Source: Pomacea canaliculata (taxonomy: Eukaryota > Mollusca > Gastropoda > Architaenioglossa > Ampullariidae). Taken from it: DNA of 64,000 bases. Below the pieces are notes generated by a model. It made no database searches. It was given only the letters and a program-made list of their open reading frames with translations, and was not told the DNA's origin. This document shows positions 1 to 64,000 of this stretch, one piece after another; within the stretch, counting starts at the first letter, position 1; each line of letters begins with the position of its first letter. The stretch lies in the NCBI RefSeq assembly GCF_003073045.1, contig NC_037600.1:15144352-15208351 (forward strand), given 5' to 3'. Made by a program: the position numbers and the translations under genes.

Positions 1-136
1 GATTTTAGACAAGGACTCTACTACGAATGCAGTTGTCTCTTTACGTAAAATAATAATAAGAAACAGTTCCACAAACCTCTATACTTAAAAAGAAGTCTTT
101 TTGCACGCAGTACTCTCACTTCATAGCAGAGGAAGC

Positions 137-690
137 AGAGATGACTGGCTTAAAGATCAACAGAAAAAAAAAGACCGAAATGATGAGAATCAACAACTAG
201 CAGGAACTCCCAATCCAACTTCAAGGAGACAGCATCCTAGAAACAGACCGCTTTACGTATCTGGAGAGCATTGTCAACAAGGATGGTGGAACGGATGATA
301 AAATCAAAAGCCGCATCAACAAGGCCAGGCATGCTTTCAACAGCCTATGCTCCATCTGGAACTTCCAAGTATTATCCTTCAGCAGTAAGACCCGCATCTT
401 CAACACCCATGTGAAGGCAGTCCTACTGTATGGTTCTGAAACCTGGAGAGTGACAAACACCATCAACAACAAGCTCCAGACCTTTACCAACCGATGCCTA
501 CGCCATGTTCTGGGAATAAGATGGCCTGTAAAGGTCTCCAACAGCTGCCTGTGGAAAAAAACCAACCAGAATGCCACTAGCCAAGACATCAAAAAGCGCA
601 AATGGGGCTGTATAGGACACACCCTGCGCAAACCAGCTGACACCATGGCTAGGCAGGCACTACCTTCACTCTCCATTTCTGTGACTACAG
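137..690 (+). mobile_element. LINE 3' fragment (RTE-like reverse transcriptase C-terminus)
   Basis: The end of a non-LTR retrotransposon ORF2 can be read. An upstream part contains TGLKINRKKTEMM and the stretch FTYLESIVNKDGG, followed by IKSRINKARHAFNSL, YGSETW, LQTFTNRCLRHVLGIRWP and WGCIGHTLRKPADTMARQAL. These are the hallmarks of the post-polymerase region of invertebrate endonuclease-reverse transcriptase LINEs. At least one in-frame stop lies in the upstream half, and the catalytic palm, the endonuclease and the start of the ORF are absent, so this is a 5'-truncated dead copy. Similarity fades after about 690 without an obvious poly-A tail. Assignment to the RTE group rests on remembered motif style, not on a search. 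Confidence 0.85.
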
Positions 691-3685
691 CTGAAGTCAA
701 ACGTCTCCATTGTTCATCGTGTCTACAGCTAAACAGTACATTTCAGTGTCAGTGAGTCATATTTCGTCTGTGTGAATTCTTTTATTGCCAGACTACTTCC
801 TTAAAAATCTGAGTAAAGTCTGGAATCAATTTTCATTATATCCACCATACCTATTGCACATTCAACCCACCCCCATTTTTTTTAGGTTTGTATGGTTGGA
901 ATTAAGTTAAATTTTCCCATGTACTTGAATAGAGTCAAGTGTGTGATTTAATCGATTTTAGATTGTTGACAAAGCGACTAATGATGGCATCGACCGGTGA
1001 CCAACAATACACGGGGGGGCGGACAGCCTTGTCTCACTAACTAAAAGGCGAACCCCCAGTGCTCCTAAGTTTTATTGGTTAAGATAAAGACATAGTTTGT
1101 GGTAGTCGGTCCGATACCCATATGAAGCAGTGTACTCCATCCAAACGACTTTCAGATCACAGGACTATTTTTACCTGGTAACAGTACAAGGGAGCAAACT
1201 TTGGATTTCGCGCTAAACGGTGGCGGTGGCGGTGGCGTCCCTTAGTCTTCTTTGCCACTTGTCGGCTGCTAGCGGGGTGGGGAACCCTTCATTTACATGT
1301 ATATTTTTTATTAGCGTTACCCTGAAAGGCTAGCTCAGATCCGAACTTAAAGTAAACAGCAATGAATCATTTATCCTTCCCAAAGCAATAAAATAAATTG
1401 ATTATACAGAATAAATGCAACCCTGTCAAAATGTCTATATGCATCTAAACATGTGTCTGTGTGTGCGAAGTTTAACTTAGCATCCTGTCAGAAAAACCAT
1501 TCAATTCTTAAAACTCATGTTATTCAAATTGCATGAAGAAGTGTGTTTGTGCTTCATTACCCTTTAACCTCCGATCACCACTGTAGTTAATTTGGAATGG
1601 AGAGATCGTTTTGTCAGTTTGTCTGTCCCACGTACACACACACACAAACGTTGTTTACTCTTCAGAAGATGACCAGAACCAAGGTGAGACGTCAGACAGC
1701 TCACCATCCTTGAAGCATTTCGTCAGCAGGAAACTAAGGTCGCTCCTTGGAAACTATGACCAGTTTCCAGTGTCTACAAATGCTCTTCGTGTCTTTTTAA
1801 GGCAGTTTCTCGGTGTCTATGTGTGATCAATTTCTCGTTTTCTTTTTATTTTTTCCTTCTTATGATAAGCATTTTAGAAAATCCTGTCATTCCTCCCTCT
1901 CTCTCTCAAATATAGTTATTAACCGTCAAACACTATTATTTCAATCAATTTTATCTCATTATCCCACGGACCATATACAGTCTTATGTAAGGTCTGTGGC
2001 GATAAATTTCACATGTATTTTTTTTAATTCGGTCGGGATGGGGGGGTAGGGAACTGGTATGAAGGCTTACACAGTAATTCAGCTTTTGCTGCAGTCACAT
2101 TTTCGGCTGCTTCATGATACAGTTCATTTAAAATTGCAGAGCGCTGAAATTTATACACATTGAAATGTAATAATCAGTATAATATAGGTGAATATATGCC
2201 GTTCCGTGTGTAAAAAAAAACCCAACAAAACCAACACATCTCAGGGGGATACTCAGATGTGTTCTCAATAATAATGAGCAAAATATTGTTCTGTTTGACA
2301 CGTCTTAAGTGGCGCCTTATCATCAAAATGTATGTGATCAGAGTGCCGATGACAACAAGAACTGCTAAGATAAGCACTGCTCTTTGCTAGAAGTGGATTG
2401 CGAAGAAGAATCTCATACTTTTTGAAAATTCAATTTTTAAATTTTACACCGAATATTGAAATAATACTTCCTTCGCGCAATTAAAGTTTGGACAATACAT
2501 CAACAGCAAGATTAATTATAGGGGTAAATACAGGTGGTGGTTGTGGTCGACTGCTGATGAGGGCGGTGATGGAGCAGGAGAACCACGTCATCAAAGCACT
2601 CACGTGACCACTTCTAGTGTCAAACGGAAAGATGCCAGAGCCTCTTAGAATGCGTGGCGAGATGAGAGAGAGGAAGTCTCCAGCTCGCCACAAGGCGCAT
2701 GCGCTCCACCGGGCAGCATGAGGATGTCATCCACTTCAAAGTTAGCTTGACCTGTGACCTTTTCAGGGGGGAGGGTATTGACTGTCTTTTGTTAGTTTCC
2801 CACGTGTTCCTTTGAGCTTAAAGTTTTGACAGGAGAATTCATGTTAAAAACGTTTTAGAAAATTTTCCCCGCCCCTCACAAAATTATTTATTGGTAGGGT
2901 GGAGGTGGAAGTTGTCAGTTTATACTTGTAGATCATTCCATTAAAAAAAAAAAAAAGCAATCGTATTGAAGGAAAAAAATAATTAAGAGAAAACATCAAA
3001 AACTAACGGTCTCTTGAATCACTTATTTTTATCACCTAACACTTGATAATTACTAAAATATGTGATCAAACTTTTCAAAAAAAAATCATGGCTATTATTT
3101 CTAAGTTGTTTCTCAAAAGTTAAAACAAATGAACCACGTATTAATCTAGGAATGTTGTTTTCAATGATTGTGCGTTTGTGCACGTGAACTAGTTCTTGCA
3201 CGAATAATGCTGCGGGGTGGAAAATGGAGTTAAACCGGAACTTGTCTCTGATATTCGTAAAACGTGCCTCTAGAGGAGAATCTAGGTTCTATTAATCGCG
3301 AATACTGGCACTTTCAGTCATCGGCACTTAGAATTACTTACGATTACGGCCTTTGTTTATGATTTTGACACAAATATTGAACAACGAAAGAAAAAAGTTT
3401 ACAGAAATGTCAAAAATAATCAAATATTTAACAAAGCATCTAAAGCACATCAGTTATTCTCGACTTCAAAGATTGGTATTGACACCACGTGTCCCCTTCC
3501 TTCTTCTCAAATATTCTTTCTCAGGAAGAGTTCTTTTCCACGTATTCCAATTTTTTTTTAAAGCCTACAGTCTTCAGAAACAAACGAAAACAAGCCAAGC
3601 AATAACTGTCACATGTCGTCAGATTATCACTGAGTACTCAGGGCTCGAGCATCGTCGCCCAGTCTTCCTCAATCTTGTTTGTCAA
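691..3685. other. Intergenic stretch and probable 3' UTR of the minus-strand cysteine-rich gene
   Basis: No gene with codon structure and splice sites was found here. The right end presumably holds the 3' UTR of the cysteine-rich gene whose stop is at 3686-3688. A minus-strand AATAAA (plus TTTATT at 2887-2892) is a possible but distant polyadenylation signal. The stretch also holds a segment related to 16762-16975 and a possible orphan membrane-helix reading frame near 2240-2390, both described separately. Confidence 0.4.
1755..1968 (+). repeat. Copy A of a two-copy segment (other copy at 16762-16975)
   Basis: The run GTCTTTTTAAGGCAGTTT followed by CTCGGTGTCT, then an AT-rich stretch, then GTTATTAACCGTCAAA and TTTTATCTCATTA, recurs in the same order and spacing at about 16818-16975. 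By eye, identity is about 70-75% over roughly 160 bp. Weaker similarity seems to extend left over the first coding exon of the secreted Gly-rich gene. It is either a dispersed repeat or a decayed copy of that gene's first exon and intron start. Confidence 0.6.
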
Positions 3686-6600
3686 TCACTGCCAGACGCA
3701 TCTGTGCACAGGGGTTGTCTCGTAGGGAATGGAGAAATCAGGTTCGCAGCTGGTTCTGCTGGGACACTTGCAAGGATAGTGTATACGGTTGCCATCGTCA
3801 CTGAACAACGTGCATTCATCTCGGTTAGTTCTTCGTATGTTGCACCGCCTCTGTAAATAAATAAACAAAATGTTTATATTTGGGATCAACACAAGCGTCT
3901 ACTGCACCTTTATATAAGATACAATTTTCCCCAAACCCTCATCTCGAGACACGAGTCTACAAACATCACCATGCACAGGAAGTTGTCAAAAATTCAAGAC
4001 ATCGGAATTGTAACCGTTTAGGCACCTCTCAATGGGAGAGCTGGGGCATGTAAATTAAACGAAACGTGGCGCAGAAAGAAGAAAATACAAACCTTGAAAT
4101 TTGGGCAGACATATTTCATGTGGCGGAAGTGGGCAGAATCAACGTACATCTCGTCGATAACCAACGGTCGCGAATCCGCGCAAGCGCAGCGGAAGACGTC
4201 AACTTCCTGGGGGAGGGTGGACAGTCCAGTGACCTCCAGGGCCGTTTCATTGTCAGTGCAGAGCGTTGGAGGCTGAACTTCGTTGCAGAACATCATGCTC
4301 AAAGTCATGTCCGTGTCTGGAATCGCGAATTAATTTATTAATAAGATAATAATTTTTTTTTAACAGAAACCTGTCATGTAAAGAAAGACTGTAACACATA
4401 TTTTAAAATCCTATCATTACATCATTATTAACAATTTTGTTACCATAATTTAAATAAATAAAAAATAAGCAAATCAACTTTGATTAATAATGTTAAGTCT
4501 TTAAGAAGAACATTTGAGATGATAGACTAAAACCGCAGGATGGGATATCGCAACAGGGACAAGAAGGAACCAAACAGGAGATAAGACCGTGCACCTATTG
4601 CCGTCCGGTGTAGCTGCAACCTTAGTTTGGGGATGTAGGTATTTGGTAATACCTCAGAAGAAAACTTATCCCTGGTGAGAGGCATATACCTCTTCCATAT
4701 TTACAGCCCCATAAAAGACAAGAAACAAGGGGCAAAATTCTCTCCTACAAATAAACATCAAGGAAATAACGAAGAAAGAAAAGGACATAACACTGTTGAT
4801 GACCAAAAAAAAATAAAAAAAATTACAATAATAACAATAATAAAAACAAAAAGACATATGAAGAGATTTATGGATGGTAACACGGAGAAACGTGCCAGCA
4901 CGAACTTGTATTACTAAACTGCTTTCAGGCTATTTTTTTCAGTTAACTACTAAACCGAGGCTGGTGTATACAAAGCTTCCGGTTTTGTCACATTCATTGT
5001 TTAGGCTCGCTGAGACTATCAGCAGAGAACTTGGCAAGAAGCTAAGCGTTGGTTTCGGCAAACAGCCGGCAGTCCACCTTCACACGTCCGTGATGCCAGC
5101 AAAAGTTATACAACTGACGAGGGGCTCACTGAGGTGAACAGAAACTCACGCACCTGAGTTGGTGGTTGCAAGCTCGCGGGTGATGACGCGACTGGCGTCC
5201 CCCTCCCAGTCCGTGGAGCAAGGTTTGCTGGCGGGGCAGCTGCACAGTTCAGCGGCTATCGTCTCCGTGGTGGCGGAGATGCGGTGCATGTCCACCTTGA
5301 TCCGACAGGGCTTTGATGCCGAGCTGCAGCGCGGATAATGTCTCTGTGAAACAACAGTTAAAAGCCAGTAGTATACAAGTCTAGAGACGAATTCACTCCC
5401 AATCAAGGCATCAATGATCAGCAGAAACACATGTTTGAAAAGTTATCAAAATTATCGGAAAGTGTACGCTGCATAATACAATCACAACCAATCACAAAGC
5501 AGTATCTTGGTAACTCGGAGAGTCCGAAATCGATGTAAAATATAAACAATGGATGTAAAATATAAACAATGGATCAAGAGACTGAGGTCCTGGGGAGGAC
5601 GGATTCGCTTGTCGGTGGTCCTTTCCTGATGTGGACAATAACATTTAACGACCAAGAATGTCTTTTCCCTTCTCTCTTGTTAGCTTTTGCTTAACATTGA
5701 TTCATATTTCCTCCTGCCCTTAATCCAGGATTCTATAACTGCTTTCACGTGATAAAGAGCCAAGGGACCAAATTGTTAGTAGGCAAAAGCTAATGTCAAG
5801 TAAAAGGCCAAACCAAAAACACGCTTGCCCTTGAGTTTCCCAATGTTGCCCGAGGGGCAGAGACTTACCCTCACTTCATAACTACGGTCCCATGTGTCTT
5901 GTGAAGCTGAACTCTTTTATGTACAAGGTTTGTAAACGTGTATTTCTCCAAGATATGTGGAAATAGCATCTTGAACCCAGTTATTAGAAAACAAAATTAT
6001 ATTCAACTAAATCTTTAAACGGTCACCTAGTACCTACCGATTATCCTCGCATGTTTTGCTCTTGAATGAAAGTACACCAGAGAATATCTCTAAACAATAC
6101 ATCTCCTGCTTCTCGGCAGCTAAGGGACACTACCAATGGGGTCAGGTCGACAGACATCACGTACGTAGTTCACGTCAGTAGGAGGCGCTGAATGCTGACC
6201 TCAATCCTGTGGAGACTCGCCCGGGGGAGGGGACACAAACGGTCGCCTTTACGAAAAGGGGCGGAAGTAGCTTCCAGCCTGATCAAGGTCCTCGAGAGGG
6301 GTCAGCGGCAGTAACACTCAACCCTCTTTTGTGCGACCGAGCCTTCGAGGAAACGAACGTGAATCTTACCAAGACCGGCACAAAGTTTACCTTGTGTCGG
6401 GGTTATGACCCTCGGCGTTATATGTCCGACTAGTCTATACTGACTTCCGTCACGTGGCTGTCTCTCGTCACGTAGACCTCTTCAGCCATGTCTCTTGTGC
6501 GCGTGTGTGTGGTGGGGTGGAGGGAAAGGGTGGAGGGAAGGGGTGGTGCAATGAACTTAACCCAGATATTTGAAAATAAAAAGTTTTGTAGTCGGATTAG

Positions 6601-9168
6601 AATTCACAATTTTGCTCTTTTCTGTCGGGTTTGTTTTCCTTTCCTTTTTTCATTTACGAGTGGATGCAAAATGTGACGCGAAGGCTTAAAAATAAAAGAA
6701 AAATAAATAAAATAAAATAAGGGTATCCTTGTGCTTACCTGCTTAAAACAATAACAGAAAAGAAGACGAAGATGGAAAAGAACAAGAAACTTTATCTACT
6801 CTCTGTGCTATCTTTGACGTCATTTCCGGGCTGAGGGCAATGCGAGAAATCAGGTGCTTTGCTTATCTCCCGCCAAGTAGATATCAACGCACGTCATTGA
6901 GGAAGAGAACTCTGCGGGGAGTAACTCGCGGTATGCGTTGTGTACCCGACCCCATATCTTTCCGGAAACAGTTGGTTAGCGTGGGTGGAAGGACACGACT
7001 CGTTGCACCGCAAACTTTCCGGCGAGGGAAACTTGATATCAAGCTTCCGGGCACTGTCAATGCTCTGCCTTCCCCATCCCCTTACAAATGTTTCTTTCTG
7101 GCTGCCTGGTGTTTACCTTTTACCGCTGAAGACATTTCCTGTCAAAACAAACTGCCCCTCTGATCGTTTTCTCAGGATCTGCGCTTTATCTTAAGCTTGT
7201 AACCAGAAGACTTGCGTGAACACGTTTGATAAAATTTTCCTTCTAAGACTTCAAATAAACATTCTTCTCCTTCCCACCCCATTAACAGTTATCGTGCAGA
7301 ATCTTGTATACATTTTTTAAGGATTGCATTCCTGTATCTTGTTTTCTGGGAAACATTTTTTTTTTATGAGCGGTCATGAACGCAAAATGTTTGAATGACT
7401 GCTTGAATAAGTGAAGAAGAACCATTTAAAAATGGTTTGGTGTACAGCATGAAAAGAACTAGTCCAAGAACACATCCCTATTGAAATCTGAATCAACAAT
7501 CCAGCAGGTGGGTCAGATGAATCGTGTGACCAGTCAGACAGATTGGTTTTCAACCCAGAATAAAACGATTCTGCAGATGGCGTAGTGGTGTCTGATGGAA
7601 TCAAGAACTATGTTGGCTTTCATGCCCACTCCCTCTCTCCACTCCCATGTGGCTTATTGAAATTTTCAAGTGTCATGCTTCCTTGTATGTTTACTGTATA
7701 AGCAGCTAAAAATGCGAAAGCTAGCGAGAGGAGTATTTTGTTTATAAACATCACTTTCCCATAACAGCGTGAAGTATCAAAACATTCAAATATTCGCCCC
7801 CGAACAAGAAGCAAACGGCCACAGGCCCGCCAGGAATTTCATGTCACGACTGACATGCAGACCACGAGACGTAAGAGGGGGAGCTCCTTAAAACAGGGGA
7901 CCATGCTTCTAACACTGGACTGTGAGATGGACTGGTAGACATCCCTATCTGACTGAGGCGCCGGTCCCTCCAGGTTCAATTCATTGGGAGTCAAGAGCAG
8001 GAGGAGGTAATCGCTATTAAATGCTGGTCTACGGTTATCGCCTTCTGTGCTAATTACTGCTGACATTCACCTTGATTACAGATAGGTCAGGAAGGCCCCG
8101 GAAGGCATACAAACCCTCTCAACCACCTGTTCCCCTCCCACTGTACATATAATATCAAGATAATTAGCAATCCTATTCTTAGTCTCCTTTAGGACTTAAC
8201 AGCGTGGGAAAAGTAACTCTAGCTGTTGTAAACAATTTTAGTGTAATACGTATGTTTACCTGCCAGGACGAAAAAAAAAAAAAAAAAGAAAGAAAAACGT
8301 GCGAAACAAGTATTTGTTCTGTTTTGCAAGAGCAGATATTTAGTCTATTTTACACCGATCAGAAAAGTTTCAATAAACAACCATACTATTCTTACATTAA
8401 AATGTCAAAATTAAAATCTTGTTTAAATGCTGTGTTCCCACACATCTTCGTGCTTACTCATAATAATTACTAATCAATTACTTAAATAAAGTTATTGTAA
8501 TTAATTACTTAAATGAAATTGTTGTTATCAATTGCTCAACATATATTTTCATTGTTGTACCTACAGTCGAACCTCCATAAGTCGACCTTCACTAAATCGA
8601 AAACCTCCCTATATCGAATTAATTGTTAGTTACCGGCCAAACACCTGCGCCTATTACAAAATTTTCTAAACTCGAAAACTCCGTAAGTCGATTTTTATTC
8701 GGGTCACTTTGAGTTCGACATATCGAGGTCCGACTGTATATATATATCATTAAACACTGTTGCTATCATTAATTATATATTATGAACCTGTTAAGTCATT
8801 TCAAATAACAGCTTTGCGCATCTATCAAACCTCTGGAAACATAAATCAAACCATCTTTCTTAAATAAATGCTCTCGTGAATTCGAGCTATCGCTACTTGA
8901 AAAAAAAGGAAGGTAGTAATTTATACCAAGGGCAAGCGATGAAATAAGAAAGAAATTTTTTTTAATGAGCTAGGGATGTACAAACTCAAATTAAAAAAAA
9001 AAAAAAAAGGGGACGGAAGAAACGAAGAAAAGTGAGTTATGTGACACATGAGGTGCCGAGACATGAGGTACTTACATTTCCTGGAAAGAAGCCGTTTCCG
9101 AAAGGAGGCATCGCAGAACACACGGATATCAACAGGACTGCAGCGACCCATAGCAGCGCCATTGTCAT
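3686..9168 (-). CDS. Secreted cysteine-rich three-block protein, possibly Argos/giant-lens-like EGF inhibitor
   Basis: There are four coding exons on the minus strand: 9168-9076, 5343-5154, 4316-4093 and 3850-3686. All have GT-AG borders with matching phases (0, 1, 0), giving 223 residues. Exon 1 encodes a clear signal peptide (MTMALLWVAAVLLISVCSA). Each later exon carries one related cysteine block: C-x6-C-x20-C-x-CP-x4-C (exon 2), C-x8-C-x23-C-x-C plus a later C (exon 3) and C-x9-C-x13-C-x-CP-x5-C-x15-C (exon 4). That is 5, 5 and 6 cysteines, an even total of 16. A good acceptor (CTTCAG before 9208) shows that a 5' UTR exon lies upstream. Three related disulfide-rich modules behind a signal peptide recall Argos (giant-lens), the secreted inhibitor that clamps EGF ligands, and molluscs are known to carry giant-lens-like genes. 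I could not compare sequences, so the family name is inference. Other small multi-disulfide secreted proteins remain possible. The gene structure itself is well supported. Confidence 0.75.
5533..5572. repeat. Perfect 20-bp tandem duplication
   Basis: The unit ATGTAAAATATAAACAATGG occurs twice without a gap, in the first coding intron of the cysteine-rich gene. It looks like a recent local slippage or duplication event with no evident function. Confidence 0.9.
8564..8736. mobile_element. pogo/Tigger-like MITE
   Basis: The element is 173 bp and is flanked on both sides by TA (8562-8563 and 8737-8738), the target site of Tc1/mariner/pogo elements. Its ends are inverted repeats: left CAGTCGAACCTCCATAAGTC and right, read on the minus strand, CAGTCGGACCTCGATATGTC. 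Several further TCGA/TCGAA subterminal motifs lie inside. There is no coding capacity. The CAGTCGAACCTC terminus is typical of pogo/Tigger non-autonomous elements. It sits in the first coding intron of the cysteine-rich gene. Confidence 0.85.
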
Positions 9169-9376
9169 CCACTTGCTAAACTGATCACTGCGAGCTCGTC
9201 GAGTTTATCTGAAGACATAAAAAAGAAAAGAAAAATAAATCTTTTCACACGACTAATTGACTCCTATCTTTCCTAGGCAGCGAAAGAAAGAAAAAAAAAC
9301 AAAAAAACAAACAAAATCAAACAAAACAAAACTCGGTGCTGACTTTTCGTTGACTGGGTGAAAACTGCTCTCTCAC

Positions 9377-9563
9377 AAGTTGCCACCAAATCTGTTCGCA
9401 TATACGAGCACGTAAAACTGCCTTCCGAAGCGAAGCTGGGTAGAGTGAGTTCTGGTTGCAGTCGTTTGCTGATTCGTTCAGTCGCTCGCTTGGGGGGAGA
9501 TGGGGAGGGGCGCGAGCGCTCAGCCGTGCCAGTCTGCGCATGTCCTCCACGCGGTCTTTTATC
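9377..9563 (-). promoter_or_regulatory. Candidate promoter and 5' UTR exon of the cysteine-rich gene
   Basis: Read on the minus strand, GATAAAAG at 9563-9556 is a TATA-like box. A possible start site near 9535 lies 25-28 bases downstream. A candidate untranslated exon could run from there to a GTGAGA donor at 9376-9371, which would splice to the acceptor before 9208. The surrounding 9,380-10,100 is clearly richer in G, C and CpG than its neighbours, as expected for a promoter region. The exact exon is inference; RNA evidence would settle it. Confidence 0.4.
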
Positions 9564-11455
9564 TCCGCGCGGGAGCCAACTCACGCGTTGGAAACAAATT
9601 CCAGGCTAACGAACCGCCTCCCCCACCCCACTCACCCGTTCGTCTGACACTGCGACAAGACACTTCATTACTTACATGTGTAGGCGGAGGAGTTCTGCTG
9701 CTCCGGTGGGCGGTTTTCCGATAGGTTTTACTTTCTTTTTCAATCAAGAGGAATTACTGGTTTAATGTCTTTCTTTCAGTTTGATTATAAGATCGGATAA
9801 CGAGGACGGTTTGACCAGTATCCTCTGCTGATGAAACCGCGGTCCAGCTATGCGTCTGGCTTTTCACTATTGCGTTGTTGCGCATGCGCGCGCATCTGGC
9901 GACTGCTGATGGCGTTGATGGCTGATGTTGTTATGGCTGACGAGGGTCGGCAGCTGTATTTAACGAGAACTTCCTCCCAGCCGGTTGTGCTCGCTTCACT
10001 GCTGCCAAGTCCTGGTAACGTCTGCCACCTCCCGTTTCCTCGGTCAGTTCGCCCGCTCCCGCCCCTGTTCCTGGCTAAAAATATTTTGGATGACTCAAAT
10101 GGCCAGCGTGCTCAGCACAACTATAGTTGCGAGTTGAGCGATTCACATCGAAAAGTGATACGACAAGCGAAGACGATTCAGCCTCCATTCCTTCTTTGTT
10201 GGCATTTGTGAAGACGTATACGAAGATAGGACCATCAACAGAAGAGATTGAGAGCCAGGAAGTCATGATGCAGACTTTACAATCGTATTTAAGAGTTTTG
10301 ATATTAGATGGCGACTTAAGAAACCGTTACTCATCATTCAAAATCTTGTCTTCAATCGTCCTCCTATGTCCCCACCCACCGTCACAACCAGCAATGTCCA
10401 GTCACCTGCCATTTCGTGTATAACTGAGCGTTATTTGCAGCATCAGTCCAGCACCCAGTGCACCCCAAACAACGGAAGTTTTACCGCTTTCACCAGGAGA
10501 CAGATGCGCAGTTGCGTGCGGCAGTGACACCTCGTGTCTGAGACGAGAACGTGCATGCTCGTGAGAACCTGTCCGAGAAGAGCTTCTCTCGGCCAAATGT
10601 TACGCACATTGCACGTGTGTGCCGACTACGAGGACTGAGCATCAGACGCCTTACATTTCCGTTTCGTAATGTTGTCTACTTTTGATTTTACCCACATCTG
10701 TCATACTTAAATATTGTTGGTAATATTCGACATACACAATTATTTCCAATTGACTACGAACTTTTTATTGAAGTTTCGTTAAAATTTTTGATAGCATTGT
10801 TTTAAATAAAAAAATAATTTAAAACCTACTTACGAAACCACACAAAGACTAGACAAAATCACAAGCTGACGACCAATTATGATCGTGGACTGTAGCAGGT
10901 GGCACGTGAAACCCGTAAGATATTTCGAGTCAAGATCATATTAAGATGAAGACAAATATTTGTAGGTTCGACTGTTCAGAAACGTTGGCTTACTCCGCGT
11001 GCGTGCATATGTGACCACGCGAGATTTTATTCTTTATTTTGAGAAGTGAAAGGGCGCCAGTAATTAGGACCGATTACAATGTCGGATGGGGTGTGGAAAA
11101 GCAAGAGACCAATGAACGGTTGTAAGACATTCACCCCGACAATTACTTATCTCGCGATTTATTAAGACTTGGAAACCTCATATTGAGACTAATAATAGAA
11201 AAAAGTGACAGTGTAACTTGCAATAATAATCTGAAGTTGAAGAGTAAACAAACTGCAGTTGAAATAATCAAGTAATCTCTTGTATGTATCATTTGAAGTA
11301 ATAATTGAGCATGCACAATATTTTCATGTTGGCTGTTATTAGAAGCAGAAAACGTAAGTCCTGTTTTTGAAATAAAACATACTGAGTGAATCAAAATTAT
11401 AAAATTTATTTAAAATGCCTACTGATAACAAACAACCATAACAAATCGGATTAAA

Positions 11456-11505
11456 AACCAACCAACCAACCAACCGACCGACCGACCGACCAACCAACCG
11501 AACAA
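11456..11505. repeat. Tetranucleotide repeat (CCAA/CCGA)n
   Basis: About twelve tetramers occur in a row, changing from CCAA to CCGA and back to CCAA. The internal switch shows that one variant spread within an older array. Confidence 0.9.
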
Positions 11506-12112
11506 ACAAAACCCCCTAATGGACATGAGCTGAATATTGCACCCATAGAAATGTTTCAGTACCATTCAAGTTGTTCTTGGCTTTTAGCTGCTTCCTTAAG
11601 AAAGAAATATTTTTGGCATCGCGAACTTGCTTGCACCAGACTTGAGCAATCAGCGCGAGCAAATGTGTCCGCACCCCGGAAATACAAAGCTAGAAGTGGA
11701 AACTCCATTTTGAGACAAGGGCCACTGAATGAACTTGGCTTTTGGCCTCAGAGCTTCTGAAGAAATGTTTTACTCCTGCTCCAGCACTATTCCCGCGGGC
11801 TAGGAAGACCAAAGTTAATGCATCAAGATGAAATAGTTTGATCCAGATTGAACACATGTTATGCCTGGCAATAAATTACCAAAATATTGCTAAGGCAAGA
11901 ACTTCAAACCTCATGCATTGTTGTGGAATACGCGTCGCTGATTCCAAGACTGAAGTATTTTGCAAGCACTTGACAAAATTCAGTTTTACCGGTAATTGGG
12001 CAAAGAAGAGGGGAGGGGATGTTATTTTTTGGATTCAGAATGATTCTGAAGACTTAATGCTTGTCTTCCAGCCAGCTTGCAGAATCCCAGCCTGGAAAGT
12101 GTGACGAAGGAT

Positions 12113-12318
12113 GACATCTGTTCACTCGCACTGTTACTCATCCATAAACACTCGGTTTACTCTTAACGTTAGTCACACTGTCACTCGCTTATTCACCACA
12201 CAGTCACTTATGTATGCACATATAATAATACACTCACACACTCACTTATTCATTCTGACTCGCTTACTTTACTCACTCGCTTACCCGCCAGCTCATTCAC
12301 AAAATCACTCACTCAACG
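12113..12318. repeat. Degenerate ACTC-type minisatellite
   Basis: The 200 bp are dominated by short runs such as TCACTCGCTTA, CACTCACAC and TCACTCACTC, with strong pyrimidine/A bias. The open frame across it is a by-product of this composition. Confidence 0.6.
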
Positions 12319-13279
12319 TAAGCTTCAATTACTGATGTGAGTCATTGTGCAGACATTCCATTGACGAAATGTCAGAATTTGTTAATGTAATGATGAAATA
12401 CAGCTGGCAATGACCAGCTTTTTCACATGCAGTTTTCCTGATGGGAAGAAGACAAATTTGATGTGCTAAATATTAAAATGCAAATTCTCATTTAAATTCA
12501 AGCAACTGAGCGGTTCAAATTTATCTGAGTATTACTTCAGAAGCAAAGGAAGGAGAGAGCAAAAACTAATGAAGACATTCAGATTATAGTTAAACTTGTT
12601 TTGAAACAAATTAGTATGTTTTCGAGATATAAAGATCAAACAGATAGTCTCTGTTGTCATGACCTTCCAATAAAGTGGGACAATCGATTCCCTCTTTTAA
12701 AAAATTAAGAAAATTCTTAAAGCTCCGTCTGTTTTTGTTGTTTTCCCCTAAAGCATCGTTTTAAGTAGTTTAGTCACAAGTCTTTATAGCAAAGTCTTTG
12801 TTCGGGATATTGTCTGTGGCAGTGAACGTGGCACAGAAAATGGACAACCTATTTCCGAAGTTTGCCATAAGGGTCGTAACCCCAGGCACCGAAATTTTGG
12901 GAAAGTGGAAGGGATGACGTGCTGTACATCCCGCCCCTCTCTCCCAGTGATTCATGGGATATCCGTAGACGCCACGACTAACCCAGTTTCTCTGTAGTCG
13001 GCGTGAATTGCGTCTGACTCCATGTAGCTAACCCAGTGAGGTGAGCTAACCGAGACTTAAACTAAACACCTGCGCACCTGCAAGTGATTAAGGGCCTGTG
13101 GGCCTTGGGCTGTGGCATGTAACAAAGACTGACGATAAAACTCCGAAGAAAACGCGGTCATGAAAAACAACGCCCGTGTTTTTGTTTACTTTTATTGTCT
13201 CATGTCCAGACTCTTCAGTCGTGTAGCACTCACAAAATTGATGTTTGTGGTGGAATGAATTGCTTTGACTTGGACCGAT

Positions 13280-13280
<1 letters not shown>

Positions 13281-13316
<36 letters not shown>
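13281..13316. repeat. (TTG)n microsatellite
   Basis: About twelve uninterrupted TTG units. The reverse frame gives a poly-Gln or poly-Asn run, but no gene context supports translation. Confidence 0.95.
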
Positions 13317-14948
13317 AACAATCGATCAGCCTGATTTGTAAACAGCTTTGTTTTGTTTTGTTTTGATTTTGTGTGTGTGTGTGTTGCATAAAATACGCGC
13401 AATTTTGCCTCCAGATTTGGCAAACAGAAAAACAAATTTTTTAAGACGAAGAGCGTAACGCAAACAATTAATTAAAAAAAAGTGTCACCCGTTCTAAAAC
13501 ACGATGCTTTATTTATGCTTTAAATAAATGCTTTATTAATAAAAATAATTAGGAAGATGTGAAAGAAACAGGTAAAATATGCTACGTATAAACCCCCAAA
13601 AAGTTTTTAAAATTCCGTCTTTGCGTGGATTACAATTACAGACAAAGATAACATTTTTATCGACTGTCAGTACAAAGCCTACGAAGCAGAAAAATAAAAC
13701 TTTCTAATGTAATGAAAAAAATAAATAAATAAATAAAACCCTTCCTCCCGTGATAAACTCCCTGTATTTAACTGCTTAACCACATTTTTTTAAAGCATAA
13801 ATTTTAACAGGTGTGGCCTACTTTTAAAGAAACAGTAATTTTTCTGGAAGATTGACTCAAAAACAACATCTTACAACGTTAACAGAAAAATTATGATATG
13901 TTACGACTTAAATAGTACCAACAAGGAATGTAAACAACAATAGCAGACTACTTCATGATTAAAGCGCAAAGTGTTTATTTTATTGCACTCTTAACATCTG
14001 TTTATTTATCTTGATTTTTGTTTTATGCCTTAATTTAATTTGATCGGCTCTAGGATGGATACATTCTCGTGTAGGTGTGACACTGTCAAAAAAACTTTTT
14101 TATTACTAAATACTTATCCCGTGGCTCATATTCGCGTTTGCCCCAATTTGGGAATATTTTAGAAATAGATGGCTAATCCTCTCTGAACGAAATAGAGAAG
14201 GTGTGCACTGTCTGTACCTCAACAATACTAACAATGTCTGAACATTCCTGTAGGTAAGTAGGTAAGCTGGCAATGAAAGAAAGGAACTAACGAACACGAT
14301 AAATTTGTGCTCTAATCATTTGCTTACCTAATTACGAAAAACCGGATAAGTCCGAACATGCTTTATTTTACAGTACCACGCAAACAACGAGTGCAGCTAG
14401 CCTTGAGGTAACTTTACCTTTGCTTTGTAATAAAAAAATTTGTTCGTTTTCGCTGCTCTTTCCTTTGATTAGCTTGCAATGTAATTTTATTTTATTGTTA
14501 TTATGTATTATTATTATTTTTTGGTTGTAGCGACAGACTGTCGCGTCGTCTTTAACACCCACAGTGGTGATTAACACGAAATTTGTGGCGCATACCGGCA
14601 TCAGGGGGCTATACTCATTCCGAGACTCCCACTCATGGAAGGACGAGTTGTCTTTCTTTCCAGACATCACAATGTTGTTCAGTATGCAGAAAAACAAGCC
14701 CATTACAGCAATCAAATCTAATGATGCAGATTGCAGTCACTCATAGAAATTTATTGTGAAACAAGTGACGGAGTGCGTTCTTTGAAGAACCTTTGAGGAA
14801 CGTTACATCATAAAGGGCGTTGGAAACATTGAACGACCGCATGTGGTCAGAAATTAACTCTCTCGCGAAGTTTTTCCTCATTATTAGGGTTGATTTTCGA
14901 CAAATTGGTGACATTTAATTCCAAGGACTCTAGTACAAGGAAGAAGAG

Positions 14949-14991
<43 letters not shown>

Positions 14992-14992
14992 G
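14949..14992. repeat. (GTT)n microsatellite
   Basis: About fourteen uninterrupted GTT units, the same motif as the array at 13281. Reverse-strand poly-Gln reading is not supported by splice sites or family similarity. Confidence 0.95.
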
Positions 14993-16654
14993 ATGGGGAA
15001 CGTCACTGAGATACCGAAGTGTCAAGTACACCATGAACCTGTGACGACCCCTGGAGACCGGATGCCGCCATGTTGACAGACAGAACCCACTCGACCTCGC
15101 AGGCACGCTGTCCACACACACCGCCCTCGTCCCAAGAGGTTTAGCATGGGATAAACTTGTTAGAGATAAATACAAGAGCTGCCTCCCCTTTTTCACAGTC
15201 AGTACTCGAAGATTTAATTAATTAGTTATGTGCTGTATATTTCTTGCTTATTTTATTTCTACTTAATAATTATTTACTTGGTATCCGAAAGCTATGAGGT
15301 AGGTCGGGTGGTGGTGTTATCTCCCTTACGAACATATGACGACGCGTTTATGTCCCTTGTTGTGCATCTTCCGGGTCCAGGTGAGTGGTTTTCCGTGTCG
15401 GCCACCCTCGCCTTCCATCATATGTTTCGTCAGCGGGGAACCTAAGCCCGTTCTCGGGGAACGATGACCTTCGCTGGCCAGCGCTGACGACCAGAAAAAT
15501 ATTCACCATGGCAGCTGAACCCCTTCAACGCTTATTTACCAGTGTGTTTGTAACAATGAATTAAAATTGGCATCAAAGATCCATTATACAAGGGTCCATC
15601 GAGACTCTTTTTTATGGAAGTATGCTTATCATTTCCCGCTTATATATTCCCATATTTACAATCATGACCTCAGGCATGTCTTTCTTCGCCCTCTCCTTAC
15701 ATCATTCTAGAGGTGATAGCTGTGAGCCGCCATATCTTTCGTATTCCAAACAAAAGGGAGGTGATTCTCTGAAATTTATAAGAATTACGAGTTCGCGGAA
15801 GCAAGTATATCTTCGCAGCAGTGTTTCTCTTCTTTCATTTTCAGAGGATTTTTAAATAATAAATTAATTTCTGATCAGGTGCCATCTTCAATTACAACCT
15901 TGTCCTTTTCTCGGCATAACACTGCCGAACAATGTGTTGTCGGTAATGGAGTTCATTGCTTGAGCTGCTGACAATGTTTGTATAAGGACACTGAATCTTG
16001 TGATTTCTTAAGTCAGATGCGAAGCAACAGTTATAAATGAATGAATAAATGTTTGGGAAAAGAGATCTTCCACTAATCCCTCGCACCCAGTCTTGTCAAA
16101 GATTTCTGTGAAAGCACCTCACTATAATTATATTGTTTAGTTCTCTCTATTTTTTTTTTTTTTTTTAAGGAAAGTCTAAATTTGTTTACTTTGGTACGGA
16201 TTCCTGGTCAGAAAAAAGTTGTCAGGTCATGACCTCATAGTCTGATGGTATAATGGAAGAATGTCATAAATCTTACGTTGTCTAAGCAATGAAGGCTCAA
16301 CTGTTGACAGAAGCAGAAGCGTGAGAACGAGAGAGCGAGCGAGCGTGAGAGAATTTAGACAGGAAAGAAAAACTTGTACAAAAAAATATTAACAACGGTC
16401 TCAAAGATTATAACTGCACAATCTTGATGTTTCAAGCATAACTTGTAGAATTAAGCTTTCAGGACGACCAGCTTGGGAAAAAAGTGACATAAATGTTGCT
16501 AGCTGCAGTGGACGCTCACGACGTGTCACAAACGCCATGTGGAGAGGACGTGTAACGGTCGTCGCAGACAGGATGTCACGTTCTACGTCGCTCCTCCTGT
16601 CACAGTCTCCTCAGACACATTGTGTGACACAGATGGAGCGCCATCGGCTCACCT

Positions 16655-16690
16655 TATAAAACAAAGAAATTATTTCTCTTCGCCTTGTCA
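16655..16690 (+). promoter_or_regulatory. TATA box and initiator of the secreted Gly-rich gene
   Basis: TATAAA at 16655-16660 is followed about 32 bases later by TTGTCAGTC, a good match to the TCAGT initiator. The predicted 5' UTR then runs about 90 bases to the ATG at 16779. A focused TATA/Inr promoter fits a strongly tissue-specific secretory gene. Confidence 0.55.
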
Positions 16691-16761
16691 GTCGCTTGGG
16701 CGGTGTGTGGTTGTCGTCTGCCTGACTGGAGGACACAAGGAAGAGAAGTACTTTGAGTGAT

Positions 16762-16975
16762 ACAGGCAGGCCTGGAAAATGAAGATCCTTGTGTCTGTGA
16801 GTACAAGTGATCTTCTTGTCTTTTTAAAGCAGTTTTTCGGTGTCTGTTCATTTGTTTGTTTATTATAATCATAATTTTAATGCAGCTATGAAAATCCCGT
16901 CGTTCATCTTTTTTTCTAATAGAGTTATTAACCTTCAAAATCATTATTTTTGGTTCGTTTTATCTCATTAACTAT
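16762..16975 (+). repeat. Copy B of a two-copy segment (other copy at 1755-1968)
   Basis: Matching blocks are GTCTTTTTAAAGCAGTTTTT with CGGTGTCT, then GTTATTAACCTTCAAA and TTTTATCTCATTA. They cover the start of intron 1 of the secreted Gly-rich gene and perhaps its first coding exon. Confidence 0.6.
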
Positions 16976-19900
16976 AATTGTAAACAATAATAAATGATGA
17001 TTACGGGCAACTAACAACAATGATGTTGTCTACTCGATTAATTGAGGGCTAGAATTCTGACATTTTTGAATTATGACATCTTGTCCTTTCCAAAAACAGT
17101 TTACAATTTTAAATATAGATTTTTTAGTCTTCTCTCTCCTTCTACCTCTCATTGCACCATATAACACCCTTCCATTAACGTACCCTAACTTACCATGCTT
17201 CTCCTGACTAGTTAATCTCAGTTAATCATAGTGTCAGAACCTCCTCTGATTATTTCCACACCTTTCCCCCCTATCTAAATTAAAACCGATTCAATTTGAG
17301 ATTGCGCAAAAGGCAGTCATTTTGAATTGCTCAGAAAATCAGGAAACCCAGTTTTACAACCTCACTCGCGACATGACACTCAAGACGGGACGGCGACCTG
17401 TTCGTGTCTTGATGGGGGAAACGTGCCTTTAAACTTTTCATAATTTATTCTACCTGTCTAGTCTGTCTCCTTATGAGACTGCTTATGTTTATGTATGCAT
17501 CTGATTTCACTTTTTGTTGCGTGAATCTGAGCTGAAAGTGTTCTTTGTTTGTCAATACAGTTTTGTCTTGTTTCGCTGTTACATGACTTTGTGAAGAATG
17601 TGTAGTGCGTTGTGATTGGTTTTTAATAGCACCATACATCTTTTTGCTATAAAAATCATTTTCAACTCGTGTTAACTGCCTCATTATTTTCAGTCAGTTA
17701 TTCTTGATGTAAAAATTAAATTATTTTCTTTCCAAATAATTAATCTTTCAATTTATCTGTTATCCCTAATCTTTAATTTTCAGGGTTTATTTTTTTGGAA
17801 GATCGGCCGTTTGAGAACATTTCATTTTTGGGTGTAAATAATATTAAAAAAACAAGTACGACCAATTTAGTTTTAATGCGTATTGAGACTGGTTGGGCCA
17901 GTTTCCGTGAGAGTGATGGCCTCCTGATGAATAAAAGTAATTATAGAAGAAGTTGCAAACCGTATTTCTTCACAAGGAAACGTACTCACCTGCGTGTTTT
18001 CTGCTTATTTCTACTCTCTCTCGTTCTCTCTCTCTCACACACACTATGCCTGGCACGCAGGTTTACTGTCACGCTGGACTTCACGAGATCTTAGAAAACT
18101 CACAAAAATGATTTTCATTTGTCGGTGCATGATGTGACTTGCCAGGTATAGGACCAGGTATTCTTTTTATTTTATATCCTCTATTTCCTATACAATGTAC
18201 ATTAGTCATTCGCTGACTTTGTCTTCCACTTGCTGGATCGACCCTCCTATACCCCTATTGTACTTTTTTGTTTGTGACCACTCACGGGTACTCATTTCGT
18301 TGACCAATGCCTGGACTTCATTCCAGTGGCTGTAAACACAATCCTTCTTATTACGAGTTCCTTGTATTCTAGTTGTCTGCCTGGAACAAGACTGACAAAA
18401 AAATAAATAAATAAATAAAAAAATAAAATAAAATAAAAAATAATACAAGGTCCTTTTTCCACTCATCATGATGGAGGAGAGGTATTTTAAGGTGTGTTGT
18501 GACATAACACGCTGCTGCTTGTTACAGGTGTGCTGTGACATAACACATTTTTGGTATCTGATATGCGCAGATGTTGCTATGGTATAACATACTTCTGCTG
18601 TTGCAGACACTGATGTTTTCGATGGTCATACAGACAACATGGAGCCACACAACACCGCCACCATCACCAGGTGCAATAGTTATTCAGCTTTATTAATATT
18701 AATTATGGTAAACATCCCTCTGAAACCTCATCCCTTAAAAATGTTGATTACAAATTTCCTTTTAAAGAAAATAATAACATTGATAAATTTTGAGCCGATT
18801 TCACCACTAGTTCTATTTGTCTATATTATATATACTTTTCTATTTCCTTTTGTTTGTATTTGATGAGATCGGTCTTTAAACAATAACACATGCATTTTTC
18901 AGGCGGTAGCGCTGGTTTCGCGGACGCGATGGCGACTGGACATGCATCAGGGGGAGGGACAGGAGCAGTACCAGACCCAGCAGCAGCAACAGCAGCAGGT
19001 CAGCTGTGCAGGAGACCTCCGTCATTACGATTCCTTTCGCAGTTACTTCCTCCTTCTCATCACTGTTAACTCTTGCTTTCTAACACGTAAAAAAAAAAGT
19101 TATAATAATAAATCCCATTTTCCCAAGTACGGAACCGGTTGACAAACTCACACACTCAGGACAAAGTTTGTCCAGTGCCTATAGCAATATTTACTATAGA
19201 CAAATCGTATTAAGGTAGACTTTCTTCCCTTCTTAATAATAATAATAATAATGATGATGATGATGATGATGTGTGTGCTTGTATCGCGCATCAAGATGGG
19301 TCGCACTCTCTGCGCAGATCAGTAATGATAATTGAACACTAGATAATAGTGAACTGTGAGATACGTATAGACACACTGAAGAACATAAAAGATGAAGTAC
19401 AAGAGAAGAATGTAAAGCAATGGATGAAGGTATGAAGTGATGGAGGGACTGTAAACAGTGTAAATATGAAGTCGTTACATGATGGTTAGCGTGACAGACA
19501 ATATTGCAAAAGGAGTTCAGGAGAGTAATTTAGGGATAGTACTTTGTAAACATATATGTTTACAGGGAAAGTATGAATGAGTGGCGAATATGAAGTGGAA
19601 GAGAGTTTCACTGCTTAACAGCACAGAGAGCGGACAACATTGTCCGTATGTGACTGTCTTTGCGGGAGGGAGGATAGAATGCCGGAGTCTGATGAGGAGC
19701 GAAGGTTTCGGGCAGTAGTGTGGACAGATAGTACTAGTCTATTCTAGCTTTAATTGGTAGCTAATAAAGAGAATGAAGAGGTGGTGTGGCATGTTCAGAT
19801 ATGCGAGTCGAGCAAACGAGACGAGCATCTGAGTTCTGAACTTTCTGTGAAATGAGATATTATAGCTTCATGACATCTGATTACTGCCCTATAAAATGTT

Positions 19901-22900
19901 TCTTTTGCTGTAAATTCTTTTCTCATAGATATTTGCTTCATTGACCCGAGAATATGCGAAACTCTCAGATTGAGGGCACCTGCTTCAAAGGGTGAGAAAA
20001 ATGGACAAAAAAGAAAAAAAAAAATGCTGAACCACGCGCCTTGGAGCAAAAAAAAAAAAAAAAAAAAAGCACATACTTTCCAAATTATTCGCGAGGTTTT
20101 GCTTTTTATCTTCTGGCTTGGGTGCCATCAAATGTATGGAGGTAGTCGCTGTAGCTCTGAAATATGTAAGCGGCTAGAAATTTAACGCTGAAAAGCCTGA
20201 GGAGGGAAAGATGTTTTCGTTATTGTAGTTTAGACACAAGCTGTCATTATGGCTTTTTATGCTGGTAGACATTGCATGCATTAGAATACGGCGGGAAGAT
20301 GAAATCAGCAATGTTTTATGTTCATTTGTATTGTCCACGTGACTTACAAACTTGTAGCTTATAACTTTGTAGGCACTGTCATGAGAGTGAAAACTCAAAA
20401 GGGGTCCAACGAAAGTCTCCATTCTCAACCGAACTTTTTTTTTAAAAGATTGTTGGGTGCATTTCGGATGTTGGGTAAAGCCTAGAGCAAGATAGTATTT
20501 CCCCGCATTTCAACGCTACATGTTAGTTTACAGTGTCAGAATGCTTTTACATATACATATCAAAACCGTTGGGAAAAAATATGGTGGAGTTTTGAATTTC
20601 TTTCTCAAACAATGGAAAGTGTAGTGCTGTCTGTGAGAAAGAGATTAAAAGCCTTGGAAAGTCAAATTTTACGACACCACATGTTTAGAGATTTTAAAGC
20701 TACCCATGCTAAGACTGTCATGTTTTTATTCTCTCCTCTCCATGCTGCTGACGGCAATAACAGGTATTATTCTTACACAATAAATTTTCACAAAGAACAG
20801 AGACAAATATAGCACAGTGAGGTCAAGGGTGACAGCTCTGGGCTGAATAAGCACGGTAAGTGACGGATCGAGGGGGTGGAGCAACAATAATTTAAAAATA
20901 AGGAGGTCTGCTTCCGGTTTGAATCATGCTTTCACACCAGCAAAGCCCTCCGCCTTTCTCGAAAAGAAACCGAGAACTAGTGAACACTAGTCATCTGAAA
21001 ATTATAAAAGTTTGAGTTAACAAAATCGTGCGACATCTCTAGCCCTAACCCCCAACCTAACCTTAAAACCCTTCTTTCCTTGATTTTATTTAATTTTCTC
21101 AATCGAGTATCCGTTACAGAATGTGTAACTTCCACCTGGCTACAAAGTCCACCTTCTAAAATAAAGTTGAGGCCATGTCTCTGCTCATAAGACTATTTTA
21201 TTATATATATAATATGTTATTTTATATAAAGCCCACATTTATTGTCTTGACCTCTATGCCTCTTACTGTTAAATATTTCGAATGCTGATCGCAAGTAAAA
21301 TTTATCCAATACAAACCGCCTTAATTAATATAACCAACTTTTATTGTCTGTATTACTTGTTGTTAACGTGCCTACATTAAGTAGGTTGTGTAACGAATGT
21401 GGCACACACCTAGAGGGGGCAGAATCATCTCTCATGTTTGTCACTAACGAATCTCGGGGTCATTATCTACATATAAATTTATCTTTGCTTAGTCAGTTGG
21501 ACAGTGAAGCCATCGGACAACCTGTTCTGTTAGTCGTCTGGGCATTCCGTCTAACTTGTTTCTGATTGACTCGTCAGGTCATCTTGTAAGTTCTGGAAGA
21601 ATTTATTCGACTTTCAGAACCTACAATAGATTTCTTCTGGCCTTAAGCAAAACATTGCGGTTTGTGTAGCACGTGTGTAAACACAGTACTGTACAGTAAG
21701 TATTGCAGATTTACCTTCACCGCATTTTTGTAGGTTGAATTTTTTTTTCTCAAATTTTAAAACCATTTATTTACACAAAGTTGTTGCTGTGATTTTATTC
21801 TTTTCTTATTATTTATTACTTTTCATTGTTCCTGGCCTGGGCCAATCAAATCGGTTGCTCAAAAAAACAGGCGAGTATACAAACGCTCCGTTTAGCTAAC
21901 TAACGAACAGCCGTGCGTGTGTGTGTTTATATACGTGTGTATAGGTGTGTGTGTACGTGTGTGTGTACGTGTGTGTGTATGCGTGTGTGTACGTGTGTGT
22001 ATGTGTGTGTGTGTGCGTGCTAGTGATGTTGAAGGGACAAACTGCAAAATGTTTAGAATTTTGTGGGAGCGTGTGCGTGCGATCGTCTCCCAGGCATGCA
22101 CGCGCGGGTTTTGTTTCGACTGCAAGCTTCTTCGTGCTTTTGGTGTCGGCTTGGGACTTTTGCGGATTCCAGATAACACCAGCAAGCTATGCTTCAACTA
22201 TTAATTAGAATGTTCATTGATTTCTCTCACCTCCCGTGTACACCTCTGATGTTGTTCTCCTCCTGTAATGATTCAGTCATCACTTGCTGCAGTCCTGGTG
22301 CTCAGGTTCTCCTGCGCAATACTAAGTTTTCATAAGCAGTTCAAGCCCAGAGATAAATAGTTTTACAACAAAGAGCCTTCTGTTCACAACATTTTTTAAA
22401 CAAGACTTTGTGCGTCATCATGACAGGAAACAGGAAAGGTGAAACATGAGCAGGAAAGAAGCTCTATATCTACGTCCATATATAAACACAAATGCTTCAG
22501 CTTACTTTCGTAAGCAGCCAGTGTGTACCCAGAATGTGAATGAAGAAAGTGCTTAGTACAATCCATTTACCAAATTTTGAATTCGTCTACAACCTATCTA
22601 GAGTAGTTCGTTTACAATATGTGTATTAATAGGATTTGTCTGCGTTGTGTTTCTGACACAAAGGGATGGGACAGGCTTGAATACTGACACCTAACAGTAA
22701 ACATATGATATACCGAGAGACAGAGGGAGTTAAGGGATGGATAAATACAAAATGAAATGTGAGCGGCTTTCACTCTGCGGTTACAGTTTTACATACCTGC
22801 TTAACACTTCTGACTTTCTATGGCGCTTATTGGGATGTTAACGAACTAGCAATTAGTTCCACTAAAACTCATTAAGCTGCATGAAAAATAAATGTGGTGG

Positions 22901-25900
22901 TCAACAAAAAAAGTTATTGTAATTAAGACATTCATTATTTTTTTTAGAGATTTTTAAATTTCCATTAATTCACTGATCTTAGTTTTAATACTCTTTTGTG
23001 CTAGCTTGTTATACAATGACGATCAAAGTATATCAATATAAATTTCCAATACACTTATTTATTCATTTACTAATTCATTTATTTATTCATTTGTTATCTC
23101 CAATATATTGATAAAAACGAAACCCATAGTCACTCTGACACATGTTATGTGTGCGCCTTTTGGAGGCACCTCTCTCTTTGGCTACATTAAGATTGGTCAA
23201 AAAAATGGTTAACTTGACATTCCTAGTGAAGTGAGAAGATAGAAAATACATTTTTTTCTGAACGGGTAAAAGGCGCGTGTTTGAAAGTGTCTGCTGTTCG
23301 TAATATAAGAAAGTTGGTTTTTTCTCATTAGCCATTACTGGAACTGCACACGGCCCAGGTAAATGAACTCATTTTTTTGAAGTTGGTATCGTCGAAGTAC
23401 TGCTTTTGGATTTTGTTGTTAAATTAAGTCAGATGATAGCAGTTGTTTACTAGTTCATTAATGTAAATTCAGCTTAAAAATGCTGTCAGAAGAATTTGAT
23501 ATTATCTTGATAATGGATTTAGAATCAGTGGGTAGAACTTTGAAGTGATGAACGAGTTTGAGAAGATGCTCAGTGTGTGTTTTTGTTATTAATTTTATTA
23601 ATCACTTTTATCCAAAATTTATGTTAAGCCGAAATATATTTTAGTTGAAGAAAACCAGCAAACAGATTTTAAATGTTTCTATAGACTGTACGTGTTCAGT
23701 GCAATGGCGCCGGCTTTCAGCCTCCCTGTGATGTCAGCATCTATTCGACTTTAGTGCTATGTGGACCTTCTGGTCGGAATTCACGTCGAGCTTGTGACCC
23801 CTAGACTAGAATTCCAGACTGGGATTTGTTACTTGACCGCATGATCCGTCTAGTTATTTATCCCTACTCCCTCCTCTTTCACAGGAACCACCACGGCCAT
23901 ACCACCCATGATCACGCACACCTTCAACTTTGGATACCAGCCCCCACAGACCCCACCGCCACCGCACGGCCCCTCCTTGCCTTTCCTTGACTTTTCAGCC
24001 CCGATTCCGGCTCCGGCCCCTACCCCAGCCCCCGTTCCCGCGCCGTCCGGCTCGTACCTGCAGCAGCTGATTTCGTCCATGCCGCGCTTCAGCGTCGCCG
24101 ACGTGCCGTCGGTTTTGGATCGCGTGCGGCAGAGGAAGCAGGAGTTGTCCTTACTGGGCAAGCCCATGACAGAGCAGGACGTCGGGCAGGTGCTGCTGGA
24201 CTTCCAGACGCAGCGGTTCGCCACCAGCGCCGTCAGCAGCGGCGGCGGCGGTACCTACGGGGGACAAACGTTCGGCCAGTACCCCAGCCCCAGCCCCAAC
24301 TACGGCCAAGCCCAACCCACTTCCGGGTACGGCCTAGCTCAGCCCGCTCCGGGATACGATCCGTCTGGCTACGGCACCAACTCAGTTATGAACAGTCCCT
24401 TCAGTCCCGGCAGCAGTTTCTCTTCGGGCAGCACCTACAGTTCTGGCAGTGCCTCCAGCGGTGGAGGTGGAAGTGGAAGTGGTTATTCCCTTCTTGGGGC
24501 CCCTGGAGGTCAGACCTCTGCGTACGGGAGCAGCTATCCGTCATCTAGCAATCCTGTGGCAGGTGCTCCGAGTTTCGGTTCGGGTGCGACCAGTGGGTCT
24601 CAACAGGGGGGCACGTCGTACACCCCACCCGACTGGCAGATGCACGCCTTAAAGGAGGCCGTGCTTAGCCGCCCGAACCCCAACTACCGGCCAGAGATGG
24701 GGGGAATGTTGAACACAGGGGGTAGCGGCTCCATGGCTCCTGCCCCTACTCCGTCCAAGTACACGCCGCAGCAGCAGCAGCAGCAGAACAACATGCTATA
24801 TCAGCAACAACAGTCGGCCAACCAACCCAGCTTCCAGATGGCGAGTAGGGGAGGGACAGGATTTACGCCGCAGTTCCAGCAGTTCAGAGCCCCGACACGG
24901 ACACAAACGCCAACGCAAGCGCAACTCAACCTACTGCAAGGGTCGCGACAGCCCAGCGCCGGCACGATGTCCAACCCGCTGGCAGGCTTGCTGCAGCAGC
25001 TGGGGCTCGGCGGCGCAGCAGGAGGCATGCAGAACCAGCAACAGCCTGCCGCAGCCAACGACCCCATCAGCGCCATGCTCAACCAGATCATGTCGCCCAA
25101 CCCCACATTGTCTGCCTCCAGTCCCTTAGCACTGCTGGGAGGTACTACTTACGTCTGTCGGACAGCACACTGTCCGTGTCGTCTGTTTTGTCCGACCAGC
25201 GTGACGTCTGTTGACGTCCACGCTGCTGTTGCAGCGAAGATTACTGTTTGTCTTGAAGCAACGCTCACTCTGCTTTTTTCTTCTTTTTTTTGTTGTTGTT
25301 TTTATTTGTGTTGTTGTCTGGTTGCTGGGACTGCATTCCTAACGTCTCATTGTTTCCAATATTTTTCTTCTGACGTCACAGCTATGTCCATGATGTCATG
25401 TGTTTGCTCCTGACGTCATGGCTGTGTTCATTTGTGACATCACTATTTTTTATTTTCTGGCAGTCAGCCAAGGCTTCTTATTGCGTCTACTAGTTTTCAC
25501 GCTTAGCTAAAAACATTTGTGGCTAAGTGAGATTTGAACACATCTTCTTTAAGCTTTGATGAAATGTGGAGAGTTGTGGGGAGGTAGATATAAGTTGAAC
25601 ACAATTACCCACACGTATAAACGCTTAGATGTCATTGTATTGAAAATCTTGTGTCAATATTGTTATCAGAAGCTCGACATTGTAGTCTTCATTTTATTAA
25701 AATACAGCATTTGTCTTGGCGTCTGAGACAAAGTTATCTTTGCAGGAGGTGGCGCTGGAACAGGGTCTGGCACCGGTGGTCCTGACCTCGGAATCTTCAA
25801 TTTACTAGGCGGATCCGGTGGAGGTAAAAGAAGAGTTTAAATGCTTCAGGCATAGTAAATTTTTAAAAAATCTATAATAATGCATCTATTCTTCTAAATA

Positions 25901-27637
25901 ATGTTTTTCTACTGTAACCCTAGCATCGTTTTATCAGAGCAGGTTTCTAGATATATATAGAGGTAAGTAAGTAAATAGATTTATTTTTTTGTGTGTCTCG
26001 ACAGCTTCGAATTCTCTGCTCGGGGGATCTCCAAGCATGCAGATGCCAGGTTCTTTTGGTGCCAACGGTGGTTTCGGTGGAGGTGGCCTTGGCGATATGA
26101 GTACTTTTACCTCCGGTTCCCTACTGAACACTTTACGAAACGGCCAGAGAGGCGGGATGGGAGGTTCGCCATTCGGAGGGAATGGGCCGTTGGCATCATT
26201 AGGAATGGGCATGCCTCAGCCGCAACGTGAGAAAAACATTCATTTACTACGCTTTTTAATATCATTTAGCCTGTGTTTGCTTACGTGCAAGCCTCTTTGT
26301 GACCGTCTGTTTCAGAACATCACGAGTATCCACACGACAGTATTAAAACCAAAACCTTTATCAAGAGAAATTTTTCAATGTGACATCGTACTTCTCAATC
26401 AGAATAATGCAGTTTCTTGTTCTTGCAAGGAAAAGAGGTCCTCTAAGACAACGACTTCTTCCGTGCAGAGTGAGCAGGGTGTCGTGGAATTTACTGTTTT
26501 GTACGATGCATATCCGACTGCGTTGGTCAGAATAGTTGGCGACAACAACCCTTTTGACATCAATGACCTACTATGATTACAAGCTCCACGTTTTTCTTTC
26601 CCTTCAGTTTTTATTCTTTTGTGATTTTCAATATTGACTAGACGGAAACTAAATGAAATTTCCTTTTTCAGAAAATCCTATGATGCAAATGATGCTACCA
26701 ATGATGTAAGTCGTGTTTATTTAATTAACTCTTTTTAAGTCAAATGTTGAGAATTTAGAAGAAACTTGCTGTTTTCATAGTAAGCCGTTCACATTACGGC
26801 TGCTCACACTGGCTTCTTTTGTGTTGATAGATAGGAAGTTTATGTGAGAGAAAGAAAGAGAGCGCGCGAGCTGATGAATCTGCGGAACTAGCCATCATTT
26901 TACGTTTAAAAAATCGGCGCTTGGCAATACGCATGGAGAATGTATATTACAATGGCAAACAAACGGGATTTTTCTCTTATAACAATCTTTTAAATTAAAA
27001 AGATTTTGACAACATTTTCTTGTGAACTTGCATATTTGATGTTAATTGCTCCTTGTTTCATCGGTGACCTATTTGTCTTTTGGACTTGAGACAATTTGAC
27101 ATCGGTCTTGGGACGAAATGGACATAGCTGGGATGAACTGACTTTTGCCTCGAGGTAAAATGGTCTTGGGGCGAAATGACCGGTGACCCGACCAACATGC
27201 CTGTTTGTTACAGGATGATGCGGGGAGGAGGAGGAGAAAGTGCCATGATGGCCTGGGCCATGTCGCAGATGTTTGGTGGCGGTGGTGGAGGCATGGGAGG
27301 CATGGGAGGCATGGGCGGCATGGGAGGCATGGGTGGCATGGGAGGCAATCTCATGTCCAACCCACTTGTATTAATGGCAATCATGCAAGGTTTGCATGCG
27401 TACTTTCAAGACTTATAGTGTCACGTCTAATGCACGCACACATCTGAGAAAAAAGCAGCACGCATTCATACATATTGATTAATTAATATTTCAGTTTGAG
27501 ATAGTTTTCACATTTGCTGCTCAATTGTTTTTCTGGAGAAATCCATAATACTCGTTTCCAGAATGTTTCATGATTCTTATTTAAAATAATTTATTATTGC
27601 TGTATACTTGTATCTTTCAGATGGTTTGGGAGTATAA
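16779..27637 (+). CDS. Secreted cysteine-free Gly/Ser/Gln/Met-rich protein (silk- or shell-matrix-like)
   Basis: There are nine coding exons: 16779-16796, 18607-18670, 18903-18998, 23885-25141, 25746-25823, 26005-26226, 26672-26705, 27214-27389 and 27621-27637. Intron phases are 0, 1, 1, 1, 1, 1, 2, 1 and all agree, giving 653 residues ending in DGLGV. A signal peptide is formed only after splicing (MKILVS joined to [13 protein letters not shown]). It is followed by a Gly/Ala segment, a Pro/Ala stretch and one ordinary-looking segment at about residues 117-172 (from [18 protein letters not shown] to LLDFQTQRF). Long Tyr-Gly-Pro-Ser-Gln low-complexity sequence, recurring LLGG motifs and a final (GGM)n block complete the protein. 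The spliced protein contains no cysteine. I recognise no family. Composition resembles extracellular structural proteins such as silks, byssal, egg-capsule or shell framework proteins. The donors of exons 2 and 3 (GTGCAA, GTCAGC) are weak, so the 5' part is less certain than exons 4-9. Confidence 0.8.
18491..18606. repeat. Three degenerate copies of a 36-43 bp unit upstream of an exon
   Basis: The core GTGTGTTGTGACATAACAC at 18492 recurs as GTGTGCTGTGACATAACAC at 18528, and more weakly as ATGTTGCTATGGTATAACAT at 18571. The last copy runs into the acceptor of the second coding exon at 18607. A different AAATAAATA-rich run lies just upstream. Confidence 0.6.
19228..19330 (-). repeat. SINE/LINE-like 3' tail with (ATT)n
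   Basis: Read on the minus strand, GCGCAGAGAGTGCGACCC, then GCGCGATACAAGC, then CATCAT and ATTATT repeats follow the common invertebrate tail plan of an 'aagcgc...gcgctatata' hairpin-like pair followed by (ATT)n. Related tails occur at 38775-38840, 38948-39040 and perhaps 53607-53625. The body of the element, if any, is not recognisable. Confidence 0.4.
21913..22020. repeat. (TG)n microsatellite with CG interruptions
   Basis: Over 100 bp of GTGTGT are broken by TACGTG and TGCGTG units. Open frames on both strands across it are compositional artefacts. Confidence 0.95.
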
Positions 27638-27768
27638 CAAGCTGCAAGTTCCTTTTCTGTTGTCTTTCGAATGCCGTACGGGAACTGCAGAATGGTTTAC
27701 TATATTATCGCCTGCAACTGTCACTTGTGTACGTGTATTGCTGCATTCTCATCAGCCTTTACGAAAAC

Positions 27769-27774
27769 AATAAA
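27769..27774 (+). terminator. Polyadenylation signal of the secreted Gly-rich gene
   Basis: AATAAA lies 132 bases after the stop codon at 27635-27637, at a normal distance, so the transcript should end near 27,790. Confidence 0.75.
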
Positions 27775-28264
27775 ATTATAAAAGAAAGTTCTTAGAATTT
27801 TTTTTTTCTATATAAATCCAAAAGCTGCGTTTGATTGCAGATGAGTAAGAGTGTTTGTGTTTCCTTAAACTGTGTTGACCAGGCTTTCAAAAAATATGCA
27901 AGCTCAATCAAAATGAACGTAGCAGACGTCATTTCCTCTTCTTAGCGATCGTTACCCATTGAAGGTGAGTTTGTTAGCGATAACAGTTTGTGCTGTGTTT
28001 GAACTGTGCTCCATGTGTGCAGCAGTCAGTTGACGCTTTGTCAGGGGAGATAACTGTTACTTTTTAACAATGATACTGAGATTTATGTCCCTTATCCTGT
28101 CCGTGTAACGCCCGAACAACGGCAGGATGAGATTATTCCGATCCGCCTAGCGTCTCTTTCATTCAGTAATAGCTTGTTTGTGATGAAATGTAAATCCTTT
28201 CCAAGTTATTTTCCTTGGATGATGAGAGTGACAGCTATTGCGTTATTCGGTTTTCAAGCATAAA

Positions 28265-28490
28265 TAAGGTGACCAGACGTTTCGGGGGCGAAAGCGGGAC
28301 ACATGCCGATGATGGTGTCGTCACCGTCAAAGAACGCCGAAAAAAGTGATTTTTAAAGACTACTGGGACATTTGATGGACTTGCCAGAAAGCCAGAAAGC
28401 GGGACATTGGGCTTCCAGCCCGATGAGCAGGCGGGACACGAGGTCAAAAGCGGGACTGTCCCGCCTAAAGCGGGACGTCTGGTCACCTTA
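28265..28490. mobile_element. MITE with perfect 16-bp TIRs (hAT-like target duplication)
   Basis: The ends are perfect inverted repeats, TAAGGTGACCAGACGT and ACGTCTGGTCACCTTA. The flanks GCATAAA at 28258-28264 and 28491-28497 are a 7-bp direct repeat, or 8 bp (GCATAAAT) if the first T of the element is counted as target. Inside are five copies of GCGGGAC and an internal palindrome around GCGGGACTGTCCCGC. There is no coding capacity. An 8-bp duplication would fit the hAT superfamily, but the termini are not a textbook hAT end, so the superfamily is uncertain. Confidence 0.85.
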
Positions 28491-28689
28491 GCATAAATGT
28501 ATTGGATTCTTAAATGCAAAATGTTTACAAAACTTGGAATGTTTCAGAAAAAAGAGTTTTTAATTTAAAGCTAAAGTATGACTCAAATAATGAAAATAAC
28601 AAAAATATTATTTATCTCTCAAACACACACACACTCTCTCTCTCTCTCCTTATACACTAATGTATGAAAGTGGCTGGAAAGGTAACAAA

Positions 28690-30739
28690 GCAAGTTTGTT
28701 ATCTTTATTTTGCAGCAATTGCCTTTAATGTTTAGTTTTTCATGTTTTCTTTTTAAATCTTTCATATTTACATTCATTCAGCAAGAGTAATACACCTGTA
28801 TTTACAGTATGGTATGTACATCCAACCTTCAACAACTTCTTTCATCAGTGCATACAAAATAGTGCTGATGTAGCTGATTTAATTGTGCAATCATTCATAG
28901 ATTGCCACCACTATACATGCTACAAATTACATTCACTGTACAAAAGGCAGCATCATCATGAAACTCTACCATGTATAAAATATGCAACCCCAATGAGTAC
29001 AACATCAAATAGAAACTCAATAATGACAAAGGATAAATAGTACAAAGTGTGCATTACAACTGACAAAAACTATCACTGATTAAATAACAAAAATTTCATT
29101 GCATCTATAGCAAGAATTTCAAATGTTAAATGGCATCCTTACTTAACCATTTGTAAGAAAGCAGTTTTTTTTTTTTACTAAATACTTTGATTTGACATGT
29201 TGACACACAACTTATGTATAGCATGACAGCAAATGTCATTCTCACAAGTTCTTGGGAATGGTGAAACTTAACATATTAATGACTGTATAAAAATCCTCAT
29301 CTGCATGGGCCTTTTTTTTCTTTTCCTATTTCTTTCTCACACATACACAATGTCTTGGTACATGTTTGTATTGTCATGATTAGGTCAAATGATTTTTAAA
29401 CATTTGTTGTTCCTAAGATCTGAATACTTTTTAATGCCCTTTCTCAGCCACAAAATTTCTGAAGCTCTTAGCTTTTTACAATTCAAAAGAATTTCTTGCA
29501 GAGTAAACGCTATTTTACTATCCAAGTTTCGTTAAACTGTAAGAATGGTTAATTATCACACATTTAATGAATGATATACATGTAAAACTGACATCAACAA
29601 CTAACATTTACCAATTGTGATATGGTTCTTTGTTGTTCATGGGTGCATTGATGCTTTACTTGGAGTTCTAGATCATCATTGAAATAAAGAGTTCAGAATA
29701 AAAATGTTTGATAAGCACCAGCATAAAGCTTAAAACTTTTATATTACAAAGTGATGGAAGGGTTTAAAGTGCAGAAGATGCTTTAATGGACAACAATGAT
29801 AATGATGCAAGGCCTGTATAGGCATAACATTTTCTGAACTATTAGCAGTGTTGAGCCTTTATAGGAAGAGAGCTTTAAAAAATTGGATTTATTATTATTA
29901 TTAGTAGTAGCAGCTATATATTGAAGCATTTTACATATAAACACTTGTAAAACTTCTAGCCTAAGAGATTGGTGTATTTTCTCTCTCCTGTCATTTTGAA
30001 TATTCTATATGTGTTACAGTTTTGAGAAACAGACCCATAAACAGCATAAACAAACAATCAAAAATAGAGATATCTTAATCCTCCTAAACTGCATCCCAAA
30101 AGACTTCTTTTTTAAAACAGTTAAAACTGAAATTAATTAAACTTCCACATTATGAAAAGTCCTTCAATTTAAACAGATCTCTACCAAAAAGAAAAAAAGT
30201 AAACAAATCAGTTAGCTGTGCATGCATGTATAATTAGCATGTGAAACATGTCTTATAATGTTAAAATGTTGAGCATCCCACAGCATCCTTTTTAACTGCA
30301 AAGCAAGAGCATAACCCTCTAAACAATCTCTCTAAAAACTTTTTTTCTGAACTCTGAAATGCCACAGTTCTGTTCTTAAATAATGATATAGTAGAAGAGA
30401 ACAAAATGGAACTTGTTTAAGTTTAGGGGAATTTTTACCTCGTTTCTTCATGGTGAGGGGGAGTGTATAAAATGAACCGAAATTATAGAGTTACACCTAA
30501 GTTTACTGTCAATGCTTAATGAAAAGTTGAATCACAAGTGATACTTGCTGAATTGAAAAATTATCACTTGAAACGTTTTCTCCCTCAAAACAAAACAAAA
30601 AACAACAACAAAAAAAAGCTGGCAAAGGATCAAAGGTGAGCATTTCTTGCATCATTACAACACCAATATCCCTTACTACAAAATGCAAATAATACAGCAC
30701 CATACAAAAGGAGACCAGAGCCTCTCTGGTTTGTTATTA
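28690..30739 (-). other. GTF2B: Predicted 3' UTR of GTF2B
   Basis: After the GTF2B stop codon about 2 kb of AT-rich sequence without introns or open frames follow on the minus strand, down to AATAAA at 28709-28704. No other gene fits between GTF2B and the MITE at 28265. The extent is inferred from that signal; nearer, weaker signals may also be used. Confidence 0.5.
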
Positions 30740-33700
30740 TTATTGTGTGGGAAGATTTTCTATAGGTGTAGCAAATTTGAAGTCAGCAGGGAACAGGTCA
30801 TGTGCACGAGGATACATGGACTTGTATGACTGTCGAATAGTAACTTCTGCCACACCAGCAATCTCACCAATTTCTGCAACAGCAAAAAAATTCATCCAGA
30901 GACTGTAACCTATCTCAAGGTTGACTTTTCATGTTTCTCTTGTGCAAGTAAAAATTTTTTGTTCCATTTTTCTGATTGCAGAAAGGATATTTGATTCTCT
31001 CTATAGGCTCAGATTTTATTATTCTTGCTTCAAGCTTTAAAAAAAAAAATAGTAAAGACTACACAATGATTTCAAATTAGTAATAATAAAAATTAGTTAA
31101 AAAATAAAGATGTCCTTTTTCCCTAACAGTCTGAGATAGGGAGCCCTCTTTGTTTTACTATCATCAACGTGTGGATCTATATGTTCATCTGGGTTTCTCT
31201 TCATGCAGTGACTTTCTACTTCTTTCAGTTTTTAATGGACAAATAGCATCAAAATTTCCAATGGTCTTCACCATTCTGTCACTTCCTTTCTAAACCACTT
31301 GTTTCCATAATGCAATATGCTCATGATTAAACTTTGCTTTGACTTCTCTGTTTTGGATGCCTCGAAGGCAATCCCCACCACCACCACTACCATCATCCAC
31401 CATCAGTCACTATAATCATAAACAATCCACACATCATCATTATGTGAAGACAATGGATGTCTCAATCTTTCTAATAGTTGCTATACTTTCCTGTGATTGC
31501 TTTAGGACAGGAAAGACAAGCACAGAATTATGGTGGAGTGAACACGGGCAGAAAACAAATCTTACCTCTCTGAGTTTTTTTGTCCTCTGAAGCCTGTGAT
31601 GCCATATAGATAGCAGCAGCTGCCACAGAGATTGGACTGCGACTGCACACAAAAATAAGCAAGTTCAGAAGAGAATTACAGCCTGAGATACCATATAGAT
31701 AGCAGCAGCTATCACAGAGACAGAACTGTGAATATAGACAAAAACAAATCAAGCTCAGAAAAGCACTAAAGGGCGAATAAAAACAAGATTCTAAAAATCT
31801 AACTGTAAAAGATTTTTGGCAAGTTTGTTGTGCTTGTTTTATGTCTATAATTATCACTTAAAAAAACAAAACCATAACTGTGCCTTGCATGAAAAAATAA
31901 ATCAGCATTATCTTCCCTGTTTTACAGTTTTACTTGAGAAACAAATGTTCTCATGGATTTTTTTGTAAGTTTAACTTATAAGAGCTTTAAGTTCCACTGT
32001 AGTATAAACCACAAATAAGTACCTAATCAAATAGTACATCACATGTTTCCTGGATACATATAAAAATTATTCCTAAAAAAGAAATTCCAATAAAGTCTTA
32101 CCCTGGGACAAGATCAAGCTCAACAGCTCTTCGTGCAATATGAGTTGCAGCTTTCTGTACAGCAGTTGGAAGTCCAAGGTTTGAACAAAATCGAGACTGA
32201 AAAAGAGAATAGTTTTATTCATTTATTTTTTTTAACAGATCCCAGATAAATTTAATAAGATCAATGCAAAATCCTAACAGCTACATTACCTCATGTAAGG
32301 ATTAACACACTACTGAATTTTCTAGCCTTTTTTTATGTTTTGTAAATTTCAAACATTAGAGAGAGAGTTAGGGGGTGGAGATTGGTATTTTACACCAAAC
32401 CAGCAACTAAGGCTATATCGCAGCAAAGCAGCTGGTCCTGTAAACAGGTGCCACATGCAAAGAGAAAAAAACATGGACAGTGAGAAAGTGAGTGCATACT
32501 TTCATACTTGTGTCTCTCCATGTGTGTGCATGAATATGTCACTTGTCTTTAAGACATTACCATGACAATTATCACTTACCATGAAATCTCCTGTTGTAAT
32601 GACTTCTACGTTAGTTTCCAAATTCTTAAGAATAAGTTTAAAAACTCGTCCAATCTCTTTCTTGGCAACCCTGGATACTGCACAAATTTCTGCAGAACGA
32701 AAACAAAATTAAGTATTAGAGTTACCAGTTCTCTAGCTGAGAATATTCTCTCATGCACATGCAGTGTGCATGCTGTACAGTCATTACCAACTAAGCACAA
32801 ACAGTAAGCAAGACTCACCCTTAAAAGTACGTGGAACACCCTCCTGCCGACAAGCAATGTACATGCAGGCTGAAGCAATGGCATCGTTACTGCGGCCTTT
32901 CAAGGCCTTGCCTTCATGTACTTGCTTAAAAAGTGTGCTAGCACGGTCCTATTAACACACAAATATAATACAAATAAGTGATGCACGCAAACGTACCAGA
33001 TCCCATGCACACATGTACACACGCTTTTATACATTTCCTTTCAATTTACTACAAAGTCAAACTGCATTGCATCCCTTATAGCTCAGATTTATATAAATTA
33101 TGTTTCTAGCTCCTAAATGCCATATCAAGCCTTAATTTTGTGATTTTCACTTCTCAGGAAAATCCCTCACTGAACTGTATTTTAAAATGATAAGGTAGCA
33201 TAACAATATTTTAATTAATAGTCTATAGACTGCCAAAGAAAAAAAGTAAACTCAAGAGTTTAGCTGCATGGAATGATAACAATAACAAAAATATGGGTGC
33301 TGAAGAAATTGCAAATCAAAACTTCTGTACATCAGGATACAAAAATACCTAAGTGAAACTTACAGCGATCATTTTGGGCAACTGAAGTCTGTCTGCCATT
33401 TGCTTAATCTCATGAAAGGCATTGAGTAGTGCTCTGTCAGAGCTGTTCAGCTGTTCACAAAATGACAATAAGATACTTCAACAATATGAGTACTTGCTAG
33501 ATCATACAAAAATAAGAAAGGGTCTGATAACTTAACATAACAGTCTTATGAATGAAAAGGATTTGTGTTGCTTTTTTGCGATTGAAAATGCCAGACATAT
33601 GGTTCACATCTGTCTGCCATAAAACCAATATCATTTGGTGTTGATATTACAAATTTTTGTATTCAGTGGACTTGGTTACTTCATGAAGGAAGAAATATGT

Positions 33701-36628
33701 TTAACGGTTGATTTAAAGAAACAAATATATCTCCCACTTGAAGTAACTATATGCTTTATACAGTATACATGCATATGTGCATGCACACATTTATATACAT
33801 AGAGTGCATATCATTATCACACACTATGCAGCACGCAACACAATTTTTGAAAAGAGACAATGTACAAAGCATCATGAAAAACAAAAGATGCTACAAAATC
33901 ACAGATGTGCTTTTCAGGATAGACCATATGACTATCAGCAACAACATGTTTCTGCATGTTTGATGATTTCCTATTTCGCTATATAAAGTCCCAATGCCAT
34001 GATGAATGTAGATTGTGAGTCTGTAGTTGTAGATCAAACGACAGATCTGGGACCAAGATTGACAGAGTAGAAGACAAAGTTAAACCAAAATAATTGTCTT
34101 GAACAAAGAAGTCAGTTATTATTATAATAACTGTACACTGGCAAAAACACTCAAATCTGGTAAATAAAGTTTCCATAAGCATGGAATGCTGAAGCCGAAA
34201 AATTGCTGACAGTGGCAACTTGACAGTGGTTACCTGAAGAATTATATTCTGCATAATTCCTTTGGATGGATACAAAGCACAGCAGAAACCAAAGTTCTGT
34301 CAATGACGAACACAGGCACAAATGCCAGCTGCAGCACAACCAAGTACATCAACAGAGGAACACAGAGAAATATGCTGATAAATTTCAACCTTCTTGCTGC
34401 TTGTATTTTGTGGAGTTAAATGCATGCAGACTAATGGGGAACAATATTTTTTGAGCTAATTAGGTATGCCCTAATAAATGCACCCCAAACATCTTTATAG
34501 CAATAAAACTGGAATACATTTTTTTAGAAAAAGTGACTCACAGTGCGTCGATTCCGATACATGGGCTTTCCAAACTCATCTCTGCACTCCATACCTGGAC
34601 CAGTTGCAATCATTGTTGACAGCTCGCCACCCTCTAACAGAGGATTCTGCAATGCCAAAGAACTGATATGAGTAAGATTTCTGATGTAAACGAGGGTTTA
34701 GGAAGCAAATTTATGGTGTGTGGCTACATATGTGGTCATATGGGACATTATGATGCATGTGGTAAGGAAGAAAAGGATCATAAACAGGTCATGTGTGCAG
34801 GCTTATTCTAAAGGAACAAAAGTGGCTGGAAAATCATGTGTGGTTGCTTAAACTCCACCCCGCAAAATGAAAATACGAAGAAAAAGTAAAAAAAGCATCT
34901 AAATAATAAACTTTTAAATTATACTGAGTTAAATCTGTTTATGTGAAGTAAAATCTTTAGATGACTTTGTTACATCATTTGTTATATTAAATTATTTAGG
35001 ATACTAGCATTACAGTCTGATTTCCAAAGACTACAAGCACAAAGCTTAGGGGATAAAAAGTGTGACAAACTCACTTCTGCAGCTCCAACACGTGAATTAT
35101 CCTTGGTACTTTTCTCATTGCTGAAAGTACGCCATTCTGACCCCACATCTACAACTCTTCAACAAAAACATACAAAATACTTTTAAAAAAGCAATTCATA
35201 ACTTAATTATACCTATCTGAAAGACTTATACTTTTCTTAGGTTTTTTTTAAAAACACACTTAACCTCAACAAACTAAACACAACATATAAATAGGTACTG
35301 TCACACAAAACTATGTATTTTTAACTGAGTATTTTTTGTTATTTTCCCATGAAAGTATACAAAAATATAAGAAAAACAAAACCTAAGTCACAATCTATGT
35401 TAGCTTTGGAGATCTTGCTATTTAAAGTTTGTGATTTGCATCAGCTTTACTACTTTAATTTGGTTCTTTGTTTGATGCTTTTATGTGTAGCATCTGGAAA
35501 TCTTCGAAGTCCCCAAATATTTAATATGAATTACAGAATTTACATAAAAAATGTACAAGTATTTCTGCTTATCTTCAATAATTTAATTCAATATGTACCT
35601 ATTAATATCCATGCAAAAATATGTGAACAAAACCACAAACAATAATGCAACCATCACATTGCGTTACAGGGCACATACATGGGTGCCGATTTTGTTGTGT
35701 GCCATTTATCCTCACAAAATACATGATTCTTTCAGTCACACAAAACAAAAACATTTTTCTGTTCAAATGCCGAAAAGTCGTTCTTAAGCATGATTTAAAA
35801 TTTGTCTTTCTGTTTCTGATAGTCCATAAAATACTTTGATTTGAAAACGTGTAAACATGATCACCCTTTTCCCACCAGTGGAAAGGCATGTGTGGAGGTA
35901 CCTAATTTAAATATAAATTAGCATCATCGCTTTAATAGCTGTTAACATATATATACACACACACATACATAGTGCAGCCTAAAAATTCGCAAAACAATTC
36001 ATAAGACATTCCAAATCTTTAAAACATTTGTGTAATAATTTATTTAGAATTTAAATATAAAAATATCAAACCTGTCTCCAACCACTAAGCCACATTCTGA
36101 GCATATCATGTCTCCTGCATGATAATCTTCAATCAAATGTGCATCTGTATGTTCAGGACAAACAACTTGGGCGGACCGTCTGAAACAGTTATTTACACAG
36201 ATTAATTGACAATATTTTCTCTCGGCTTATCTTTTCAACTGCGTACATTGACTGGTAAACACATGCTGAAAACGTGAGCGAAACGGTTCCACAGACAATT
36301 GTATGTCTCAATAAAGATAGATACTAATAGTTATGTAACCCAGTCAATGTTAGAAAGAAATATACAGCTAAACGTTTGTTATAATCACAACAGTGGTCAA
36401 ACCTCCAGTAGTTAACGAATCGATTACCTATGGCTGGCACGCAAGTGTATAACAAAATAATTTTTCATGGTATCGACATAGGTGTAAATGTACTACTTTT
36501 GTTCCGTTTTGTATGATTCTGTGCAAGTTTAATACAATGCTAAAGAGAACCCCACACAACAAAAAAATCAGATGTGTTAGGCTACAACGCTACGAGAAGA
36601 TCACTTACGCTCGTCTTCCCGTCGCCAT
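30740..36628 (-). CDS. GTF2B: Transcription initiation factor IIB (TFIIB)
   Basis: TFIIB bridges TBP on the promoter and RNA polymerase II in the nuclear pre-initiation complex. Ten coding exons run 36628-36609, 36179-36072, 35156-35075, 34646-34542, 33450-33364, 32948-32819, 32689-32580, 32196-32102, 31642-31566 and 30873-30740. All have GT-AG borders and matching phases, giving 315 residues against 316 in human. The N-terminal zinc ribbon is visible (C14, H17, C33, C36 in CPEH and [11 protein letters not shown]). Next come the B-reader/linker ([15 protein letters not shown]) and two cyclin folds, with [20 protein letters not shown] in the first and [18 protein letters not shown] in the second. 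The end is TPIENLPTQ. Upstream lies a short GC-rich promoter with GCGGAAACG. The gene is complete. Intron 8 carries a partial tandem copy of exon 9 (separate entry). Confidence 0.97.
31592..31768 (-). repeat. Tandem duplication of part of GTF2B exon 9 with its splice acceptor
   Basis: The segment 31592-31679 (the 5' 51 bases of exon 9, its acceptor and about 37 bases of intron) has a second copy at 31681-31768 with the unit repeated about every 89 bp. Shared runs include CCATATAGATAGCAGCAGCT. The copy keeps an AG acceptor and an open frame across the homologous part (reading [16 protein letters not shown]), but lacks the exon's own donor, so it cannot replace exon 9 as a normal cassette. Confidence 0.85.
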
Positions 36629-38774
36629 CTTACTCGAAGAGCGGAAACGAAGGCATGCTGGGGGTATTTAATATCTTTGGGGATGGTAGGAAATAAAAAT
36701 ATCTGGGAATTAACTTCTTGGATTTATTTGATAAATCAAGATATAGGCAGACAATATTTATTTTAGTCTTCAAAGATTTATTTTAGTTTGCTCGATGCGC
36801 TTCTTGATTAGACAGAAGCTCTTCATTTTAAAGAATAAGTGAGGAAAAGGAAACATGACATCCCTTTTTTGTGATGAGCACAGCCATAGAGCTCTTTGGA
36901 GCGAAAGTTAATGTCGTGGACAAAGTTAAGGAAGCACATCAGAAAAGTTTGTAGTTGCGAGTACAAAACACAAGCCAAATCAAAATAGTAATTATAATTA
37001 ATAGAAACTGGGAAATAATAATAATTAAAAAAAAAAAACCCGCGTCAAATCGTTAGCAAACGAATATGGAAGTGACGACAAAAGAATGTGATATTTTAGA
37101 ATGCAATGAGCACTTCTAATCAGATCCTCACTTTTCCTGGTCATGCGTTTGCGATCACACCTGCTTAGCACATTTAACGACTTCTTTCCCAGACTTTTTC
37201 ATTTTAGACTTGGTCCTTGTCTTAAGAACATGTCGTTCGCAACTGTCAATGAGGTTGTTTTTTATTATTATTATATCTGTGCTGGAGGAGAATAAGCCCT
37301 CAAGCAATAAGCATGATTTGGACACCAAGATCACGTCCGTGCCAAGATCGAAGCACTTGCTTTCCACACTTTGTTTATTTTTGTATTTTGATCAATAATG
37401 CATTAGACTCGGGCTACATAAGTACAAAATATAAATAAATAAATAAAAATGAAGGGTTGTCTCACGAGTTTATGATTTGACAATTAGGTCTTAGACCCCG
37501 CACTTATCTAGGAGCCAGCGTTTTGCGATGCGATGTCATTTTTGATTTTGCAGGTGTCTATTTTGTTTATGTTCTCTTTTCCTGTTTGTGATTTGATTTG
37601 CCGTCTGTTTTGGTGGTTTGACGTGCTGCTTATCTTTTCTTGCAGCTGCCACTTGCTAACTGTAAATAGGAATTTAAGCTGTCTGGTGCGCCGTGGTGAT
37701 GTAGGTTTGATTTTTACTTTTTAGTCTTGATAATATTGTTGGAATAGTTAACTCCTTATCCCGCTATGTGTGTTTCTGGATCTTGATATTGGTATATATC
37801 TGTGCATGGTCTTTGTATGTGGTTCTTAGCTTGAGCTTAATTGTATCTGCTGGTTTTGGTGTTTTTCTTTGTTATAGTTTGTGAGGTTAAAGTCTATCTG
37901 TGGTTGTGAAAGTGTCCAGGGTGGTCTTGCAGGCTGTTGGATGGGTAAGGGCCTGTTATGTTTGTTTCTGCATCCTTTGTGTTTTCTGTCGTGGGTGTGT
38001 TGAATGGTTGGTTTTGGGGTGGTGCAGCCTGTTCTGTCTGTAGTGTTGTAAATGAATCTGTCAGACTGGGTGGTCTGGTGGGAGACACTGCATTTTGTAG
38101 TAGTAATTGGCTGTCCTTTCCTTGATTATCAATTCTATGGGTTTCTGACCTGTTTCTTCCTCATTATATTGCCACAATCAGTCTAACAGTGTTTTTTTTA
38201 AAAACAAAATGATGCAGTGACAGTTCACTAGACCTGTTCAAAAGCTACTGGATGCTTGCTTTCCCTGGGCCTAAAAAATGCTAAAATGTCATATTGTTCA
38301 TCTTCAAACTATGCCTAATTCAAATGTTACCCTAAACTGGTGAGAATGCGGAGGTTGATAGGTTGGTTGTGACTTATCCGAATGAGCACCTGACACATCG
38401 TGGTGATCAGCTAGTTGAAGCCATGTGCATAGGTGTCATTTGTAGTGTGGCAATGACAACCTTACTACTGAACATCCCCTACCCCCACCTACCCTGAAAA
38501 TGTAATGTTGGAGTGGTGTGTGTGTGCATGCGCGTGGTAAGGCACTGTGACAGAGAGAGAGAGAGAGAAAAAGATGTCCCTTTTCTCTGGTCTATGTTTC
38601 ATGCATCATGTAACCATGGGGGTACAATATGAGACCAAGGTGTATAATGTAGCTGAGACACCACAAGATGCCATCTTGGCAGCCGACACTTAAAGCAACT
38701 AATCTTACAATGAAGTCGCCCTTTAAGAGATAGGGATTTGGCATAGAGATATATCTGGCAGTGTTCATGTCATT

Positions 38775-38840
38775 TAATTTTTGTAAAGCACTTTAAGACA
38801 ACCATTGATAGTAGGTTAAAGCGCTAGATAAATCAACCTT
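38775..38840 (+). repeat. SINE/LINE-like 3' tail
   Basis: TTGTAAAGCACTTTAAGA is followed about 30 bases later by TTAAAGCGCTAGATAAATC and a TTATCA end. This is the widespread invertebrate tail plan (a 'TGTAAAGCGCTTTGAG' arm, then 'AAAGCGCTATATAAAT'). Confidence 0.5.
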
Positions 38841-38947
38841 CTCATTATCAAGAATTTTGGGCAGCTGGAATACCAAAATTGTGTCAGATGACATAACGAC
38901 CTTCAAAAGAACATCAAACTGAAGCATCTCAATAGCTCCATGATACA

Positions 38948-39040
38948 ATCATCTTAATAATAATAATAGGATTTATATAGCGCATTTTTCCACATAAAGG
39001 TGAGCTCAATGTGCTTCACAATCTGTGACTGACAGCATAA
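38948..39040 (-). repeat. SINE/LINE-like 3' tail, opposite orientation
   Basis: On the minus strand GTGAAGCACATTGAGCTCA is followed by AAAATGCGCTATATAAATC and then (ATT)n. It is a second, better-preserved copy of the tail at 38775-38840, pointing the other way, which may give the pair a weak stem-loop character. Confidence 0.55.
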
Positions 39041-40138
39041 CGTTGTGAAATGGCATGGACAATGATGCCAGTCATATTCAGGTAACTGTTTTGGGATGGG
39101 TATGTGGGTGGGTAGGGTGTGCTGCAACACTTGATGAGAGGAGAGATAATAAGGCAAGTCTGAATTTGATCCCCACGAATCTTGTTCCTTTGCATTTAAA
39201 ACGTTACAGCAGAGTTTCATAACAACAAACATGCAGTTATACATTTTCCAATTTTTTACCAAAGAATTTATAGTAAAGAAATTCAGCAGCCAAAGGGTCT
39301 GCACATTCTTTAATATTAAGACTGAGAGCAGTTATGAATAGCTCTACAAGTAGACATAATAAGGGTATGTGGTGGTAATGATGTTATTGTAAACAGAAAT
39401 AATGTTTGTATTGGGACAGAAGGTATGAGATTTAAAAAATATCCTTAGGAACAAAATAGCATGGCAGTAAATTGGCTAAAATTAGTGTTAAAACAACCAC
39501 AGAGAATATCTGGTTTAATCACATACTTGTAACTTCAGTTTAATAACCAGATGATTCAAACAACACAAGATTAGTCTTAACAAACTAAATTTTCCATCTG
39601 TGTGCTAAAAATGAGATGTAAAACCCCCTGATGCCACAAAATTTACATTTACCAGTCTAATTGGTCTAAACACATTTTATCACTTAATCATGTACTATGA
39701 ACTGAAATGTTATTACCCAAAAAGTAATTCTTACACAATCACAAAAAAGCTAACAAACTAGCACAGTATACCGCACTGTACCTAGGATTAGCCATAGCAA
39801 CCAAAGAGATGGAAAAGTATGATTCCCTCACGCAGAGAAAAACCCTTACCCTAGTAATACTGAACATCTGTGTGATGAGAGAAGATCTTCAAAGAAACAG
39901 AACATCAGAAATACCAATGTCTTGTTTCTCAAGGTATTAATTGTACTTTTAAAAACTGTACAGCACTTTTCCTAAACACAGTGAACAAGAGCCTAGAACC
40001 ATTAAAGAAGATATTTTTTAAATCCACCACAGAACAAAGTGTGATTATTCATACATCTCTTTGTTTCTGCTCTCAGTTAAACCAAAAGTAAATATCCAAC
40101 AATGAGAACACATGTCACTTCAACTGCATATAGAACCT

Positions 40139-40144
40139 TTTATT
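40139..40144 (-). terminator. Candidate polyadenylation signal of RNF26
   Basis: AATAAA on the minus strand, about 1.9 kb below the RNF26 stop. The ORF-poor, A/T-rich stretch between them is consistent with a long 3' UTR. No transcript evidence is available. Confidence 0.35.
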
Positions 40145-42015
40145 TTAAACAACCCAAAATTTGTGTCCGATTTCAGTTGAATTTAAAACATGATTATCAA
40201 AAATTATATTCTATTTATGACAACTCCAGCATACACTAAAAGTGCACATTAAAAGTGATTTTCTTTCTTTTTTCATGTGAATCCTAATTATATCACATTA
40301 CATTAATGTAAGTACACACTAATGCAGGACTAAATTTCAAAGCATAAGGCTACTGCTGGCAGGCTTTAAAATTGCAGGTGTTGTGCCCATGAATAAGATT
40401 AAAGAAAACTACAAGATGGAATTATCAGAAAACAGGTTAACTTGCAAATATGTAACGAACATGCATACAAAGAAAATAACATGCACCTTTTTTCAATATG
40501 GTAAACTTCTGCTGCCTCAAATCCATGCCTTATCTCTTGAGAAAAGAAATATAACAAATGCATTATGTGAAAATAATCTTTTCAAAAGTAAAATAATGGT
40601 TTTGCCTGCTTGACTGGCTGAATTTGACAGGAAAGTTTTGAAAACACAAGTGACCGCACAGAAAAAAAAAAACCAAAAAAACAAAAAACGTGCAAGGGAG
40701 ACTATCCCTTCCTCACACACTCGAGGGTGATGACGATGTACATACTAGTCTTGTCCTTCAGGGAAAGTCAGTGGAATTTTATTACGGGACACTTAAAAAA
40801 TTTTTACAAATGAAAATGTCCCACCTGCCTTTGAAGAAAAGTAAGAAACCCACCTACTGTAGTATGGAATCTCTTCAGGTCATGTCAACAATTTATGCTT
40901 AGTTTGCTACAACTCCCTGAAACAAGTTAACAGAGGAACATGCATCAGCAAATATCAGATACTGAATAAGTAACTTTCACAAACCATTCTAGAAGACCTG
41001 GACAGCTGGAAAAGTATCTGCACACTGAAGGATGCTGTTTAAAAGTAAATCAATTCATCTTATAACCACATCTCCTAGCAAGAACAACTTGATTCTTCCA
41101 AAGCAAATGCTGTCAAGGAAATGTTATGGTATCCAATTACTCTTAATACATTTGCCAAGAATACTGGCATGTTGTAGTTCTATGGATAAGAAATTTCAAC
41201 ATCTTAGAGGTCTGTTTCATCATCAAATAAGCCCTTCTGGGGCCATAGTTATGAAGCGAGGGTAAGTTGCTACAACATGGGGAATTTAAGGACATGCATC
41301 TTGTTTCCACAGTTGCAAAGTGGTGTCCACTCCATGAAGGTGTTGTTTTACCTCTAAATCTGTACTTGTAAAGCAGTGGCAAAGGTTTCCTCTAGTAAAG
41401 AAATATGAAGTAGTGTGTGTGGGGTCTGGACACTGCTTCACAACTTTCAAATAAGATGTTTCTCCTAGGGTAACAACTTTCTTTTGCTTCATAACTGTGC
41501 CCCTTGGCAAGAGAAAGGGACATGATTTCCATGGTGATGAATGACATAGATGGGTTGTTATACTAACTGCTGATTGGTTTTAGATGGAAAGTTCATACAT
41601 TTTCCACAGGTAGGACATGCATAAAAAAAATAAAAAAAGAAGCAACCGCTTGAATAAATTGTGAGAGCAAGAGGCTGAGAGGGAAGGATGTTAGTGATTC
41701 ACAGAAGAAATTTTTTACAAGCCCAATGTATACCTCTCATATTCTAATGGATTAAATATAGCCTGTCAGTCCAACCTGTCATTCAGCAACTTTTACACAA
41801 ACCTGAGAATGGTCTTAAAGAATTCTTGTTTAAAATCCAGAACCAGGTCTTATGAAATATGCCACAATCTGGTGAAGTAATAAGTTCAGTGAAAGGATTT
41901 AAAAAAAAAAGCAAAACACCTATTGTTGCTTCAGCATTTGCTATATAGATGTTATTCAATATAAGTCAGTCTTTTATTAAATAACTTGACAGTGAAGCAA
42001 AGTGGCAGTCACCTT

Positions 42016-43639
42016 CTATACATAGACATGTATAACTTTCTGGATTCTTGTTCTGCAGAGAGGACATATGTGTCGATCTAATTGCTGTGAGTGAACAATT
42101 GCATTGGCACAAACTATGCACAAACACATGTGGCGGCATGGCAGTATCAGCACAGATTTGTTGGCATCCTGACACACCACACACTTTCGCTTATCACGTT
42201 CACGCTCTATCTCTCGTTCAAAGTCGTCTGAAGTCATGCTTTTGACAAGCCGAGAAGGTGTAGAAGAACGGCTCCGAAGACTGTAGCGCTCTTGCTCTGT
42301 TGGAAGTTGCACTTCAATTTCAGGATCACTTTCTCCTGATGAGAAAGATTGGGAATACAAGGAGACATCAGAATGTTCATCGTCAGTATCATTATCACTT
42401 AGGGTCAATTCCGTATGCACTTCGGATGCTTCTCCATCAGAATCTGTATGATTTTCACCACTAGTGTGCGAATCAGCATCATTGTCATCATCAGCATCAC
42501 TTTCAAACTCTCTGTCAAGAGGAATCTGCTCAGCTCGATTTGTGCGCTGTGATCTTGGGAAACCACTTTGAAAAATTAATCTTTTGAAATGCTGCATGGA
42601 AGCATACCTTGTAAAATAAATATACAAGATTCCTATGATTCCGGCACCCACAAATGTTTCCAGACTGCAACTTTTGAAAGCACTAGAAGTCCACAAAGCA
42701 AGCCCTCCCCAAATTCCACTCAGCCAGCCCATGAAGTACCTGCACAACCATTTAAAAGAATATAATTATTTCCCATTTCATGCTCACAAGTTCAAGGTTA
42801 TAAGATGATAAACCCAACTGATCTTAAGCAGGTTTCTGTGTTTAACAAAGGTATATGCTGTGATAATAAATGTATATGTATATTTATATTGCACACATAA
42901 AAATATTTATACACATACTTGAATATGGAATGGGTCAACATAGGATTAATACTCTTTTAATAATGAGGCTATCCAGCAAAGCTATTTTTTCTGTACTATC
43001 ACTATTGTCACTTGCTCCATCATAAGTAAATGTACACATAAAAGCAAGAGCAAAAGAAACTGAGGTTACCTACCTTGGAAGATGTGACAATGTTGCAGGT
43101 ATGAAAGCAAGTCCTTCCCATACAGCCAACACACAAGTACTTGCAACAATGCCAACTGTTGTAAACATGCTGGAAACACCTGTCACAAGGCTGTGTGCCA
43201 GCACAGCAGTATACTCAGACATGGATTCACAAGTCTCCATGACATCTGCAGCTGACTGATGTACTGCCTTAATTGTAAGTAATCCTCCATTCCACAGCCC
43301 AATAAATAATGCTTCAATGCCAGTAAGAAGCAAGCACAACACTTTATAAAGAAGTACTATAATATGCCACAGAAGAAGAAACAATGCAGAAATGCAGTTA
43401 CATATTTCTGCCAAAAAGTCGAAAACATACACAAATATGATGTATAATCCACGAAAAATGAAGTCTAGAACTGTTACTACAACAGAAAAAGTGTCACACA
43501 GAGTAGAATATAATGTGGTGACAATTGCATAATTTAGATGCAATATGTAGCTAAACCATTCTTTAACAGTTGTGACAGTAAACACTACAGTCGCACAAGC
43601 ACTGTAGAATGTGTCACTTGCCGTTGCTAAGATCTCCAT
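42016..43639 (-). CDS. RNF26: E3 ubiquitin-protein ligase RNF26
   Basis: Two coding exons, 43639-43074 and 42739-42016 (phase 2 junction), give 429 residues; human RNF26 has 433. The N-terminal half is a chain of hydrophobic membrane helices (for example VVVTVLDFIFRGLYIIFVYV and ISALFLLLWHIIVLLYKVL). The middle is a very acidic Ser/Asp/Glu linker, and the C-terminus is a C3HC4 RING with C375, C378, C390, H392, C396, C399, C414 and C417, ending in the family's aromatic tail (VIHVYV). In vertebrates RNF26 is an ER-membrane ligase that organises perinuclear endosomes and modulates STING signalling; that role is known of the family and only inferred here. The start ATG (AAAATGG context) was chosen over an upstream non-ATG extension. 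It sits head-to-head with a paralogue. Confidence 0.88.
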
Positions 43640-44288
43640 TTTATCTGATCGATTTTGATCAATATACAGTATCAACTATTTTGAGCATTCCAACGTTACC
43701 AGCATTTCCAATGCCAGTATAAGAAGCATGAAACAGGCACTCACACGTGATTTCTTTTTTTTTTCATCTCGAACACGGAACTGAATACTCAATGCAAACT
43801 TGGTGGTCCCAAACAAAGTTTTGTAAATAAACACTCGACACTAGTTTCCACGACTGCACGGATTAATCAATTAACACTTGTTTGATCCCCTACACACACA
43901 CGGGAATCAAATATAGCAATAGACAGACTTGTTGTCCCCATTAAATCTACGTGACTGTCATAAACTTTACAAAGTCTAGGATTAATATATATATACAAAC
44001 GATTTCCCTAGGATTTTTAAAACGCAACTCCACAGACTTTCATGATCTCTTGTGAGCACTTCCCAACGACCACAGTACAAGCGGAAGTGACCTACATAGG
44101 AATACGATGTTTTCGTTTCAAGAACTAAAGAGTGCTGATAGGGAATTGCCGTTTTTATTGATAACTAGACGTTGGCCATGCGTCGTTGAAGGAGGAAAAA
44201 AAATAAATAACGGCCATCTATCACATCAGCTCAATGACGCATAAAAACCAGTTCTTTGCGAGACCATATTTTGTTTAACAGGTCCAGC
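43640..44288. promoter_or_regulatory. Bidirectional promoter between RNF26 and its paralogue
   Basis: Only 649 bases separate the two divergent start codons. The interval holds an ETS-type site GCGGAAGTGA at 44081-44090 and no TATA box in a useful position, as is common for shared housekeeping promoters. Both genes' 5' UTRs must lie in it. Just before the plus-strand ATG, TTGTTTAACAG could be a splice acceptor, so a small untranslated exon is possible. Confidence 0.6.
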
Positions 44289-45149
44289 ATGTTAGTGACA
44301 CTCGGCCTTGCTCTTCTGTTGTTTACTTGTGTCGGAGTTGCGTCTGTTGCTGTGAAGGCTTACTCGAGCCTGCCACCAACGCTAACAAATATTCTTCTTC
44401 ATTTAATTGACTTTCTCGGCGCATTTATTCAAACATTTTTCCGACTGATTTACATCGTCCTTCTGTTTGTGTACAGCGTTACTACCTATTTCATGGGGAC
44501 CGCTTTAAATGTAGTACCAACGGTGTATAAAGTTCTCACCACTCTTCTTGGATTCTTTCTGTGGTTAACAGTTCACTTCATTCGAGGCTTGCTTGGTCTT
44601 GAAGATAAAGCAGTCAATACTATAAGCTGGTTAATAGCAACGTGTGTTGTATTTCTTTATATAGACAAAAATTACCAGCGCCTTGGTGGAGGTGGTGTGT
44701 TTAGTGGACAAATTAATGCCGAGGTTCTGAACGACACCGACAACAATGAAGAGAATGGTACGGCGGAAGAAATTAACCCAAATGGGCATGAAGATCAGCA
44801 GCTGGAAACAGAGAACAGAGAAAACGAAAACGAGGAAAATGCACTGGAAGAGGCAGATAGAAATCGTGCAAATAATGACAATGTGCAGAATGTACAGCGT
44901 GAGTTGAACAGAGAAAGAGTACAGTTGCCAGTAACGCATGTGACTCGGGTTGTTGGTGAAGAGTCTAGTGATGAAGAACTTGACCCAACAATATGTTCCA
45001 TTTGCTATATTAGAAGGAGGAGTGCTGCTTTGTTTCCTTGTGGTCATACACAGCTTTGTAAAGAGTGTGCAAGGATTATAACTGATACTCAAAGACCTTG
45101 CCCAATATGTCAAACAGCAGTTCAAGAATTTCGTCGAGTATATGTTTAG
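44289..45149 (+). CDS. RNF26-like membrane RING-finger protein
   Basis: A single coding exon of 286 residues. I chose the ATG at 44289, because the longer frame has only a non-ATG start. About four membrane segments fill residues 1-127 (MLVTLGLALLLFTCVGVASV, then regions near 33-63, 76-99 and 111-127). A Glu/Asn-rich acidic linker follows at 145-235. A C3HC4 RING uses C236, C239, C251, H253, C257, C260, C271 and C274. The C-terminus is FRRVYV, sharing the terminal VYV with the RNF26 copy next door. Layout and tail make it a divergent paralogue or a family sister of RNF26, probably a membrane E3 ligase with the RING in the cytosol. It is shorter in its membrane part and lacks the intron of its neighbour. 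The function is inferred. Confidence 0.8.
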   Translation: MLVTLGLALLLFTCVGVASVAVKAYSSLPPTLTNILLHLIDFLGAFIQTFFRLIYIVLLFVYSVTTYFMGTALNVVPTVYKVLTTLLGFFLWLTVHFIRGLLGLEDKAVNTISWLIATCVVFLYIDKNYQRLGGGGVFSGQINAEVLNDTDNNEENGTAEEINPNGHEDQQLETENRENENEENALEEADRNRANNDNVQNVQRELNRERVQLPVTHVTRVVGEESSDEELDPTICSICYIRRRSAALFPCGHTQLCKECARIITDTQRPCPICQTAVQEFRRVYV

Positions 45150-47170
45150 CTAGATGAATATAAAGAACATTTTAAAAAAATTGTTAACTAGAGACTTATA
45201 AGATTGTAACAGTTTGTGTTTACAAAGTTAGCCGGTATTGATTGCTTGCCTGGTCAGTCATTTGTCTTATCAATACATTTATTAAGCATCAAGAATAGGC
45301 AAAGTAACTAGCTGCAAAGAAATGCTTGGCATTAGTAAATTTGATTTTTTCATGAGCTGGTTTGAACGTCTTACCATTTTTGAGGCTTTATTTTCATTAT
45401 CTTTAAAGACTAATTGATTGGTTTAATGTGATATTAGGTTTGAAAGCCAAATGAGAACCAAAAATTTTTTAAGTTTAAATGTTAAATTTCTTATAAAATG
45501 ACAGTTCTCTTGTCATGTGTTATAAAATTTTGTATGTACAATAGTGCATTTGTGTCGGTGTACAGTTTTGTCAGCAACTCTATGGCTTTTTAAAAAATAA
45601 CTTGTATTTATTATTTTAAACTGTTCTTGAATAAATATTCAGATTTAACCAGTAACTTCGGTTAAAATTAACCCATTACTATCAAACTTTCTTTTCTTTT
45701 GAGCCATATAATAGCATGAATATTCTGATCTACTTTGCTTTCTTATTTAAGCCTTAGTAGGCTTAACATTTCCAGATGAAATGTATTTTTAATGTTCAAA
45801 TGATGCAAAAAATTGCTTTTTTCTGTTGTTAAATCATCCTTAGCATATGAATTTTTACATTGTCTAAATTGCACTTCTTATTGATTCATAAGCAGATTCA
45901 GGGGTTTAGGAGATGTGCATGCTATGAAGATACACTGTTTCTACCAACACTCCATAATGTTGTTGATAGATACCAAAAACCTCCCTTTACCAAAGTTGTA
46001 AGATACCTTTAGGTATGGAAAACAGCCTGAACAAGGAAAGATTGTCACGGGTTGATGCTTTTATCATTTTTGTATTGTGACGATTTTTAACTGTTTTAAT
46101 TGTTTGGATGTTAAATATGACCTGGTAAATATGTTGAGATGTTTTATGTTTTGAGTTGTTTGTTATTTGAGATTACATAGATCTTCCAAATGATTTCTGT
46201 ACAATGGATTCTAACAAGTTTTTCAACTGTTAAAAATAATATTGTAGTAAAATATAATATTAACATGATCAAAGACCTTAACATACAAGTTGGCTGAAAC
46301 ACATTGGTAATAATACTTTTCCTGTTTGACACCAATGACCAAATACCATATGTGTGATGGCTAAACATGAACAATTTCCAAAAGCAAATACAGATTAATT
46401 GAAAGTGGTCACTTATGACCAGACCATGTTTTTATTAAAATTATGTAAATTTTGTATTGTGATTTCCATTTTTGTATGTGTGAGAGAGAGAATAATTAGT
46501 ATACTGAACTAGATACAGAATTTTGTAGGAAATAAATTCACGTATACTGACAGAGATATGATGTAAAATGCATGTATAGGCACAATGGTTGTTAGTTTTT
46601 TCCATTGAATAGTATAATTGTAAAGATAAAACGTTTTGATCATTCTGTCTGAACCACAGCTGTGGGACTTTTGTAACTGACTTCTGTACAGGCACTATTG
46701 TCCTGAAATGAGACTGCTTGTTATCTTCATAATTGAAAACTCAGCTGGAAAAAAAAAAATGAGAAGCAAGAGATGTGCCAGGTGTGTGATTATTTTGAAT
46801 CTGACGTGTGGGAAAAGGGAGTGAAACTTTTGCTTTGGGAAGGCTCAGAACACCATACAACAGACTTTTAACAAACCGGAAAACGATGTCAGGGTTAGAG
46901 TCAGAGCCTGGGTTGAGTTAAGGCTGCGATTAATTTCTTTCTTTAAGGTCTTTCTTCGGGTATCGAGGTGTCCATAATGACCTAAAAATGCACAATAAGT
47001 CCTCCCACAGAATAGTTGTGAAAATGGTAGGTGCTGTGACAACGTTTTCTGTCGTGACATATGTAGTTGCAAAACAATCGTCACAAAAACGGGAGACTAC
47101 AAGGGCATTGCTTGGTTTCCGAAAAATAGAGTGGCATCCCCTAAATTGGCAGACGACAGCAGGCACAGAC
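45150..47170 (+). other. 3' UTR of the RNF26-like gene, then CCHCR1 upstream region
   Basis: AATAAA at 45630-45635 could end the RNF26-like transcript after about 500 bases. The remainder is AT-rich to about 46,850. The last 300 bases before the CCHCR1 start are less AT-rich, contain CGTCACA/GTGACA-type motifs and are probably promoter and 5' UTR. No further gene was seen. Confidence 0.45.
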
Positions 47171-50100
47171 ATGGCGGCGTTTTTGAATAAACCGTCAGAT
47201 TTTGCACCTTCCTTATGTAAGTGTCCTCCTGCTATAAAATAGTAATATCGCATTTCAAGTTTCAGGAGTTATGCTGTTTATTCTCGACACATTACATTTA
47301 TTATAGTAATGGTTATTCAATGATAAGTAAACTGAAAGACGTAAGTAATGACATGACTGGACTTGCATTTTACTGTTGCATCATCAGCAACCCTCTCTTT
47401 TGACTTTAATATATGATCTGGGTATCAACATCTGCTATTTCACTTATAACTACTATTAAGATTCATCATAAGATCGTGCTGCGTACTGCAGCTTGTACCG
47501 AGCATACCAAATTTAGTATTTAGAATGCACACGTACAATGCTAGTCTTGCTGGATGTGATCAAACATTTATATTCTCCCTTAATTACAATAATGTCAGCA
47601 GGGAATATAGCGTGGGATATCTATGACAAATATATCGGGCAAACGGCCTTCTTTTTTTTTTAATGTAGGGATATTTGTGATAAATCTTTCTACAGATGAA
47701 GACATTGAAAGTCAGATAAAACTGCTGCCCCCATCAGAGTTTGAGAAACCAAAGAAAAAGGCAGAAAATGATTCTTCCTGGCTGGAACTGAAGAAAGCTG
47801 CAGACGAAATTCTTGCTTTGAGGACTGAAAATCAAAAACTCAGGTAAAAGAAACATGGCATAAAGATGGGCATAACGATCAATTGATTAATCTTTTTGCA
47901 GAAAAAATTAAAGCATTTCTGTGGAAAGGATGAAAACAGAAGTTTCTGAGAACAGATTGTATGAGTCCCTACAGAGAGGCATTTAAGTTGGACATAAACC
48001 ATTTTAATAAGCTATTTTAACTATTCAATAAATAACTAATGAAGCTGTATTCTGCTCTAGTTAAATACTATTAAAATATCTTTTTATCAATATGTTTCTT
48101 TCAGAGACCAGCAACAAGTTGCAAACGTAAGTGCCAATACAATTTATGTCTTTGCAATAAATAAAATGAAAACTGTAGCATGATAAAAAAAATGGCAGTG
48201 TATTTATGCATTTTATTATTCATTTGTGGCCATTTTATGATGAGTGGTCAGAGAATATTTAGGTTACATTAATGTTTTTGCCTTAACACATGGTTGAAGG
48301 GATACTTGAATGTGGAAGGAACTGATTTAAAATTCAGATACATCAGAATCCAAGCTGAGAGTCTTCAATTATAAAAAATTATAAAGAATTTTCCAATTAT
48401 CTTTCTTTAGTTACAAGTCCCAACTTCTGTAGTACGACCCATACCAATAGAAGAACGACATTATGCAGATGAGCTAATAACTCGCCAAGCAGAGGAAATC
48501 AGTAAACTGAAGTGTGCGGTACAGATGTTGACTATAGAGAAGCAAGCTAGCGAAGAATCTTTTGAAAAACAAATAGCAACTCTTCAGCAGGAGAAAGAGG
48601 AAACCATCAAATCCTTAAGGGAAGCTCTTAACCGCAGTGAAGATGACTATAGATGTCAGGTGGGTATTTTCAGAGTGAGCACATGTGGGAAAAAACTACC
48701 AAACTAAATCTACTATCTTTTATTAAAGTAATTTTTGGGGGGAAATTAAATTTATAGTCCATATATCTGAATCTGATAATGAGAGTAAGTACATCACTTT
48801 TTGTAATTGTTGAGTTAATTTCAAATACTTGATTCTCAAAGGGAAAGAAATTGTAGGTATGTACACAACTCATAAAAGAAGTGAAAGTTAGTGTAATCAT
48901 TGGGGAAAATTAGAAACATGCGAAAGATGCAGTTTCATTTTTTTTTTTTGAAAAGAAATGAGTAAGATCCAAACACAAAAATAAAATAGAAGAGCTTATA
49001 AAATTTCAATTGCAGGTGCACCAGCTACGCCAAAACCATGAAGGTGAAGCTTTAGATCTTAAAAGTCATTTGGAGCATCTAAGCAAACAACTGGAGCAGG
49101 CCAAAGCTGACATGGAAACATGCTCAGCCATGCTGACTAAAGAATTGAAAATGGAGCGCGAAGCAGCAAGGAAGAGAGAGGACCAGCAGAACCAGGCAAT
49201 ACTGTGAGAACTGTCATTACCCATAATCTGTTGTTTAAGACTACCTTGTTATAAACAGTGCAACATCATACTCTAATTTCACCAATCATAATTTGTAATG
49301 TGCTGTGGGCAGTTTCGCTTTTGTCAAATGTATTAATAGAATCTTTACTTATATGTTGCTCTGTATTTTCAGATTTATAGAAAGCATATATTTTCTGGAA
49401 TGTGTGATAGTAAAGATCACAATAATGATAAGATTATGAGGGTTTGTATAGCTATTTGTATGAAAGTGTCCTTTTGTACATTTACAAGTCTTAATAAGGA
49501 ACAAAAGGAAACCAATAAATAGGAAGATTGCAGAAAAAGAATGATAAATAATATCGGTCCAAAAAATAATCATTAAAAATCAGCAGCAGATGATTGAAGC
49601 AGGCAAACTGAACTATACAGTAAAAGATAAAAATGACAAGAAGGGAATAAGAGTCATAGACTTATATAAAAATATATGCATATTTAGATATTTGAAAGAG
49701 ATGTGTGAATAATTGATATTTTGAAAATGATTTGATGATTTGTGAATGTCTTAATAAGCCAGAGTAATCTAACTCAAAATCTTCTTTCTTTACTTCATAT
49801 TACTTTGCTTGATCTTCGGAGTACTAACCTGTAGACTAGAGGATGTCTTTATTATTAGTCTTACTCTGACTTGCAGAGAAAAAGAGCTGGCAATTACCAA
49901 CCTGACTCAGCAGTTGCAGCAGCTCAAAGCTTATGTTGCTGATACTGAGCAGCTGCATAAACCCCAGCTACTGTGGCGTCAAGAGTGCGAGACCTTGAAC
50001 AACCAGATTAAGGTCACTTGATTTTTTTTCCCTTACTGTCCAGCTGATTTCATCCTATCTTGATGGTGAAGCTTTCATGACAGAAAATATAAATGATTGT

Positions 50101-53100
50101 ATGCTGCATTTACATTTAGCCTGTTTGTCCTATGAGATGTTTGCCAAAAAGGATTTAGCTTTCCTACTATTGCTTCATATTTGTCGCCACTTTGCTTTCT
50201 TTATTCCTGTATAGCCATAGCATTGTTTACAACTAGATCATACTTAACATAAAGTGCCTTTCTACAAAGTCATGCTCACTGAAGATATTTTATGTTTATT
50301 GATTTTTTCTGCTCTTGATTTTACAGCGTTAGATACCTTTGTTGTTTACAATTTTACCCTGATTCATTGCTGGAGGACTGTCATGAACTGTTAAACAAGT
50401 TATGTGCAATACTTTCTATTTTTAATTTACATTGAATAAATACATAAAATGCAGGTGTTTAGTGTGTTGCTAAGTGTGATGAAAAGTAAGGTGTGTGTTT
50501 CAGATAATTGAGGCTGAAAAGGCAACACTAGAGTCCTCTTTACAGCTGATGGATGTTCGCTTGTCTTCCATGAAAGAAATCCTGACCACACAGGAAGCTG
50601 AACTGTGCAAGGTAAACTTGACTTACACATTTATTTATTCCCCTCCTCATTTGTGACTTGACTTATTTATTTATTCCCCTTCTTATTTATGTCTTGTAGT
50701 TCATAGAGTCATGGTTACTGCCTTGTGTTGTCCCAGAAATATCCATCATTCTGATTAGACTAAAGGAGATTCATTATTTTATCACATCAACAACTTTGTT
50801 AGTATTATACATGTCTTGTCCATCAGCATATAAACTTTTGACACTTTTATTTTTTTCTTTCTTTTAGGCCAAGGAACAAATAACTGATAAAAATAAAATG
50901 AGGGAATTACTTCTTACAAGGTCTGGCTTATGAAATGTTTTCCATACTACAGTTAGCTTTATGTTTGTGTTTAACATGGATAGGAAAAACGTGATGATTT
51001 GATTTTGGAGCAGCAGTTCATAGTTCTAAAGTTTGTCTGGGCATGTGGCTAGAAAACTCCCACTCCAGTCCCGACATATTTCAACCTGATTCATCAGAGA
51101 AGGAAAAAAGTGATTAAAGGATATGGTTAGACACCACCTTTTGGAGTTGTGTATTATTAAGTCAGTGCTTTTGTTTAAATAATTACACTCATCACCATGA
51201 CATCATTTATTTTAATTTTTATTGCTAATAGATGATTGAGTAATAAAATGTTCCTCACTGTGAGATGGCCTTTGCTGCTGACATGGCTTTAAACTACAAC
51301 AACAACCAACCTAATAAAATGCTCATTAAATGCAGATGGAGGCAAAAAGTGTATTCTTTGCTGACTCAGCAGAAGTCTGCAGAGCTTGTTGCAAAGAAAG
51401 ACTTTCAGAAATGGCAGCAAAAGGTACAGTCTGTATTTCTCCATTTTCATTCTGACGTTAGAGTATTCATAAAAATTTTATGTGCGCACGCACACACACA
51501 CACACACACATGCACACACTTTCTATTCCATTATAGATATCTGAAAAACAGAATTTTTACATAGACAGCTGGAGCACACACGTTCTTAGAAAGGCATCTA
51601 AAGCACACACCCACATGTTCTCATAAAGTAAGCTCACACACATGCATATATATTCTCACAGAAACATCTGAAGAAGACACATATGACATTATTGTGTTGA
51701 TTTATATACACATGCTGTTGTGTTTTTTTTTTTGCCTTTTTTATGTAGACTTGCTTTCTTACTGTGCAATTTAACAATAACATCCCCTCAGCACAAATTG
51801 ATGGATAATTACACTGAATTCTAGTTAAGTATGCATTTTTGTCCTGTTAAGACTGGCCACAGTTATGCAAAAAGTAGAGTTAACAATGGTTAACAATGAC
51901 CATGTACTGAGCACTGAAGATACTTAACTGAATTCTGCATTAATTGGTACAGATCAGAGAAAGCACAAAAAAAAGACTAAAACTTAGAATTTAAGAAGTA
52001 TAAGAAATTACTATGGTAGATTGTATAAATAACACCTGTTATCCCTGGGTCACCCATATGCCACATAGGTTTAGTAATTAAATGCCCACCATCAAGCAGA
52101 ATCAAAACATTAAATAGATATTTTTCAAAATAAATCTTTCTACTTTTAGTCTCAATTTTTTTTTCATAATTGGGAATCGAGGATGCCTGCTACTTTGAGT
52201 CAGTTGTACTTTGTTGCTTTATAATTATTTGTGTTTCTGCTAACTTCTGGCAGACTTCAGATCTGCAAGAACAGCTTTCTTCTACAAAGAACACGATCAG
52301 CATTCTGCAGCATACTGTGGCAGCAAGGGAGGCAGAGCTGAAGATGGCTTCCAATAGTGACAAAGTAAGACAGGTTGAGCTTCTGTTCAATTAGGCATGA
52401 TCAGTTATTGTTTTTTCAGTTTATGCTCCCTTTTGTTTGTTATGGACTTGCTAAATACAGAGGAGACTGATGATGGGGAAGCTGAGGATATGATCATTTG
52501 GAACAAAACCAGAAGACTTCAGTGGGTATTTTTTTTAAACCTTCATTGATTGTAAAGGTGTTGCCTCCCCTTCTTTTAGTGTTGCTTTGGTTTTTGCACT
52601 TTGCTGCTTCTTCAGCACTTGACATGCATCCTGAATCTGGCCGATGGCAGTCATTCTTTCTGGCTTTTCTTTCACTTTGGAAGTCACTTCTAAAGACTAT
52701 GATAATTTTGTAGGAAGGCCATTTCCCAGCAGGAATATAAAATGTTGCTCTTTCCTTTTCTACAGAAGCTGAAAGAAGAATTACAGCAATCTCAGCAAGC
52801 AGCATTGTGTCTTGACAGGCAAATGATTGAAAACAGGGACATGGTCCAGATGTTGTCAGAATTTGCTGTTAGGTATATACCGTAGACAAGTCTTTTTCTG
52901 TTGTCTGAGTTGACTTGACCTGTTCACCTTTCTTTTACTATTAAATTTGATGGCATAAATTTTCTGCTAAAATATCTATGTGACACTTAAAGGTCTGTGT
53001 ATTAGATGTCTTTTGAGTGTGATGCTTCACTTAGAAAATGTCTCTGTAATACTAATTACACTGTATTATCATTAAAATTATTGTTTTCTAAATGTCATAG

Positions 53101-56100
53101 ATCCATTTGTAAACTAGGGAGATGCACTATTAAATTTCGTCTATCATTTTCATCACTATAGCTAAAAGAGAAAGGGAAGCATGTTGTCTTCAGTTTTTAC
53201 AATAATGAAAGCTTGAAAGAAGATTTATTAGAGTATTAAACTTGAGTTATATTCTTGAACAATTTTTTTTTTAAAAACAGATGCCGTCTCTATCTTAGTT
53301 TTCCTATGTTTGCTGGTGATATTAACTAGACTGAACAAATTTCTGACATTTTTTGTAGTTGTGATAGCAGGACAACAGAACAGGCTAGAGTTTTGCAGCA
53401 GGCACTTGCACAGCTGCGAACACTTGGGCAACGTGTCAGTTTTGCGAGCAGTCGCATGGATATGATCAAAAGTATGAAGATTTCTTTTAAATAGGCTTTG
53501 CTTTCTGTATGGTCTCTTTTAACAGGATGTTCGGCAGTTTATTCACTATATGTGTGTTACTTGTGTGTGTTTATGTGTGAAGGTTTATGAGGTACTATTG
53601 GCTATTGCTTTTGTAAAGTGCATTGAGCATGCCACATACCACCAATAGGCAGGCTCGAATTGTTTTAAAAATCCACCCAGCATAATCAGGTTCTTATTTC
53701 CTCGAATTTGTATTTTTCATCAAACTTTTTTCCGAAGACACCTTTCTAATGATCATGACTTATATACTCAATGCATGCATGTAGTTGCCTAATGTGTCAA
53801 ATACCCATGAGAAGAATATAAATTATTGTTGGGTAAAACTGTAATGTGTCACCTCTTTCCATAATCAATTTCTGACACTTATTGAACCAATTGGTGATGC
53901 AGGTCAGCTAGTGCGAAAGAACGCTCTGAGACAACTTGAAGAAGAAGAAACATCTAACAAGACTCAACATCATCAAGAGACTGTGGAAGACTGGAGGTAA
54001 CTGGTGGTGGTTCTGACTGCTGAGATGCAGTGAATAATTCCAGAATACAAGTTCAAATTTAACAAGTCCTGTAATTTAAAAAAAGAAAAGATTGGGTAAA
54101 GTAATTAAAAGGGATATTATTTTGATATTAAAGGTTTTGTGAAGACTCTGTTCACAGCGGTTAAGCACATGCATGGACCTTTAAATTACATGACAACACT
54201 TTAAAGAAAAAAATTTGATAAGGCATTAGGTGACTAGGAAAATGACACTATAATAAAAAGAAAGGGAAATGGTGTGATAGAAATAGTTTTCAAGGCAAAT
54301 ACTCTGGTCCTTTGATGACAGGATTGAGCGTGATCAGCTAACGCATGAGCTTCAACAAGTTATCAGAGAGCGGGATATATTTGCACTCCAGCTGAAACAA
54401 GATTCTGAAACCTGGGCTGAAAAACTGGCCTCCATGCGAGCTAATTGCAAGTTTCATTACAAAATCTTTTTGAGATAATTTGTGAACAAATTGTAAAATC
54501 AAAACTATTATCACAGATTTCAATGTGCTATCTACCATTAAGATTAGTGACTAATGTGAGTTTTCATAGCATGATGCATTGAGATTTATTTGTTTTTGTC
54601 TGATGACAGATGAAGAAGAAGTTCTTTCCCTTAAGAGGTCAGTGGAAGATTTGGAGATTATAAATCAAAATAAATCACAGGTAATCATGCCCTAATGACT
54701 TATTTCTTTAGGACATGTTCCCTAAAGCCAGTAGAAGAATTTTATAATCTCGTTGAAAGAAAACTGTGTCCTGTATAATTTGTTTTAAATGAAAACAGTT
54801 TGGGCAGACACAATAGAATTACCAATGTAGAGACCCTTTCCAAATCCTTCCTCTTTATTGAGAGCTAAAATCGAGTTTTGTCACCTGGATGATTTAAGGT
54901 CTTTTTTGCTATTATGTTGCTTTTTTCTCACTTTGTAACATGCAAGTGAAAGATTATAAAATTAAATAGTGTGTACTTCAGATGATATAGTCCTCCTTTT
55001 ACTAAACTGGATCTGGTACAAATAGATTGTGCATGTACATAGTACTATGGTATTTTCAGAAATCTGATATAATGACTATGAGCTTTGATCTGTATGTACA
55101 CAAAGAATAAATCATTAGCTTATACAAAGAACAGTAATACTAATGTTTTGCATCTGTCCTACATGGCTGATAGGATTACTCTTTTTCTGTATGAATACAG
55201 CAAATGGAACAGATTTTAGAACGGGAAGAAAACTCTAGGGCGGAGCTAGCAGAGTTCACGGAAAGAATTGATGAGCTAAGAATAGAATTAGCTCGCCATC
55301 AGAACATCATGGAACAAGGTGGAGAATGACATTTTAAATTTATTGTCAGATATTTCATGTTTCTATAAGGATAATTGGGCTTTGCCTTCTTAATATCTAA
55401 AATGTTTTTAATCCATATTAAGCTTTCATTTTCATCTTAGAATTTGAATTATATATAAAATTATATAGAACATCCACAATTCTTTTTTTATACATTTTTT
55501 TAAGCACTGGAAAAACAGAAGGCAGAGCTTGAGTCCGAATGGGCAGAACAGCTAGCAGACATGGAACGTAGGCTGAATGAAACTCGCAGGGAATACACCA
55601 AAGCTGGTGAGGCAGTCAGCTGATACACTTGAGTGATTAAAAAGACAAATTTTCTTCTTCCAGAGAAGTAATACTATTGTCTAGCAACAATCACCTGGAA
55701 AGAAATACTTTAAATTTTGGATTAAAATCATAATTGAAAAAATACTGAAACTGTGTAATATTGATTTCTGATATTTTTTAACATGACAATTACTATTTAG
55801 GAAGGCAGACAAACTACCTCTTAACTTCAGTAGGGGCCAACAGGCAGGACTGTTTTATTTGTTTTTTTTTCTCTACTTTCTCTATGATTGGTGATGATGG
55901 CATTGGCAGTAGTGAAACTGCGGCAACAGGAGCGTCAGTGGGTACGAGAGAAGGAACGCCTTCAAGAGATTCAGGCTGTGTCTGAGGCACATCTCCAGTC
56001 TCAGCTAACCCAGATGGAGGAACAGCTACATGCAGTAGAAAAGGAAAGAAACATCTTCATGGTGGGCATAACAGTTTTCTTATATACTTTATTTAATAAT

Positions 56101-56850
56101 ATATAAGCTGTGATATATACATTGTCCTCTCATTGTCTGTATCGAATCTTTATTATCACTATTTTTAATAAATAAACTTTAGGCAACACTCCGGCAGGAA
56201 GGTCTTCTTGGAAGACTTCGATCAGAAAGGGGTGAGCCAGTGAGGCTGCAGTTTCAAGATAATGCTGCAGATGAACCTAATTCTCAGTTAACAAGACATG
56301 CTAGGACAAGAGATCAGGTCCATCCGCAGAAAGGTAATTTTTTTTTTAATTCATGTTAAACTGTTAGGTTTAACAGATTGGTGGCAGCCAATGTAAAGTG
56401 GCCATTTTCATGGATTTGCTAATGACAAAACATATTCTTATTATCATCAAATAGTACAGTGATGGTTGATAAGTGTTTAGACTCTGTTCAAGTAGTTAAT
56501 ATATTTGAATATATAAGTATTCATATTTTGTTGTTTTGTTTTTTTTTTTTTTTTTTTGGTGAAGGAGGAAACACAGCAATGTGAATAATCTTGCTGTTTG
56601 TATTTTATCATCCCAGCTTGGGAAGAAGGAAATGAGAGATTTGAAAAGATGGCACAGAAAATTCTAAGGTGTATGTTGATGGTGACATCTTGATATTTAA
56701 GATGGGCTGGAGAATTTTCACTAGGAAACGTTTCTTTTGGCAGTGATGGAACCACCGGAACCAGTGTCAGAACTTCTCAAAGACCTCAAGAGTTTAGCTC
56801 CAGCTGTGCTTGATGATACAGAGGAAAGTTCTGAGGAGGATCAAGAATAA
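47171..56850 (+). CDS. CCHCR1: Coiled-coil alpha-helical rod protein 1
   Basis: Twenty coding exons: 47171-47216, 47696-47843, 48105-48126, 48411-48659, 49016-49203, 49877-50012, 50504-50611, 50868-50920, 51336-51423, 52254-52364, 52766-52872, 53359-53471, 53903-53996, 54322-54446, 54610-54680, 55201-55318, 55505-55606, 55910-56061, 56183-56333 and 56744-56850. All phases match, giving 762 residues (human about 780). Almost the whole protein is heptad coiled coil. Family signatures are RWRQKVYSLLTQQKSAEL (about residue 317), DMERRLNETRREYTKAVV (about 610) and MATLRQEGLLGR (about 677), each near-identical in order and spacing to human CCHCR1. CCHCR1 is a centrosome, centriolar-satellite and P-body scaffold. 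The intron after exon 14 is GC-AG. The C-terminus is a short acidic tail (EESSEEDQE). Confidence 0.93.
51484..51690. repeat. CA-rich degenerate repeat in CCHCR1 intron 9
   Basis: A (CA)n run near 51,490-51,515 is followed by three loose copies of a unit containing CACACAC, a TTCTCA/TTCTTA element and a CATCTGAAG/CATCTAAAG element, spaced about 45-55 bases apart. Confidence 0.6.
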
Positions 56851-57511
56851 TGCATACAGATTCTATGTAAGACATTTGCTAATGTCTAAGTGTGTCATAA
56901 TCTTTTTGTAAAATCAAGAATTCTTTGATGAGATTCAAAACACACAGAATCAAAGGGAATCTGTGATAAAGGTAAACCAACAATCATCTGACTCTGGTCA
57001 AGAATCTATCTCATGCTGATGTTGGGAAAATGTGTTTGATACCTTGTGGAGCAGGTAGCAATGTACTGAAGAATACTTTTACAGAAGCGAAGAGACTGCT
57101 GAATGTCTGCTTCTTACATAACTGATCTTCTACTTTCAGTTTGTTATTTGTATGGGATCTACTAAACATAGGGTAAAAATAATACACTGGTTCTGCAATC
57201 AGATGTGAAGCATGTCAGTTTTCATCCTCACTTTTAGTGCATAAGTTTATGGAACAGTTATAGCTGTGAAATGCGGTTTAACATTGTATTTGCTATAAAG
57301 ACATAATATCCATCAGCAAAGACATCTACTTCCATTGGGTACACAATTGCTTTCATTCACTTATTTCTTTATGTTAATCTTCTGCAGACTTTTGCTATCC
57401 CTGCTGTCTCACAACTACAACTCACAATTTTTAATCACTTTTGCTGTCTAACGACGGAAGAAACTATTCTGTAGTCCTGGTCAACATTTTCTTCTACATT
57501 TAAGCTGTTTC

Positions 57512-57517
57512 AATAAA
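57512..57517 (+). terminator. Polyadenylation signal of CCHCR1
   Basis: AATAAA about 660 bases after the stop at 56848-56850, in a pyrimidine-rich context (CTGTTTCAATAAAGATATT). Its likely cleavage site is within about 140 bases of the convergent AK8 end. Confidence 0.6.
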
Positions 57518-57662
57518 GATATTACCAGATTTAATTTGGGTAGCTTGAGTGGATTAACTAACCATGTCATAACTTTCTAAGTAGTACCAAAAAGTAGACC
57601 TTCCAAAACTGAGACTGGACTGAAGACCATACTCATAAGCATAAGATATTTTGTGCAAAATC

Positions 57663-57668
57663 TTTATT
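57663..57668 (-). terminator. Polyadenylation signal of AK8
   Basis: AATAAA on the minus strand about 250 bases below the AK8 stop codon. CCHCR1 and AK8 therefore converge with only about 100-150 bases between predicted mRNA ends. Confidence 0.6.
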
Positions 57669-57916
57669 TTGAAGTTTTATCATCTGCAAAGTGATACAAA
57701 ATTTAGCATGTTTCTACATCTCCCTGTATGATTAAGTTATTTTAAGTGTATTTATAACATAAAACTCATAAATTATTCGGGTCCACACTGGCAAATGTGT
57801 TGACAAATATTCTATTGTCGTTTTTTTAAAAAAGCAAACGATGACCATATAGAGGTCTGCCTTCAGTCTGCTTTCCACATTTTTCTAAGTGTGACAGAAA
57901 GGTATTTCATCATTTC

Positions 57917-60900
57917 TCAGTAGTGCCGAGGCAGAGGTTTGACAGTCATGCTTTCCAGGTATTCAAATACAGTATGTGGGTCTTGGTCAGCAATCATATG
58001 TTGAGCATCAACATAATAATCCACAAGCTCCTCAACATAAGCATGGTACTGCATGAGTCGCTTGCGTACCTCTTCTTCAGAATCCTTAGGATGCTTAACC
58101 AGCCTGTCCTTAATTTCTTGGGTACGTGGAGGGTTGTACAACATATGATACTGGTCCCCTGTGACAGGATCGACGGCTCTTTGGGTTAAACGCTCGATGA
58201 CGGAATCATTAGGAATGTCCAGGAAAAAAACTCTGGGGGAAAAAAAACAGAAATTCTTGAATTAAAAAGCAACAAGCATGTGTGTGTGTGTGTGTGAGAG
58301 AGTACATAAATGCCCATATAGTTAAATTTTCATTGAAAAGCTTTTATAGAGCATCTACAATTCATTTTTATCATCCCAATCCAAAAGAGTTCTTCAAGTT
58401 CTCATTAAAACTCTAAACCTGCTGTAATAAAAGTGTGCATTACACCCTTTCCATTGATCTTCCAAAAGAATAGCTATCTAAGTCTTTGCTTACCTGTTTG
58501 GGGCTAGTCCAGCCTTATCAAGTTGTTCAGCCTGCTCACGTGTATAAGGATAGCCTTTCAGAACCCAACCACGTGTCTGGCAGTCCAACTGACACATACG
58601 TTCTTTCAGTATGTTCAATACAATGTTATCAGGCACTGTTGCAAAGAAATATGTACCACTATTTGTGTCATTCTTTAACAACCCTTCAATGATTTGTTTC
58701 TTTAGCGCATTAACTAAAATTCTTAAAAGCTTTCACGCTTAAATAAATAATATCAACAGTTCAATTTTTGTCATTCCATTTCTTTTTAAGACCTTAAAAC
58801 AACTCTTATTTAATATAGCTACATTACTTCTGTCATTTGATTAATTTTATTAATTTCATGGACATTTTATAGGGATGTATATTAAGAACTTTCCAGAAGA
58901 TTAGCATATTTGAAAATGGAAAATGTATGCTACCCACTTATCATGCCCTTTTCCACATATGGTTTGGCTGCCATTCCAGCCTTTGTCTCTCTGGTGATGG
59001 CCTGTTTAATGAGCTGGCCACAGGATACTGTAACAAGAAGAGCCTCTGCTGTAAGGTTGTAAACAATCTTGCCTCTCTAAGCTCCATCTTTTACTAAAGA
59101 AAAATAACTAGGCTAAGATAGAGTCAGAGAGACCCTACCCTGTTTCAATTCTTTCAGTAACTTAAACCAAAACATATTTAAGGGCTGGATGGAAAATTGT
59201 GTGTGCAAGCATAAAAGACCATTCTCAGCAATATAGGTATAGAGAATTAAGTCAATACTTCACAAATTATGGTGAATTGGATTTAAAAGCAAATGTGATT
59301 AAACTTTCTGGAATCCACAGGAAGTATATATTTGCAAAAACATCCTCCGTTGCTTTGTAGCTTGTTGACTGAACCTGATGTAATATAAGATCAAATGAAC
59401 CTGATTTAACAATAAAAAGTGGTTAGATAAAAATACTGTCCTCTAGAAATGGCAAATGTTTGCACTGATAGACAACACTTGAACTCTAACCTTTCACAAA
59501 GTTGTACTTATTGGCCAACAGGGAAGCTTGGACACCTTTGCCTGCCCCTGTGGGGCCCAAAAGGATGATGCGGGGGGTGCGAGGTGTGTTAGAACGTGGC
59601 TGACTCTGAAGGAATACCATCACTGAAAAATTGTTTCCATTGTACAATAAACTGCTTGGATGTGACTATCAGTAACTATATTTTGTGTCTCACAAATTAA
59701 CAATATTATATAATACATTAAAATACATTACAGAAATCTCATTTATCAAAAATATTTAATTAAGAAAAAGTATATGCACTTTTTGCTAATTTTTTTTAAA
59801 TTTATTTTTTTTTACCTCCTCTGCAAATACACATTATCAGTTTAAATTGAAATTTGGTTACTTCAGGGAAGTGAGCGAAACAGCATTGTTCAGAGACCCT
59901 TTCTAGCTGATATTGTTTGCGCAAAAAAGATAATCTATAAAAAAAAATGTGTGCATCTGTGTACTATTTAATCATAGATAGTCTTTTAAAAACACGAAAA
60001 GCACTTATATGACTGCAGTTTGAAAAGCTACTATGAAAAACCTCATTATTTTAGGGTTCTGCATTTCAGTAGACACTGAATGTCCATATCCATGAAATAG
60101 TAGGCTTCTAATTTAATAACTCCAGATTAAGAAGTGGGGGCTTAGAAATGACAACCGTGTGAGAAAACATCTGCCTTGGGTTGATCAGCATTTATGACTT
60201 TGATGACAGAATTGTAACAGCGAAGAATTCCGTCAGCATTCCGGTGGTACTTCACAAGCTTGTCCACCATCTCTGGCTCACTCTGGCCAGGACCCTCTTC
60301 CAGTCTTGCTTGGATGTCCGTAGCATTTGGCCAGTCGAATGTTGTATGGTAAACATCTGTGATATCACAATCAAGCAGGGTTAGGTATCCAATGTCACTT
60401 TTAAACAGCTCTTCTGGTGAAATCTATAAAATTAGAATAAAGTGATAATTCTTCGTACTGGATGATTTCTCAACTCATGTTTCTCCAATAAAATATAGTT
60501 ATACTTGACAAATGCTTCTAAATTTCAATAAACAGGCTACTAGCCTCCAGTTTTGGGGTCGATCCTTTTGCCTGCTGCACGTTCTATCAGTACTGTGTCT
60601 GGGGCATCCAGCACCACTAGAAAGAAAACATTTACTTCATACACAGGGAATCTGACAGGTTTTGGCCATTTTGGGGGAATTTACTAGTAATGTCCTAAAC
60701 TTTGAAATTAAATAAATTAATTATGTGAAATTTATATATCATCGAATCATGCTCAAATAAGAGCTTGCACTAAGCACTTCATTTTTAACCTGTAGTACAT
60801 GAAGGAACTGCGGCCCTATGCTGCTCTAGGAGTATCAAGGAATAAACACAAAACACATGAAGGAACAGAAAGATGCACAATGATGAGGCTGAAGTACAAA

Positions 60901-63319
60901 AGGCTGGGAATACTCAGTGGTGCGTATAAAATGAATTGGAGCTACACTGCTTTGCTGCACCATAGTTAAAAAGCCAGTACATGTATATAGATACCATGTG
61001 CTGGTCAGATGACATGAGAAGGGTTCAGGTATGGATGTAGGGGAAAAAAAGGAAGCAGCACAGAGGCCTTGTGATGAATGTGAGCACAAACAGGCAGTGC
61101 AGAAAATAAAGAAGAGTGACATAGTCCCCCTTTTCTTTTTTTGGCTTTGAGTGTGAGAAGTATAACAGAGTTCTGTACTTTCTGCAGTTTGTGAAGGAGG
61201 CGGGCTGGGCAACCCCACAACAAGGATTCATGATAATCGAGCTTGTAATTTTTTAATTAGTAATAAATAAATAGTAACACTTTAAAAAAATTGCTCTTCA
61301 ATACAGTTAAAAATGTACAGCCATATAGTATGGATAGAATGCTCAAATGTGTGATACTAACCACAGTGCTTTGGGTAGATTCCAAGCTCCTGCAGTGCAA
61401 GTGCTTCTTGTCGTGTTTGTGGAAATCCTTCTAAAACCCATCCTTTTTTGACGCAGTCAAATAGCTTCATGCGCTCTTGAAGGATTGACACCCACACTTC
61501 AGTTGGAATGGGCTGCAATCGTATTCAGTATTTTAGAGTTTCTAGATAAATGTTTGCCTATCCTAAAGACATTCATTTAACTGTACATCTTTCTTTCTTC
61601 ATTTACACATTGGCTATAAATAACCATAGCGTTAACTATTCCTCTTATATTGTACAGAGGATGACTATGTAGAAGAAACACTGCTTGCATACATGTTTTT
61701 ATACATACACACTCAAGGACAAGTATAAACATTTTTGCAAGAAAAAACAATCATGGCAAATATTATATGATGATGATTATATTTTTTCAAGGCCATCTTC
61801 ATTTCACATTTCCTGAAACCTACTTTCTTGGCTTTAATGTATTCTTCAGCTTTGTCACGAAGTTTCAAATCAGCCTCTTGTACCAGATTATCAGGTGTAA
61901 TGTGTGCTGTACGTAGCCTTCCACAAACCATCTTGCTGATGCTGTGTTTACCTGCCATTGGTGGCCCCAGTATCATTATCTGTGGGACTAAAACCATACA
62001 AACAATTTTAGCATTTGCTTGTCCATAAACTGGTCCCATAGCCTAACGGCTGTAGAGGAAGTGAGCTTTAAGTGGTTAGCAGTGTCAACAATTTGGCATA
62101 TAGACTCTTTCTGTTGCCTTGTACCTTTTGTGATGAGATGATAACTTATTCACTGCTGGGTAATTAGCAACTTTTCACTAGCTGGTCAAAACCATCCTTG
62201 AAATAGTGACCTGCTGTTAAGTTGAGGACACTTATGATCGATATACCTATGGATGTTTATTTATAAGCAGATGAAAGCATACAGTATCCATGTTTACTAT
62301 GTTTTACACATTAGATGTATGCCTGATTGTTTTTAAAGCAATGTGTGTGTGTGTACATGTATAATGTGAGAGGAGGCTGAATCTGTAAGTTTTATAAATG
62401 GCATATACCTTGAAAGAGAAACCAATTTCTTCAGTAAAAATGTAGATTATTTTTAATATTTTCTAAATTAAACCGACAGAATGTTCATAGATAGCATTAG
62501 AAGTGTTTAGTTCATGATGATACCATAATGGGCTTGGTGTGACTGGTCAAAAGAGATAAACATCTTAAAAGATTTATTAAAATGAGCTAGGTTAAAGATA
62601 TGGACCTCACTTCTTTCGACTTGCTGTGGAACTTCTTTAAGAATCTATCCAATGAAAACTAATGGTAGGAATTTACTTGATGTAATGATACCTTCATTTG
62701 TGCATTGTATACAAGCAAAAGTACAAGAATGGAGGAAAGGAGGTGAAAAAAGAGGTATATCTGTGTGTATGTGTTTTGTATTTTTGGTTTCTTATTTTGG
62801 TGTCAGTTTTGTTACTGTTATTTCTATTGCTGTAATAAACTGTTACATGCAATTAAATAAAAAAATGTTAAAAGCATTATTTCACTTTGATCTTACTAGA
62901 TATAGAAAAACTTATCACCATAAATGTTAAATTTGTTTTTGCTGAAGTTATCTTTATTCAGCAGAAAACAAATCTAACCAGTGAGTACACCAGTCTTGAT
63001 TTTAAAAGCATTGTTTTGAAAAAAAATACTTTTTCAGTGGAAGCTTCCTAGTATTGATGCTTAGGAAAGAAAAATATATATACTTCTTGTTTCACATCAG
63101 TTTCAAGTTAATGTTGCATTCTGTGCAATGAAAAAATCTCTAATGCTGGAGGATTAATAAGATATAATTTTAAAAAATAAGAACTATGAACTTATGTGCA
63201 AAAACATTAATAAGAAAGCAAAACATGGCATTACCATCATTGTTGTCAAGCTTTAGCATTTCTATCAGAAATGCAATAGGGTCTGAGGGGCGGTTAATGA
63301 TCAGTTGCTCCATCAGTCT
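57917..63319 (-). CDS. AK8: Adenylate kinase 8, partial (5' end beyond window)
   Basis: AK8 is a two-domain nucleoside-monophosphate kinase linked to cilia and flagella. Nine exons: 63319-63235, 61987-61824, 61512-61362, 60616-60545, 60356-60156, 59622-59491, 59027-58938, 58635-58494 and 58232-57917. All phases match, giving 450 residues. Human AK8 has 479, so only about 28 N-terminal residues lie outside. Domain 1 has P-loop GPPMAGKHS, then GWVLEGFPQTRQEAL, VVLDAPDTVLIER, GKRIDPKTG and VYHTTFDWP. Domain 2 has GPTGAGKGVQASLLANKY, SCGQLIKQAI, GWVLKGYPYTREQA and RAVDPVTGDQYHMLYNPP. It ends DPHTVFEYLES...KPLPRHY. Each block aligns in order with human AK8. The intron at 60544-60357 begins with GC. 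The unusual exon ends at 60156 and 58938 were chosen because they keep the human residue count across the junction. No N-terminal exon was found between 63,320 and 64,000. Confidence 0.95.
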
Positions 63320-64000
63320 CTAAAAATCAAAAGGATGAAAAAGGTTATGCTAAGAAACCATTTAAGCTGTACAGAAGTCATCTAGCTAGATTTTCAATCT
63401 CTTGGCAAAGATGCATATTTGTTTTAGCGAATATACATCTTTACAGTGCAGTATATCTGATTCCTTTTAACATATTTCTTTTCTTTCTTAATTATATTTT
63501 GTTTTCTTCACAGATATACATCTATTTGATTAATTTTGCGGATGCATATGTGTGAGTGTTGTAAAGGTGCGTTGAATGTTAAGCCACATAGGCATTATCC
63601 ATTGTGCAACAGAGGACTCAACCTTTACAATATCATCAGAAAAATTGATGAATTTTCTTCTTCATAGTTACTACATCTTTTGGTATAAAGGATAAATTGA
63701 AGATGAGAAAAAAGTACAGCCTTGGGCTGAGCCAGTGCTTGTGATAGAAAAAGTGCCATTAACAAGTATACTGTGCAGCCTACAAACCTGAAAGTGAATG
63801 ACACAAGCTGGAGGTCAAAAGTAATTTGTCTGAGAGTCTTGTAACTAAAAGTCATTGCTGGATGGTGTTAAAAACAAATCAACAATCAGCAAACAACAGT
63901 CTTATATTATGTTCAAGCTGTTTTGAAGAGGATCAAGGATAAAAAGTTGAGCACCATTGACACTTCTCTAGCTTGATCCTATATATTGCAACCTAGCTAG
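63320..64000 (-). other. AK8 intron sequence to window edge
   Basis: AT-rich sequence without a recognisable AK8 N-terminal exon. The open frame at 63625-63855 matches no part of AK8 and has no suitable splice sites. Confidence 0.5.

Follow-up and report, generated by a model that had tools for sequence, protein, structure and literature searches.

This locus raises the question of which role can be given to a predicted secreted protein that contains no cysteine and is dominated by Pro/Ala, Ser, Gln, Gly and Met. The window analysed, a stretch of 64 000 nucleotides from the apple snail Pomacea canaliculata, carries the gene on its forward strand, and the original prediction had listed an extracellular fibre, an adhesive, an egg-capsule or a shell framework protein as its possible product. 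By the reading that we hold to be a little better than evenly probable, this cysteine-free, lysine-poor structural protein is part of an extracellular organic framework, one that would belong to the shell, its periostracum or some other cuticle, for instance the operculum.

The gene model as predicted from the sequence is well supported, and it comprises the following features in window coordinates.

16655..16660, + strand, TATA box TATAAA, by consensus only
16688..16692, + strand, Inr-like TCAGT, putative transcription start, read in the sequence
16779, + strand, start codon opening exon 1, read from the sequence
16779..16796, + strand, exon 1, encoding MKILVS, phase 0 at its end
18607..18670, + strand, exon 2, remainder of the signal peptide and a Thr/Pro stretch, phase 1 at its end
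18903..18998, + strand, exon 3, rich in Ala/Gly, phase 1 at its end
23332..23358, + strand, probable exon 4, a 27-base micro-exon (ITGTAHGP), phase 1-1
23885..25141, + strand, exon 5, 1257 bases, phase 1 at its end
24046..24240, + strand, predicted three-helix patch, residues 123-187 (AlphaFold2, single sequence)
25746..25823, + strand, exon 6, Gly in 13 of 26 residues, phase 1 at its end
26005..26226, + strand, exon 7, Gly/Ser/Leu, phase 1 at its end
26672..26705, + strand, exon 8, 34 bases (an 11-residue peptide), phase 2 at its end
27214..27389, + strand, exon 9, Gly/Met tail with GGM repeat, phase 1 at its end
27621..27637, + strand, exon 10, DGLGV and the TAA stop
27769..27774, + strand, AATAAA polyadenylation signal, 132 bases 3′ of the stop

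All predicted introns are GT-AG, and the joined exons keep a single frame open from 16779 to 27637; the splice phases can be read in the sequence, as had been stated. The earlier count of nine in-phase exons probably has to be raised to ten, with the micro-exon at 23332-23358 having been overlooked in the intron of 4.9 kb that separates exon 3 from exon 5. Among the frame-keeping, stop-free AG..GT intervals of 15-199 bases in this intron, 23332-23358 was the sole pair with both acceptor and donor scores reaching its own values, by splice-site weights that were not trained here. The 653-residue length given originally is exact for nine exons, and becomes 662 residues with probable exon 4; cysteine is absent from both versions. 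Frame +1 of the joined exons contains 21 stops and 34 cysteines, frame +2 contains 7 stops and 14 cysteines, and none of 2000 shuffles of exon 5 left any forward frame open across its 1257 bases. Beyond the exon-5 donor the same frame stays open for a further 90 residues or so, among which are 14 cysteines, and therefore the cysteine-free stretch stops at the splice site. The TATA/Inr promoter proposed earlier was recovered, the Inr-like motif lying slightly far (35 bases) from the TATA box, and no ATG occurs between that motif and 16779.

The predicted protein of approximately 64 kDa is near-neutral (pI about 7.2), with 36 charged residues (K+R+D+E) in 643. Per 662 residues it has 13 D, 5 E, 16 Tyr and 5 Lys, one of the lysines inside the signal peptide, and no N-glycosylation sequon was found in it. 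Sites for cleavage by trypsin are few. As foreseen, the zero-cysteine chain is preceded by a predicted signal peptide: no other part of the chain is as hydrophobic as the signal-like 19-mer with which it starts (hydropathy 1.09), the signal call being made by hydropathy. After residue 25 no 19-residue Kyte-Doolittle mean exceeds 1.07, a low value for a membrane-spanning segment, and by this hydropathy criterion no transmembrane span was evident after signal removal. Glycine reaches at least 25% in 135 of the 564 windows of 80 residues (highest 37.5%), and methionine makes up 28.75% of its richest 80-residue window. Residues 588-662 are 28% Met and 32% Gly, with a six-fold GGM run confined to residues 624-643 and, at the DNA level, a 9-base unit repeated in tandem in 6.8 copies within exon 9 (27287-27347). 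Tyrosine adjoins glycine in 8 of 16 cases, which was equalled by 779 of 5000 whole-chain and 214 of 5000 local shuffles; cross-linking through tyrosine is weakly supported because shuffles often reach this adjacency.

Exon 5 encodes Pro/Ala, helical, Ser/Gly/Tyr and Gln blocks, and is predicted to be mostly disordered except for the helical patch at residues 123-187. In AlphaFold2 models of the 365-residue exon-5 run, computed from the single sequence with no alignment, pLDDT was below 50 in 249 residues, and the confident helices fell within the initial 62, where the first six 10-residue blocks averaged 70-97. When residues 123-187 were modelled alone in the same manner, the mean pLDDT was 81.0. 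Foldseek comparison of the patch with the PDB returned 26 matches, none of them at E ≤0.001.

No Pfam family was matched at E ≤1, in a range where the HMMER filters lose most matches above about 0.1. To that extent the original statement that no named family has this layout was borne out; the layout itself, however, belongs to a described kind, that of silk-like structural proteins (PMC4944945) and Met-rich insoluble shell proteins (PMC7591529). In the SilkSlider screen for silk-like proteins, a signal peptide, no transmembrane domain and a mature-protein window of 80 residues with a Gly content of 25% or more are sought (PMC4944945); the snail protein has such a Gly window, lacks a membrane span as judged by hydropathy, and starts in a signal-peptide-like manner. 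The literature covered included PMC7591529, PMC6003135, PMC3374290, PMC6007483, PMC6129957, PMC10593848, PMC4944945 and PMC13394694. The gene was not named in titles or abstract openings among the matches listed, and no paper was found that combined at least four of the topics operculum, Pomacea, glycine, fibrous protein and amino acid composition.

Closest by composition in this literature were the abalone Glycine Rich Boundary Protein (Has-GRBP) and the insoluble, Met-rich proteins of the pearl-oyster shell. Has-GRBP is described as mantle-expressed, and its H. laevigata counterpart as one of the major proteins of nacre, in which G, A, Q and M abound and 64.6% is predicted to be disordered. 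Like the predicted snail protein, GRBP is secreted and has much Gly, Ala, Gln and Met; its short repeats are GMGA and QQQV or QQQA. Compared by description, the two differ in that GRBP carries GMGA and the snail protein GGM repeats. High Gly and Met are also shared with the Lottia gigantea shell proteins Lotgi1|239170 and Lotgi1|239174 (16-20% G, 12-18% M, Gln or Ala rich), although these two measure 145 and 186 residues and have pI values of 9.9 and 11.2. In Pinctada fucata, Met-rich regions are reported to be shared by the insoluble proteins of nacre, prism and ligament, including NU-5 and LMP, and in one case, a ligament protein of about 50 kDa, the region is C-terminal (PMC7591529). A Met-rich region of this type is present in the snail protein. 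Knockdown of NU-5 disturbed the nacre. NU-5 is of about 180 kDa with Glu-rich regions, whereas the snail protein is nearly without acidic residues; the P. fucata ligament proteins likewise have no acidic block (PMC7591529). The silk-like features and these analogues support the earlier claim that the protein is secreted, extracellular and structural. Among the roles proposed for it, the shell framework has the best analogues, and the adhesive role is the weakest because lysine is very low and the number of Tyr-Gly neighbours does not clearly exceed chance expectation.

Other readings of the locus have to be weighed against these likenesses. An elastomer of abductin or ligament type, whose Gly-Met tail would give rubber-like recoil to the operculum, periostracum or radular membrane, would agree with the six-fold GGM run, the Gly/Met composition of residues 588-662, and the C-terminal Met-rich region and missing acidic block among P. 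fucata ligament proteins. In abductin, the scallop hinge rubber, Gly-Met repeats fill most of the chain; in the snail protein they are limited to about the last 75 of 662 residues, and snails have no hinge ligament, so that we regard this reading as unlikely. That the protein belongs to an egg capsule or coat and originates in the albumen or capsule gland seems to us rather improbable. Proteins that lack any conserved domain do occur in P. canaliculata capsules, and 12 proteins are common to capsule and shell, but the capsule proteins named are chitin-related, sulphatase, calcium-binding and immune proteins, and the words glycine and methionine are absent from the main text of that source, the protein lists of which are placed in supplements (PMC13394694). 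A role in adhesion or mucus, in the foot or pedal gland, is still less probable: such a protein would be secreted and of low complexity, with several Tyr-Gly pairs as in residues 187-330, but Lys and Tyr are scarce, and both cysteine and N-glycosylation sequons are missing.

Two further explanations concern the gene model itself. Residues 187-330 resemble the low-complexity domains of SYGQ-type nuclear proteins, and exon 1 encodes just six residues, as might be expected if the signal peptide were a mis-called first exon of an intracellular prion-like protein rich in Ser/Tyr/Gly/Gln. We consider this highly improbable, given that no RNA-binding or DNA-binding domain was found with Pfam, that charged residues are few, and that TATA box, Inr-like motif and ATG stand in order 5′ of the exon-1 donor. 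The least credible explanation is that unrelated open stretches were joined by chance: the model is a prediction from the sequence and needs exons of 18, 27, 34 and 17 bases, but its ten in-phase blocks are related in composition and free of cysteine, the cysteine-rich read-through begins directly past the exon-5 donor, and the polyadenylation signal is properly placed.

Under the preferred reading, the organic framework outside the cell is most likely that of shell or periostracum, the shell having the best analogues; the few acidic residues, unlike those of many mineral-binding shell proteins, count against a shell role. An epithelial cell, most likely of the mantle, would release the chain as a soluble disordered polymer, and chains might associate via the helical patch. 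Thereafter the Gln-rich and Gly/Met-rich blocks would come together as an insoluble, disulphide-free network, perhaps fixed through oxidation of tyrosine or methionine, and this network would be a component of the framework of shell, periostracum or other cuticle, e.g. the operculum. Low-complexity framework proteins are missed by homology searches, and nacre has received more study than the gastropod shells that lack it. With a gene model that is complete and includes a patch able to fold, in situ hybridisation, proteomics of the shell and assembly tests on recombinant protein have a definite target in an invasive model snail, the shell proteome of which was reportedly published by Liu H. et al. 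in 2023.

By the searches made in the 440,159,624 bases of the genome, the gene appears to be single-copy. The whole protein gave seven matches from eight candidates, six lying on its own exons and one (L008, E 0.40) rejected as a paralogue, being a glycine run that sits in an unrelated frame. The Met block gave two matches from two candidates, i.e. itself and a site at E 0.26 that was rejected for its three stops, and the 96-residue piece with the helical patch matched only itself at E ≤0.001 (one match from two candidates). A DNA pattern of three GGM units returned ten matches (six forward, four reverse) at four distinct loci, with three reverse matches for the reversed-pattern control: the gene itself, a locus on C5 that presumably corresponds to an Hsp60 tail, and two on C2, at 27.94 Mb and 23.30 Mb, neither of which had been surfaced by the protein-level searches. 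The locus at 27.94 Mb is a small signal-bearing Gly/Met ORF containing cysteines. At 23.30 Mb, C2:23296024-23303050 (L030, L040) is a probable second secreted Gly/Met/Ala/Gln gene, with an Ala/Pro/Gln-rich body, a QQQQQQPNPM..MLPMM block, GGM/GMP repeats and a signal-like segment in an upstream ORF; it differs in a tail dominated by GGMPGM repeats.

Alignment of residues 561-662 with the C2 tail scored 128 (reached by 9 of 500 shuffles), with the C2 body 49 (70 of 500), and with the small C2 ORF 101 (0 of 500), and the full protein scored 93 against the C2 body (3 of 500). In BLASTP, the 23.30 Mb gene was not significant (E 0.98 for the body and 4.0 for the tail at best), and no E-value below 0.78 was obtained for the C2 tail, body or small ORF. 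Homology is not claimed because low-complexity repeats of the same type can yield such scores. In spider silk, folded terminal domains hold chains together and trigger the soluble-to-solid step. That the three-helix patch could be a new, internal assembly module of this kind, a folded island in a small snail-specific secreted Gly/Met set including the C2 gene, is a doubtful extension with a small chance of being correct.

No local cluster of like genes was seen in 264 kb (1877 stop-to-stop ORFs of at least 50 amino acids), by an ORF-based screen that would miss small exons. Four ORFs of at least 60 amino acids reached 25% Gly or more over a window of 60 residues, namely exons 5, 7 and 9 and the exon-5 antisense. 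The looser screen (G, S, P, A, Q, M, T and N making up 60%) returned nine in the same 264 kb, i.e. exons 3, 5 and 9, the exon-9 antisense, and five elsewhere, two of which are overlapping frames of a single poly-Q/poly-N run.

The gene predicted for a secreted, cysteine-free, Gly/Met-rich protein is well supported, and its region on the forward strand is delimited as follows:

16655, forward strand: TATA box, 5′ limit of the gene region
16779, forward strand: start codon, read in the sequence
27637, forward strand: stop codon, read in the sequence
27769, forward strand: AATAAA, 3′ limit of the gene region

Ten predicted exons of 18, 64, 96, 27, 1257, 78, 222, 34, 176 and 17 bases share a single frame across GT-AG introns, with end phases of 0 (exon 1), 1 (exons 2–7), 2 (exon 8) and 1 (exon 9), and encode 662 residues. 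The original prediction had spotted the gene correctly and modelled it nearly correctly: its start, stop, frame and 653 residues were reproduced, while the probable 27-base exon 4 had been omitted. Because leaving out exon 4 yields exactly 653 residues, the earlier nine-exon model is most likely the present one minus this micro-exon. With generic splice-score weights, the exon 4 donor (9.4) ranked top of nine and its acceptor (6.0) second of nine, and no alternative exon of equal score was found in the host intron. The GC percentage of exon 4 was 59, against ca. 37–39 in the surrounding region. These splice scores support, but do not prove, that the micro-exon belongs to the gene.

Exon 5 is open across all of its 1257 bases, when any forward frame remained open in 0 of 2000 shuffles. 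The proposed lack of cysteine held for all 662 residues, also with exon 4 added, and the other two forward frames of the joined exons contained 34 and 14 cysteines. Beyond its donor, the exon 5 frame extends by ca. 90 residues that include 14 cysteines, with none in the spliced frame; the cysteine-free property therefore tracks the splice site.

The signal-like start of the chain is likely a signal peptide, and assuming a cut after residue 19, the mature chain has a computed pI of ca. 7.2 and a mass of ca. 63.8 kDa. The protein is organised in compositional blocks:

Residues 20–120: Pro/Ala/Thr block (24% P, 18% A)
Residues 123–187: predicted helical patch, where 13 of the mature protein's 36 charged residues lie
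Residues 187–330: Ser/Gly/Tyr block (23% S, 22% G, 8% Y)
Residues 351–487: Gln block (20% Q)
Residues 488–587: Gly block (35% G)
Residues 588–662: Gly/Met block (32% G, 28% M)

The main interest of the gene lies in the predicted helical patch, set inside a cysteine-free chain that is predicted to be largely disordered elsewhere. AlphaFold2 without an alignment folded residues 123–187 into three helices (mean pLDDT 81), and these persisted in the modelling of a 365-residue stretch, whose first six blocks of 10 residues had mean values between 70 and 97. Within this stretch, 249 of the 365 residues had pLDDT below 50, and four more short helices were predicted with block means of 41 to 65. A Pfam search returned no family at E-values up to 1, a PDB sequence search gave one match (E-value 0.53), and a PDB fold search with the predicted patch gave no significant match. 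Neither an N-glycosylation sequon nor an RGD motif was present in the protein, and dibasic sites numbered one.

In earlier work, silk-like structural proteins were screened for by signal peptide, its removal, absence of a membrane domain, and 25% Gly in an 80-residue window (PMC4944945). The Gly threshold was reached in 135 of 564 windows of the mature protein, and no membrane span was evident in the mature chain. As reported, the screen yielded two abalone proteins, each expressed in nacre-forming mantle, and the less repetitive of these, Glycine Rich Boundary Protein (Has-GRBP), carries short GMGA and QQQV repeats (PMC4944945). Its Haliotis laevigata counterpart is described as a major protein of nacre with high contents of Gly, Ala, Gln and Met, and limpet shell proteins are reported with 12–18% Met and 16–20% Gly. 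In pearl oyster, Met-rich regions are reported as common to insoluble nacre, prism and ligament proteins; a scaffold role is proposed by the authors, and knockdown of NU-5 disturbs nacre (PMC7591529). Three glycine-rich secreted candidates of Lymnaea are described as expressed in mantle zone 3, adjoining the peroxidase zone, with tyrosine cross-linking proposed. Since these are reported to lack matches in the other shell proteomes compared there, absence of recognisable relatives is usual for this kind of protein.

On the basis of the screen outcome and these molluscan analogues, we infer an extracellular framework protein, of shell or periostracum in the first place and of other cuticles in the second. 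The structural role suggested by the original prediction is supported by the Gly content, the lack of an evident membrane span and the shell analogues. Direct mineral binding is argued against by the low acidity of the chain, in which acidic residues are few. Tyrosine cross-linking is possible; Tyr-Gly pairing (8 of 16) was near chance, as 779 of 5000 shuffles of the whole chain attained it, and 214 of 5000 when shuffling was local.

The window occupies 15.14–15.21 Mb of contig C11 in an assembly (G000) of 440,159,624 bases and 24 contigs. As judged by sequence search, the gene is single-copy in this assembly. A DNA pattern of three consecutive GGM units hit three places besides the gene, one of which resembles the tail of Hsp60. 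The other two, Gly/Met-rich candidates on contig C2, were:

C2:27939542 (locus L032): small Gly/Met ORF with a signal-like start MKCLLVFALLCAVSYG, its GGM repeats including cysteines
C2:23296024–23303050 (loci L030 and L040): second probable gene for a secreted protein rich in Ala, Gln, Gly and Met, with GGM and GMP repeats forming the tail

The latter gene has an Ala/Pro/Gln-rich body and a QQQQQQPNPMSMMSNMLPMMGM block ahead of the GGM and GMP repeats. An ORF farther upstream, which starts with a signal-like segment followed by Met-rich sequence, may be its 5′ part. In the present assembly the frame of the C2 gene shifts at a CAG run. Block order is alike in the C2 gene and the window gene, but BLASTP was not significant. 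The alignment score of the full 662-residue chain against the C2 gene body was reached by 3 of 500 shuffles and that of its C-terminus against the C2 tail by 9 of 500, whereas the C-terminus against the body scored at chance level, with 70 of 500 shuffles reaching it. A small set of secreted Gly/Met proteins is thus probably encoded in this genome, whether or not by common descent. Within 100 kb on each side, no ORF of at least 60 amino acids reached the glycine measure outside the gene, save the antisense of exon 5.

At locus L012 of contig C11, 67.5–69.2 kb upstream of window base 1 and ca. 85 kb upstream of the gene, two ORF pieces matched the von Willebrand A domain (PF00092, E-values 8.4e-06 and 0.007). 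Such domains are also found in mollusc shell matrix proteins, and any tie of L012 to the gene is hypothetical. Other features in the window were:

201–752, forward strand: ORF matching DUF6451 (E-value 8.4e-12), probably a retroelement fragment
31591–31760: tandem repeat of an 89-base unit, 1.9 copies, 80% matches
42019–42765, reverse strand: RING ORF (zf-C3HC4_3, E-value 6.8e-13)
43073–43675, reverse strand: hydrophobic-looking ORF
44238–45146, forward strand, opposite to the other RING ORF: RING ORF of 303 amino acids (E-value 2.7e-12)
57920–62042, reverse strand: exons assigned to an adenylate kinase gene, one ORF matching ADK (E-value 2.3e-07) and another weakly SKI (E-value 0.032)

The RING-finger ORFs in 42019–45146 resemble RNF26-type ligases, and the adenylate kinase gene is perhaps AK9-like.
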